A stretch of 64,000 nucleotides of DNA, from contig CM028335.1 in the NCBI GenBank assembly GCA_016647705.1, forward strand, positions 25,417,212 through 25,481,211, given 5' to 3'. The notes under the pieces were generated by a model. The model did not search any database. It was not told the DNA's origin and was given only the letters and a program-made list of their open reading frames with translations. Positions 1 to 64,000 of this stretch are shown here, in pieces (within the stretch, counting starts at the first letter, position 1; each line of letters begins with the position of its first letter). Source of the DNA: Eucommia ulmoides. Its lineage: Eukaryota > Streptophyta > Magnoliopsida > Garryales > Eucommiaceae. A program made the position numbers and the translations under genes.

Positions 1-3
1 GTG

Positions 4-91
4 GCGGTGGTTGTAGTGGAGATGAGAGAAGAGAGGTGATGGCAATGGCGGTGGTTATAGTAGAGATGAGAGAAGAGAGGTGATGGCAGTG
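4..91. repeat. 44-bp tandem repeat, two copies, at window edge
   Basis: Two adjacent near-identical 44-bp units, each starting GCGGTGG and containing GAGATGAGAGAAGAGAGGTG, differ at only a few positions. The array may continue left of the window. The reading is rich in GGT and GAG triplets, but I recognise no protein. The rest of 110-960 is AT-rich non-coding sequence with no feature I can name. Confidence 0.75.
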
Positions 92-965
92 ACTGTTAAG
101 TTTGCCAGAGTTGCAAAAGGTGAAATGTGTAGGAAGAAAATATATTTTCACTCCTAAAACTTTGAATAACTTTATAAATAGACTCCATTAAATTAGTTGG
201 AACAAAATGATGAAATTACTCTTATTATTTATTTTTAAAGCAAAATGACCAAAAAAAAAAAAAGTTCATCCGCGAACTTTGACTAATAGAATTGTAATTT
301 GGGTCAAATTGAATCCAAATTCAATAATGAGAGATCAAATGCGTTCAATAAGTGGGGACCAATTAAACACCATGGCCAAGAAGTCATTTTTCCTTGCCTT
401 TTTTTTTTTTATTTTTTTTCTTTGGTACTCGGTTCTCTAATCTTTTGGACAAATTTCTCAAATAAAAACATGCTGTTCTTCATTCTATTATTACGTTGTC
501 TTCCAATTTTTCAGTTAAACATTAGAAAAAAAACAGAACCGCTAACGAATGACCACCTAAAAAGCCCAGTCCACAACATAGTTAACTTCCGACACACTTC
601 CAATAGCACAAATATACCTCTACTTAGTGAACCCAATTGGCAAAACGCCAAGGCCTCTAGGAAGCTGATTCTTCCCATGTGATGTGAGATTTGGCTGCAT
701 AGTTGACTCAAAAACTCCCTCATTATAGTGAATAACATGATACAACTCCCTGAAAACAGGATCAAACAATACATTAGATACTGATATTACAATAACATTT
801 ATTGAAATGAAGAGTTTCAAACCATAATTCACATTATAAAGTCAAACCAAGTACCTGTGGAAGCCGAAACTCGATAGAGCAGAGTTCAGTGGTCTCTCGA
901 TGACATTCTAAAACATGCCTCTTTTTAACATGGTGGACTAAATCAGAAACTCAGTCTCTCAAGTA

Positions 966-1041
966 CTGTTTGGCAGTGTCGAATTGGAAATAGAAATGAA
1001 CATTATCCAAAATGACAATTCCATACTACCAAACACTGCCT
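966..1041. mobile_element. Short palindromic MITE remnant (GTTTGG...GGAATTG type)
   Basis: The left end GTTTGGCAGTGTCGAATTG and the right end, read in reverse complement, GTTTGGTAGTATGGAATTG form an imperfect terminal inverted repeat around about 35 bp. Related palindromes occur near 2125-2178, 24950-25030 and inside the 454-bp triplicated units at 25210-26571. No clear target duplication is visible. This looks like the relic of a very small Tourist-like MITE family. Confidence 0.5.
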
Positions 1042-4000
1042 AAGAGAAGGACCCGACATAAGAAGCTAAGGACAAAATGATTAAAACCCTTAGGAACTTC
1101 AGTCATGGCTGTGGAGGTTGGCTGGGCCTCTCGACGCAGAAGAAATACTACTGCGATATATGCTCCATGTGATCTGTTTTTTGTGGCCTGTTGGTTAAAC
1201 TCATCAGTACTCTGCTCTGTATTGGTCACTAAGAGAAACATATTTACTCCTGCTTGAACCTATTCGATTATAGCATTATAAATTTATAATACGGGGAAAA
1301 ACAGCTAAAAACGAAGCATATACCAACGGAGTTCCTCTCTAGGCTATAATTCATGGATATTGACAATGAGCAAGAGATCTAAGAAATTCAAGACAGTGAA
1401 TGACGAATATTCATTCAACATGACTTGGATTTAGGAACCATTTGGTAATCTTTTTTTTTCTTTTTCTTTTTAAAATAAATACTCTATAAAATAAAAAATG
1501 TTAATTTATCAAAAAAGTACTTTTACCTAAACAAAAAAAAAACAAAAACTTAATGTGTTTCCGTTATGTTAGTGTTATCCGGATAAAAAGAAAAATTTAA
1601 TCGAAAAAAATTTCTCAGTAGATCTCTTAAAATACAAATTCAAAAAAACGAAAACGGGTTTGTTTTTACTTTTCAAATAATGTACTTAAAATCATGCTTT
1701 ACCTTTTTATTTACCATAAAAAAACTTATAAAGAGCAGAATAAAAGCTACTTCAGAGGTTAACTTGATTTTATACCTTTTTCATCCAATGCAACAAGATT
1801 TAGTAAAACAAGAGACAACCCAAGTGATAACATATCAACATGTGATGATTTTCAGGAAACAAATATGTGAAATTCCTTTAGTTCGACAATGAAAATCAAT
1901 GAACATTATTGCACATGCAAAATTAGAATGATAAAAAATGTCCATGGATATCAGCTACGAAACTTATATGGCAATTGGACCTTAAAATTGGAAAAATTGA
2001 GTAGTTAAAAAACAAAGAAGATGCATTACAGCTGAAGTTCACTATTATAATGTTCAAAAGGACGGAATTAAAATCTTGATATTGAAATTGGATATGAAGG
2101 CACATATATTTCTAGACTTTTGAAAGTGTTTATTTCTAATTCCAATACCAAAACTACAATTCGTTCAACCAAACACAACATAAGAATAGTTTATATCTGT
2201 TATGAAGGACCACCAAAATAAAGTATTGGTTTTTAATTTACAAATGCTTATCAATCAACTAAAAATTACTTAAAGAAGCATTAATCAAAGTTCAAACTCA
2301 TATCTTTCAAAATGAGGTTTTTAGTTGAATTCGACTCCTAATAAATGTTACAAAAAACTATATGTTGAATTTCACTACCCTTGAAGTTCAAAATATGTTG
2401 AATAGAACGAAAAAAACAAAGTTTTTTTTTTTTTTTTTTCAAAGTGCTATTCAACATATCTATGTTTATCTATATTTGGTGGTTGGGCATGTATGCTCAG
2501 TATTGGTTTATTATCCCAAGAGTTAAATTTGTTAACTTCACTGAACCATAAAAGGAAATCAGGGTATTTTTCCTTCGAATCAGGTAACCGTTTCTCATCT
2601 GCATAAACATTTTTGTCCTCTAACTTATCGAGTATTTATATGTGAACAAATGAATGTAATTGATCGAATCAATCTCTAATCTATGAAATAGGCATGGGGA
2701 ACCCAAATCATATATTACTCTCTAATTCTCGATTTTATCTTCTTCCATCGTAGTCAAAGAAATTTGTGTTGTCTGAATGTAAAGACTATCAACGTGCATA
2801 GAGCATTTCGTCATTATGAAAAGATGGTTATTTAATTTTAGTTTAACAATTTTTCGTTTCATTCTTTGTTATTTCTAATTTAGCGACTGATATCCCTAAA
2901 CTGAGTCTTCTAACATCTTCTCCCTCTCTCTTCTTTGTTTTCTTTTTTAATCAATGAAAAAACCAGGGCATACAGACCCTTGCATGGAAACAATAGCTTG
3001 TTTGGCTCATTCTTATATGTTTGAGAGACAATGGTGCAAATTTTCTCGATCTTAATACTTTAGGGATAACAGCGACAAATTTAAGAGATCTTTTTGTTTT
3101 GGGGCAAAAAAAAAAAAAAAAAAGAACGAATATTGAATAATCATGTCAAGTATAATACTAATTTGGATAATCTTAAATAACTACAATCACTTAATAAAAT
3201 ATAATGAAAATTGGAAAAGAAAATAAACCTAGTATTAATAGATCCAACATATAAGGAAACATGAACTTAAACCCCTTAGCCCCTCGACCACCACTATCTA
3301 GGGATGTCAATCCAACCCAGCTCCATGGTGCTCTGACCATATCCGAACCAAGAGTGATAGGTTTCCACCATTTATAGATAGGACAGCACAAGTCAAAGAA
3401 AAAGTAATCCGCATTGGATTCGGAGCAGTTCGGGTTATTACATTATACATGCCCCGCTAACTTGCCGTGGGTATTTTTTTTTTTCTTTTTAGTGTTGGGT
3501 ATTGCCACTGTGATAGTGTAATCAACAACAATTAACAAAGATCGCAAAATTTTATATGACAAACTCTTGATAGAGGTAAAAACATCGTGCAATCTCAGTT
3601 GCATTCTTCTTCTCGGACAAATTGATGAAAATTATTTGGCATGTATTGTTTTCATCAAGTTTAATCATTTGATATGAAATCCATGTTTTTATTGTTGAAT
3701 ATATATTCGCAGAGAGAAAATGAGAATGATCAGGTGAACCAATAAGGAAAATCCCCATCTGTTCATAATTAATGCCAGCTTAACTTAAACAAAAATATGC
3801 TACTTCTCTTATTGAAAAGTACTTCAAGGGATGTATAAAGAGTTAAGTTCAATTCTCATCACCTAAAAACATCACTAGAAAGGGGATAAAAGCATACACA
3901 CTAGTAATCACGGGTCCTAGAAATTTCTAACTAGAACGATTCGGGTCAACTTTCTTCCCTCTAATGATCAAAATACGAATATCAACCCTTCTACACTTAA

Positions 4001-4050
4001 AAAAAACACCAAATTACGAGTCAAATTCAAGAGTATTGAACCATCAAAGG
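1042..4050. other. Intergenic stretch without recognisable genes
   Basis: About 3 kb of AT-rich sequence with poly-T/A runs (for example near 2421 and 3103). All open frames are short and unlike any family I know. The segment 1190-1435 resembles 24720-25110 (see findings). Around 3298-3470 there is a decayed low-copy repeat beginning AGGGATGTCAATCC, of a kind often scattered in plant genomes. I see no RNA gene and no promoter that can be argued. Confidence 0.5.
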
Positions 4051-4350
4051 TGATGTGTTATCAGCTGAGTTTTTTTTAAGGCATTTCGTCGAACAGTTTC
4101 AATGCGTTTCACTTTGGGATTTTCCAAAGGAGACGAAGAGAATTCATGAAAGACTTTTTACCCAATCGGTAAACGAAAGAAACAGTTCACGCATCAATTG
4201 CAACGAGAGAGAAATTATTAGACAAAATTATAAGACAGTTATTCCAGAATAGAGTGGAGGTACGTAACAATCAAATTATATTTCCACTGCCGCCGGAGAA
4301 GATGAGACCGACGAGCAAAACACGATCCGAGGAAGGCAGAAGGAAACTAA

Positions 4351-5444
4351 GGCCCCGTTTGGTTAGTGTTTCAATTCCAACCCAACCCAACCTAAAAATT
4401 CTGAGATTGATTTTCAGAAACGAGTTTGGCAACACAAAATTCAACCCAATCCAAACAAAAAAATGAGAATTGATTATCAAAATCCTAAGGAAATGAGAAA
4501 CAAAAAAAATTTATTTTTTTTGATTTGTTAATGAGACCTACTCTTCTAACTTCATCCCTCGCATTTTTCTTTTCTTTTCTTTTATCATTTTTGTTGTTTA
4601 ATGAGCCCACATCCTCGCAATCGTTTTCGCTGTCGGTGAGTCCACCTCCTCGCAATCCCACGCAATTGTCGATGCCGTCCACCTCCTTACAATCGTCTTC
4701 ACCGTCGCCATTGTCTTCGCCGTCGCCATCGTCATCGCCTCCATTGGTTCCTCGCCTCTCACCATCACGAATCGTTCATCGCACCCCGCCAATCTTCACC
4801 ACTGCTCGTCAATCTGTAATCGCAATCGATTTTGTTGCTCATCGATCTGTAATTGCAATCGATTTTGCAATTGGCATGAATCGATTAACTAAATCGATTG
4901 GGCAGCTAGGGTTCGTGAACAAAATCGATTTCGTTGCTCGTCAACGAAATTGATTTTATTCAGGAATTCGATTTTGTTCAATGATTTCGATTTCGTTACT
5001 TGGTTTAGGGTTTCGATTTCGTTCTGAATTTTGATTTCGATTTTGATCTATGAATTGATTTTGATTTTGATTTTGATTTGTGAATTGATTTAGGGTTTTG
5101 ATTTTGGTCCGTGAATTGATTTTGATTTTGATTTGGTTGAATTTGATAAAATCAATTCTATGATTGGTTCTTGATTTGGAGACTTTGACTTTCTAATTGG
5201 GGGTTTGGTTGAATTTGATCAAATCAATTCTAGTGTTGGTTCTTAATTTGGGGATTTTTGGCTGAAACACCTAAAATCAATTCTAGAATAATATTATTAC
5301 CAAACGCGATTCTGTTCTCAATACAAAAAAAAAAATTGTCGTTACCAAATGTAATTTTGTTCTCAGTAGGAAATAAAATTCTCAACCCAACCCAATCCAT
5401 CCCAGTTGGGTTGAGAAAAGTGGAAATACTAACCAAACGCCACC
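4351..5444. mobile_element. Non-autonomous PIF/Harbinger-like (Tourist-type) transposon
   Basis: The element is bounded by direct TAA copies (4348-4350 and 5445-5447). Its inverted ends begin GGCCCCGTTTGGTTAGTGTTTC on the left and GGTGGCGTTTGGTTAGTATTTC on the reverse complement of the right, 18 of 22 positions matching. Subterminal stretches rich in CCAACCCAACC on the left and GGGTTGGGTTGAG on the right extend the symmetry. A TWA target duplication with a GG..CNGTTTGG-like end is the hallmark of PIF/Harbinger and Tourist MITEs. The 1094-bp interior has no transposase; it holds a CT-rich low-complexity stretch (4525-4790), repeats of ATCGATTT and TGATTTTGATTT (4800-5130) and a 72-bp tandem duplication. 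It must depend on a transposase from elsewhere. Confidence 0.8.
5135..5278. repeat. 72-bp tandem duplication inside the PIF-like element
   Basis: The phrase GGTTGAATTTGAT(A/C)AAATC recurs at 5135 and 5207, each time followed by a similar AATTCTA...TTGGTTCTT(G/A)ATTTGG stretch. The period is 72 bp and there are two copies. It lies wholly inside the transposon at 4351-5444. Confidence 0.65.
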
Positions 5445-5799
5445 TAATCTTCTATGTATCGTTTCAATTTAATCGGATGTCCCCGAACGAACAAACAGTT
5501 GAGCTGGAGTTACATAATGTGGTGCAAGGTTTTGAAGAAGAGCGATGTGGAACTTTGAACAGTAACAATGATATTTGCTTATTTGTCTCCTAAATAGGCT
5601 AATATTAATTGAATATTTTATATTTTATATAGGGGTAATTGGCCAAAATTCCTATAATTAGACACAATAATCTATTTTAAATTTTAAATTTTATTTGAGG
5701 CATAATCGTATCTTTTTCTTTTAAAATATATTTTAATCTTCTGTGTTTCTTTAAAAATATGTTTTAGCGTAACACTCTTTCTAAGAGTATATGTAAATG

Positions 5800-5902
5800 A
5801 AAAGGTGACAGATCCATTTACTAAGACTTTAACTTTCCATTGGTTGGCTGGATGAAGTATTTAATGCATTACGACATTGACTACAATACTAGTGGGAGAT
5901 TA
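5800..5902 (+). pseudogene. Copia polyprotein 3' tail (end of RNase H) and polypurine tract
   Basis: A translation reading K-V-T-D-P-F-T-K-T-L matches the last stretch of copia polyproteins, where a DP(L/F)TK motif lies near the C terminus. It is followed by stops and then by AGTGGGAGATTA at 5891-5902, a typical copia polypurine tract directly before the LTR. Everything upstream of this tail has been lost, so this is a 5'-truncated relic. Confidence 0.65.
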
Positions 5903-7735
5903 TTGGAGATAAACCCTACAAACAATTCTAGATGGGGTTGTTTCTAGTATTAATCTCAAGTAAATACTAAAAATCTATTAATGTTATTATTTTATTATAT
6001 CAATGACGTTGTAGACGTTGAATATTGAGTAAAATGTCCTACTATTTAATGTGATTTGATAGGAGAAGACCGAAGGTATTTGATAGCTCGATATTCTAAA
6101 TCGTTACTGGTTGTATTGGATTGTTGAAAAAGCCTTCAACAATCTAAGCCAACTGGATATGATGTTCTTTCTTTAAAAATGATCAGTCTCAATCCATCAG
6201 TATGAGATACAGGAACATCTACGATGGGACTTACTAAGTGGTAGTAAGGGACTGAACTTCATCATTATTGATATCCTACATGGTAGTTTTGCTCGAGTTA
6301 AAATAGGATATCTCAGGTATGATGTATTCCGTGAACTTTTGTACTTCATGTACTGTATTTTACATGTATAAGTTACTTTATTTTGATAATACTGAACATT
6401 GTTTTCTATCCATAGGACTTAAAAGGTATTCATTAGGTATAGTGGATATGCATGGTAATACACGAGTATAAAAGATGGGATCTATCACATTCAATAAAAG
6501 GGACGTGACCCATATGATTCGGTTTAATATAACTCATACAAACCTCTATCCAAAACGGGGTGATGATTGGAATAAGATTCCAATCAAATATCACAAGAAA
6601 TTATATTACCAATCAAATATATTGATTGGACTATGGATTTTCGAATTAATTATATCATGTTGGTCTTTTTAGATATCTAAGATCGAAAGATTTATCATTC
6701 TTACAAAAGGGACGTGATCCATGTGATTGGGTTTAATATAATTTACCTAATACACCCAAGTTTGTGGTCAGACCAGTGTGATGATTGGTATGAAATTCCA
6801 ATTAGGTATTTCAAAGAATTATATTATCAATCAAATACATATGATTGAACTAGGGATTTTTTACTTAACCATATTCTGTTAGTCCTTTTTGTACATCTAT
6901 AGAGAGATCGTGGAATACATATATCACAACTGAGGAAGTTCACTTGGTTAAATTCCTTCCAACTGGATATGATTGCGATATGAGAGAAGACTTCACTCAT
7001 AACTAGATAAAATTCCTTAAGGAAAAATCATATTTTCTAGAAGAGCAAAATTAGAATTGTTTAAACTTTTATTGGTTAATCGATAAGTAAATTAATTAAT
7101 TTCACCATTCATTTTGGTATGAACCTAAGGGGTCACACACAAATAGGAAGGGAAAGAAGGGGTTTGAAATTTTGAACCCTAGATTGCACTTATAAGGAGG
7201 GACGACCAATTTGGTAGCCTATAACACAGATAGATTCAACCAGAACACTTTGTTCATCCTCTTCATCTCTGTTTCTCTCAGCTCCTATGTCTATGAGATC
7301 TAATTTTCCTGTCTGCACTTCTGATTTGAATTGTGTTATCCCCTATATTCAAATCGGAACTGTTCTAAAGTCTTGGGATTAGATTCATTCTTAGAAATTC
7401 TAAGAACACTTTTTTCTATGAGATTTCTTGTGTGGATACTATTAAAGATAAGACATGTATGTCACTTTTAAGATAATCGACCTCATGTAGTTGTTATCAT
7501 TCGTGTTTAGAATATGTTGGAAGAGCCTTTCAGATCACGCCTCAGAAATTACCAGTTTTGAGATTGAAGCACTGGTAGATGTCTATTTGAAGTGTGTTGA
7601 ATATTACCTATTTGTTTTCTTGTTTAATGTTAATCGACTAGATCTGAGTAAATTGGGTATTAAATTATATTTAATTTCTTTATATTTCGATTTGTAGATC
7701 TGATAAGTTTTAATATTTGATCCATTCAATTAACT
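5903..7735 (+). mobile_element. Copia LTR (left end TTGGAGATAAACC), right end uncertain
   Basis: The LTR begins right after the polypurine tract with TTGGAGATAAACC. A related start, TGTTGGGGATAAATCC, occurs at about 41011. The sequence to about 7735 is non-coding and includes a 209-bp internal tandem repeat. I could not fix the right boundary: neither a second LTR nor a target duplication is evident. The LTR call rests on the polypurine tract and on similarity to the 41-kb fragment. Confidence 0.5.
6496..6905. repeat. 209-bp tandem repeat, two diverged copies, within the copia LTR
   Basis: Copy 1 starts AAAAGGGACGTGACCCA at 6496 and copy 2 AAAAGGGACGTGATCCA at 6705. Both continue through similar blocks (TGATGATTGG, AATTATATTA(C/T)CAATCAAATA) to a TTGGTCTTTTT/TTAGTCCTTTTT phrase. 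The copies have diverged by many substitutions, so the duplication is old. Confidence 0.7.
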
Positions 7736-7744
7736 AAAAAGATG

Positions 7745-8815
7745 TTTGTAATTGTAAGAGTTTAGGAGGGAGGCACATCAGGGAGGCTGAAACTAACCAT
7801 GAAGCTCTTTTAATAAAGTTGGGCTGGAAAATTGCCCCAAACGACCAATGCCTTAGGGATGAAGTCTTTAAAAACAAATATGATCTCGACTCGCACCCAA
7901 ACTCTTTGAAATCTAAAAAATAAAGGTCACATGTATGGAGAGGAAATTTTAAATCCAAAAATTTCTTAATTAAAAGCCTAAAAAAGGTAGCTGGAAAGGA
8001 GTATTTATTTGTCTCTAGACTGATTGGTGGTGAGGTGACGACTCTCTTGGTAATTATTTGATGCAGGATAATCCTGACTCATGAGTTGCGAACATAATAT
8101 ATTATTTAGGTAGCTGGTTCCTTTTCCTAATCATACACATTATGTCCAACGACCAAGTCAAAATTCGAAAGAGGATGAGATAACTTTGTTCCCCGAAATA
8201 TCTGGTAAATTTTCGACCTCCTTTGCATATGCTCTCTCAAATAATTATGATTCTAACAGCATAATTGTGGAATGGGATTGGATCTGAAAACTCAAAATAC
8301 CATGGAACCTAAAATTCTTTGTTTGGACCATATTCCCTTTTTTTTTTTTTTTTGACAAACAATCTAATGGCCAAATGTTTCAATGATGTCTCGGCTATAT
8401 GCCAAAGATACTGGGGACCTCAAGAGTTCTTGGACCACATCTTGAGGAAATGCCCTAAGGCTTCAGCAGTATAGTCACATTTCCTCGAATAGGTAAATTT
8501 GATAAGGGACTTTTACATGGATGTTCTTGACTGGATCAGGAAAAACTTAAAAGGGAGTTCTTTTATTTTTTGTAAATTCTACTACTTTATTGCAATCATT
8601 TTGGAATTTAGAAGGACAGGAACAAACAAGTGATCGAAGGCATTAAAAACTCCCCATATGGTAATTCTTGTAACCCTATCAAACTAAATGGCGTCTTCCC
8701 TCCACAGGTTTCTACAAACTGAACACTGACAGGAATGCAAGAGGAAATCTGGAAAAACAAGGAATAGGAGACCTACTCCGAGATTACCAAGGAGTTTGGA
8801 TTATTAGTTAGTAGG
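7745..8815 (+). pseudogene. Decayed LINE (L1-type) ORF2 C-terminal region
   Basis: Three blocks in shifting frames match plant L1-type LINE ORF2 tails in the right order. First comes the post-RT segment at about 7765-7880 (EALLIKLGWKIA, DQCL..DVFKNKYD-like). Second is a zf-RVT-like region at about 8195-8480 (SGKFSTSFAYAL, then WKLKIPWNLKFFVW-like, then FLDHILRKCPKA). Third is an RNase H start at about 8705-8810 (GFYKLNTDRNARG, then GIGDLLRDYQGVWI). Stops and frameshifts lie between them, and no poly-A tail is obvious. It is a fossil and cannot encode a working reverse transcriptase. Confidence 0.7.
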
Positions 8816-8854
8816 GGTGGTCATAGGCTCGGAAGATACCTAACCTGCCCATAC

Positions 8855-9052
8855 CATTAGCTATTTTTTAAGGTTTGAGTTTGATGTTTATGCCAATGAG
8901 CAAGGCTACCGCCCCAATGAGAGAACGTCATGTGTCAGGGCATGTGCCCCAATCGGCATCAACAAATACCTTGATTTGGATCATAGATTTGGCAAGAAAG
9001 AAAAGGCCTTGTCCTGGAGCTTTCTTCAAATATTGAAGGATGCAAAGAGTTG
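8855..9052 (-). pseudogene. Copia-A RNase H fragment, left of nested insertion
   Basis: Read on the minus strand, this segment gives a copia RNase H stretch with a YLKKAPGQGLFF-like phrase, then VFVDADWGTCPDT. The last includes the conserved DADW(A/G) motif. It continues the polyprotein fragment at 15498-16411: the two halves were separated by the insertion at 9053-15497, which duplicated AGTTG. The element breaks off near 8855, where homology to copia ends, and no 3' LTR is present. Confidence 0.75.
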
Positions 9053-11193
9053 TGTTGATCCTAAGATTTTGATGAACAATTAAGTATTGATGTTTTGGTG
9101 GAACTAATGTTTTAATTGAGTATTTCAGTGATTTAAAGTTTCAATGATGAAGTTGAAGATATTGAAGATAAAATTAAATGAATCCTAAATGATAAACTTG
9201 AAGATACTGAAGATCAAATTAAATGGATGTTAAATGATGAAGTTGAAGATTTAAGAGTTTGAAGAAATTAGGAAAAACAACCCAGGTAAATTTCAACTCT
9301 TAATATCCCATTTAGGAACACATACGGCACAAAATGTTTTTATTATTTATGTGTATTTTGATAAGATGAATTTATTTGCTCATATGTGTATTTGAAAAGA
9401 AATATTTATAAATGGTTAAAATGGAATTTGAAAAAGTTAGTGGAGCTAATTGAGAAAAGAAATTAGTTAAAGGGGCAAAAAAATATAAAAGAGAAAGAGT
9501 TTAAAATGTGATCAGAGAATAGATGTAGAAGGTAGCAGTCGACTGAGGAGTCGACCGTCTAATGGTGGTTGAACTCTCTGAATTGACGAGTCGACTGACA
9601 AGTCGACCGGTGAGATTAAATGAAACTCTCTGAATCAAAAAGTCGACCGAGCGGTCGACCGATGAACTGCATTAGCTACATCCTGAATCTCCGAGTCGAT
9701 TGGGCAGTCGACTGGTGGCTCTGTTTCAAGATCATGTGGATTCTGAAATCATATCTAAAAGTAGCCCTTTTTTGTTAGGATTTGAGAGAGATTTAAGGGA
9801 TTTGGTGATATTTAAGATATGGTTCATATATTAATTAAATCCTATTGATTTGGTACATTAAATATTAATGTTTATCAATTTGGTATTTGAAATAGTTTAT
9901 ATTCTTATTAATTGAGATTGAGAAATATTTTGGGGATTTAATTGAGAGATTTGAAAGTTGTTTTTAATTGAAATTGAACCTAAACGAATTCCTTATGATA
10001 TAAGAGGTCTATAAGAGTATTTTATTGTCATGAAACTTGTAAACTAACCGTTAGGAGGCTGATTACATGTGCCTTTATATGGACCTGCGAATTTCATTAA
10101 TCATTAAGCAAAAAAAGAGAAAAATCATATCATATTATATTGAGAGCTTTTATAAGAGTTATCCATCTGAAATATTGTGAGCTTTTTTGAGAGACGATCT
10201 TGAAGATCAACTGCTATTAATTTGTACTGCTACTGGATCTTAAGTTATATTGTTTTATCTATTCTTTCTGTGGATTCCGGGTGAGATCTTTCCATTTATA
10301 TTCTTTCACTGCATTATTTGATTATTATTTGGAAATTGATCTTAGAAATTATTTCTGATTTTTGAAGAAAATATTTTTATAAATAATTTCTTAAATCTGA
10401 TTACGTACTCCAATTTGTTACCCATATCTTGTTAAAATCATATTTCTGTATCTCACGTTTTTCTATCACTAATTGGGATATTAATTGAGTTATTATTTAT
10501 CTGGGGTGGTAGAAGCTCATGAGTGAGATTTACTTCTTATCAATTTGTGTATTGGTGAGTTGTGACGGATTAAATATCATTGAGGATATTTAATCAAAGG
10601 TAGCCAGGTTTCAGTCTCTTCTTGTAAAGAGATTGAGGTAGTGATTCTTCCTAGATAAAAATTGTGTTGTAAGTGAATTGTAAAGGTTTCATCATTACCT
10701 ATGAAAAGGATACTTGGAGTGTTATGTGAGATTTTGATTCTTGAGCAGTAGTGATAAAAAGAATTAGGTTAATCTTTAGCTTGTAAAAAAATAGGTTATT
10801 CTTGAGCCTGGAAAAAGTAGAGGTTATTCCTTAACCTTAGAAAATGAAATTGTAAAGGTTGATTCTGAGCTTGTAAAAGAATTGGTGTACGGGTTTGGTT
10901 CTTACCTTTAAAGGGATCTTGATAATTAGTGGGTGCGAATCTCCGTGGGGCTCTATGGACTAGATTAGCTAAGAGTAGTTTGGTGAACCAGGATATATCT
11001 TGGTGTGCTGCATTATTACTTTGTTATTTTTGTTGTTTGGGTATACACCTAGTTAATTGATTTGTTCCGCTGTGATATAAAGATAATAATTAATTTAGGT
11101 ATAAAATTAATTATTTGATTTATTAAATTTTATTCTGATTATTTTTTAATTACCCAATTCACCTCCCCTCTTGGGTATTATACTGGGCCAACA
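9053..11193 (+). repeat. 5' LTR of TR-GAG copy 1 (2141 bp)
   Basis: It starts TGTTGATCCTAAG and ends GGGCCAACA, the canonical TG...CA. It holds an array of GTCGAC-type palindromes (9538-9715) and a TATA-like TTTATATGG near 10072. The 3' LTR lacks about 400 bp that are present here (9980-10378), so this is the fuller copy. Confidence 0.85.
9538..9715. promoter_or_regulatory. GTCGAC palindrome array in LTR U3
   Basis: Seven copies of GTCGAC plus variants (such as GTCGATT) lie within about 180 bp, often extended to GGTCGACC and set between repeats of the phrase CTCTCTGAAT. Every other LTR of this superfamily in the window has a counterpart: 14252-14420, 34730-34915, 39970-40216, 41930-42095 and 56300-56550. 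The array precedes the TATA-like site by about 350 bp, as an upstream activating region would. Function is inferred only from position and repetition. Confidence 0.55.
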
Positions 11194-11195
11194 AT

Positions 11196-11207
11196 TGGTA
11201 TCGGAGC
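11196..11207 (+). other. Primer-binding site, initiator tRNA-Met type (TR-GAG copy 1)
   Basis: TGGTATCGGAGC lies two bases after the 5' LTR and differs at one position from TGGTATCAGAGC, the complement of the plant initiator tRNA-Met 3' end used by most copia elements. It marks where minus-strand synthesis would start. Confidence 0.85.
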
Positions 11208-11262
11208 TAGTTTAGCTCGTTAGGCTTAACATCCTAGCTAAACCGGTCACGTGCGCACACTA

Positions 11263-12326
11263 TGGATGATGTATTCTGTGTATCGTCTTTTGATAGTGGT
11301 AATTGCGTATATGATAATGTGGTTCATGATTCTTGTGATTTTAGTGGTAGCGATGGAGATGATGATAATGAAAATATCCATATTGTTATGAAAAAATTAC
11401 TTTATTTCACACTACGTTTTGCTAAAGAGAGCTTGAGTTGAAAAAGAAAAATCGCTTCTTTTGAAAATAGTGGAAAATTTGTTCAAAAATCTAAAATACA
11501 TTTGAATGATTATTGTAGTTTAAAAGAGTTTTCGGAAGTTGTTTTTGAAATTAATAATTTGCTCTCTAAAGTGGATTATCTTAAAAATGAAAATAAAGTT
11601 TTAAAAAATAAATTTGATATGATTTCCAAGCAAAAGTTAGATTTTGTTTTTAAAATCGATTTATTCAAGAAAATTTTTGAAAAATCAAAATCCGACCTTA
11701 AGTCTATTTCGAGAGATTCTGAAAATGATTTTTCTAAACAAAGTGGATATACTTCATCGTCTCATCTTTCATCATAGACCAGTGATGGTTATGTTTCTAT
11801 TGTTAGAAATTATTTACGTTTTACATCTCGTGCTTTTTATGATAAATCAGATTTGAGATGTTATTATTGTAATAGAGTTGGACATTTTAAAGTATCATGT
11901 CCGTTTCGGAACCCTAAGTTTATGTCTAATAAGGACGGATCCAAAATGAAATGAATACTGAAGAAAATTGTTGAAATGTCTTGTGCAGAATTACAAAATG
12001 TCGGAAGTGGACCTAAAGGAATAGTTAAAGAGTTTATATCAAATCCAAATCCACAAGCGACATGTGCAAAGCGAAAAGATGCACTAAAGACACGAGGTGA
12101 AGTTGTAAAGAAACCACAAGAGATATGTGCTAAGAGAAAAGCTGTACTAAAGCCAATATGGGATAGCACAAGAAAACTACAAGTGATCCGTGCAAAAGGA
12201 ATCTTAAATAAATCAAATGGAAAAGATCAAAGGAAGAAAGGATATAAACAATCCAAGAAGAATTGCGCACCTAAATCAATTATGAGCTCAAATGAGGTAA
12301 AAAGTAAAAGTCACCTCAAAAAATAG
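11263..12326 (+). pseudogene. Gag-like zinc-knuckle protein of TR-GAG element (broken)
   Basis: The frame starts at ATG 11263 with an acidic segment (a run of G-S-D-G-D-D-D-N-E-N-I-H). A lysine-rich coiled-coil-like part follows (about 11500-11760), then a CCHC zinc knuckle CYYCNRVGHFKVSC near 11861, then a basic tail with imperfect repeats of CAKRK and KKPQ. Stops interrupt it, for example at about 11439, at 11775 and at 11952-11954. At the last site copy 2 of the family (32030-33139) has a tryptophan codon, so TGG became TGA here. The order acidic, coiled coil, CCHC resembles the C-terminal half of SIRE-type Gag. It would bind element RNA in virus-like particles; that role is inferred. Confidence 0.65.
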
Positions 12327-13749
12327 AAAAGGTATTCCTAACCCTCCGCATTTTAAATTTATTAAATTTGTTAAAGAGGGAGAGTCTCGACTTACCAAAT
12401 AGGTAAGTTGTGATGGTTTCTAAGACCTATTTTCAATAATGTGTTTACTTGTTGTCTTAGAAACATTATTTGGTGATTATGACAATCACATTTAGTTAAG
12501 GGGTATTAACATGTCTTTATATGCTTATATCAAATAGTAATCATGTGTTAATTTTAAAGCATGTTATGTGATTTAGAAAATTAATTGAGTTAAGTTTTTT
12601 TATTAATCTTGATTTATTAAAATGCATGATATTTTATACTGAGATAAATTGAATGACTTAATTTGATCATGATAATATTTGTATGGTTAATATGAAAGCA
12701 TGAGATTTTTTTTTTGACACCATATATGTGATTATTTGAATATTCATGGTGTATCAATCTGTGCTTAATGTTTTAAATTGATACTTTGTGCATATGGATA
12801 TATTTAGAGATATTAAATATCTAGCTTTAATGTATGATAATATGTTCTTATGTTGCATGTCTACTGATTTATAAATGATTATTATTATTCTAAAAGAGAA
12901 ATGAGATTTTATGAGAGAAATATGCATTTATCCGTATTCATGCATGCACTAGATTTAGGATTGATAAAATGCTTGAGTAATGCTTCCTATCTTAGTGTGC
13001 TAAAGAACATATGTTTTGTTTTTATAGAGGGAAGACATTGTTTTGGTATCATGAGTAAGGCATATGGAGTTAATTGATAATTATATGATTACATGCTATA
13101 TTGTTGAAAGATTTTAATTGCCTCTCCTAAGCATGAATTGACTTGTTTATAATTATATATGGGAAGAAGTGTTTATAAGAGGAGTAATATTATGTCATAC
13201 TTATATTGAAACACGTGTTTTGTTGAAAAGTTAAAAGAGTAAATATGTTTGTGAAAAATTAATATCATACTATATTGCTTAAATATAATGATTATTCACC
13301 TATGCGTGAATATTATTCATTTACAATTTGATAGAGGAAGATTGCATGCTCAGAAAGATATTTTTGGTGTGGATCGTGTTGGATTGAGTAGACTTGATAT
13401 TTATCTATAAAAATGATCCACATAGTATTGATGTATTATGCTTAAAAGATTAATTTAGTTAAATAAGTTAAAAGTTGATCCAATGAGCTTTTTATGATGC
13501 TTGCCCAAAGTGAGTTACATGTGTGTTCCCCTCCTACGTAAATTTATTTTTGAAGATGACAAATGGGGAGAATTTGTTGATATTTTATTAAGGAAGAGTT
13601 TTATTAATGAATTTATTATGCTTTATTGATTATGCTTTATAATATCTTTATACTTATGTTTAAATGAGTTAAAGAACCCGTCCTCAAATTCAGAGAGAGT
13701 GTGGTTATATTTTATTTTGAAGAAAATATCAAAGTTAATTGTCATCATA

Positions 13750-13771
13750 AAAAAAAAAAAAAAAAAGAGAT
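13750..13771 (+). other. A-rich polypurine tract before 3' LTR (TR-GAG copy 1)
   Basis: An A-run ending AAAGAGA directly precedes the 3' LTR start TGTTGATCC, the expected place for plus-strand priming. It is almost all A, and the preceding sequence stops at GTCATCAT. At the equivalent point copy 2 (near 31030) joins pol sequence instead. Confidence 0.6.
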
Positions 13772-15497
13772 TGTTGATCCTAAGATTTTGATGAACAATT
13801 AAGTATTGATATTTTGGTGGAACTAATATTTTAATTAAGTGTTTCAGTGATTTAAAGTTCCAGTGATAAAGTTGAAGATATTGAAGATCAAATTAAATGG
13901 ATCCTAAATAATGAACTTGAAGATACTGAAGATCAAATTAAATGGATGCTAAATGATGAAGTTGAAGATTCAAGAGTTTGAAGAAATTAGAAAAAACAAC
14001 CTAGGTAAATTTCAACTCTTAATATCCCATTTAGGAACACACACGATACAAAATGTTTTTATTATTTATGTGTGTTTTGATAAAATGAATTTATTTGTTC
14101 CTATGTGTATTTGAAAAAAAAAATTATAAATGGTTAAAATGGAATTTGAGAAAGTTAGTGGAGCTAATTGAGAAAAGAAATTAGTTAAAGGGGCAAAAAT
14201 GTAAAAGAGAAAGAGTTTAAAATGTGATCAGAGAATAGATGCAGAAGGTAGCAGTCGACTGAGGAGTCGACTGTCCAATGATGGCTGAACTCTCTGAATC
14301 GACGAGTCGACTAACAAGTCGACCGGTGAGATTAAATGAAACTCTCTGAATCAAGAAGTTGACCGAGTGGTTGACTGATGAACTGCATTGGCTACATCCT
14401 GAATCTCTGAGTCGACTGGTGGATTTGTTTTAGGATTATGTGGATTCCGAAATCATATCTAAAAGTAGCCATTTTTTGTTAGGATTTGAGAGAGATTTAA
14501 GGGATTTGGTGATATTTAAGATATGGTTCATATATTACTTAAATCCTATTGATTTGGTACATTAAATATTAATGTTTATCAATTTGGTATTTGAAATAGT
14601 TTCTATTCTTATTAATTGAGGTTGAGAAATACTTTGGGGATTGAATTGAGATATTTGAAAGTTATTTTTAAGTGAAATTGAACATAAATAATTTCTTAAA
14701 TCTGATTACGTGCTCTAATTTGCTTCCCATATCTTGTTAAAATCAGATTTCTGTATCTCATGTTTTTCTATCACTAGTTGGAATATTAATTGAGCTATTA
14801 TTTATCCAGGGTAGTAGAAGCTTCTAAGTGGATTTACTTCTTATCAATTTGTGTATTGGTGAGTTGTGACGGATTAAATATCATTGGGGATATTTAATCA
14901 AGGGTAACCAAGTTACAGTCTCTTCCTGTAAAGAGATTGAGGTATTGATTCTTCCTAGATAAGAATTGTGTTGTGAGTGAATTGTAAAGGTTCCATCCTT
15001 ACTTATGAAAAAAATACTTTGAGTATTGTGTGAGGTTTTGATTCTTGAGCCGTAATGATAAAAAGAATTAAGTTAATCTTTAGCCTGTGAAAATATAGGT
15101 TATTCTTGAGCTTGGAAAAAATAGAGATTATTCCTTAGCCTTAGAAAAGAAAATTGTAAAGGTTGATTCTGAGCCTATAAAATAATCAGTGTACAGGTTT
15201 GGTTCCTACCTTTAAAGGGATCTTGAGAATTAGTGGGTACGAATCTCCGTAAGGCTCGGAGGACTAGACTAGTCAAGAGTAGCTTGGTGAACCAGGATAT
15301 ATCTTGATGTGCTGCATTATTACTTTGTTATTTTTGTTGTTTGGGCATACACATAATTAATTGATTTATTCCGCTGTGATATAAAGATAATAATTAATTT
15401 AGGTATAAAATTAATTATTTGATTTATTGAATTTTATTCTGATTATTTTTTAATTACTCAATTCACCCCTCTTCTTCGGTATTCTACTAGGCCAACA
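13772..15497 (+). repeat. 3' LTR of TR-GAG copy 1 (1726 bp, internally deleted)
   Basis: This LTR starts TGTTGATCCTAAG and ends GGCCAACA. It aligns with the 5' LTR throughout except for a gap near 14682, where 5' LTR positions 9980-10378 are missing; the sequence resumes at ATAAATAATTTC. The gap removes the TATA-like region. LTR copies are identical when they insert, so this deletion arose afterwards. A GTCGAC array lies at 14252-14420, with several sites changed to GTTGAC. Confidence 0.85.
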
Positions 15498-16411
15498 AGT
15501 TGCTTGAAGATGTGGAGTACATTGAGCAACCAAGTATTGATTAAGACGATTAACCAAGTAACTAAGATCGGGTCTGGTGATGGTAAGATAGAGTAACTTG
15601 CCAATCTATCATTTGTAGCTAGTAGGATGAGTAAATAAATTACCATCAGAAACCTGAGGTTTGCTTCCATAGGAACAAAAATAGGTTTACACCCCAAATA
15701 ACTTGCATCTAAATGCAACTCCAAGGCATATTTGCGTTGGCAAACGGAGAATCCTACCGCAAAATGTACTACCTCGAGACCCAAAAAAATACTTGAAAGG
15801 GCCTAAATTTTTCATCTTGAAGCACTTACCAAGGGTTGACGTAAGAGTCTCCATGGTTGTTGAATCATTAATAACAATAATAAGATCGTCAACATAGACC
15901 CAAAGTGCCAAAAACGAATGACCAACAGTTTTGTTAAACAAGGAATGATCACAAGCAGATTGAGTAAAGCCTTCGGAGAGCAAAACAATGGAGAACTTAT
16001 GGAACCATTGTCTGGAAGTTTGTCGTAATTCGTATATAGATTTGTGAAGTTTACAAACGGTATTTGGAGGTGAAGTCTCCCCCTGTCGATGAGAGTAACC
16101 CAGGGGTAATATGATATAGATTTCTTCAACGAGATCATCATGGAGGAATGCATTGGTGACGTCCAGTTGGGTAAGAGACCACCTCGAAACAGCAGCTAAG
16201 GAGAGTAAAACTTTGACAGTAACCAGTTTGTGTCAAGAATGTTAATGCCCTTTTGTTGTGTAAACCCCTTGGCCACGAGACGTGTCTTATAACATTCAAC
16301 AGTATCATCCGCAAGAAATTTGGTCTTGTTGACCCATTTACAACCCACCAATTGTTTTCCAGGAGGTAATGAAACAATGGACCATGTTCCATTGCTTTCT
16401 AAAGCACGCAT
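15498..16411 (-). pseudogene. Copia-A reverse transcriptase and start of RNase H (broken)
   Basis: Minus-strand fragments in alternating frames give a copia reverse transcriptase. Its opening block is RALESNGTWSIVSLPPGK at about 16411. Further on come VGCKWVNKTKF and LVAKGFTQQKGI, an LDVTNAFLHDDL block with the first catalytic Asp, and WVYVDDLIIV with the YVDD core near 15890. The RNase H lead-in CQRKYALELHLDASYLGC follows at about 15720. Several frameshifts make it non-functional. It continues into 8855-9052 on the far side of the nested insertion. Confidence 0.85.
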
Positions 16412-16804
16412 TCCATGTTCATGACATCAAGCCAAACCTATTGCTTAATGGCATCAGAAAAAAAAATTAGGTTTAATGTGTGAAGAAATGGATAATATAA
16501 AATGGCGATAGGGGTGAGAAAGCCTATGATAACTAAGAGAAGAAGACAATGGATATGGAGTGGAAGTAGAGAAAGTGACCATGGAAGCAGTAGAATGATG
16601 AGTGGTAAGACAGCAGTGATAATCTAATAAGTGGGATGGTCACTTGATAACACGATAAGAACGAGAAGGAATATTGGAAAGTGGAGATGAGGATGACGAA
16701 TTAGGAGAAGCAATAGGAATCACGGCAGGAGAAGTAGGAAGGTCAAGGCCAGGAAGAAGAGAAATAGGAAGAACACGATCGTGGAAGAAGTCATGAAGAA
16801 CAGA

Positions 16805-17761
16805 TTATGACTGTGAATTAGAAAATGGAAAAATGGTTTCATAAAAGTGCACATTTCGAGAAATGTAGACCGTATTGCTCTCTAAGTCAAAGAGTTTGTA
16901 TCCTTTATAACTGAAAAGATAGCCAATGAATACAAAAATTCGGGCACGAGGAAAAAACTTGGTACGATGACTAGGAAGAGTGGAACCAGAACATAGGTAA
17001 TCAAAGCTACGTGAATGGGCATAAGTAGGCTTTGTACCATGTAACAGTTCAAACTGAGTTTTGTTTGCCAATAGGGGAGATGGTGTGCGATTAATAAAAT
17101 AAACGACGGTGAGAATAGAATCACTCCAATAGCAAAGAGGGACACAAGATTGAAAAAGGAGTGCTCGAGCTACATTAAGGATATGTTGGTGTTTTTGCTC
17201 AACAACGGAATTTTGTTCTGGTGTGTCAACACAAGAATGATAAGGAAGAATGCCTTTAGAGTGAAAATTTTTTGTGAAGGCCAATTCAGGGGCATTATCG
17301 AAGAGAACTGATTTTATGGATTTGGTATATTGAGTTTGGATGAGAGTGTAAAAGTCAGGGAAAATAGTAAGAACATCAGATCTGGCCCGTAAAAGATAAA
17401 CCCAAGTAGCTCGAGTGTAATCATCAACAATGGTGAGAAATGATTTGTGTCCAGCGATGGTGGCAACATGAAAGGGTCCCCAAATGTCAATATGTATTAA
17501 ATCGAAAAGTTGGGCAGACATGTGATTATGAGAAATAAATGGGAGACGTTTTTGCTTAGCCATATGATAGATGCGACAATGGGAAGAAAAATGAGACAAA
17601 GAATTGGAAAGTTGTAATTCATGATGAAGCATTTGAACTTTTACATGAGATGGATGTCCAAGGAGGAAATGCCAGATATCACATTTAGACATTACAGAAC
17701 AAGAAAAAACTGAATTACAAAGTGGAACTCCCAATTCGAAAAAATAAAGATTGTTGCGGCG
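16805..17761 (-). CDS. Copia-A GAG-pre-integrase and integrase region (309-codon open frame)
   Basis: A single open frame of 309 codons (17734-16805) carries the pre-integrase zinc region (WHFLLGHPSHVKVQ, then the altered CRIYHMAKQKRLPF). The integrase core follows: first Asp in DLIHIDIWGP, second in LFDNAPELAF, Glu in PEQNSVVEQKHQ, so the D-D-E residues are kept. The C-terminal block GYLFSYKGYKLFDL is also recognisable. The N-terminal end is cut by the gypsy insertion at 17767. Integrase would insert element cDNA into the chromosome. It is part of a dead polyprotein and not an independent gene. Confidence 0.85.
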   Translation of the reverse strand, partial: RRNNLYFFELGVPLCNSVFSCSVMSKCDIWHFLLGHPSHVKVQMLHHELQLSNSLSHFSSHCRIYHMAKQKRLPFISHNHMSAQLFDLIHIDIWGPFHVATIAGHKSFLTIVDDYTRATWVYLLRARSDVLTIFPDFYTLIQTQYTKSIKSVLFDNAPELAFTKNFHSKGILPYHSCVDTPEQNSVVEQKHQHILNVARALLFQSCVPLCYWSDSILTVVYFINRTPSPLLANKTQFELLHGTKPTYAHSRSFDYLCSGSTLPSHRTKFFPRARIFVFIGYLFSYKGYKLFDLESNTVYISRNVHFYETIFPFSNSQS

Positions 17762-17994
17762 TCTACTGATAGGTGTAAATTACCTACATATTTTCAATCC
17801 GAATTTATTAGTTTCCTAGTACGTTTATAGTTATTTTTATGTGTTTTTAATTAGTTTTTCTCTTTTTTTATTAAATCAGGTGTGTGGGAAAAAAAGATAG
17901 GAAACTGAAGCGAAAACGATAAGATCAAACCAAAGCGGTTCGAAGTTACGGTGGATAAACAAGCTCGGAGGCTAAAAGATTAAACAGGCCCACC

Positions 17995-18270
17995 GCCTAG
18001 GCGTCCAGACCACCGCCTAGGCAGTGAAGAATCTGAGAAAAGAGAAAAATATTACTAACGGACGACTGCCTAGGCGAAGATTCCTTCGCCTAGGCAAAAA
18101 TCCAGCAGAAGAAGAAGATGGGCTACTGACAGCCGCTCGTCTACGCGAAGTTTTCTTCGCCTAGGAGAAAATCCAACAGAATGTTCTCCCAGTCCACCGC
18201 CTACTTCACTGCCTAGGTGATCGACCGAACTTCCTTAAATTCGCTTAGGCAAAGTTTTCTTCGCCTAGGC
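17995..18270. promoter_or_regulatory. CGCCTAGGCG palindrome array in gypsy LTR U3
   Basis: Seven CCTAGG cores, most extended to GCCTAGGC or CGCCTAGGCG, plus three degenerate copies, lie within about 275 bp. They end about 50 bp upstream of the TATA box. The right LTR has six cores at 22256-22495. The arrangement suggests repeated protein-binding sites in the promoter region; no binding protein can be named from sequence. Confidence 0.6.
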
Positions 18271-18315
18271 GAATTTCCCCTGCGCAGTCTTGAGATATTT
18301 TTAGGATATTTTGGC

Positions 18316-18323
18316 TATAAATA
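18316..18323 (+). promoter_or_regulatory. TATA box of gypsy LTR
   Basis: TATAAATA sits in GGCTATAAATACTCC and is followed by a pyrimidine-rich stretch with CTCTCTCTTGC, as expected around an LTR transcription start. The right LTR has CATAAATA at the corresponding place (minus strand, 22195-22202), a T to C change. Confidence 0.6.
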
Positions 18324-19305
18324 CTCCCTCTCCTCCCCCTTCTCCGGTCTCTCTCTTGCTCTCTTGCATTTTTTAGCCCTTTAGGCTATATCTAAGGGTA
18401 TATTTAGGGATTTTGGAGGGAGAGCTCTCAACCCGAGGTGGAGGATCAACGAGGAAGCGATTAATCGACGTTTCTAACGGTAAATCTTCGGATATCGGCT
18501 AAGTCGCTTGTTTTCCCTCTCTGTTTTATTTATTTTGGTAATTGTTGAGCATGTTTAGATCATTCTACATTGTATAAACGGTTAGGGCCATGAGTTAAAC
18601 ATGGATTGTAATAGGGATTAACGTATTATTTATGAAAATGTAGTTTTGGTTGAATTTGTGTTTCGTTCTTGGTTGTTCCTCGTATGTTGATTGTGTTGCC
18701 GTATTTTCTATGATTATATGCTAGTTTAGATATATTGAGAATATGAGGTTTGACACTTGGGAGAGGTAACCCCGGATTCGGATTAGGGTTAACACAACAC
18801 GACAATTTAACGACCCAGGAGGACGTTAGAAAGTGTGCAATCGATGACGTTGGGGAGAGACTCACGTGACCTAGAGTCGTTAAGATGTTGAGGGGGACTT
18901 CGGCGTTGACATGAAGTCATGTATTCCCCTGTCTTACACTCGGAAGAGGTGGCGAGGGAGTTTACGAACCGAGATTGTCGAATACGCTGAACGCCGTTAG
19001 TGTTAACTAAAACGAAATTAGACGCATTTAAGTAAAAAGTTAATCCCTAGGCAATCTACTCCCCTAAACAATCTCAAATTAGTATTTATAGTATAGTTAA
19101 CTTAATTAGTATCTTAGTTTAGTATTAGTAATTAATTAAAATCCATTTTTAGCGCCTAGATAAAATTAGGTTATGACAATCGCGATACTCGATAGTAATC
19201 TCAACCAATCCCTGTGGATACGATACCCGACCAAAAGGTCCACTATACTAAAACTTGATCTGTACACTTGCGGTGAAAGTAGCAGCGCATTATTTGCGGC
19301 CACCA

Positions 19306-19935
19306 AGTTTTTGAAATACCCCCAAACTCAGAATTTGGCTAGTCCTCGAGCCAAACACCCACACAATACGAAAAATTATACAAACTAATTACGAAATTAA
19401 AAACTATAAACGAAAAACATGAAAAACAAAAATGTGTAAGTTTTCATTATCATCTACTGGCCGAAAGATTTTTCCCTCATCGGCCTCCAATCCTATCAAG
19501 TTCAAGCATAAATCACACCATATGATGTTCTAGAATTTTAATGTTCAAAAATAGTTAGCTTCATTCTAGATCCTATTTAAGTGTGTGTGTGATTAAACTC
19601 AAATATACTACTATCCATTGATTAGATGTGATTATCCCTAAATAAAGATCATGACTAGAACCTTTAAGGTATAGGAAATCCATACGCCTGACCTGGGATC
19701 TATTCTCCACTAATGTAGGCTCGGAGGTTCATGAAGATCAGTAGGGCTTGGTTTGATTTTTGGAAAATGGCCAAGGGTATTTTGGAATAGAAAATAGGTT
19801 AACGTCATCAACTTAACGTTACCCGAGGCACATCGCTTGGCACACTCACACTCGAAACCCCATAGTTATAATTGAAACAACCCCGAACATACGTTTAAGA
19901 ACGTCGTACTCACTTTTCATGTCAAAAAGAACTGA

Positions 19936-20008
<73 letters not shown>

Positions 20009-21186
20009 TAACACACCCCCAAACTCATTCGAATTTCTACAATTTTAGGAGTGTGCAAAAATGATTAAGTAACACACCCCAAAACGTATTCGAATTCTTA
20101 CAACTTTAGGAATGTGCAAAAATATATGAACGACAAAGGACAAGTGAGTATTCGAATACCGAACCAATTAGAATTTCGGCCTAAACCCAACCGCTCACAT
20201 CAAGTAGCGAAATGCTAACTTGATTCACTCAAATTGTGTCTTTAGTTTAGCGATAAAGGTTTGGAAAAAGATCAATCAGCTAGGGTATTTGTTAAGTATT
20301 CAGAATTGAAATGGCTTTTAGGCTTTGACAGGGTAACGAAGGGTAATGATTTATTAGGGTAATCTTAAAAGGCTCAAGCGATCAAATAAATGCCTAAATC
20401 ATATCTTCTAAACAACCTCACCTAGGATTTCGCCTCGAATTTCTCCCAAATCAAGTTCTAGAATCCCTATTGTTATGAAATTGATTGACGGATAATCGGT
20501 TTTAAATCACTAAGATAGTGCTATATTGAGTTTACGTGCTCGTGTATTTAGGGTCTACAATAAATTTTACTAAGACGATACATTAAGCACACAGAACACA
20601 CATGATTACACTCGACCTCAGAACAATCAGGGGACAGAGTCATCATCGGATAAAGGCCTAGATGACGTCAAAACGTAGCACAAAATAGCATCTAAACTAA
20701 ACAAACTAATCCTAAACAAGCATGCAAACGTATAAAAACAGTAAAACATGCTAAAAAAAACATATACACATACTAAAACATACTACACATCACCACAAAC
20801 TCAACACCAGTAATGTCCAAAACAAGCCGTCATCGATCCCAATGACAGTATATAGCATGATATTGAAAACGAGGGTTTAGAACACATACCTAGGAGGCGA
20901 GAGGATCTCGCCTCCGACTCAAATTGACGGAGATGTATCTAACTTATTTGTGACCCTGGGTTACCTCCTAAGAAGTACTTGGTTTAATGTCCTAGGCTCG
21001 ACACATGCCCTCAAGACTGGCGAGATTTTCAATGATCGAACCGCAGGAGTACCTGTCGATCTAACATCTTCAAGCATCCTGTAGGAAAACAAAAACAAAA
21101 CTACAAACGAAAATTATGTACAAAAGAAATGCCTAGATTAAAATCGAGTTATTTACTCCCAATATCGATAGCAATCAACAAGACAA
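19306..21186. other. Non-coding interior of the gypsy derivative
   Basis: Read on the minus strand, 21186 downward is leader sequence. Near 20950 comes a GGAGGTAACCCAGGG phrase of the type that follows pol in Tat/Athila-like elements. Near 19316-19360 lies TTTGGCTCGAGGACTAGCC, then AGTTTGGGGGTATTT, the typical polypurine tract of this group. No gag or pol domain is left. The stretch also holds an ATT microsatellite (about 19937-20008) and two 61-bp tandem units (20010-20131). Confidence 0.65.
19937..20008. repeat. ATT trinucleotide microsatellite, about 24 units
   Basis: An uninterrupted run of ATT lies inside the gypsy derivative. It is followed directly by two 61-bp tandem units starting AACACACCCC (20010 and 20071). 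Such a pure array is likely to vary in length between individuals. Confidence 0.9.
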
Positions 21187-21204
21187 TCCCCGGCAACGGT
21201 GCCA
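21187..21204 (-). other. Primer-binding site, tRNA-Asp type (gypsy derivative)
   Basis: On the minus strand TGGCACCGTTGCCGGGGA follows the right LTR after a short spacer. It matches the complement of the plant tRNA-Asp(GTC) 3' end except for A in place of G at one position. Tat/Athila-like gypsy elements use this primer. It fixes the orientation of the right LTR as the true 5' LTR of a minus-strand element. Confidence 0.8.
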
Positions 21205-21210
21205 AAAACT

Positions 21211-22712
21211 TGGTGGCCGCAAATAATGTGCTGCCACTTTCACCGCAAGCGTATGGATCAAGTTTTAGTATAGTGGACCTTTTGGTCAGGTATCGTATCC
21301 ACAGAGATTGGTTGAGATTACTATCGAGTATCACGATTGTCATAACCTAATTTTATCTAGGCACTAAAAATGGATTTTAATTAATTACTAATACTAAACT
21401 AAAATACTAATTAAGTTAACTATACTATAAATACTAATTTGAGATTGTTTAGGGGAGTAGATTGCCTAAGGATTAACTTTATTTACTTAAATGAGTCTAA
21501 TTTTGTTTTAGTTAACATTAACAGCGTTCGGCATATTCGACAATCTCGGTTTGTAAACTCCCTCGCCACCTCTTCCGAGTGTAAGACGGGGGAATACGTG
21601 ACTTCGTGTCAACACCGAAGTCCCCCTCAACGTCTTAACGACTCTAGGTCACGTGAGTCTCGCCCCAACGTTATCGATTGCACACTTTCTAACGCCCTCC
21701 TGGGTCGTTAGATTGTCGTGTTGTGTTAACCCTAGTCCGAATCCGGGGTTACCTCTCCCAAGTGTCAAACCCCGTATTCTCAATATATCTAAACTAGCAT
21801 ATAATCATAGAAAATACGGCAACACAATCAACATACGAGGAACAACCAAGAACGAAACACAAATTCAACCAAAACTACATTTTCATAAATAATACGTTAA
21901 TCCCTATTATAATCCATGTTTAACTCATGGCCCTAACCGTTTATACAATGTAGAATGAGCGGAACATGCTCAACAATTACCAAAATGAAGAAAACAAATA
22001 GGGAAAACAAGCGACTTAGCCGATATCCAAAGATTTGCCGCTAGAAACGTCGATTGATTGCTTCCTTGTTGATCCTCCACATCGAGTTGAGAGCTCTCCC
22101 TCCAAAATCCCTAAATATACCCTTAGATATGGCCTAAGGGGCTAAAAAATGCAAGAGAGAAAGAAAGAGACCAAAGAAGGGGGAGGAGAGGAGGTATTTA
22201 TGGCCAAAATATCCTAAAAATATCTAAAAATATCTCAAGACTGCGCAGGGGAAATCCTCCTAGGCGAAGAAAACTTTGCCTAGGCGAATTTAAGGCAGTT
22301 CAGCTAATCGCCTAGGCGGTGGACTGGGAGAACATTCTGTTGGATTTTCGCTTAGGCGAGCGGTTGTCAGTAGCCCATCTTTGTCTTCTGCTAGATTTCC
22401 ACCTAGGCGAAAGAATCTCCACCTAGGCGGTCGTCCGTCAGTAACATTTTTCTCTTTTCTCAGGCGGTGGTCTGGACGCCTAGGCGGTGGGCATGTTTAA
22501 TCTTTTAACCTCCGAGCTTGTTTATCCACCGTAACTTCGAACCGCTTTGGTTCGATCTCATCGTTTTCGCTCCAGTTTCCTATCTTTTTGCCCCACACAC
22601 CTGATTTAATACAAAAAGAGAAAAACTAATTAAAACACATAAAAATAACTATAAACGTACTCGAAAACTAACAAATTCGGATTGGAAATATGTAGGTAAT
22701 TTACACCTATCA
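21211..22712 (-). repeat. Right LTR of the gypsy derivative (1502 bp, minus strand)
   Basis: On the minus strand it starts TGATAGGTG at 22712 and ends GGCCACCA at 21211, followed by the primer-binding site. It carries six CCTAGG palindromes (22256-22495) and a degraded TATA box. Together with the left LTR it forms a 1.5-kb inverted repeat with a 1.9-kb spacer, which could fold into a long hairpin if transcribed through. Confidence 0.85.
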
Positions 22713-22717
22713 TCTAC

Positions 22718-23077
22718 CTTCCCAGTTGTCAAGACTCGAGTAAGGTCTTGAATTACACATGCAGAAGAAGAAAACACCGCAAGAATGACTAAGAGTAAGA
22801 GCACTTACACTAAGATTAAAAGAAAACATGGGAACAAATAGAATAAGGAATTGGATAAGGGCACAGTACCAATGCGAGTGATAGCAACATTCTGACCATT
22901 AGAAAGTGTAACAGTGGTGTTGTGAATCATTTTGGAATGAGAAAACAGAGAGATAGAGCAACAAACGTGATGTGTTGCACCAGTGTCGATAACCCAAGTA
23001 TGTGGAGGAACCGAATGATGGGAAAGGAAAATTTTAGTAAAGGGGTTACCATTAACATGTGAAATCGAAGGTTCCAT
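22718..23077 (-). pseudogene. Copia-A protease region
   Basis: The minus-strand frame contains WVIDTGATHHVCC, the aspartic-protease signature (DTGA) of copia polyproteins, followed by a VTLSNGQNVAITRIGTV-like block. The protease would cut Gag-Pol in the particle. The frame breaks near 22805, and the region is cut on its 3' side by the gypsy insertion. Confidence 0.8.
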
Positions 23078-23083
23078 GGCCGA

Positions 23084-24262
23084 TTAGGACTCAGATGTGG
23101 AGATTCCATGAGTATGGAGCTGCGAGCTGAGGTATGAAATCAGTTGTTGAACCTGATTTGGTGAAAATTGCTCAGAGAGGGTAGATAACGTCGTAGCAGT
23201 AGCAGTAGTGGGTAGATATTTGGTCAAACAATAGTGTTCTGCTGTGGATTGAAGAGAATTCTGATAGGTTGTGATTTGGGCTTTAGACTTGGGCTTGTAC
23301 CTAGGGGGATACCCATGCAATTTGTAGTAGTGGTCCACTGAGTGACCACTCAACCCATAATGAGAACATTGTGGCTTCATTCACCGACATCGAAATGGAG
23401 AAGAAGAGATCACCACTATAGGAGCAATTAGAGTTGGGAGGAGAGAAGGTTGAGAAGTCGTGACACCAAAAGCGAGAGAATCATGCGGTGCAGAAGAACC
23501 AGCACTAAGAGATCGTTGTCGCTCTTCCTGAACAATGAGATTGAACACCTTCGTAACATAAGGCAGAGGATTGAGCTTTAGGATTTGACCGTGCATACCA
23601 GCATAAGATTCGTTGAGACCCATTAGGAATTGCATAACATATTTGTGTTGTTGATGATCGGTCCACAATTTCATACCACCACTTTGCCAAAGAGGAACAG
23701 GTTGGAAATTCTTAAGCTTATACCAAAGGGTTTTCAGCCAAGTGATATAGGTATTGATGTCGAGAGATCTGTGAGAAAGACCATGAAGTTGTTGTTTGAT
23801 CTGGAAGATGTATGGAGCATTGCTCTGACAAAATTGTTTATGGAGATCTGACTAGACAGCGTGAGCACTATCGAGGTAGAGAAGACTATCGGTGATTTCT
23901 TCAGAGACAACATTAAGAAGCCAAGAGGTGACCATACTATTGCAACAAGACCAGATTCTAGTGGAGGGATTATCCGAAGAAGGTTGCCGAAGAGTGTCGT
24001 CCACAAAACCGAGCTTGTTCTTGGCATTGAGGGCCATCAACATCGCACGATTCCAGGTATTGTAATTAAGGCCAGTAAGTACATGAGAAACTAGGGCTAA
24101 ACCAGGATGATCCCCATTGTGTAGAAAAAATGGATTGTGAATATTATCCATTGAAAAGGAATCCGGTTGAGATTGAGTAGTGGTTGAAGAAGAAAGAGGG
24201 GTAAGGGATTGGAAACGATTGTTAGTAGTGGTTGACTGTTGATTACCACTACCACGAGCCAT
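23084..24262 (-). pseudogene. Copia-A Gag (nonsense-mutated)
   Basis: The frame starts at ATG 24262 (MARGSGNQQSTTT). It has the copia Gag block NPFFLHNGDHPGLALV, then LTGLNYNTWNRAMLMAL and AKNKLGFVDDTL, then VMQFLMGLNESYAGMHGQIL and VQEERQRS. Near 23375 the zinc knuckle reads CSHYGLSGHSVDHYYKLHGYPP, where the second and last cysteines have become tyrosine, so zinc binding should be lost. An in-frame TAG at 23852-23854 stands where relatives have tryptophan. Gag would form the particle; this copy cannot. Confidence 0.85.
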
Positions 24263-24316
24263 GGTGGTTCAGCTATAAAGCTGCTATGTGCAGCAGAGTA
24301 ATGAGAAAAGAAAATT

Positions 24317-24328
24317 CTTCTAATAACA
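24317..24328 (-). other. Decayed initiator-Met primer-binding site of Copia-A
   Basis: TGTTATTAGAAG on the minus strand, just after the LTR, resembles TGGTATCAGAGC with four changes. Its position between LTR and Gag start supports the call despite the decay. Confidence 0.5.
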
Positions 24329-24543
24329 TATTAGAGATTGAGAATAAAGAATGATAGAATGAAAGATATTATTTTCATTGATCTTCAAAGTAGTACTGAT
24401 ACAATATATATAGCCACATGGATTGAACTAACTAATCACAACAACCAAGCATAAGAAATCACAACAAACTAACAATAGAAGGAATAGAAGGTTCTATAGG
24501 GAATATTCCTAAAGTCTAATACTTATTCATTTTATCTTTCACA
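24329..24543 (-). repeat. 5' LTR of Copia-A (215 bp, minus strand)
   Basis: It runs on the minus strand from TGTGAAAGATAAAATG at 24543 to a CTCTAATA end at 24329, with a TATA-like CTATATATATTG at 24403-24414. The short LTR fits a small copia lineage. The matching 3' LTR is not in the window because the element is truncated at about 8855, so no LTR-pair age can be estimated. Confidence 0.65.
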
Positions 24544-25209
24544 CCAAAGGGAAGATAACATCACCATAAGCCGTTGGATGTCCCCAGTCACGTATACTAC
24601 ATATACAAAACAAAAACTACTTTTAAAAGCACTTTTAAAATATTCAATAATTGTTATCGAGAACAAAACCAAACAAGCCCTTAAAACGAATGTGATCTCC
24701 TTTTTCGCACTATTAATTAAACTCGTTACCTGCGCAGCATTGGTCAATAAGAGAAGTAACAACTAAAAATATCGATGCCTGCTTCAACTCGGACACCAAT
24801 TTAATTTATCAGTATGCTGCAAGAACTTGTTCATATATATAGAATTGTTAATATATATGATGTTCACATATACAACACTACGATTATATATATTTCTATG
24901 TGCACAAACAGATTCAAAGTGAGATAACGTTTCCCTTCCTCGTAGGTAGTGTTTGGAAGTACGGAATTTGAAATAACAGCCATTCATTTCTAGTTCCAAT
25001 TCTAAGGTCCCAATTCCAAGCAACCAAAGGCTATTAAAAATGAGCAAGTAATCTAAGACATTCAAGAAAGTGAATGATGAATGTTCATTCAAACTACCAA
25101 ATTTGAAGTTGGAAGCCACTTCTTGTTGGCTAGTTTGATCATTAGCCAAAAAATAAATAATAAATAAATAAAAAAAAAAAAAAAAAAACCTGATTACACC
25201 ATACATTTG

Positions 25210-26571
25210 GAAACCAAAACTCTAAGATGGCGCTTGGTGGCATGGAATTGAAGCCTTGGAATTGGAATTAAAAATAAACGCAAGTAAATTTTCAATTTTT
25301 CACACGGGTTCATCTCTAATTCCAATTCCAAGACTTCAATTCCATGAAACAAAAATAAATATGTGGACAACAAAAATTGAAGGCCATTGCAGATGCCTTG
25401 GAAATAAGGAAGAAGACAAAAATTTAGGTAAAATTTGTTGCAGATGCCATGCATTTCGTTTTTAATCATTCTATTTTTTAAGTTTTGAGAAATGTTTATC
25501 ATTAAAAGAGACTAGCAAAGGTTACAGAAGATTGTGACAGAGAGCATATCACAACTATATCTAGCCCTTCTCTAGGAAATAAAAAACAACCAACCAAAGA
25601 ATACAGAATGTAATCGTGAGCAAGCTACAACTAGGGAGGGAATGGCTCGGCTGGACAAGAACCAAAACCAAAACTCTAAGATGGCGCTTGGTGGCACGGA
25701 ATTGAAGCCTTGGAATTGGAATTAAAAATAAACGCAAGTAAATTTTCAATTTTTCACACGGGTTCATCTCTAATTCCAATTCCAAGACTTCAATTCCATG
25801 AAACAAAAATAAATATGTGGACAACAAAAATTGAAGGCCATTGCAGATGCCTTGGAAATAAGGAAGAAGACAAAAATTTAGGTAAAATTTGTTGCAGATG
25901 CCATGCATTTCGTTTTTAATCATTCTATTTTTTAAGTTTTGAGAAATGTTTATCATTAAAAGAGACTAGCAAAGGTTACAGAAGATTGTGACAGAGAGCA
26001 TATCACAACTATATCTAGCCCTTCTCTAGGAAATAAAAAACAACCAACCAAAGAATACAGAATGTAATCGTGAGCAAGCTACAACTAGGGAGGGAATGGC
26101 TCGGCTGGACAAGAACCAAAACCAAAACTCTAAGATGGCGCTTGGTGGCACGGAATTGAAGCCTTGGAATTGGAATTAAAAATAAACGCAAGTAAATTTT
26201 CAATTTTTCACACGGGTTCATCTCTAATTCCAATTCCAAGACTTCAATTCCATGAAACAAAAATAAATATGTGGACAACAAAAATTAAAGGCCATTGCAG
26301 ATGCCTTGGAAATAAGGAAGAAGACAAAAATTTAGGTAAAATTTGTTGCAGATGCCATGCATTTCGTTTTTAATCATTCTATTTTTTAAGTTTTGAGAAA
26401 TGTTTATCATTAAAAGAGACTAGCAAAGGTTACAGAAGATTGTGACAGAAAGCATATCACAACTATATCTAGCCCTTCTCTAGGAAATAAAAAACAACCA
26501 ACCAAAGAATACAGAATGTAATCGTGAGCAAGCTACAACTAGGGAGGGAATGGCTCGGCTGGACAAGAACC
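25210..26571. repeat. 454-bp unit repeated three times in tandem
   Basis: Units at about 25210-25663, 25664-26117 and 26118-26571 are almost identical. Only a handful of differences can be seen, such as GGCATGG against GGCACGG, and ATTGAAGG against ATTAAAGG in unit 3. The same open frame recurs at 25256, 25710 and 26164, so the spacing is exactly 454. Each unit contains an imperfect hairpin whose arms, ATGGAATTGAAG(C/T)CTTGG extended by AATTGGAATTA, match at 28 of 29 bases in unit 1; this is a probable MITE. No protein family is recognisable, so the open frames are probably incidental. The near-identity implies recent unequal exchange, or possibly an assembly artefact. Confidence 0.9.
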
Positions 26572-28806
26572 AAAACCAAAACCGTTCAGGAAACTGCAAA
26601 CATGAGACCACACAACCACCTCCGATTTTTGTTATGTCATTCTTTTTTCAACCTGAACCGCACGTTTTTTGTATAAAATTGAAGCCAACCCGTGAGCCCG
26701 TTTATAGGTCATTTAGTTTTAATATTTCACTATTTAACCCCTAGTTCTTTTGGGTAGTTCATGAAAAAAGAACTATTTCATCTCCATCCATTATGTCTGT
26801 ATCATATTTCAATGCATGATAACCTAATTCATTCAAATTGCTTGTTAGTCATTAAAAGGATTAAGGCAGCTTTTGAAACAAGGTAGAAGCATACACCCAC
26901 AAAATCTAAAACAACAAACTACATGTGAAATATGAGCATCTCCAACATTAATTAGGCCAAATTTATTCTGTCATTTATCAAATATTGCCATGAATAGTAC
27001 TTTAGCACATCTAATTCAAAGTGAGTGCTCCAACATATGAGGCAAAATCGATTATCATTTTTTTAAAAGTATTTTTATATTAAAATTAAAAATAAAAATT
27101 AACTTAGAATTAACAGTAGTTTTTAAATATATTTTTATATTAAAATTAAAAATTAAATTTAAATTTAAAATATTTAATATTATGTATTTTTTTATGTTGT
27201 TTGATTTTTTTAACTTAAATTAAATTATGACAATAATTTAAATTTAAAATAAAATTAAAATTCCAAAATAATCCAAGATTAATTTAACCCTAATTCACAG
27301 ATAATAGCCAAGTTGTTTGAGCTTATTTTGACATAAAAAATGCCAAAATTTGAGATGAAATAGAGGAGGACCGAGGTGCTAGAGTTGCTCTAAAAAATTG
27401 TTATTATTGATAGACCAATTGAGAACCAGCCACCCCAAACTCTAAATTTGGTGTTGAACAATACAATGTTATTTCGTTTTCATTTTTCCAATTTATGGTC
27501 TGGCATGATATGTTTGTTTATCAATTCTTTAAACCATTACCTCTAAAACATAGAAGAAAAAAATAGAAAAAAAAAAAAAAAAAAAAGGGAATTAAAGAAC
27601 ATAAAAAATTAAAATATATTTATCTTCTATTTTTTAAATATTTTTCATACTAAGTCATCATACGTTTCTTCTCATATTATTACAACAGCTTTTTATAAAA
27701 AAAAATATACCGAAGAAAGTGCATTTCAAAATTATGTTTTCAAATTAAATTATTAATTTTTATGTTGATTTTGTAATTTCAAAATTATTTCTAAATAAAA
27801 ACATTGTAAAAAATAAATTATATCTACTTTCTAGATAAAATAAATTTTTATTATAAAATTTTCTATATAATATAGTTAAATTAAGACCCGATCAAACTCA
27901 CCTAGAAAAATCATGTTTCAAAATTCTTTGGAAAACGAATTGTCATCTTTTAAAAAAATTAACAACTAATCACTTCTTTAAAAATTTGATTTATTAAAAA
28001 TAAACAAAATTCAACATTAAACACCATCAGGTACAATATCATTTTCTAACACTTTATAATAATATTAGTTAAAAAAAATACAAATACAAAAACAAAAAAA
28101 TATATGAAATAAATAGCCTAATTATATTAACATTAATTTACTAGAATGATTTTTTAATTACATTATAAACACAAAAGTTAAGTTCTAGTGAAAATAGATT
28201 ACAATTATTGATTTGTTTGTTTTGAATGAAAGAGTAGCATGCGTATATATTAAATCTGGAGAGTTAAATGCATATTATTTTTTAATAATAAAATTTTCAA
28301 AAGTTGACTATGAATTTGAGTAATGAAATAATGTATGAAAATAAAAGAAATCACATATTATTTGTTTGTTGTAATCGAGTGTAGGAGACAATACAATATT
28401 TCAAAATTATTTAAAGAGAGCGATTTGATCAAACGTTGGCCTCCTACTTAACATCTCTATTTTTAAAATAAAATATTTTTACTCTTAATTTTTTATATTA
28501 TTTTTTATAAAATAGGCTATGAAAATTTATTTGAAATCGGGAGGTCATTGGTTTTTGAAGAAAATAAAAGGATGGAAACATTTTGCACTACTTAAAAATT
28601 CATAATTTTGGAAAAAAAGATTTTGTGGTTAAAAGTTGTGTTTAAATCAATTAATTTACATTGTCGCTTCTATTAATTAATATCCATCAATTTTTTTAAT
28701 ATAATATTACGAAAATGATTTTGTATTATTTTTAAAAATAAATTCGAGCGAAAGACGAACTCAGATCCCAAAATTCAAATAAAAGTAAGATAGAAAAATC
28801 AAAACG

Positions 28807-28849
<43 letters not shown>

Positions 28850-28857
28850 CAGTAAAA
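26572..28857. other. AT-rich gene-free stretch with a MITE and (AT)n run
   Basis: I see no coding signal. A probable MITE lies at about 26934-27393: its left end GAGCATCTCCAAC and the reverse complement of its right end, AGAGCAACTCTAGC, form a short imperfect inverted repeat of a type common in dicots. A pure AT dinucleotide run occupies 28809-28847. Several poly-A runs (about 27566-27587) complete the stretch. Confidence 0.55.
26934..27393. mobile_element. MITE with GAGCATCTCCAAC ends
   Basis: GAGCATCTCCAAC at the left, and AGAGCAACTCTAGCAC as the reverse complement of the right end, bracket about 460 bp of AT-rich sequence without coding capacity. Such ends are frequent in plant MITEs. The target duplication is not clear, so I leave the superfamily open. 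Confidence 0.5.
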
Positions 28858-29579
28858 ATGGACTTACAGAAAAAAGAAAAAAAAAAAGAAAAACTAAATG
28901 AAAAACTCATATCTAGACAAACTCACCAAGATCGGACATTTGAGAAGGTTAGGGCTGAGAAAGTATTGTGGTTGCAGCGCATGAGATCAATAACTATGCT
29001 GGCTCTAGGATTTTCCGCCGTCGTCACTGACACGACTCGACGGAGTTTCCGATGACTTTAGAGAAAGAAATAGGAAAAATTATCGGGTCATGGGTCAACA
29101 GTTCAACTGTTAGGCGAACCATGGTTAAATCGTGATATCATAATTACATCATTAAAAAATTAATACACCCCCCCCCCCTCCCCCACATATAGATATATAT
29201 ATGTAAAAATATCAAAAAATACAGAACAAAAAAGAAAAATACATACATTTCTATAGATAGTATCCATATCTATAATCTGTAACATTATGAGAGAGAGAAT
29301 TTATGTGGGTGGTAATTTCGTGATTTTGTTTTCAATTTTGTCCCTTCTTTAACGTTATGATGGAAATTTTGTAATTGATTTTCAATTCTTGTTCTCTTTG
29401 GTCATTAACAGTGTGAATGGTAATTTCCTAAACTTGATATTGCTCATGTTATTCTTGAGAGGAGGAATCGGCCAAATTTAATCGAAGGAGAGAAAGATAT
29501 ATTGGGGATGATTTCAATCAATGTTCTTCCAAAATTAGATCGGTCCTCTTATGTAGTAGCGGGATTTATTCTCAGCTTG

Positions 29580-30300
29580 TAGCCAATGTTCTTTGCCACT
29601 AAAGCTATGTCGCTCGTCGCGAAGCCTTAGAAGGGAAGGTGAAATCTGGAGCTCGTCATCTCATCCACAGTGTCGTACGATCGATCGATGGTGGTGATCT
29701 CGGCGAAGAGCAGTTGTTGACGACATCGATCCAGGCGATTTCGAGGAAGATGGTGGCGACGACATCGAACCCATCATGTTTTTTGGGAACAAAAATGAAA
29801 GAACAGGAACACTACACAAACAACAAGCAAAGAACAAATTCATAAGCGATTATCTCTCTCCCTCTCCGATCTCGCCGTTGTTGATCTCACTATTCCAGAT
29901 CTGGACGACGGTGGTCGGATTTAAAGGCAGTGAAGGTCGTTGCCGATCTCGCCGCTCATTGCTCCTGATCTCACTACCGATATCGTTGTCATCGTCGTCG
30001 CTGCCGATCTCACTGTCATCGTCGATCTCGATGCGGAGGACCAGATATGGTTCGAAATGACTAGATCTAGCTAGCGATAGTCGAATTTGAAGGCGATGAA
30101 GATCGACGACAGTAGGCTCTGGATAGCAATTTCGGTGATCGTGATTTCGTTGAACATTTCAGCAAAGATGGTGGCGACGACGATGGTGGTAGTGGCGGTG
30201 AAGATCGGTGACGGTCGATTTTGGATGGTAATTTCGGTGATGGTGATATCCGTGATGGCAATTTTGGCGAGACAGCGACAACGGTGGTAGCGGCGGGGAA
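29580..30300. other. GC-richer low-complexity segment of unknown nature
   Basis: This stretch is rich in CGATCTCG, GGTGGCGACGA and similar triplets and is open on both strands in places, with reading frames dominated by serine, proline or arginine. It abuts the truncated SIRE-like RNase H near 30355, so a chimeric minus-strand frame runs across the junction. I recognise no domain. It may be a decayed coding or 5'-UTR fragment; a C-run at about 29167-29180 lies upstream. Confidence 0.4.
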
Positions 30301-30354
30301 CTCCAAAGCAGCAGGTCGATCATGTGGAGTGCAAAGAGAAATCGTGAGAGAGTA

Positions 30355-31035
30355 ATCTAGGTCAGTTGTCCCCTTTAAGTATTGAAAAATTCGCTTAATA
30401 GCAGTCAAGTGCGATTCTTCAAGACAAGAATAAAATCTAGCACAAAGACAAACATTATACATAATGTCAAGTCTACTAGCAGTTAAATATAACAGACTAC
30501 CAATCATACCTCGATACATTTTTTCATTAACACTTTTGCCCGTATCATCTTTGTCTATCTTTGTAGCCGTTGCCATGGGAGTTTTTTACTCTTTAGCACC
30601 TTCCAAGCCATATTTTTTTAAAAACTCCTTGGTGTACTTAGTTTGATTTATAAATATTTCTTCTTTGGTTTACTTAATTTGCAATCCAAGAAATAAATTC
30701 AACTCTCCCATCATACTCATTTCAAATTCAACTTGTATTATCTTAGCATATTCTTGGCAAAGATCCTCATTAGTAGATCCAAAAATAATATCATCAACAT
30801 ACACTTATACTAATAGGATATCAGAATCAGTTTGCTTCACAAACAGTATTATATCACAAATTCCCCTTCGAAAATCGTTTTCGATCAAATATCGGCTAAG
30901 TTTCTCATACCAAGCTCTAAGAGCTTGTTTGAGCCCATACAAAACCTTGCGAAGTTTAAATACGTGATCGAAAAATTTATCACTTTCAAATCTCGGGGGT
31001 TGTTCCACATAAACTTCTTCTGATGATGATGACAA
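30355..31035 (-). pseudogene. SIRE-like copia reverse transcriptase / RNase H fragment
   Basis: On the minus strand the RT block EEVYVEQPPRFE begins right at the junction near 31030. HVFKLRKVLYGLKQALRAWYEKL follows, then a VYVDDIIFGS core after one in-frame stop. The RNase H lead MATATKIDKDDTGKSVNEK comes next, then YRGMIGSLLYLTASRLDIM and ESHLTAIKRIFQYLKGTTDL. Homology ends near 30355. The catalytic part of RNase H, the polypurine tract and the 3' LTR are missing, so the element is 3'-truncated. Confidence 0.8.
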
Positions 31036-32029
31036 TTAACTTTGATATTTTCTTCAAAACAAAAATATAACCACACTTCTCCTGAATCCGAGGATAGGCT
31101 TTATAACTCATTTAAGCATCATAATGAATATTTCAAAAAATATAATCAGTAAAGCACGAAAAATAAAAATAAAAAAATACTCCCCCTTAATAAAACATCA
31201 TCTAATTTCTCCCCATTTGTCATCTTCAAAAACAAAATTTAGGGAGGGGGGAACACAAATGAACATTACTCTAGACAATCATATAATATACTTGAAAGAG
31301 TAAGCCTAAATGAATTAAATCCAAATATATATAATTCTTTTAAAAACACATTGAATCAACTCATAACTTTAACTTTAAGAATCAAAACTCATTTTAACAA
31401 ATCAACTTTTAGGCATAAAACATCAACACTATGTGGATCATCATTATAGATAAATATCAAGTTTATTCAATTTATCAAAATTCACACCAAAAACATCATT
31501 CTTAACATTCAATCTATCACTATATAAGTGTAAACAAACTAATTCATTTTAAGAAAAAAAATATAATCTTTGAAGCACTAAGACATGAAATATCTCTCAA
31601 TAAATAACATGCATATTAAAAATGTTATCTCGTAACATGCTCAATCCCTTACACAGTAATAATCATTTAAAAATTCAGAGGATATGAGACATATAAGAAT
31701 GACCTATTATCATGTATATAGCCAGATACTTAATTCATATAAATATATCCAAGTAAGCATATAATCATGGTCTTGAACAATTCAACTCAAATAAATCATT
31801 CTTTATCTTTTAATTCACCTCAAACAACATGCATTTTAATAAATCAAAATTAATAAAAACTTAGTTCAATTAATCTTCTAAATCACATAACATGCTTTAA
31901 CATTAACACATGATTACTACTCAATATAAGCACATTATAAAAATATGTGATTACATTTTAACTAAATGTGATTTTCATACCTATTTGGCAAGTTCGGCAC
32001 CTCCCTCTTTAACAAATTAAATGAATTTA

Positions 32030-33139
32030 ATGCGGAGGATTAGGAGTACCTTTTTTCTCTTTCGGGACAACTTTACTTTTTATCTCATTTGAGCTCATAA
32101 TTGATTTGGGTGCGCAATTCTTCTTAGCTTGTTCGTATCCTCTCTTCCTTTGATTTTTTCCATTTGATTTATTGATGATTCCCTTTGCACGTATCGCTTG
32201 TGGCTTCTTGGTGATATCCCATCTTGGATTTTGTACAACTTTTCTCTTTGCACATTTTTCTTGTGGCTTCTTTGTAACTTCACCTCTTGTCTTTGGTGCA
32301 TCTTTTTGCTTTGCACATGTCGCTTGTGAATCTTTGATGACTTCCTGTTTTAGCTTTGATATAAACTCTTTAATTATTTCTTCAGGTCCACTTCCGACAT
32401 TTTGTAATTCTGCACAAGACATTTCAATAATTTTATTCAGTATCCATTTCATTTTGGATTCGTTTTTGTTAGATATAATTTTAGGGTTCCAAAACGGACA
32501 TAATACTTTAAAATGCCCAATCCTATTACAATAAAAACATCTCAAATCCAACTTATCATAGAAAGTACGAGATGTAAAATAAGAATAATTTCTAACAATA
32601 GCCACATAATTATCACTGGATTGTGATGAAGGATGAGACGATGAAACATATCCACTTGGCCTAGAAAAATCATTTTCAAAATATCTCGAAATAGACTTAA
32701 GGTCGAATTTTGATTCTTCAAAATTTTTCTTAAGTAAATCAATTTTTGAATCAAGATCTGACCTTTACTTATAAATCATGTCAAGAGTATTTTTTAAAAC
32801 TTGTTTTCATTTTCAAGAGAATCCACTTTAGAGAGTAAATTATTAATTTAAAAAATAACGTCCGAAAACTCTTTTGAATCATAATAATCATCTAAATGCA
32901 CTTTAGATTTTTGAACATTTTTTCTACTATTTTCAAAAGAATCAATTTTTTTTTTTTTTTAAACTCAAACTCTCTTTAGCAAAAAGTAGTGTGAAAGAAA
33001 GTAATTTTTCCATAACAATATGGATATTTTCATTACCATCATCTCCATCACTACCACACGAATCACAAGAATCATAAACCACATTGTCATATAAGGATCT
33101 ATCATCATCAAGAGAAGATACACAAAAAATATTATTCAT
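32030..33139 (-). pseudogene. Gag-like zinc-knuckle protein of TR-GAG copy 2
   Basis: It begins MNNIFCVSSLDDDRS at 33139, with the acidic stretch CGSDGDDGNENIHIVMEK. Broken coiled-coil frames follow. A 192-codon open frame (32605-32027) then carries the zinc knuckle CFYCNRIGHFKVLC and a basic tail with repeats of ATCAKQKD, EKCAKRKVV and KKPQ. The frame reads tryptophan at the codon that is a stop in copy 1. Conservation of the zinc knuckle and CAKRK repeats in two copies suggests that this Gag-like protein was maintained while the family was active. Confidence 0.65.
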
Positions 33140-33208
33140 GGTGTGTGCACGTGACCGGTTTAGCTAGGATGTTAAGCCTAACGAGCTAAAACTAACTCTG
33201 ATGTCAAT

Positions 33209-35351
33209 TGCTGGCCTAGTAGAATACCCAAGAGGGGGGTGAATTGGATAATTAAAAAATATCAGAGAAAAAATAATACTTCAAAAATCAAACAATTAAT
33301 TTTATCCTAAAATTAATTATTATCTTTATAGCAGCGGATAAGTGTAATAAGCTCTAGGTGCACACCCAAAGAACACAAGATAAAATAAAAAAAATAAACA
33401 ATAAAGTACATACCAATATATCTTGGTTCACCAACCTACTCTTGGCTAATCTAGTCCTCCGAGCTCCACAGAGATTTGCACCCACTAAACTCAAGATCTT
33501 TTTAAAGGTAGGAACCAAACCCTCACAAAAATTATTTTCGCAAGCTCAGAATCAACCTTTACAAAAAAAAATTCTAGACTCAGGAATAACCTCTACTTTT
33601 TGCAGACTCAAGAATAACCTAATTCTATTATAGGGAGAATCACAACCTATTTTTTTTTATACCTTAGGCTCAAGAACCAAAACCTCACAAAAATGCTCTA
33701 ATTACTATTTTTCCAGGTAAGGATGGAACTTTTACAAATCACTCACAATCAATTTTATCTAGGAAGACTTACTACCTCAATCTCTTTATAGGAAGAGACT
33801 GAAAATCGGCTACCATTTGATTAAATACCCCCAATAGTATTTCATCCGTCATACTACTCACCAATACAAATTGATAAGCAGATTATCTCACTCGGAGCTT
33901 CTACCATCTCAGATAAATTAAAATTCGATTAATATCTCAAATCTAGTGATAGAAAAATGTGAGATTGAAAATCTGATTTTAAACAAAAGATGGGTAGCAA
34001 ATAATTGAGCACGTAATCAAATTCAAGAAATTGTTTATAAAATATTTTCTTCAATAAAAATCAAAAATAATTTCTAAAGATCAATTTCTAAAAAATTAAA
34101 TAAGCAATGCACAATAGAAAATAATTGGAAAGATCTCACCCGGAATCTATAGAAAAAATAAATAGAGCGATGATACTTCAGGTCCGGTAGCAACAAAGAT
34201 TACTAGCAATGATTCTCAAGATCGTCTCTTAGAATAACTCTCACAAAATCTCAGAAAGATAACTCTTAGAATAACACAATATGATCTTATCTCTTTAAGC
34301 TCACTTCTCTTGATTCTATGTTTCACTGCTCTTAGATATAAGAAAAATGCAGGTCCATATATATAGGAAATAATCAGCTCTTTAACGGCTAGTTCTCATG
34401 TGTCATGGAAATTAAATGTTCTCTTAGACCCCATATATCATTATGACCTCATATTGGTTCAATTCACTAAATTATAGCTTTCAACACTTTCAATTAAGTC
34501 CCCCAAATATTTCTCAATCTTAATTAGAATAGAATAGAAACAATTTCATGTACCAAATTGAGAAATATTAAAACTTAATGAACCAACTTAATAGGATTTA
34601 AATAATAGATTAAACATATCTTAAATATCATTAAATCCCCTTAAATCTTTCTCAAATCTCAACAAAAAACAGCTACTTTTAGATATAATTTCGAAATCCA
34701 CAGTTTCCTGAAACAACACCTTTAGTCGACCGGTCAGTCGATTTCCCAATTCAGGATGTAGCCAAGCCAACGCTGTTGCATTCATCGGTCGACCTACCTG
34801 TCGACTTAGAGATATAAAGAGTTCATCTTCTCTCGGCCGATTGACCTACCTGTCGACTCAGAGATATAGAGAGTTCATGCTGCTTGGTCTGGTCGACTCA
34901 TCAGTCGACTTATGTTTGCTGGATCTCTTTTCTGAACTCATTTTTAACTTTTTCTCTTTTTTACGTTTTTTGCCCCTTTAACCATTTTCTCTTCTAAATT
35001 AGCTCCAATAACTTCTTAAATTTCATTTTAGACAATTACAAATATTTCTTTTAAAACACATAGGAGCAAATAATTTCATCTTATCAAAACACACATAAAC
35101 AATAATTTGTTTTGTGCCGTGTATGTGTTCCTAATTGAGATATTAAGAGTTGAAATTTACCTAAGTTGTTTTCCCTAATTTCTTCAAACTCTTAATTCTT
35201 CATCATCTTTGACATCATCATTTAGCGTCCATTTATAAATTTGTCATTCCATCTTTATCACAGAAACTTAATTAACTGAAGCATTTGAACAAACCATTAG
35301 TTCCATCAAAATATTAACACTTAATTGTTCATCAAAATCTTAGGATCAACA
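33209..35351 (-). repeat. 5' LTR of TR-GAG copy 2 (2143 bp, minus strand)
   Basis: It reads TGTTGATCC...GGCCAGCA on the minus strand and is within 2 bp of the length of the copy 1 5' LTR (2141) and the SIRE-like LTR (2145). The GTCGAC array is at about 34730-34915, and a TATA-like CTATATATATGG (minus strand) lies near 34357-34368. A PBS-like TTGACATCAGAG follows at 33195-33206 (plus coordinates). Confidence 0.85.
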
Positions 35352-35379
35352 CATCAGTTAACGCCTCATCCATATTTTT

Positions 35380-36335
35380 AGACTCAATTTGAGATAAGAA
35401 AGAAAGATTAATTATATACCTAAGAGAAGAACGAGTACTTATACCTCTTTCGAAATTACCAATGATTTCTTTTACTGAATGTCCTGGTACTGTCTTTTTA
35501 GCTCATGGTAAAGTCGAATCATTCTCCTTAGGTTCCTCCTCTTGTTGAGACTCCTTAGGTATATTATCACCTTGGTTTTGATTATTTTTGAAATACCTGC
35601 ATCATCATCATCATCCAAAACCTTTCATGACAAGAATGGATCAGCTTCCTCAAAAACAACATGCATAGTTTCTTCTACTACTAACGTACGTTTATTATAA
35701 ACTCTATAAGTCTTACTGTTAGTAGCATATCCAAGGAAAATTCCATAATCTAATTTAGCATCAAATTTACCAAGATTATTCTTGTCATTCAAAATAAAAC
35801 ACTTACATCCAAATACTTTAAAATAGGAAATATTAGGAGTCTTACCATTCCTTATTTCATATAGGATTTTGTTAAACTCTCTACGAATCGATACCCGATT
35901 CACCACGTGGCAAGCTGTACTTACTGTTTCGTCCTAGAAGTAGGTTGGTAAGTAATTTTCATCAAGCATTGTTCTGGCCATCTCTTGAAGTGTCATGTTC
36001 TTCCTTTCCACTACACCATTTTGTTGTAGTGATCTTGGTGCAGAAAAGTTATGAGCATAACCATGCTCGTCACAGTAACTTACCACATCATCATTCTTAA
36101 ACTCTCTTCCTCTATCACTTCGAATGTTAATAATGGAACATTATTTCTCATTTTGAACACTTTTACAAAATTTAGCAAGAACAGAAGCAACCTCACTTTT
36201 CTTAGCAAGAAAAAATACCCAGGTAAGTCTGGAATAATCATCAACTATAACAAACATATAAAACTTACCACCAAAACTAGCAACAGAGTTAGGCCCAAAC
36301 AAATCAAGATGCAATAATTCAAGACATCTAGACAT
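35380..36335 (-). pseudogene. SIRE-like integrase
   Basis: Minus-strand frames carry LLHLDLFGPNSVASFGGK (first catalytic Asp), IVDDYSRLTWVFFLAKKSE and, near 35906-35625, NKILYEIRNGKTPNISYFKVFGCKCFIL followed by KLDYGIFLGYATNSKTYRVYN. Frames shift between about 36140 and 35906. Pol stops at about 35352, where the nested LTR begins. Confidence 0.8.
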
Positions 36336-36500
36336 GGATATGTGTATATTTTTCTTAAATGATGATCTAACCTACTTGCCTAATTAACATGCATCACATA
36401 CTTTATCTTTCATAAATTTTAAATCAGGTAGGCCACATACAAGACTCTTCTTAGATAAATTAGAGATTAACTCCATAATAGCATGCCCAAGTTTTCTATG

Positions 36501-36833
36501 TCATAACCAACTATTCTCAGATAAAGAATTCAAACAAAATAAATTTTGAGAATTAAAATCATCAAATGAGTAAGTATAAACATTCTCAAAACGTGATACA
36601 ACTAACAAGATACTACTATCATGACTATTCTTAATAAAACACCTATCATGATTCAATATAACATTATAGCCCTTGTCACATAGTTGACTAATACTAAACA
36701 AATTGTGTTTAAGTCTATTAACTAGTAACACATCTTTAATAATAGTAGTATCATTACCGATATTACCTATACCGATAATTTTACCCTTTGCGTTGTCTCC
36801 GAAAGTCACATGACCTCCATTTTTAGGTGTCAA
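36501..36833 (-). pseudogene. SIRE-like GAG-pre-integrase domain
   Basis: The 110-codon frame contains GGHVTFGDNAKGKIIGIGNIG, then DVLLVNRLKHNLFSISQLCDKGYNV, the classic region between protease and integrase in copia polyproteins. The protease stretch upstream is recognisable only weakly, at about 36840-36900 (SRYMTG-like). Confidence 0.8.
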
Positions 36834-37049
36834 AGATGTAAATTTTCATTTGTCTCCTGTCATGTATCGAGAATAACCACTATCTAGGAACCATTTGTCC
36901 TTACTTATTGAAGCTTTTAGAATAACTTGAAAAGAGCACCTCAAAAAGTTCCTAAGTGGTACCCAGCCTAAGTGGGTCCGATCTTGTTAGTCGGGATAAT
37001 TTTAGTTCCTTTTAGAACCCAAACTTGTTTACAGTTAGATATTTTTTAC

Positions 37050-38320
37050 GAATAGTATGCCTCACAACATTACATTTAAAACATCTAACACGATCCTTGG
37101 TTTCAGAAAAGAATTTGTGAAAACGTTTTTATCTGAAATCCAATACCAACTTTATTAAAAACTCCACGTGAACTTCCCAAAAACATTTTCAAGTTATTTT
37201 CACCGCCGATGAATTTGAGAACAATTGATTGCAAATCCATCAGGTTGGATTTCAATTCATTGTTTTCAGATTTGTTGTCCATCACTTACTTGTTTAATGT
37301 ATTAAATGTATTTTGAAGGGTATTTATTTTAGAACACTGGTTTTTATAATCATAATAAAGTTATTGATAAATATCAAATAATTCATCAAAATCTAAAGGA
37401 CAAGAACTTAAACATTTAGTTACCTCACTACCAATGGCCATTAATGCAAACATGGACATATCTTCATTATCTGATTTTTTCGAGCTACTTGAATTAGTAT
37501 CCTCCCAAGTAGCCTTCATGGATTTCTTCTTACTCTTCTTTGTTTTCTTTTTTTTTTTCTTCGGTTCGGGACAATCATTTTGAAAGTGATTGGTCTTGTG
37601 ATAGTTGTAACATTCCACTTTAGTTATGTTGAGGTTTCTTCTCCCATGGAATATGCGTTGAGTCATTCTTCTAAAATTCTTTGTGAGAAGCGCCACATCT
37701 TTCTCTTGCTCACTGTCAAGACTTTCATTATCATTGTCATCCTCTTATTCAATTTTCTGAGCTTTTAGCTCCAAGGATTTCGTCTTACTATTTTCGATGT
37801 CATCCTTATATCCTTTAATCACCGCTTCATGAGTCATCAAGTTGCCTATTAGATCATCAATTTCGTATTTGCCAAGATCATTGGCTTCCTCAATTGTCGT
37901 CACTTTTTACTCTCATATTTTTGTTAAAGATCTTAGGATCTTTTGAACTCTATCCTCCATAGAGTATGGCTTTCCAAGTTGACTCAAGTTATTGCAAATG
38001 TTGTTGAAGCAAATATACATCTCATGAATTGATTTAGTTTCTTCCATTATGAATAACTCAAATTTTCTTATAAGAGCGTTAATTTTCGATTGCTTCACTT
38101 GACTTGTCCCTTTGTGGGTAACTTGAAGCTTATCCCACATCTCATTTGCAGATTTACGACCTGAAACTTTAGAATATTCATTAGCATCTAAAGAGCAAAA
38201 TAGAATGTTAATAACCTAAGAGTTTATAGAGAGTTTTTGCTTATCAGAAGCAGTTCGTTGTTCTTTCTTCTTCTTGACTCCATTTTTCATTGGAATAAAC
38301 AGACCATCCTCGATTGTTAG
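37050..38320 (-). pseudogene. SIRE-like Gag (broken)
   Basis: Minus-strand fragments show a Gag core with MWDKLQVTHKGTSQVKQSKI and a SIHEMYICFNNICNNLSQLGK block (38140-37913). The first zinc knuckle reads CYNYHKTNHFQNDC near 37615, with the second Cys changed to Tyr. A lysine run follows, then an ATWEDTNSSSSKKSDNE acidic stretch (37500-37440), a coiled-coil-like part and a second knuckle start CFKCNVVRH near 37075. The layout matches SIRE-type Gag. Its distal half, acidic then coiled coil then knuckle, parallels the only protein of the TR-GAG elements. Confidence 0.7.
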
Positions 38321-38501
38321 CCACATATCGTAATTTGTAGCCTGAAGAAGGCTATCATTTTGTCTTTCCAGAACGAATAACTTTCACATGCAAACAAAGA
38401 TGGTCGGTGCATAGACTGTCTCTCAGCTAGTGTGCCTATTATGTGCGCCATGTGATCTTTGTTAGCTAAGTTTGTCGAGCTAAACCAACTCTGATACTAA
38501 T

Positions 38502-40646
38502 TGTTGGCCTAGTGAAATATCCAAGAAGGGGAGTGAATTGGCTAAATTAAAAAATATCATAGAAAACAATACTTTAATAACTCAAAGAATTAATTTTAAT
38601 CCTAAATTAATTATTATCTTTATATCACAGCGGAAATATAAAATCAACTAGGTGCATACCAAACAAAAATAAAAATGTAAAGATAGTAGCACACCAGAAA
38701 TTTATACTGGTTCACCAAGTTACTCTTGGCTAATTCAGTCATCTGAGCCCCACGGAGAGTCACACCTACTAAACTCAAGATCCCTTTAAAGGTAGGAACC
38801 AAACTTTCACAAAGATTCTTTTACAGGCTTAGAATTAACTTTTACAAATTTATTTTTACAAGCTTAGGAATAACCTCTACTTTTTACAAGCTCAAGAATA
38901 ACCTAATTCTTTTTAACACAAAGGCTAAAGAATCAAAATCTCACAAACTCTCCAAATATCCTTGTACCCGGTAAGGATTGAACCGTTATAAATTTCTTAC
39001 AAGACAAATCAATTCAGGAAGAATTACTACCTCAATCTCTTTAAAAGAAGAGACTAAAACCAGCTACCCTTAGATTAAATACTCCCAACAGTATTTAATC
39101 CACCACTCAACTTACCAATTAAAAATTAACAAATGATTTTTCTCACTCGGAGTTTCTACCACCTCAGATAAATTAAAACTCGATTAATATACCAAAACTA
39201 GTGATAGAAAAGTGAGATATTAAAAATCTAATTTCAAACAAAAATGGGTAACACGTAATTGATCACATAATCAGATTACTTCAAGAAATTGTTTAAAAAA
39301 TATTTTTCAATAAAAAATCAGAAAACAATTTCTAAAGATCAAATTCCAAAAAATAATCAAGCAATACTAAATAGAAAGTAATTTGGAAAGATCTCACCCG
39401 AAATTCACCGAAAGAATAATTATAGCAATGTTACTTTAGATTCGGTAGTAACAATGATTCATAGCAAATAATTCTCAAGAATGACTCTTAGAAAAGCTCT
39501 CACATTTCTCAATATGATTTCTTTTCGAAAAGCTCAGTATAATCACTTGATCTCTCTTAATCTCTCTTACTGATATGAAAAATGAAGGTCTAAATAAATG
39601 GGATTAAAATAAGCTCTCTAACGGCTAGTTCCCATTTGTTATGACACTTAATTACTCTTATAGACCCCTTATATCATTAAGACTCCATTCAGATTCAAAT
39701 CACTTAATTATAACTTTTAAACTTCTCAATTAAGTCTCCCAAATATTTCTTAATCACAATTAAATAGAATAGAAACAATTATATGTATCAAATTGAGAAA
39801 TATTCAAACTTAATGAACCAAATCAATAAGGATATCATAATATGTGTTGCATATCTCAAATAATATTAAATCCCTGAAATCTCTCATGAATCTTAACCAA
39901 AAAATGACTAGTAACGGCTACTTTCAGAATAAAATCCAAAATTTCAAAATATCATGAAACAGTCTCATAAGTCGACTGATCAAGATTACCTGTCGACCGA
40001 TCGATTCAGGATGTAGCCAAGCCAAGAATGCTATGCCCATCGGTCGACCTATCTGTCGACTTAGAGACTCAAAGAGTTCCGTTTCTTATCACAGGTCGAC
40101 CACCCTATCGATTTATAGATACAGAGAGTTCATATTTAAACTTAGGTCGACCTACCTGTTGACCGAGAGATACAGAATGTTTTCCTTCTTTGTTCCAGTC
40201 GACTTACCTGTCGACTTATGGATGCCTAAATCTCTTCTAAATTCATTCTCATTGACGTTTTCGCCCCTTTAACCATTTTTGTTTCTTGGTTAGCTCTACT
40301 AAATACTTAAATTCAATTTTAATCAATTATAAATATTTCTTTTTCAATTACACATAGAAGCAAATAATTTAGCTAATTAGAATCCTATTAAAAACACACA
40401 TGTTTATAAAAATTATTTAAAAATCTTTTTGTGTCGTGTGTGATCCTAATTGGGATATTAAGAGTTTAAAATTTAACCTGAATTGTTTTTCCTAGGTTCT
40501 TCAAATTCTCCAGCCTCTTAGTCCTTCATCATCTTTATCATCAAGTGTTCATCATTTGGAACTAATTAACTGAAACACTTAATCAAACCATTAGTTCCAT
40601 AAAAAATATCAACTTTTAATTGTTCATCAAAATCTTAAGATCAACA
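38502..40646 (-). repeat. 5' LTR of the SIRE-like element (2145 bp)
   Basis: On the minus strand it begins TGTTGATCTTAAG at 40646 and ends GGCCAACA at 38502. A PBS-like TTAGTATCAGAG follows at 38490-38501. It shares start, end, length and the GTCGAC array (about 39970-40216) with the TR-GAG LTRs. Confidence 0.85.
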
Positions 40647-41010
40647 GTTTTTTTATCTTAAACTTTTTTTTTTCAGTTAAAAAAAATGATAAACTCTTAA
40701 TAATATAGTTCACAACTATATCATGGGTATGAGATTGAATTCATGACATTACTATAGAAATAGTTCTTAGATAATGTTGGATGATGTGGCCTCTCAGGTT
40801 GTCTGTGTTGACGTGTTTGGTGATGTGTCAAAGGTGAGATGACATGATAATGAAGTGGACTACCATGTGGTACTTGACGTGGACCTATTCAGGCATGTAG
40901 ATGTGCTCAGAAGAGAGGTTGCAAATTGTGGTAGTAACTAGTACGGGAGGCAAACTGTGTGCCATTGGAGTTAAGGTTTGTGGCATTAACTTTTGTTGAG
41001 ATACTAGTGT

Positions 41011-41170
41011 TGGGGATAAATCCATATAGATAATCCTACACGGACTTCTTTCTAAAAATAATCTCAAGTAATTAAATAATAAAAAATAACAAACTTGGTA
41101 TTTCACATACCAACCTAGTATTTTACATATCACCATGTATGTATTATATAGCTGTAATTATTCCTTGGAT
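41011..41170 (+). mobile_element. Fragment of copia LTR (TGTTGGGGATAAATCC type)
   Basis: The start TGTTGGGGATAAATCC, followed by ATAATCTCAAGTAATTAAATAAT, parallels the LTR start at 5903. The homology fades after about 160 bp. It is a small truncated relic in an otherwise featureless interval (40647-41490). Confidence 0.45.
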
Positions 41171-41489
41171 ATTCAATTAAAATGTCTTAGTTTTTCAATG
41201 AGATAAAAAATTATTGATATCATAAATATACATGTAACTTTAATTATACATAACTATTTTAATAATATGATTTTTATACATATTTTACAAATATAATTTT
41301 GTTATATAATATATAGAGAGAGGAAAGAATTTTGAAATTCATACAATTACAAATAAAAAATGAAATTGAAGTGAAATAAATGAGGAATTTAAAAAATAGC
41401 AAATTCTCCATTGGAAGGATTTAAAAATAACGTGTTTTGAAGGAATTTGTAAATCTCTTTTATTCTACTATTTTTCAAATGAATGTGTT

Positions 41490-43390
41490 TGGCCCTAGAT
41501 AATGGATAATTTAACATTGATGTTATACAGAATTAATGTGTTTATTGAGTGATTTTAAATTAGAGTTTCGTTTGATCAAATGAGAAAAATATTAAATTGT
41601 AAAAAATATTGATCTTTGAAGATTTGCAAAGACGATGTTTACGAAAGATTCAAGATGGTTGCAAGTGAAAAAGTTGAAGGATTTTCAGAGCATTGAAGAT
41701 GTTTTGTATTTTTTGGGTAAAATAATTCAATACTTTTATGCCCTTAATGCAACCCGATTAGGAGTACGCACGACACTTAAAAATTGATTGTATTATGTGT
41801 GTTATTGTTAGAAGTGATAAATTCGAGATCCTAAATATATTTTCATAAAGTGCTAAATTGAGAAAATATTTTTAAAGCATAAAAAGAGAAGTTTTTGGTC
41901 GCAATGTTTGAGTGACGAAAATGATTGGTCGACTAACAAAAATAGTAGCTTGAAAATAAATATAAGAAGAGCTATTAGCCAAAACGGTCGACCACTGAGA
42001 GTTTTGGTTGACCGACGAATGGCGAAAATGGTCAGAAATTAGACCGTTTGCAAGGGGCCTGTTGATTGACTGGGGGTCCGGTCAACCGACGGTCGCAGAT
42101 TCAGTTTAGTTTGACTGTTTCGATTTTTGAGATTTTCAACTCAAATCCTATGGGTTTGAACTTTAGAAAATTTGATTTTAAGGGGATTTGAGTATATTTC
42201 AAATGTCAATCATATATTTTGAAGATCCTATTAATTGGTTTTTATATTAATTGATTCTATGAGTTTAATTGGTAAAAGTGCTTTCCATATGTAAGGATTT
42301 TGAATTAAAGAAGTTTTGGGAACTAAAGTGAGGTTGTCAAAGAGTGTTTTTAAACCAAATACATATGTTTTGGAAGAGTATTTTATATGGGGTCTTAAAG
42401 TTCCATAGATGGTCTTATATTTAAAAAAAAAAAAAAAAAAACGGTTATAGACATAGTTTGAAATCTATATAATTAGACTTGCGTTTTTCAATTAAATAAA
42501 TCAAGAACAAAGAGTTTAAATCAACAATTGCTTAAACGAGAGAGTTATTCTACTGAAATATTTTTGAGAAAGTGATTTTGAAAGTGTTCTTGATTAAAGC
42601 GTGAAAATATTTTTGCCACTGGTTTGCGATCTATATCTTGTTTTAAGTGTTTTCAAAGGAATCCCGGTGAGATCGTTCTTAACTTTGTTTTACGTGTTCA
42701 ATATTTGATTTAATTGCTATATATATGTGTGTGTGTGTGTGTGTTTATTTGAGCTCATAGTAGCATTTGTGCGAAAAACTATTTTCTAGTTTAAAAATCT
42801 TGAATATTTTGTGAAACAGGTTTTTCATGATAAAATCATTTCTTTTTGTTTAAATTGAAATATCTTGTGGAACAATTTTATTTAAGAATTTGATATAAAT
42901 ATATAGGGTGCTTAAATTGATTAAAATCAAATTGTTTTCTCACGTAGTTCTATCACGTAGCGTTGGGACATTAATTGAGTATAGATTGTATTGAGTTAGT
43001 AGAAACTCATGTGGGTAGAAACTTTTTTTTTTTTTTTATTGGTGAATGTGAGTAGATTAGATACATATGGGTCGGTAACTAATTAGGGTAGATAGTTTGA
43101 TTTTTAGCCTGTGAAAATAATTAAATTTGATTCTTCTTGTAATTGAATTAGGTTAATCTTTAATTTGGTAAAATGATATGGTTTTTCCTGAGCCTGTAAA
43201 AAGGGAAAAGTGTAAAAAATTGATTATGAGTCTGTGCAAAGAATTAGGTTAGTCTTCAGTCTGTAAAAAAAAAATTGTAAGGGTTTGGTTCCTACCTAGA
43301 AAATGAATAAAGGATTAGTGGAATGCGAAAGCCCCGTGGAGCTCAGGGGAGTGAACGTAGGTAAGAGTAGCTTATCGAACAACACCGCCA
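41490..43390 (+). mobile_element. Truncated, diverged LTR of the SIRE/TR-GAG superfamily
   Basis: Blocks follow the same order as in the 9053-11193 LTR: TTTATTGAGTGATTTTAAA at the left, a GGTCGACC/GGTCAACC array at 41930-42095, CCGGTGAGATC near 42663, GTTTGGTTCCTACCT near 43284 and GCCCCGTGGAGCTC near 43332. Both ends are lost. A poly-A run (42422-42440) and a TG dinucleotide run (about 42724-42744) interrupt it. It is the most diverged copy of the family here. Confidence 0.65.
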
Positions 43391-43505
43391 AATCGAATAT
43401 CAACACTGCTGAATTGAATATCAACACCGCCGAAGAACATCACGAAAACGAACACAGCCGAATAACACCACGAAAACGAACAACACCGCCAAATCGAACA
43501 AAAAG
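43378..43505. repeat. Minisatellite of AACACCGCCAAATCGAA-type units
   Basis: Imperfect units built on AACACCGCC(A/G)AA(T/G)(C/A) and TCGAATATC recur about six times with spacing near 20-24 bp. The array lies exactly between the broken LTR end and the 5' region of the dynamin-like fragment. Confidence 0.65.
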
Positions 43506-43605
43506 CCAAAAAAAAAAAAAAAAAACATATTTTAGCTTTATGTATTTGATTCATTACTCTCATATTCAATCATTCATTTGTTTAACGTTTCTTTCTCTCT
43601 CTAAA

Positions 43606-44121
43606 ATGGGTGGGCGCACTGTTTGTATTACAGGCATGGATGAAACTGTGAACGCACTTGTACCTGCGCCACTTCACGACGGCGATATCCCGTTGTTGGC
43701 ATCCTATAACGACCGCATCTGCCACTTACTTGACGCCGTCGACAAGCTCCGCCACCTCAAGGTCATGCAACAAGGCATTCAACTACCCACCATAGTCGTC
43801 GTCGGCGACCAATCCTCCGGCAAGTCCAGCGTCCTGGAGTCCCTCGCCGGAATAAGTCTCCCCCGCGGCCAAGGCATTTGCACCAGGGTACCCCTCATCA
43901 TGAGACTCCAGCACCACCCCAATCTCGTGCCGGAGATCCACCTGGAGTATCACCGGAAGACGGTCCCCACCGACGAAAATCACATCATGGAAGCAATCAA
44001 GTCCGCCACCGACGAGATTGCCGGCAATGGCAAGGGCATATCGAACACTCCTTTAACTTTGGTCGTTAGAAAAAAAGGCGTCCCTGACCTTACAATGTTG
44101 GATCTCTGGTCCTCACGTTAA
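43606..44121 (+). pseudogene. 5' fragment of a dynamin-related GTPase (DRP4-like)
   Basis: The 171-codon frame from ATG 43606 matches the N-terminal GTPase domain of plant DRP4/Mx-like dynamin-related proteins. It has a lead ending LRHLKVMQQGIQLPTIVVVG, the P-loop GDQSSGKSS (residues 67-75) and switch I RGQGICTRVPL with its Thr. TPLTLVVRKKGVPDLTMLDL (148-167) follows, where DLPG is expected, but the frame reads LWSSR and stops. Family members are about 600-700 residues long and continue through GTPase, middle and effector domains; nothing of these follows. G3 and G4 are missing, so it cannot work as a GTPase. An open frame extends upstream in phase to 43303, through the minisatellite into LTR-derived sequence. 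Confidence 0.8.
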
Positions 44122-44430
44122 ATTAACGTTAACGTGGGTGTTTTACGCGATCGACCACCGACCTCTTCGGAGTTCGGAGACCCCATCGACGCCCACCCAC
44201 TCTGGTTCAAGCCTTCTTCCTTCCTCAACCAGGGTTTCGACTCCAAATCAAAGATGGGTGCTCTAGTTCTCTCGACCACTGCACCTCTCACCAAATCGAA
44301 GCTCTATCATCTAATAGGGAGAAATCTTAGAGAGATAGGGGATCTTTCACGTGATTTTAGGTTGAGAGAGAGAGAGAGTTCAGAGCCAGAGAGAGAGAAT
44401 ATAGGGGAATAGTTGTTCAGGGCTATATAT
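44122..44430 (+). other. Unrecognised sequence after the DRP-like break
   Basis: The fragment is followed at once by a palindromic AATTAACGTTAACGT stretch and a 92-codon frame (44134-44412) that resembles no dynamin segment and ends in a GAGAGAGAG run. It is probably unrelated DNA joined at the breakpoint. Confidence 0.4.
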
Positions 44431-44929
44431 GTCTTTTTATCTTTTATTTTGTCTGCCAGAAGGACTAAAAGTTTAATTAAATGTACTAGAGGTCTTTTTC
44501 CTACATGATCTCTTAAATCAGGATTAAATAATAAAAACCTCTAAAAAAAAATAGAACATAAACAAAAAAAAAAAAAAAAAAAAAAAAAAAGGAATCAGAA
44601 AAAAATGGACTGTAAATTTCTCTCGCTTTCACCAACTTGTTCTCTATTTTTTGTGCATTGGAGAGAAAACTATTGAGATTATTAAAGAAGACATGAGTCT
44701 GTTCAAGAGGACATAGGTGAATCACGGGCTAGCGCAAGTTAAAAAATTCTGAGAAACAGGTTGGTAAATACATAAGACATCCTTGAACCTTCTTCTTGCT
44801 CGGGCCATTTCCAATTGAGGTGTCTTTTTAAAGAATTTGTACCATAACAATTGAGGTGCAAGATGAAACTTTTCAATCTCGAGTAAGTCTTTTCATATAT
44901 AAATTACTCTGAAAAATTTCAAAAATTTG

Positions 44930-45290
44930 ATGTGATATTCTAACACCGACCCTCACGTGCAACCCCGCCTTATACGTAATACGATGAAACAGCAGAAACA
45001 ACAAGAGAAATATTCAAGTAATCGAGGACAAACAAAAGAGACTTCCTAGACCTAATTTTGATACCATGTTAGGAGGTTTCAACTTAAAATCATATGTTGT
45101 CAAGTAGAACAACTCCTTTTATATGTGTATTTTGAAAAGTCAACTTGAAATTTTAACAGAAACAATACATCCTCATTGCATAAAATGTATGGTGTATCAC
45201 ATAAGAAGATAGAATACACCAATGTCTTGCCAAAAATCAAGCATCATCCTTATATGGTTCCAATGAGATGAAACTTATGTTGAAATACCC
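44930..45290 (-). repeat. Dispersed repeat with CCCTCACGTGCAAC and GATACCATGTTAG motifs
   Basis: The combination CGACCCTCACGTGCAACCCC (44948), ACGATGAAACAG and TTTTGATACCATGTTAG (45056) belongs to a repeat scattered widely in dicot genomes, often near genes. On the minus strand, CTAACATGGTATCAAAA resembles an LTR end followed by an initiator-Met primer site, so it may be an old LTR remnant. The boundaries are not clear. Confidence 0.4.
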
Positions 45291-46833
45291 TAAATAACTG
45301 CATCATGTGCGTGCTCGAGTGGTCTAACTGTTTTAGTTGCTATGTGTAGACACGGCTCATTTTCTTTATTTTCTTGTAGGCCTTTTGTTTTCACTAACCA
45401 AGTGGATGGGGAGCTTGTTGCGGTTGAACCAACAATGACACACAACACAAGCAGTGACAGAAAATAAAATCCAATCAAATCTACATATTTTAACTCTTCA
45501 TTTTTATCCTATTTAAATCACAAGAAATTAAGATAATTTGATTACATTAACAAATACATATAATGTGTGCCACATTTATTATTCACTTTTTTTTTTTTTT
45601 TTTTTTTTTATACCCACACTTACACAAGGTGTAAGACTAATCTCATTTGCGGTGCGTGGTTATCTCTCCCAATAAGTATTTTTCTGCAGGTTTAAATCTT
45701 TGATCTTACAAAAGACCCTCAACTACTTTAGCTCAAATTGACTTTACTACTTGAGTCACATCTTGTTGGTCCACATTTACTACTCACTAGTATACTCTCG
45801 AAGGCCTATAAATTTTTATGGTAATGAGGTTATGTTAATTGATTCTGAAATTAGACTAAGAAATATAAATATGAGAAAGAAAGTGAAAATAAAATATTTT
45901 AAAATGAAAATATAAATTAACAAATGGACTATTGAAATAATTTTAAAGTGTAACATATTAGGCAACAAATATATTTGTACAATACAATCCTTCAATCCAA
46001 TTCATCTTCATATTCATTTTTAGGATGTTAAATCTCCATCTCTCTTTATTTTAAATCTCACTTTTTTTTTAATCTCTTATAGTTTCTCTCTTTTCATCTC
46101 ACCAAACAATTAAAGCTTGAAGATGCGTTTCATTCTTTATTGGAATTACAATGTCTTTTTCATTTTTTTTTTTACCAAACACATCATTAAAAGAGAACAA
46201 AAGAAAAAAAAAACAATTGATAAATATTATCGCACTCTGCGATGTCAAATTACACAGCATTTGTATTATTTTTTTAATTATATGATAAAAGTGTGTAAGG
46301 AGTAAATTTATGTGCACTTCAAGTAGTTCACTTCTTCGAGTGATTTTAAAGGCGTTCTTGCCCACATCAGGTTCGTGTATTTTAAAATTTTATTTTTTGG
46401 AGTGTTCTCTCACACGATCAAACTCTGATTAAAAAAATAAAAAATTCGGTACTTATTCTCTTGGGTTAATTTGTACTGCTACTTGTGACATTAAAACTGG
46501 GGTGCAAGACATTTTTTTAATAGTACGAATAGGGATTGAAAGAAAAGAAAAGAAAAAGACCATCATGCCTACACGTGGACGAAAAGAAGTGGTCCAAAAA
46601 ACACTGGAAATGCAGTATGTCAAGACGATAGCCTGGACGAGTCCACATTAAGTTTGTGGTCCATTTGGATTGGTGGGCCATGGGCTTTCAAAGATGGGCT
46701 ATCAATAATTAGGGATCCCATCATCAACCACCTTACCATAACTTTGTGGAAAAAAACGATTAAATCTACACCACCACAAAGTGATGAGACCGTTTAGAGA
46801 TTCATTTTTCTTTTCCTTTTCTCTTTTCCTCAG

Positions 46834-46881
<48 letters not shown>

Positions 46882-46913
46882 TAAGAAGTATGACAAGAAA
46901 ATAAAAGTGTGTA

Positions 46914-46953
<40 letters not shown>

Positions 46954-46955
46954 TT
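46834..46955. repeat. Poly-A run of about 45, (AT)n run and poly-T run
   Basis: A homopolymer A tract (about 46834-46878) is followed after about 30 bp by alternating TA (about 46912-46934) and a T tract (to about 46955). The exact lengths are likely to be unreliable in any assembly. The neighbouring open frames are products of the homopolymers. Confidence 0.85.
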
Positions 46956-47157
46956 GTTCTATATAAAAAAATTCAAAAATAGATTTTTTATTTTTTATCT
47001 TGTTTTTTCTAAAATTTGAGTGCCGGCCACTGCATATAATCTTAGGAGATTTCAACCTAATTAAATGACATATGAATATATTAGAATAATCTTTCAATTA
47101 CCAAATTGGAATGCACTATTTTTAATTAGGGAAATTTAATGTATGGACCTAAGAGAT

Positions 47158-48070
47158 GGTAAAATATATCTAATAAGATTAAAGAATGCATTTCAAGCTT
47201 TGTTGGTGGCTTCTAATTTTTATTTTTTTATTTTTTTATACATAAAATTATAATTTGTTGACTTGAAAAAATTGATAAAATTAACATTAATTTATGGTTA
47301 TTTGTTTATTATATTAGTAAAAAATAATTTGTAGAAATATTATTTTACTATTATTATTTATGTAATTTTTAATAATATATTTATTTTTGATATTTCTAAA
47401 CTGTCATCACTTACTAAAATTTATAAATTTTTTTTTTATTTTTTATCTTTTATTACCATAAATAAAAAAGAAAGAAAGAAAAATTCAAAATAAAAGTATA
47501 AATTAAAAAAAATAAAAATAAAAATAAGAGAGATATCTATATCTACATTTAATACTTAAAAGTGGAAGGAGAGAAAAGGTCTTAATAAGGTTGAAGAATA
47601 CATTTTTCAAACTTTTTGGTGGATTCTAAGTGGTCCGACCCTTCTTTGAACCCCGCACATAACGGGAGGTTTGTAACATCGGGTTTCCTTTTTTATATAT
47701 AAAATAATGAGTGATCCCATTCAATATTCTTTTAGCTATATTTATTTTTTTAATTAATGCGAAAATATATGATTAATTCTCTGGTTCAAATTTTAAATTA
47801 CTTCAAAAAATAATTGTGATTCAAATAATAATTCCATCCAGAAAGAAAATAGATACGATATAAATTAATTAAGTTAGAATTTTTTGACTAACAAAAATTG
47901 ATAAAATTAATCTTAATTTATGGTTATTTATTTACTATTTTATAATATATTAGTAAAAATTAATATGTAGAAATATTATTTTCCTTTTTATTATTTATGT
48001 AATTTTTAATCGTATATTTATTTTTTAAATTTATAAACGTTATTATTTACTAAAATTTATGCATTTGTTC
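47158..48070. repeat. Direct duplication of about 270 bp, second copy interrupted
   Basis: The blocks AGATTAAAGAATGCATTTCA then TTTGTTGGTGGCTTCTAA (47180) and AAGGTTGAAGAATACATTTT then CTTTTTGGTGGATTCTAA (47588) are paralogous. So are the blocks starting AAAAATTGATAAAATTAA at about 47267 and CAAAAATTGATAAAATTAA at about 47894, which both run for about 180 bp to ACTAAAATTTAT. In the second copy an Au-like SINE tail and other sequence separate the blocks. No gene is involved. Confidence 0.7.
47631..47695 (+). mobile_element. 3' fragment of an Au-type SINE
   Basis: The string CCGACCCTTCTTTGAACCCC, then GCACATAACGGGAGGTTTG, then CATCGGGTTTCCTTTTTT matches the conserved 3' part of plant Au SINEs (GACCC...GACCCCGC.CATAGCGGGAGC, CACCGGGCTGCCCTTTT) with several changes. 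The tRNA-like head is not visible. Confidence 0.55.
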
Positions 48071-48713
48071 GCAGATATTGCAACCAAATTAATCAAATGA
48101 TACCGATGTGTTTAATGCTTCAATATTACAAATTTATTATAAATTTTCTAAGTCCACGCAATGCTCGCGCAATGCGTCAGTCTAAAACTAGTGATATTAT
48201 GAACCCAAAAGCTATGGAATATATTTCTCGGTCCCCACAGATTTCTCATAGAAAGGTCCTTATTCTTTGCCCGTATATTTGTGGTTTATTTATAACCCAG
48301 TGTCATTGAGTGCTCTACAATAATGTCCATCATTTATGGGAAGTGACAGTTTTCTAAACATCAATCCACACACAAAAATGGGAGTTGTGTTCGAGATCAG
48401 CTCACAAAAAAATCGAAACAAAAATCATAAAATTAATGAGCACAAAATTGTCTCCATAGTGATATAAATTTCAGATATTTTGGATAGATATTGAGATTTA
48501 GTGAATGTTCATATTTCTGTTAAAGACTTGCTGAAAATAGCCGCTAGTTGTCTTCCCTAAATTAACGCAGGAACTAACCTACTTCTCTTAATCAACTTAA
48601 AATATAGGCTTTCTTGGAATGCACTTCGAAACATATTGCCTAAAAAATTCATATATCAATTGGCAAAATTCGAAAACCGTAGTCAGAGAAGTGAGTTGTA
48701 CTCTTTTTCGTCA

Positions 48714-51700
48714 ATGGCGAAAATGACGAATTCAACTCAACCACCACCCAAAAAAAGGGTGAATCCTGAACATCAAGGTTAGTATCGAGTGAATCTTCGA
48801 TTAGATGGTGTGGAAAGTGAATATTCATGGTTTCCTGTAGGTGTTTTGGCTGTTCTTATTGTACTCTGGTTTATGAAATTTTTATCAAATATTAATCTCC
48901 CCTAAGAATATCTCGATTGATACGAAACACGTGTTGTATCTGACTTACTTTGTTCTTCAACTTGTTCTTTAAGAATGTTCATGTGGGGCTCATTTTACCC
49001 ATTCAATTCGGAGGGTGATTGTTTATTGAATTAGTGCCACGTCATATGCACGTTGGATGTTATTTTCTTGTGGGAATATTCTATTTCATCAAAGTTAAAA
49101 CCCCACAAAAATCTAAAACATTAACGTTTTTCAAAATTGCATGTTTTAGGTTTGAGATTCCGATGCCAACCTGTTCCAATATATGAATATTCATATATTC
49201 GAACACCGGGGCTTGATGCTCTAAGATGTTGTACTCGTGTTTGTCATGCTTGTAACATGCATAAGGTAGTTTAGTCTGAAAAATATGGTGTGAACATTCG
49301 CAAATAAATGCAAACTCTATTTTGTATTTGTGCCTATTACATGTTTTATGTTGTCAATCTGGTACGAACTATGAATATTCACATTCGTTTGTGTATGTTG
49401 ATTTCAAATTGGACAATTTTTATGTTTTCAATGTGCATATTGCGTGTCAATGACCACATCCCGTTTTGTGTGTGAACATGTATATTCTATGGTATACCAA
49501 TTAAACATTTACTACATCCGATAATGACATTTTACTTTACAATAATGCTTTTGCAGCATTACGGAATACTAAACTAAAAACTGAGAGTGTGTCACAATTA
49601 CAATTCGGGCCGTTTTTGTATCGATGTGACCTCAAACAAATAGTTGATCTATTTAAAGATTGCATACTCACGACAAAGCACAAGAAGTTGTTGTCAAGAA
49701 CGCCATTTGCTAGAATATTCAAAACATTTTACGAATAGAAGTTATCTTTGGAAAACGTTAAAAAAAATGATGGTTTGCTTGAGAGGATAATTTAAGCTTT
49801 AATCCGTCGAGAGAATCATTCAGGGTAGGAGATAAATTCGTGCGTCTAACCCCACTTAATATACAGTTGATCTTTGGGCTACCATTAGGGGACGAGCTTG
49901 TTGTCCAAAGTCAATACACCCAAGCCGACTCAACTTTCCTTTGCAAACTATCATATCAACCCCAAGAGTTTAGTGTTGCATTCCTCAATACATTGATAGA
50001 GAGACCACGTCAAAGGAAAGTGATGATGATGTGCAAGACGTAATGAAACTACTTTGCTTACACCTACTCACAATGTGTTTCTTTTCGACAACTAACCAAC
50101 ACGTCCCCAAATGGTTAGTTACCTATATCAAAGACATTAACGATATGTCTACCTACAATTAGTCTGAGGCGATATATACGGACTTAGAAACTAGTCTAAA
50201 AGAATCATACATAGAGTCGAGATTAGTAACTGGGTATGTCATTGCGCTACAGGTAAACGTTGTTATGAAATAGACTTACAAAATGAATGTTCATCTCTTT
50301 CAGGAAAACGATTACTAGTGTGAATAGTCATGTTTTATTATTATGTTAGGGGATAAAATGTTCATGTGTTATTACGTCACATGAGGAATGAACATTCATT
50401 TACAGTGAACGTTTAAAATAAAAATTTCAATCATGCTCTACGTGAGTTTGACCGTTTATTTTATGTGTACACTTCACCCTTCTTACTTTCCCCCATTCCT
50501 CCATCCCCTCTCATATTGTGAGTGTTTGCATACCGAAAGTGAAATTAACTGCTGACTGATACAAGGTAACTGATTCCATCCTATTAGTACTGGTTGTGCG
50601 AGAATACTACACTGATCAAACCAATGGAAGGGTGTGAATTTTGCATCCCAATAATGCAAAAATAGTGCTTAACCACCTATGCAAACACTATTGGGTACAC
50701 GCCAATGACACACTTTCGAGATGACCAGGTATAAAATCTGAGAAATTAGCCCATAACATTGTATTCATACATAAAATATGGGCGTTGTTAAGTCATGAAA
50801 AAGTCATTATTTAAACAGGTTTTGGAGGGCGTGATAGAAGAATCATTAACCGAGATTCAATTGGGCATCGCATCATTTATTGACGTTGACGAAGTTATTA
50901 TCGTGCGAGAAACACCTACAGCCATAATGTTAAAACTTGACAAGGGAAATGAGCCAATGGCCGATGAAAACCATTATGCTAATACGATGATTAACAATCT
51001 CGTGGTCTCATATATCGACCCCATCCTCAATTAACCAAAACTGCAAACAGCAGGACTATCGTTCGATTTAGGGATCGATGATTGCTAGATAAAAAGCACT
51101 ATCCCTATGCAAACCATGCAAGACATCACAATCGATGACGTTTATCGCATGCTAGATGAAATGGAAGAAGATTACGAAATGAAAAAGTTGAAAGAAGATG
51201 AGAGGAAAACAACAATCCTCAAAGTGTTGGCTAACCTTATAGTAAAAAACATCAACTAAATAGAGATCAATGCTCTACCCGCTCCGCTTACAAGCCAGAG
51301 AGTTCACTACGAAAAATTCGTTTTAGACTTCAATTCAAAAATAGCAGCTCTTGAAAGGGACAAAGATATATTGCTTATCGAGATGGGGGTTCATGCTATA
51401 ACGCAAAAACATAGGGATCCCCATCGTAAATACTGAGGTCGAGGATCTGAGGCGAAAATACAAAGATTTGGAGCTTGAATTTAAAGCATCCAAGTGGATT
51501 GTGAAATACCTAAATGAGGCACAAAAAGATGGGCATATAAGCCATAGTTCCATAATGAATGAACTTACAGAAAAAAAAAAATAGGGTCTTGGAAGAGAAA
51601 CTCTCTAAGTATATGTGCCAAGCTGCTGCTAGAAGAGGGGCATCTGCTGCTGCAATTGAGACTCTTTCTCAAGAAAGATCAAGAAAAATGGAACATTCAA

Positions 51701-53350
51701 CGCTTGTTGAGTCATTGAAATGATCATCCTCTACTGCTGTTGTTGCTTCCCCCTATGCTTCCACCATGAAACACTCCAAATAACGGATGCAGAGCTGCTG
51801 TCCATGATAATACCTGACACCATCCAACTAGTCATGACTCCCATACCCTGTATCCCTTCCCCAGACAAGAAAAGGGATAAAACTCAAAAAGTAAGTTCAA
51901 TGGTAAAATGTGTAAAGAGAAAAGTGAGAAATGAACGTAAGTAGACAAGTGATTACATATATGTGAAAAATAAAGGTAACGAAAAGAAAACCGATAACTC
52001 CAGCGCAATAAATGTTGATCAACTCCCTAACATTATATACGAGGATAATATTAAAATGTCTGTCAGGGACAAATCTAAGGTTACAACAATGCTCGACGAC
52101 CGGGATTGCGAGCTACTGCAGTTGATACATAACGAAGAAGGGAACATGTATATTACAGTGAACATTCACCATCATTTAGAGATGCTTGCATAATTTATTC
52201 GTACATTAAAAAATACCGTGCATTTTGTCTGTGCAGTGCTTTTGTATGGGGAGGAGATGGGCCAATCTCAACATTCTCATGTGGTGACCCAATATGTCCC
52301 ATAGAGGGGAAACAAGTGTCGGATAATGTAATGGATCAAAGTAAATACTGATTTACTCAATGTTATTTGAAATGTTCACCTACTGCTTTTTTCTGTCGTA
52401 GGTTATTGATTCGTTTGACGAATAACTAGAAAGGATGATGAAATCGACAACATTCAAATGGAAAATGGGATGGGAATGTTGGACCAGACAAAATTTGCTA
52501 TAACAAGTATAGGGGTGAGATACCAACTTTTATGTTCCAACGAATTGTTGAATCATGTGCACGATAACATTGTTGGGAATTTTCATAACACTAACACATA
52601 TTTTTTGTCCCCCCTTCCCCCCATCTCCCTCGTCCCCTCAGACTATCCTGAAAAAAATGCAGCTGAAACTGATGGACCACGTACAGACAATGATCAAGGC
52701 TTCATTCACGGGCAACTGCAGGTGCATTCTATTCCTTATGAATTCAGAGGGGCGGCATGCATATCCAAATCATTGGAAGCTGTTGGTGCTTGACATATTT
52801 GAAAAGAAATGGATTTTCTACAACTCTATTCTACTAAGGGATCCCAAAAGTTACCACTACTACAAGGATGCCCAAACAGTAGTATTAACTCTCGTTTGAC
52901 ACTTCATATACGCAAAAATTTAATTATGCATGTGTTGTACTAATATAATAGTTCAATAGAAGCATGCAATTGAAAAGTATATCACGGCAAGCCTCTTTCA
53001 AGGCTGGGGGTAACACAAGTATTGAACAATGTCTCCAAACGCAACAACAAAAAGGAGCATAAGTATTAGATACAAGATGTGAACAAACTTATTTTGTTGA
53101 ATTCAATCTTATGCGTGTTGTTTCCCTTTTCAATAATCTTAGGATCGATTGCGCAGTGTATGTGAATTATATGATGCTGCAGTATGCCGAGAACAAGCCA
53201 ATTGCGAAGACACTAAAAGTAGATAATGTGAGGCATGTCCATAAAATAGTAGTTCATTACCTACTGGACGACCCAAATCGAACGTGGACGTTGTCAGCTG
53301 CTAGGTTGAGGAACAAGATGTATGAGGGAACTTTGGATGTGACCCCATGA
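48714..53350 (+). pseudogene. Decayed Ulp1 (C48) protease-like gene with PMD/DUF1985-like N terminus
   Basis: Exon-like blocks lie in order. ATG 48714 opens MAKMTNSTQPPPKKRVNPEH with donor GGTTAG at 48778. Blocks follow at 49150-49265 and 49557-50252 (ends CTACAG/GTAAAC). The latter reads QLQFGPFLYRCDLKQIVDLF, then VRLTPLNIQLIFGLPLGDE, as in plant proteins joining a plant-mobile/DUF1985-like region to an Ulp1 domain. Acidic and coiled-coil parts follow (50795-51700). The C48 domain shows HWKLLVLD (His, 52771) and, after acceptor TTAG, IDCAVYV (Cys, 53150-53152; usual form DCGVYV). Stops at 49736-49738, in the next segment, at 50160-50162 (where relatives have Trp) and elsewhere make it a pseudogene. 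Such proteases would cleave SUMO-like tags. Similar genes also occur inside MULE transposons, so a mobile origin is possible. Confidence 0.7.
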
Positions 53351-53506
53351 CTGTGTATGTAAACACTCACGAAGAATGTTGTTTGTTGCTATCTTTTTTA
53401 ATTTTAGACTTGTTTTGTGTTTCATATCAGTCTGTTGCACTTTTTGGCTGGTTTAAAACAAACAATTCAATTTTTTTGAAGTTTTTTTTTTTTTTTTCAA
53501 ATTGGA

Positions 53507-53870
53507 GGTGAATGTTCATTATCCTCTGATTTTTAAACGTGTATGAACAAACAAATTGCACAAAGCAACCCATGTTTTACATGTATTTGAACTCTAAAAA
53601 TAAGGGTTGTGAATGTTATCAACTCCAACATAGTCGGGGGATGAAAAAGGATTCTTTTAAACCAAAGAATTCGGTTGGTTGAATCTTTTTCTTTTTCAAC
53701 GTGTAGGTGAATGTTCATTGTCCACTCCTTGTAACTTTTATGAACAAAAAAGTTGCACAAAGCAACCCATCTTTTACCCGTATTTTTGAACTCGGTAATA
53801 AGCGTTGTGAATGTTATCAATTCCAACATAGTCGGTGATGAAAAATGATTCTTTTACCCAAAAATAACAG
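53507..53870. repeat. Two-copy tandem repeat of about 195 bp downstream of the Ulp1-like gene
   Basis: Copies start GGTGAATGTTCATT(A/G)TCC at about 53507 and 53708. They share GTTGCACAAAGCAACCCAT or close variants, GTTGTGAATGTTATCAA and CCAACATAGTCGG. They differ by many substitutions and small gaps, so the duplication is not recent. Confidence 0.75.
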
Positions 53871-54139
53871 ATTGTTAACAACCAAAAGTTGTTTCGATGT
53901 AAAATGGAACGTTCGTCCACAAATGTATCTTGAATAAAAAGTTGATAAAAATTGAACCAACATTTGTTTCGATGAATGATCACGCACAATGATAGTGTGA
54001 ATGTTGCTGGTAAAATCAAGAAGTATGAAAAATTTATCAACCAAATTAAACACGGTCTAACGAAAAAGGAGACATTCATATATATCAAACATAAAAATCG
54101 TCCAAAAGCCATCATCCATACATATTGAACATACCAAAA

Positions 54140-54885
54140 CAAAAAGGCCTGGGCCAGTCCATAAAAAATACATACCTTAAAAAAAGAAAAAGAAAAAAAT
54201 ACATTTTAAATCCTCTAACTATTAACATGTTTCTAAGTAGTTTTTTTAAGTTTGTACGTTTTATTTTAAACTCTCTAAGATTTCGTTAAAAGTAATGGAA
54301 TAGAGGGGCAAAATAGTATTTTTATATTATTTTATTTATTTTCTCTTTCTTTTTTTCTTTTCTTTTTTCTTTTTTTCTTCACTTCTCTCTCTTTCCCGCT
54401 CAATTCTCTCTATCTTCCTTCCTCCCTCTCTCTCCCTCATTCTTCCTTCTTCTTGAACCATCCCCCATTATCATGGGAATATGGTATGTACCGCAATGAC
54501 TATATATCTCAGCATTGTAAACTGTAGTAGTAGAAGCAGGAGCAGAGCAAATTTTCATGGTAGATCAGTCATTGGTTGAGTTTGTCCTCCATTGATAACC
54601 CATGGATGCTCTATACATTCCTCCCTCTCCCTCTCCCTTTCTCTCTTATGAACTCCAACTGATTTAGGACACATTTATAACATAATTAAATTCTTAAAAT
54701 GGAATATACTAAAAATTTAATATATTTGATAAATGAAATAAACTAACCACTTAAAAGTATAAGTATCAATTGAATTTAGCTCAATTTTTTAATCAGCATG
54801 GACTCATTTATTTTTTAGCACTTATAACTTAAAATCGTTAAATATCTATCTATCACAATTACTATTGAACATTCTTACAATAAAA

Positions 54886-54922
<37 letters not shown>

Positions 54923-55156
54923 TTATATATAAAATGATAAATTTTTTGAGGTTAAAAGTTCTTTAATACATTCATTAGTTAACGAATACAACATTTGAAA
55001 TTTCAAACTTCTAATGTTTTGAGAGAGAAAAAAAAAATCATAAAGAAATAATTACAAAACTCCTCACGCACTACACACGCCATACGACAATACTTTCCAA
55101 GTTTGCATTCAAACATAGAACATTCAAATGAAAGATCCACATCATATATTTTTAAG
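54140..55156. other. Gene-free interval, pyrimidine-rich then AT-rich
   Basis: 54330-54460 is a long CT-rich strand-asymmetric stretch. 54480-54640 has no recognisable feature. 54700-54880 is AT-rich, with repeated TTAAAAGTATAAGTATCAA-like phrases, and an ATT run sits at about 54888-54921. I see no gene. Confidence 0.5.
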
Positions 55157-55379
55157 GTTCTTGTTGATCCCGAGGTTTTGATGAACAATTAAGGGTAGAT
55201 ATTTTTTGTGGAACTAACGTGTCTGTTGAGTGTTTCAGTTTAAGAGTTATATTAAAGATCAAATTATAAAGTAATTATTAAAGATGCAGAAATAGATATT
55301 AAAGAGATGATGAGTGTTGAAGATTATGAAGAAATTAGGTGAAAGCAACCTAAACCTTTTTTACTCTTAGGGCATGTTT

Positions 55380-56036
55380 GATAAAAAAATTAAGTGCTTA
55401 AAATCAATTATATTAAGTACTTAATTAATTAAGTTTATTTGATAAATGTAATTAGTATCACTTAATTAATTATTAAGTTAACTTAAAAATTAAGTGAAAA
55501 TGTGAGTAAAAAATTAAGCCAAGGCCACTTCACTTATTTTATTTTGCTTAATGCACTCCATTATTTCCCACTTAAAAAAAATTATATTTTGACCATTTTA
55601 CCCTTAATCCCCTATGAGGGTTTAATTAAAGTTAGGATTAATGAGAATTGAATTAATTTTGGATTATTTTATGGTTTTAATTTTATTTTATATTTAAATT
55701 ATTGTTATAATTTAATTTAAGCAATCAAATTACATAAAAAAAATACATAATATTTACATATTTTTGGGTTAATTTCTACTTTTAATTTTAATATAATTTT
55801 TTTTTAAATGGCACCTGATTTTATTGTTTTGTTCTGAATTTTTTTTTTCCACATTATCTTGATTCAAAAGTAGTTATATAAATTAAATAATTTTTAAAAT
55901 ACAAATTTTGTACTTATCAAACAAAGAAAAAAAATTCACCACTTAAATTTTCAGCACAATTTTATCAAACAACCTCCTTAAATTTTCAGTACTTAATTTT
56001 CAGCACTTAAAAATTAAGTCGTTATCAAAAAAGCCT
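55380..56036. mobile_element. Tourist-like MITE nested in the solo LTR
   Basis: The flanks are TTA at 55377-55379 and 56037-56039. Its ends are GGGCATGTTTGATAA on the left and AGGCTTTTTTGATAA as the reverse complement of the right. Sister LTRs give the empty site: at 9291 CTCTTAATATCCC runs without interruption, whereas here CTCTTA and AATGTATCCC are separated. The 657-bp AT-rich interior has no coding capacity. The TTA duplication points to PIF/Harbinger. Confidence 0.75.
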
Positions 56037-56299
56037 TTAATGTATCCCGATTATGATCATACACATGACACAAATTAATGAGTTATATTTATGTGTGTTT
56101 AATTTGATGAAATTAAGGTCCTAATTAGTATTCAATTATTTACTCCAATGTGAAATTGAAAAATAAAAATTAACCTAAATAAGATTAGTGTTTAAAATTG
56201 AATATTAGTGTCAATTGAGTTAATTGAGAAAAGAAATCGATTAAAGGATTAAAACATCGAAGTTTGGAGTTGAAATAATTTGAGGAAGGAATGTTCCAA

Positions 56300-56550
56300 C
56301 AACGATTGGTCAACCGACGGGTAAAAGGTTGGTCAACCGACGGGCGTAGGCTGAAAATTGGGAAGTCTCTGAATCGATCGGTCAACAGATCAGGGGAGAT
56401 CGATCAATTGATGAACCAAAGTGAAACTCTCTGTATCAATCGGTCAATTGACCGGAGGGGATCGGTTAACCGACCAGGGCTTAAAAATGGCCTAAAAATG
56501 CTTCCTGGATCGATCGGTCAACCGACCATTGGGGGGTCAATCAACAGACA
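56300..56550. promoter_or_regulatory. GGTCAACC/TCGATCGGTC palindrome array in solo LTR
   Basis: Repeats of GATCGGTCAACCGAC and related strings occupy the position of the GTCGAC array of the sister LTRs. Most central CpG sites appear as TpG or CpA here. Several now read TTGACC or GGTCAA, the core of the W-box recognised by WRKY factors. Confidence 0.5.
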
Positions 56551-58149
56551 TCTGTTTGAGAAATGGCTTGGCTTGTAGACGTTAACTAGATGTTTTTGGC
56601 ATATCTAATTCATATATTCTTGGGATTCGAACATATTTGAGATATAATACACTTATTTAGTTATCCCTATAGATATGGTATATAAAATTGAAGTGTTTCT
56701 CAATTTCGTACATTTAACACTTCTTATCTATTTGATTTGAAATTAAGAATTAATTTGAGGACTTAATTGAAAGATTTTAAATCCATATTTGAGTTAATTA
56801 TACTAGGAATGAATGGTTATGATATATGGGGTCTATAGGAGCATTGAAATATCATATCTTGAGAAAACTAGTCGTTAGAGGGCCTATTTCAAAACAGTTT
56901 AAATAAACTTGCGAATTTCATATCATATATGTCACATCAATCAAGAACTTTCAATTCCTGAGCTTTCTCTGAGTTATTTTTTTGAGAGATTATTTGTGAA
57001 ATCAATTATGTGCAAAGTTCTTGAGTTAAAAGAGCTGATTGTTTTAGCGTCACCGAATTTGTGCTGTCTTGCTATTCTAATTTTAATCTTTTAGTGTTTT
57101 CCTAGTGAGATCTTTCCAAGCTATTATTCTTTATTGTGAATTCATATTACTATCTTTGCTCAGTTGTTAAGATCTTAGTAAAATTGTTTTTGAACTTTAA
57201 AGAGCATAAAAATTCTTTTAAAATGATTTTTGTGATTATCTGATTACGTGCTTAATTCTGTGCTACCCACACATATTATAATTAGATATTAAATTCTTCA
57301 CTTAATTTCTATCACTAGTAATTTCAGGACATTAATTGAGTTTAATTGATTTGAGGTGGTAGAAGCTCCGAGTGGAAAAAAAAATCGTATTTTTTTTCGT
57401 AATTGATGAGTTTGTGCGGATTGGATACAGTTGGGTTGTATTTAATCAGGGTAGTTGGGTTTCAATATTTTCTATGAATGTTTTTTTTTTGTTTGATCTT
57501 CACTTAGAGTATAAAAATGTTAAGTTATTCTTTTCCCTTAAAAAGAACTAGGTTGTGATTCTTCCAGAATTGAATTGAGTGAATTGTAATCCTTACTTGT
57601 GGAAATGATACTTGCAGAGTTGTGAGGTTTGATCTTTAGCCTGTAAAAATATTAGGTTTGATCCTTAACCTATGAAATGATTATGTTAGTTTTGAGCCTG
57701 AACAAAGATAAGATTATTCCTGTATTTGGAAAAAAGATTAGATGGTGATTCCTCCTGTAATAGAATTAGGTTAGTCTTTAATCTAGTAAAAAGATAAGGT
57801 TCTTCCTTAGTCTGAGAAAATGATAATTGTAAAAATTGTTTATGAGTCTTGTAAAAGAATCGTTGTAAGGATTTGGTACCTACCTGATAAATGAATCAGG
57901 GTTTAGTGGGTGCAAATCTCCATAGAGCTCTGGGGACTGGATTAACCAAAGCTAACTTGGTGAACCAAGATATATCTTGGTGTGCTGCATTGATTTATTT
58001 TATTTATATTTTGTTGTTTAGGTGTGCATCTAGACTTGAACACTTATCCGCTATGAAACAAGATAATAATTGATTTAGGATAATTGTTCAAAGTTTTATA
58101 ACTATCCAATTCACCCCATCTTGGGTAGCACACTGGGCCAATAGTTCTT

Positions 58150-60290
58150 GTTAGATAATTCTCTACGGATTTATTTTATTTTGATTCTATCCATGTTGAC
58201 AAAATTATAAGTGATTTATTTCAAGAGCAATCAAATAATATTAAATGATTAAATTGTTCTATTATTATTAGTAAATATTATTTTTATTTTCATTCAAATA
58301 TTATGAACTTATGGTATGAAACATTTATTGTAGGGGAAATTTTGTTATTAAATATTATGCAATTAATATTCAATTGATTCATTAACTATGAAATTGAATA
58401 AAAGAAAGAGGCAGTGACGGAGCACTCCCTTTTTGAGGCTTTAATTATCGATTATACCCATTTGTTTTATTTTGTACCGATCATTACTTCTAAGGATTCA
58501 CGGACTAATTTACCCCTCATTAATAAGAGGTTACATTCCTTATACTACTTTAAGCTTTTATTACTCCTAAAAATGTGAAAACAAATATAGTAATTTCTAA
58601 TAAAAAAAATTGAACATGAAACATATGATTTTATTATGAATCTATTATTGAAAAATTATTTTTTAACACAATAATTATCAGGAGATTGTCCTTTTCAAAA
58701 TGAGATATTAATCACATGTTTTTGGAGATGCGAATCATATTTCATGTGAATGTTACCTGTAATATCTTATAGTTCGTGTGACACTAAAATTAAATGTAAC
58801 ATTTGGTGATTGATATTAATATTTTTCTGAGAGTTCTAAATTGAGATGCACGTGAATGTTATATATAACATTAACATCACTAAATTCTATGTTTCCCGTG
58901 AATGTTGAATATAATATCTAGTGTAATAGAAAATAACATTACTTAATGTTGATAATAGAACAAATTATATGTGTGTTGAATGTAACATGACTTATTGATA
59001 AATGTGATTTGATGTTAAATATAATACGTGAAAACTTAAATTCTAGAAGTATCATGTTGATTGTAAGATGACTGATTGATAAAGGTGATTTCATGTTAAA
59101 TATAACACGTGAAAACTTAAATTTTAGAAGTATCATGTTGAATATAACATGAAATGTGAAAACTAAAGATTTTTGAAGTATTATGTTGAATGTAACATGA
59201 ATGTGGAAATCAAAACTAATAAAAAAAAAATTGTGAATTCGATATCGTTTTGTAGATCTTATTTAGATAAATCCAAATATATAATTAGATTGTGAAAAAA
59301 ATGGGTATAACAATAGTTATTTTGATTTTAATAAAATAATTTTGTTGAATATAGAAACTTTCAATCCCTATAAACTCGTGAAGGGCAAATCAGTAATCTG
59401 GCAATTGAATTTTTTTGAATCTGGGATTAAATGGTTCGTGAAAACTACTGGATATGAGTTCTTGGTTTATTATATACTAATTGGCATGTGAAAACTACTA
59501 GATATGAGTTCTCGGTTTATTATATACTAATTGGCATTTATTGGTAATAGGTAATTCATTTTAAGCTTATTAGGTAATTTTCCCTAAAAGTAATCAAATT
59601 TATTATAAATAGATTTTCAAAATAAATAAATAAATAAACATGAACTCACAAATTACCAAACTGAAGAGGAAATCGATTGAGGCTAGAATTTAATTTTGTG
59701 CCGTTAAAGCAAAATTGCATCCTCATTCGAGGCTTATGGTTGATCGGATGTCTACCACCCAGGGCATAACGATCTCTTGTTCCTAGTATGAGTACTCAAA
59801 AACGAGGAACTCCGATGAACTTTTGGATGCTTGAACTCTAAGACTTGGAATTTCTATATATGTATCTAAATACTTTGATCATGAAAATAAATGAATCAAT
59901 TAAGTGGAATGATGCCCCCTATCTAAACAAGTGTGGGAAACACCATTACATATGATTAGAAATGATGCACCACTTCAAAAAAGCATGAAAGACACCAATT
60001 CCCAAAACCAGGCACCTGTTGGGAAGGAAGTTGCACAAAAAAATGCACTTTATTTAATAAAATAGTAGAATAGTATAATAATAGATGCGAGTACTGCTCA
60101 ACTACCATTGGTCGGCAGGCATAGTGTCACCGGCTGAGCCTTTTGATGCTGAAAAATGGATTGTGTGACGCTAACTAAATGATCGTTTAGTAGCAAACCT
60201 AAAGATCAAATTATCTAAAACACCGGAAGCAATTTTAATAGCAGCAAAATTCAGCACAACAATACATGTAAACAGTGTAGTGAGAATACA

Positions 60291-60343
<53 letters not shown>

Positions 60344-60845
60344 AGGCTACAGGTGTGAAAGGTTTACAATGACATCCCACATAGTACTTTAAGCAAACAA
60401 ATATAGGTGACACAAATAAATATCATTATACTTGAGGAGACATAATAGAACCATTTTATAAAAAATAATAATAAAAATAAACTAAACTAAGATAAAATTA
60501 AGCTAAAACAGTTTAGAAAACAAATTAAAAGGATCACAAATAAGTGGCCATGTGAAAAAATAAGCACTGGACAATTTTAGACCGTGACACATAGTTTCGA
60601 TTACACAACTTCGACACACGCTTTGTCCAAACACATTTATTATTTCTTGCAGAGTTTTTTCAATTTTATTTTATTTTTTTAAAATTTATTGTTTAGACCT
60701 CAAGAGATGTATAAATAAAAAAATGAACCTTTCATTATTGTAATAATGTTTTTAGTTCTTAGAAAATAATCCTCTGTTCTTTGGCCATATTTTTTTTTTC
60801 ATTATTCATATATAATGTCATTCTGTAAAAATAACAAGACGTTAA
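58150..60845. other. Gene-free interval with two minisatellites and a (TA)n run
   Basis: An 81-bp unit (phrases TTGAATGTAACATGA, AATATAA(T/C)ACGTGAAAACTT, TAGAAGTATCATGTTGA) repeats about 2.5 times at 58968-59205. A 50-bp unit (GTGAAAACTACT(G/A)GATATGAG) is duplicated exactly in tandem at 59438-59537. A TA run lies at about 60296-60340. No coding potential or RNA gene is apparent. Confidence 0.65.
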
Positions 60846-62400
60846 TGTTCACATTTTTCTATTTTTCTAATTTTAAACATTTTAATACATTTTAGCAGTG
60901 ATTGTGTTATTATAAATGTTTATTGTTTTTTATGTGAACAAATTTACGTTTCATTATGTTCCCGGTAAGAACATTCACAAAAAAGTAAATCGAATAAAAA
61001 AATTTGAAAAAAGACTAAGATCAATAAAAACAAACGTAGCGTAAACATTTATAAACATTTACTCAAAATCACCCAAGAACAATAAATCAAGACATTGAAA
61101 ATCCTCTAAGATCAACGAAACGACCATTCACTAATCACAAATGATACATTCATTCAAAAACTAAATAAGAAGGTCTAAACTTGTGCGAACATTCACAAAA
61201 CACAATCAAGAACATTTAAAGAAATCTAAAATCAACAAAAAGATAATTCACGTGAATAACACAAAACTTTACAAAAATCAATAAAATCAAAACAGATCTA
61301 AAGCCACTGCAAACATTCATAAAAACAAAATCTAGAATATTGAAAATTTTCCTTGAAAAAACTCTAAATATCAGCAAAAAACAAACCAATGGACACCAAA
61401 CCCACACATTGGTAAATGAACATTCATATTTGGAGATTAAACATGAACATTCAATATAGGATTTTCGCAAAATGGCGAACCGCCTCCTGTCGCCACAACG
61501 GTGAACCGTTCGCCATCATTGGCAGAAAAGAGACGATGGTGTACGTAGAATAGAGGCGGTGGCATGGCTATCGATGGATGCGTGGCCGTGGAGGCAGTCA
61601 ATCATGAACAAAAAACAAAATCAAACCCAAACCAAATCAAAAACCCACAAACAAAAAACCAACCCTGAATATTCTGAGATCAAAACAAGAACGAAACACA
61701 AATCAAAATACCACAAGCAAAAGACAAACATTCAAATAAGAATTTTTCAGATCAGGGATGGATCCCCAGGAGCCGATTTTCTTCCACCTGGTTCATCAAA
61801 TCTGAAAATCGAAAAGATGAGATTCACTGTTGTTCACTGTTTTTTATAGATCGCTAAACTTTGGTACCAAAAAATGAACAAGCTTTTGCAAATTTGAATT
61901 AAGATAGAAATTAACATCTTTGAGAAAAACATTCACAAAAATCAACAAAATCGAACAGATCTACCCCTAGTTCAAACATTCACAAAAAATGTATAAAAAA
62001 CATTTGAAAACCCCCTAAGAAATCACAAAATCAGAACCGAAAATCGTGACATCGCATACTTTCTCAAATCTGGAGAAATCTAGATCCGACTAAGGAAGCC
62101 AACATCAATGGCATTGCGCAAGCACGGTGGAGGAATATGAACGTCGACTAGACTACAGGCAACATCGTCGTCGTTGTCATTGGCGAGCGGCAAGCAGAAT
62201 CAAGCGTCTTCGTTGTCTTCGTCTTTGGCGAGTAGAACAAGACCAGACCACGGTCATCGTCGTCTCTTCGTCCAGCGGTGTCATCATCGTCGTCAACGGC
62301 GAGCGTCGGCAAACGGAGCACATGTTTGGACTTTGGATAATTGTGCACAATGGTGGTCGGCTAAGGTAGAGGGTGGGGATAAAGTAGGTTGAAGATGAAA
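60845..62400. other. AT-rich region with many AACATTCA motifs, then a GC-richer segment
   Basis: Between 60850 and 61990 the motif (G/A)AACATTCA(C/T) recurs about ten times, mostly in this orientation. The reverse complement, GTGAATGTTCAT, dominates around the Ulp1-like pseudogene and just downstream of it (48500-54080). From 61460 to 62400 the sequence becomes GC-richer (GGCGAACCG, GTCGTCGTTGTC) and is open in several frames. I recognise no domain there. It may be the remnant of a large transposon end; see findings. Confidence 0.4.
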
Positions 62401-63055
62401 TAAAATGGAGAATTAGGGTTTGTACTTTTGTACATATATATATAAATAAAAGATCAAATATGTCTATTTATTACTGGTCAAAGATTAAAATTTTGGCGCA
62501 ATTTTTACCTTAGTAATCTTTTAAATTTACAAATCACTGGTTAATGCCTTGTTCCCAGTTCCCACATATAATTGACTGAATTACGGTAGTCTAATTCACA
62601 AATACTCTTACAATTATGTGTGCGTGAGAGAGAGAAAAATAGAAGAATAAGAAGGAGATGAGGAAGAAGGAAGAAGATGGTTTTTTTTGGCAAAGTGGAC
62701 ATGGATTTTTTCGGCGACATGGGGGTGGGGATTGTTGGTCCGACAAGGTGGGGGGGTGGGAGAGGGGTAGTTTTTGTTTTTTTAATTTATTAAAAATAAA
62801 AAGGTGAAAAAATATATAATTTTTTTTTTTAAAAAAAATAGGAATCTTTGTGTAAAAAGATAAATAAAAAATATAAAAAATATTTATGCATTATTTAATG
62901 TTTGAACAAAATGATAAATAAAAAAGGGGTATTTTTAAAATGTGTTATTTTAGAGGGAGAGTTGCATTTTATGTGGAACACATGCAATAGATATTTTACC
63001 AATATTTATTTGCAAAATTCGAAAATATTCACCAAATAATTACTAAAAAATTTGG
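62401..63055. other. Purine-rich and AT-rich stretch upstream of GAPN
   Basis: 62625-62690 is purine-rich (GAGAGAGAG, GAAGGAGATGAGG), and 62725-62775 has G-rich clusters (GGGGGTGGGG, GGTGGGGGGGTGGG) that could form a G-quadruplex. The rest is AT-rich. I see no gene. Confidence 0.45.
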
Positions 63056-63078
63056 TTGGGGCGAAAAAAGCCTTGAGG

Positions 63079-63117
63079 CACGTGCATTGGTAGTCATGGC
63101 TAACTAACCGTATAAAT
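63079..63117 (+). promoter_or_regulatory. Probable GAPN promoter: G-box and TATA box
   Basis: CACGTG (63079-63084) is a G-box, bound in plants by bZIP and bHLH factors and common in light- and stress-responsive promoters. TATAAATTG (63111) lies 27 bp downstream and about 245 bp before the start codon. That predicts transcription from about 63140 and a 5' UTR of about 215 bp ending in a GA run. The function is inferred from motif and spacing. Confidence 0.45.
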
Positions 63118-63328
63118 TGAGTGATGAATTGGTAATATAGTTAAAATTGAAGGGGGATTAGTGACAAAGAAAAGCTCCAAAAGAAACAACACTTGGCGCA
63201 TAGCGAAACAAAACCGTGGTTCACATTTCTCCTCCTCCAATATTTATTTATATGTACCACAAAAAACAAACCAGAATCACTCGCACCATCTTTCACTCCC
63301 ACCTCACACTCTCTGTCACTTACTTTCT

Positions 63329-63354
63329 AGAGAGAGAGAGAGAGAGAGAGGGAG
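63329..63354 (+). repeat. (GA)n run in GAPN 5' UTR
   Basis: About eleven GA units followed by GGGAGAA lie directly before the ATG at 63357. GA/CT runs in 5' UTRs are frequent in plant housekeeping genes and can bind BPC/GAGA-type proteins. The run is probably polymorphic in length. Confidence 0.8.
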
Positions 63355-63356
63355 AA

Positions 63357-63501
63357 ATGGCTGGGGATGGAGTATTTGCAGCGATTATAGATGGAGATGT
63401 GTTCAAGTACTACTCCGAAGGAGAATGGAAGAAGTCATCTTCTGGGAAATCTGTTTCCATCGTCAATCCTTCTACAAGAAAAACCCAATACAAAGTTCAA
63501 G
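63357..63501 (+). CDS. GAPN: Exon 1 of NADP-dependent non-phosphorylating GAPDH (GAPN, ALDH11 family)
   Basis: ATG 63357 opens 48 codons beginning MAGDGVFAAIIDGDVFKYYS and continuing EGEWKKSSSGKSVSIVNPST, then RKTQYKVQ. This matches the N terminus of plant GAPN (ALDH11A) closely. The exon ends at 63501 in phase 1 with donor CAAG/GTATCA, and the next residue in the family is Ala. GAPN is a cytosolic aldehyde dehydrogenase that oxidises glyceraldehyde 3-phosphate directly to 3-phosphoglycerate with NADP, yielding NADPH. The full protein is about 496 residues. The catalytic Cys and Glu and the NADP fold lie in later exons beyond the window. Frames reading past 63501 run into the intron. Nothing in exon 1 suggests inactivation. 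Confidence 0.9.
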
Positions 63502-64000
63502 GTATCATCGCTCCTGTTGAAGGCATTAAAAGTAGTATCATTTTGGGTTTTTCTGATAAATGTGTTCCAGGTCTATTATTTAGTCGCATTAAAACTCTAA
63601 ACTCTTATCATATTTGATAATAAAATTAAACAATTACTTATCACTTAAAAATTATTCAAAATTTTAACTGATCTATGATTTATTTTATATTTTAGTACTT
63701 ATCACTTAATATCATAGAATATCTAATTATGACAACTTATAGTTTTTACCAATACTGTAAAATCTCACAAAAAAAAAATTATATATAAAAAACTATAAAT
63801 AGAGAAAATACTCAATTGAGAAAAAAAAAAGAAGAGAAAGTTGTAAATAGAAAATATTTTAGAAAAATAAATTTATAATGGATTTTTTTTAAAAAAAAAT
63901 TGGAAGTCTTAGAAAATTGAATACTTAATATATTCAACACTTAATAAATTTGACACTTATAATTTAAGTATTTAAAATTCAGCACTTCTTATAATTTAAG
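63502..64000 (+). other. Start of GAPN intron 1
   Basis: The intron begins GTATCATCG and continues AT-rich to the window end. From about 63600 it contains repeated phrases such as TATCACTTA, TTAGTACTTATCACTTAAT and CACTTATAATTTAAG, similar to interior sequence of the MITE at 55380-56036. A MITE-like insertion in the intron is therefore possible; its second end would lie beyond the window. Confidence 0.6.

Follow-up and report, generated by a model that had tools for sequence, protein, structure and literature searches.

Inverted-LTR retrotransposon copies in the Eucommia ulmoides genome with recurrent seams that may record aberrant reverse transcription

Hughes and Coffin reportedly described, in 2002, a HERV-K element with inverted LTRs. 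LTRs are also inverted in HERV-K124; its authors speculate that LTR inversion combined with template switching, and refer to the 2002 paper for how an LTR may become inverted (PMC3625200). These human endogenous retroviruses resemble the element studied here in that the LTRs of an inserted element are mutually inverted; they are single cases, whereas Eucommia ulmoides holds ten copies with one kind of seam carrying tRNA-matching bases. In Brassica rapa, a Ty1-copia insertion in exon 1 of Crr1a-Chiifu-401 is said in one sentence to contain an inverted repeat of LTRs, its target-site duplications (TSDs) are conserved between alleles and a solo LTR was inferred from it (excerpt of PMC3559844). 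There the inverted LTRs lie at the 5' end and in our element at the 3' end, the excerpt discusses neither a seam nor a PBS nor a mechanism, and the Brassica insertion might represent the mirror or the tail-to-tail type. The Angela, Squiq and Opie complexes are described as two elements that share a third LTR between two interiors, with switching at R; likewise, they were proposed to be aberrant reverse-transcription products, integrated once and with 5-bp TSDs (Sabot and Schulman 2007, PMC1950507), but our element has an inverted LTR and a seam at the polypurine tract (PPT) and the tRNA end instead of R. The terminal repeats of DIRS-1 are also inverted, but this element codes for a tyrosine recombinase and is said to integrate circular molecules (PMC5633606), unlike our element with the primer-binding site (PBS), PPT, TG...CA termini and 5-bp TSD of integrase-type LTR elements. 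A locust Gypsy-25 subfamily is said to hold an inverted LTR pair (PMC8786324); in the excerpts available, PMC2151762 bears on primer geometry only and PMC3465219 on short terminal inverted repeats. We found no report of a PPT-tRNA-leader seam or of its recurrence in the open-licence literature searched. The original prediction had known of no plant family of this structure; within that literature the seam and its recurrence would be the new features, but inverted LTRs as such do not appear to be new in plants.

The element occupies positions 17767-22712 of the window, the whole stretch of 64,000 nucleotides that was analysed. Its LTRs are inverted, with lengths of 1539 bp (left) and 1502 bp (right) and a K2P distance of 0.064, and the U3 start TGATAGGTG is found at both outer ends (17767 on the plus strand, 22712 on the minus strand). 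The right LTR (22712-21211, minus strand) is the 5' LTR of the element and has the normal order, with U3 outermost and the TATA box CATAAATA; it carries on as normal into the leader AGTTTT (21205..21210, minus strand) and the PBS TGGCACCGTTGCCGGGGA (21187..21204, minus strand). With a putative tRNA-Asp complement of 18 bases as query, the PBS was the sole place in the window at four or fewer mismatches in a pattern scan (17 of 18 bases matching, 1 mismatch). The interior (19328..21186, minus strand) has no long reading frame, contains an ATT/TTA microsatellite near 19937-20008 and is homologous to the interiors of relatives, for example L027 with direct and L032 with inverted LTRs. The left LTR (17767..19305, plus strand) stands in the position of the 3' LTR and is inverted, carrying TATAAATA at 18316 and ending in CCACCA. 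In the alignment it is followed by the leader AGTTTT (19306-19311, plus strand) and TG (19312-19313), with which the PBS begins and which copies the 3'-terminal CA of the tRNA primer; 19306..19313 is probably the remnant of a cDNA end. The minus-strand PPT GTTTGGGGGTATTT (19314..19327) is joined directly to this inverted leader. The flanking copies of TCTAC lie at 17762-17766 and 22713-22717; such a 5-bp match has a chance of 1/1024, and the inverted pair of 1.5 kb is no chance product. The original prediction had thus placed the inverted LTRs, with U3 at both outer ends, and the flanking TCTAC copies correctly to the base. It had also described a nine-base leader, AAGTTTTTG, running into the PPT, of which the direct join to a minus-strand PPT stood while the extent of the leader was revised, since the first A of AAGTTTTTG is the final base of the LTR and TG belongs to the PBS.

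The PBS beside the 5' LTR, the PPT on the 3' LTR side, the termini TGATAG...CCACCA and the 5-bp duplication are all those of the integrase type, whereas the PPT adjoins an inverted leader and LTR, both outer ends are U3 and the two LTRs are not in direct orientation. The window element is therefore a derivative of an integrase-type LTR retrotransposon and not a regular member. No gag-pol frames were found in the interior, the longest stop-to-stop frame touching it being of 104 aa and extending into an arm. We assume a non-coding LTR element of the LARD type, presumably of the Ty3 superfamily; the LTRs of about 1.5 kb, PBS, PPT and interior of about 1.9 kb are like those of such plant elements, unlike which the 3' LTR is inverted in the window copy and nine others. 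An Rfam search and two protein searches using frames across the U5/leader region gave no lead, nor did pattern scans of viral contigs and genome contigs.

The host of the element is a minus-strand copia. Its downstream part (16805..17734, minus strand) is a frame with Pfam matches to SH3_retrovirus, above the cut-off, and to rve and gag_pre-integrs, each below its own cut-off; the upstream part (22718..23173, minus strand) is frame-shifted and was assigned by eye to the protease and pre-integrase region. The insertion site was compared by tblastn with 23 protein relatives, picked from 120 listed, 13 of which match on either side of the insertion, whereas the other 10 match downstream of it only. 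Among the 13, two abut exactly across the insertion (P0009 at residues 125|126, P0021 at 99|100), three have overlapping matches, by 2 to 6 residues (P0048, P0003, P0049), and eight have a part left unmatched between the two sides. The copia thus resumes on either side in the order predicted. Relatives therefore have the site without the second TCTAC, and they confirm that the window element is one clean insertion.

A search for further inverted-LTR units, also suggested earlier, yielded 10 junctions of the PPT into inverted leader and U5 in the 947-Mb genome, the window included (nine well supported, one weakly), versus 4123 normal PPT-U3 junctions. The seam pattern, in which both anchors are fixed, matched 42 places against 14 for the control (an excess of 28): three known inverted loci, 13 places that were retrieved for their short PPT-to-inverted-leader appearance, and 26 left unread, which include long gaps and may hide more. 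Seven of the 13 have LTR and interior in opposite orientations, and six were without homology (L038, L042, L043, L046, L047, L048).

Nine different seams were read among the 10 loci, all continuing into AAAACTTGG, the inverted leader and U5 end. In the sense of the element they are TATTT-CA in the window, TATTTT-CA at C6:57.64, TATT-CA at C17:29.23, TAT-GGCGCCA at C10:40.71, TA-CCA at C10:48.27, TAT-AA at C10:43.96, TATTGA-CA at both C6:22.09 and C4:24.79, TATT-AA at C4:44.12 and TATTTGATAG-AA at C2:35.06. The 1 to 7 bases between PPT and leader match the 3' end of the tRNA primer or its copy (A, CA, CCA, GGCGCCA) and are indistinguishable from PBS bases; the AA seams (three loci) require one additional A, and C6:57.64 holds one or two surplus T. 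The normal boundary of the family is TTTGGGGGTAT(T)|TGATAGGTG, its position being taken in part from 100 places listed of the 4123, and the PPT side of the seams lies about -2 to +6 bases from this TAT(T)|TGATAGGTG junction, a clustering that is partly due to the design of the pattern and the choice of places. The matches at C4:24.79 (L039) are weak (E 5e-4 on each side, 75-78% likeness to L041), and the interior at C2:35.06 amounts to only about 60 bases. C17:29.23 departs from the simple type and counts against a template jump: a second interior shares the inverted LTR, making a palindromic dimer, which requires a full plus strand as template, or hairpin closure.

Outer ends were read at six of the 10 inverted loci, and all six have U3 at both ends, with TGATAGGTG at 11 of 12 ends and TGATAGATG at the left end of the C17 copy. 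TSDs are perfect at four loci (TCTAC, AATTG, GATTT, AATAC) and match in 4 of 5 positions at two (GTCAC/ATCAC, ATGGC/GTGGC), in agreement with the earlier argument that two U3 ends must have been joined to the target. For the three C10 loci, C7, C4 and C51 the sequence read comprises the seam and outer ends only, and we infer that an LTR spans the distance between them because the spacing of about 1.7 kb and 3.7 kb is as in relatives. In addition, a second class of junction, with two U5-leader ends tail to tail, was found at seven places (control 0), of which four are simple by homology, two more complex (C15, L056; C13, L058) and one due to chance (C3, L060). The arms of the four simple ones are only 63-80% alike, which suits an origin of the two ends from different co-packaged RNAs; a single search for the outer right end of the tail-to-tail locus on C7 did not locate it. 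For the mirror structure, the one pattern used, CACCTATCAN{0,24}GCCGTTGCCGGGG, gave 0 places in the genome versus 1146 normal 5' junctions.

The seam, the tRNA-matching bases, the two U3 ends and the duplications were observed at several loci, and the window element itself has the order PPT, tRNA 3' bases, inverted leader, inverted U5. These copies probably arose through an error in the reverse transcription of a non-coding element from a large plant family, in the form of a template jump, followed by normal integration. The growing strand would jump at, or a few bases from, the PPT nick to the 3' end of a plus-strand strong-stop DNA, consisting of U3-R-U5-leader and 1 to 7 bases copied from the tRNA, and this DNA would be copied backwards to run-off. 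This would invert the 3' LTR and leave the seam described above, and the new terminus would be the exact U3 end because the template stops there; integrase could then join the two U3 ends and generate the 5-bp duplication. That the seam reflects a template jump and not ligation, and that strong-stop DNA was the donor, are inferences. The original prediction had invoked aberrant strand transfer, or recombination between cDNAs, giving a palindromic-ended molecule that was still integrated, and this class of explanation is supported.

Joining of cDNA ends is the strongest competitor, although we consider it rather unlikely. A strong-stop duplex or full cDNA with trimmed tRNA would be ligated to a cDNA stopped at the PPT, by alternative end joining in one variant or, in another, by closure of a hairpin that links the 3' end at the PPT to the 5' end of the minus strand. 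The tRNA-proximal end indeed meets two partners as a free end would, the PPT at 10 loci and another U5-leader end in the tail-to-tail class, where arms 63-80% alike meet at the four simple places; the C17:29.23 dimer around one LTR also looks as if derived from a closed hairpin. However, a double-stranded end at the PPT is no normal intermediate, because the minus strand extends on through U3. Moreover, some seams contain TGA or TGATAG, as though U3 had just been entered, which fits a strand that had begun displacing, and the loss at the PPT side never exceeds two bases in the 10 junctions. Most seam letters would nevertheless be the same whether a template was switched or cDNA ends were united by ligation or by alternative end joining.

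A separate lineage that transposes with inverted LTRs, like DIRS or a foldback transposon, is very unlikely. In its favour are the ten places in a single genome, the near relationship of the copies in the window and at C6:57.64 and C17, which share CA at the seam, and the likeness of 89-96% around the seam within the C10 trio. The same trio has three different seams, and these, with nine different seams overall, argue for separate events; furthermore, inverted seams are carried by subfamilies merely 50-60% alike. Relatives with direct LTRs include L013, L022, L027, L029 and L030. In the interior tree (86/82, not starred) as well as in the LTR tree, L027 is placed among inverted copies, at a fork that is weak in the former and open in the latter. 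The two arms are sisters in the window copy and in L032 (99/91, 99/90), while the outer 158-bp ends of the C10 trio are 95-98% alike within and 91-96% between copies, so that a copy's own pair is not clearly closest. An inverted element would also lack the directly repeated R that the first strand transfer uses, and the 5-bp duplications and TG...CA indicate an ordinary integrase. Beside 4123 normal PPT-U3 junctions, the inverted form does not seem to be a separate family but an aberrant product that arises repeatedly from a large, normal family with direct LTRs.

Inversion of the 3' LTR after integration, by illegitimate recombination or gene conversion from the 5' LTR, is highly improbable, although recombination of inserted LTR elements is common in plants (PMC1950507). 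An integrated 3' LTR has neither leader nor PBS bases, in line with the original reading that it had been replaced by an inverted copy of the 5' LTR plus leader, and leader and tRNA-matching bases were present at every inverted locus. Each of them would have needed one break precisely at the border of TSD and U3 and another where the PBS begins, with the TSDs left intact or nearly so. An assembly artefact is hardly conceivable, as repeats this long can be misjoined but the arms with common leader, aligned over 1498 columns, differ by 91 substitutions (75 transitions, 16 transversions) and 61 gap columns and are thus not a single sequence placed two times, host frame and TSD join up at either side, turning the interior would leave the arms inverted, and like seams with other letters recur elsewhere in the genome. 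Four further candidates were rejected. Foldback/MULE-type DNA transposons with long terminal inverted repeats have a 9-bp duplication and no PBS or PPT, and are ruled out by the 5-bp TSD, PBS and PPT; DIRS or other tyrosine-recombinase elements carry that enzyme and lack a TSD, whereas here TSDs are present and the window interior has no long frame. In a nested insertion the integrated neighbour would stop at CCACCA, without leader or PBS bases. The known product of autointegration, reportedly described by Shoemaker in 1980, is a circle carrying an inverted segment.

If a template jump at the PPT is correct, the seams would be natural records of tRNA primer trimming, of stall points in displacement and of RNA co-packaging, that is, of reverse-transcription intermediates otherwise hard to catch. 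Furthermore, they would indicate that two U3 ends can be joined by a plant integrase with the usual 5-bp duplication, which would make the U5 end dispensable in vivo. Tentatively, we propose that plant LTR retrotransposons have a regular and so far unrecognised side path of reverse transcription, in which end-to-end jumps, at the PPT nick and at run-off ends, onto plus-strand DNA with 1-7 tRNA bases at its 3' end give integrable palindromic cDNAs with two U3 ends; the genome would then archive tRNA trimming and two-genome packaging. Inverted repeats of about 1.5 kb with inward-facing promoters are candidate sources of silencing RNA, and such LTR promoters could yield hairpin RNA against their own family. 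Direct-repeat finders would probably overlook these insertions or label them solo LTRs or foldback elements. Finally, the differences between the two window arms are unevenly spread, with 1 to 17 in each bin of 150 columns (p 0.008), and later conversion or chimerism is therefore possible.

Self-comparison located two long repeats in inverted orientation inside window 17767-22712, the left arm running on the plus strand from TGATAGGTG to CCACCA at 19305 and the right arm on the minus strand from 22712 down to 21211, both read in the sequence. A 1498-column alignment of the arms shows 91 substitutions and 61 gap columns, and TCTAC flanks the element left and right, which bears out the inverted LTRs and flanking pentamers of the original prediction. 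Read along the minus strand, the element begins with U3-R-U5 and the leader AGTTTT, continues through a PBS (TGGCACCGTTGCCGGGGA), a non-coding interior of ~1.9 kb and a PPT (GTTTGGGGGTATTT), and closes with CA-AAAACT and the inverted LTR, which terminates at the exact U3 start. The PBS has one mismatch to the tRNA-Asp complement, which we take as its reference, and is the sole window site at ≤4 mismatches. An Arachis element in print has the same PBS core (PMC5904367). The divergence of the arms (K2P = 0.064; 75 transitions, 33 differences in CpG context) would place the window copy at about 2.5 million years, taking 1.3e-8 substitutions per site per year. The arms hold T and A states in near-equal numbers (21/24 and 17/13), matching the expectation for post-insertion decay. 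In U3, at 17965-18290 and 22250-22520, a CGCCTAGGCG-like palindromic motif recurs many times, and three of the four larger arm length differences (12, 16 and 20 bases) fall within this stretch. At 18609-18743, 135 aligned bases are identical to the right arm without a break, while elsewhere the arms differ by 6% (permutation p 0.01), possibly a conversion tract or constraint.

Both flanks of the window copy belong to one minus-strand copia, whose downstream frame matched three integrase-side Pfam families, one above cut-off. When 23 copia protein relatives were compared with the window by tblastn, 13 matched both flanks, as expected if the coding sequence resumes on either side, and 10 the downstream flank only. 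The two matches abut exactly in two of the 13, P0009 (residues 24-125 at 23002-22718 and 126-443 at 17767-16823) and P0021 (residues 1-99 and 100-415), overlap by 2 to 6 residues in P0048, P0003 and P0049, and leave residues unmatched between the flanks in the other eight. That TCTAC was present twice in the copia beforehand is contradicted by these relatives, which span the site without a second TCTAC, so that the second copy is a true duplication, foreign to the copia, and the window copy is one clean insertion.

The element family is large in the genome assembly searched (946,670,599 bases, 391 contigs): the U3 query gave 5352 first-look candidates, 40 of them scored, and among 20 ten-kb stretches around matches several hold direct-LTR copies with a homologous interior (e.g. 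L013, L022, L027, L029, L030). The normal PPT-U3 pattern TTGGGGGN{3,24}TGATAGGTG occurs at 4123 places (reversed control, 6), and the normal 3' boundary, among the first 100 listed of these and in relatives, is TTTGGGGGTATT directly followed by TGATAGGTG or one T shorter. For the inverted junction, TTTGGGGGTN{2,24}AAAACTTGGTGG was found at 3 places (control 0) and TTGGGGGN{3,24}AAAACTTGG at 42 (control 14, excess 28). Three of the 42 were already known, 13 more were inspected and 26 were left out, so that the excess is accounted for in part; long-gap places among the 26 may include some further fusions. In seven of the 13 the LTR has one orientation and the interior the other, which is not so in the remaining six. 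The genome-wide search proposed with the original prediction thus yields at least 10 inverted junctions including that of the window copy, one of them (C4:24.79, contig and Mb) on weak matches. Their ratio to normal junctions, 10 to 4123 or ~0.24%, gives no more than an approximate frequency, since the two patterns demand exact matches and ten is a lower bound. Nine different seams occur among the ten loci; C6:22.09 and C4:24.79 share the same seam letters, with flanks only 57% and 68% alike, and are therefore probably separate events. Three copies on contig C10 are 89-96% alike, yet have three different seams. These copies, at 40.71, 43.96 and 48.27 Mb (L036, L044, L037), form one subfamily and lie no more than 8 Mb apart; the seven other confirmed inverted copies are all on contigs other than C10.

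Both outer ends were read at six of the ten loci, and every end is the U3 start. Target-site duplications are perfect for the window copy (TCTAC), C6:57.64 (AATTG), C10:48.27 (GATTT) and C10:43.96 (AATAC) and match at 4 of 5 bases for C10:40.71 (GTCAC/ATCAC) and C17 (ATGGC/GTGGC), the chance of at least 4/5 being 16/1024 per locus. The window copy, C6:57.64 and C17 were read end to end; the three C10 loci were read at seam and ends, with the parts between inferred from spacing. A flank of C10:43.96 (GGAGGTATT) resembles a PPT end, and no interior homology was found beyond it. The C17 locus is a variant of 7213 bp in total. An LTR carrying an internal deletion comes first, followed by PBS, interior, PPT, CA and the inverted LTR; beyond this lie the normal PPT', an inverted interior and a third LTR. 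The two interiors group as sisters in the interior tree (100/99), and the locus resembles a palindromic dimer built around a single LTR.

On the PPT side, the seams fall about -2 to +6 bases from the point at which plus-strand strong-stop DNA starts and has to be displaced, and on the other side 1-7 bases into the tRNA copy; a full 18-base tRNA copy was found at none of the ten inverted junctions inspected, with a pattern permitting it. We infer a template jump, in which the growing plus strand would leave the nick for the 3' end of strong-stop DNA and then copy it to run-off, so that a single step would give both the inverted structure and the exact U3 end. As the main rival, trimmed ends may have been ligated instead. 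An integrated 3' LTR is excluded as the source, since leader and PBS bases, foreign to it, adjoin the inverted LTR, and the original proposal that the aberrant event preceded integration is well supported.

A second class, in which U5-leader ends meet tail to tail and the seam shows TG directly followed by CA or a longer stretch of PBS, was sought with CCAAGTTTTTGN{0,24}CAAAAACTTGG, found at seven places (control 0). By homology, four are simple (L061, C51:172834; L055, C4:40434668; L059, C5:45978952; L057, C7:40967057) and two more complex (C13, C15); the C3 place is a chance match. The simple arms are only 63-80% alike over ~200 bases, pointing to RNAs from different elements in one particle. 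At the points read, an LTR start preceded by a PPT lies at LTR distance on either side at C51 and on one side at C7; target-site duplications were read for the PPT-seam class and are not claimed for this one. The mirror structure, an inverted LTR adjoining the PBS (CACCTATCAN{0,24}GCCGTTGCCGGGG), occurs at 0 places in the assembly versus 1146 (control 0) for normal 5' junctions (CCAAGTN{0,24}GCCGTTGCCGGGG); thus, as far as these patterns reach, the 3' side alone is affected.

In a 16-piece interior tree, the window copy, the direct-LTR copy L027 and the inverted copy L032 form one clade, L027 and L032 being sisters (86/82, short of the starred level); a separate clade unites the two C17 interiors. 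In a 42-piece U5 tree, in which 18 of 39 inner forks are open, the window arms are sisters (99/91), as are the L032 arms (99/90), and the L027 and L014 copies fall in the same clade. Together with the differing seams, these trees favour separate events over one inverted lineage. The outer 158-bp ends of the C10 trio are 95-98% alike within a copy and 91-96% between copies, ranges that give no clear pairing of ends.

LTR inversion is reportedly treated by Hughes and Coffin 2002. For HERV-K124, its authors describe inverted partial LTRs, leave the mechanism open and refer to Hughes and Coffin 2002 on LTR inversion (PMC3625200). In grass template-switching complexes, two interiors are separated by a third LTR (PMC1950507). 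Other papers mention an inverted repeat of LTRs at the 5' end of a Brassica rapa copia insertion, in one sentence (PMC3559844), and an inverted LTR pair in a locust Gypsy-25 subfamily (PMC8786324); DIRS-1 likewise has inverted LTRs but different enzymology (PMC5633606). In the open literature, most of it searched only at listing level, we found no published account of the PPT-tRNA-leader seam or its recurrence.

The LTR promoters of the window copy face inward (TATA box left TATAAATA, right CATAAATA), and a transcript from either predicted promoter would form a stem of ~0.96 kb. Elsewhere in the window, a 454-bp unit occurs three times head to tail at 25211-26582, with 99% likeness between copies and with internal inverted repeats. 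Another repeat family at 9044-15502 has direct partial duplicates 92% alike and 4.7 kb apart, a reverse-orientation copy 80% alike at 31026-35353, and additional pieces around 38.5-40.6 kb and 55-58 kb. A plus-strand frame at 43303-44121 matches Dynamin_N of Pfam (E 4.9e-25) and is probably an exon of a dynamin-related gene.
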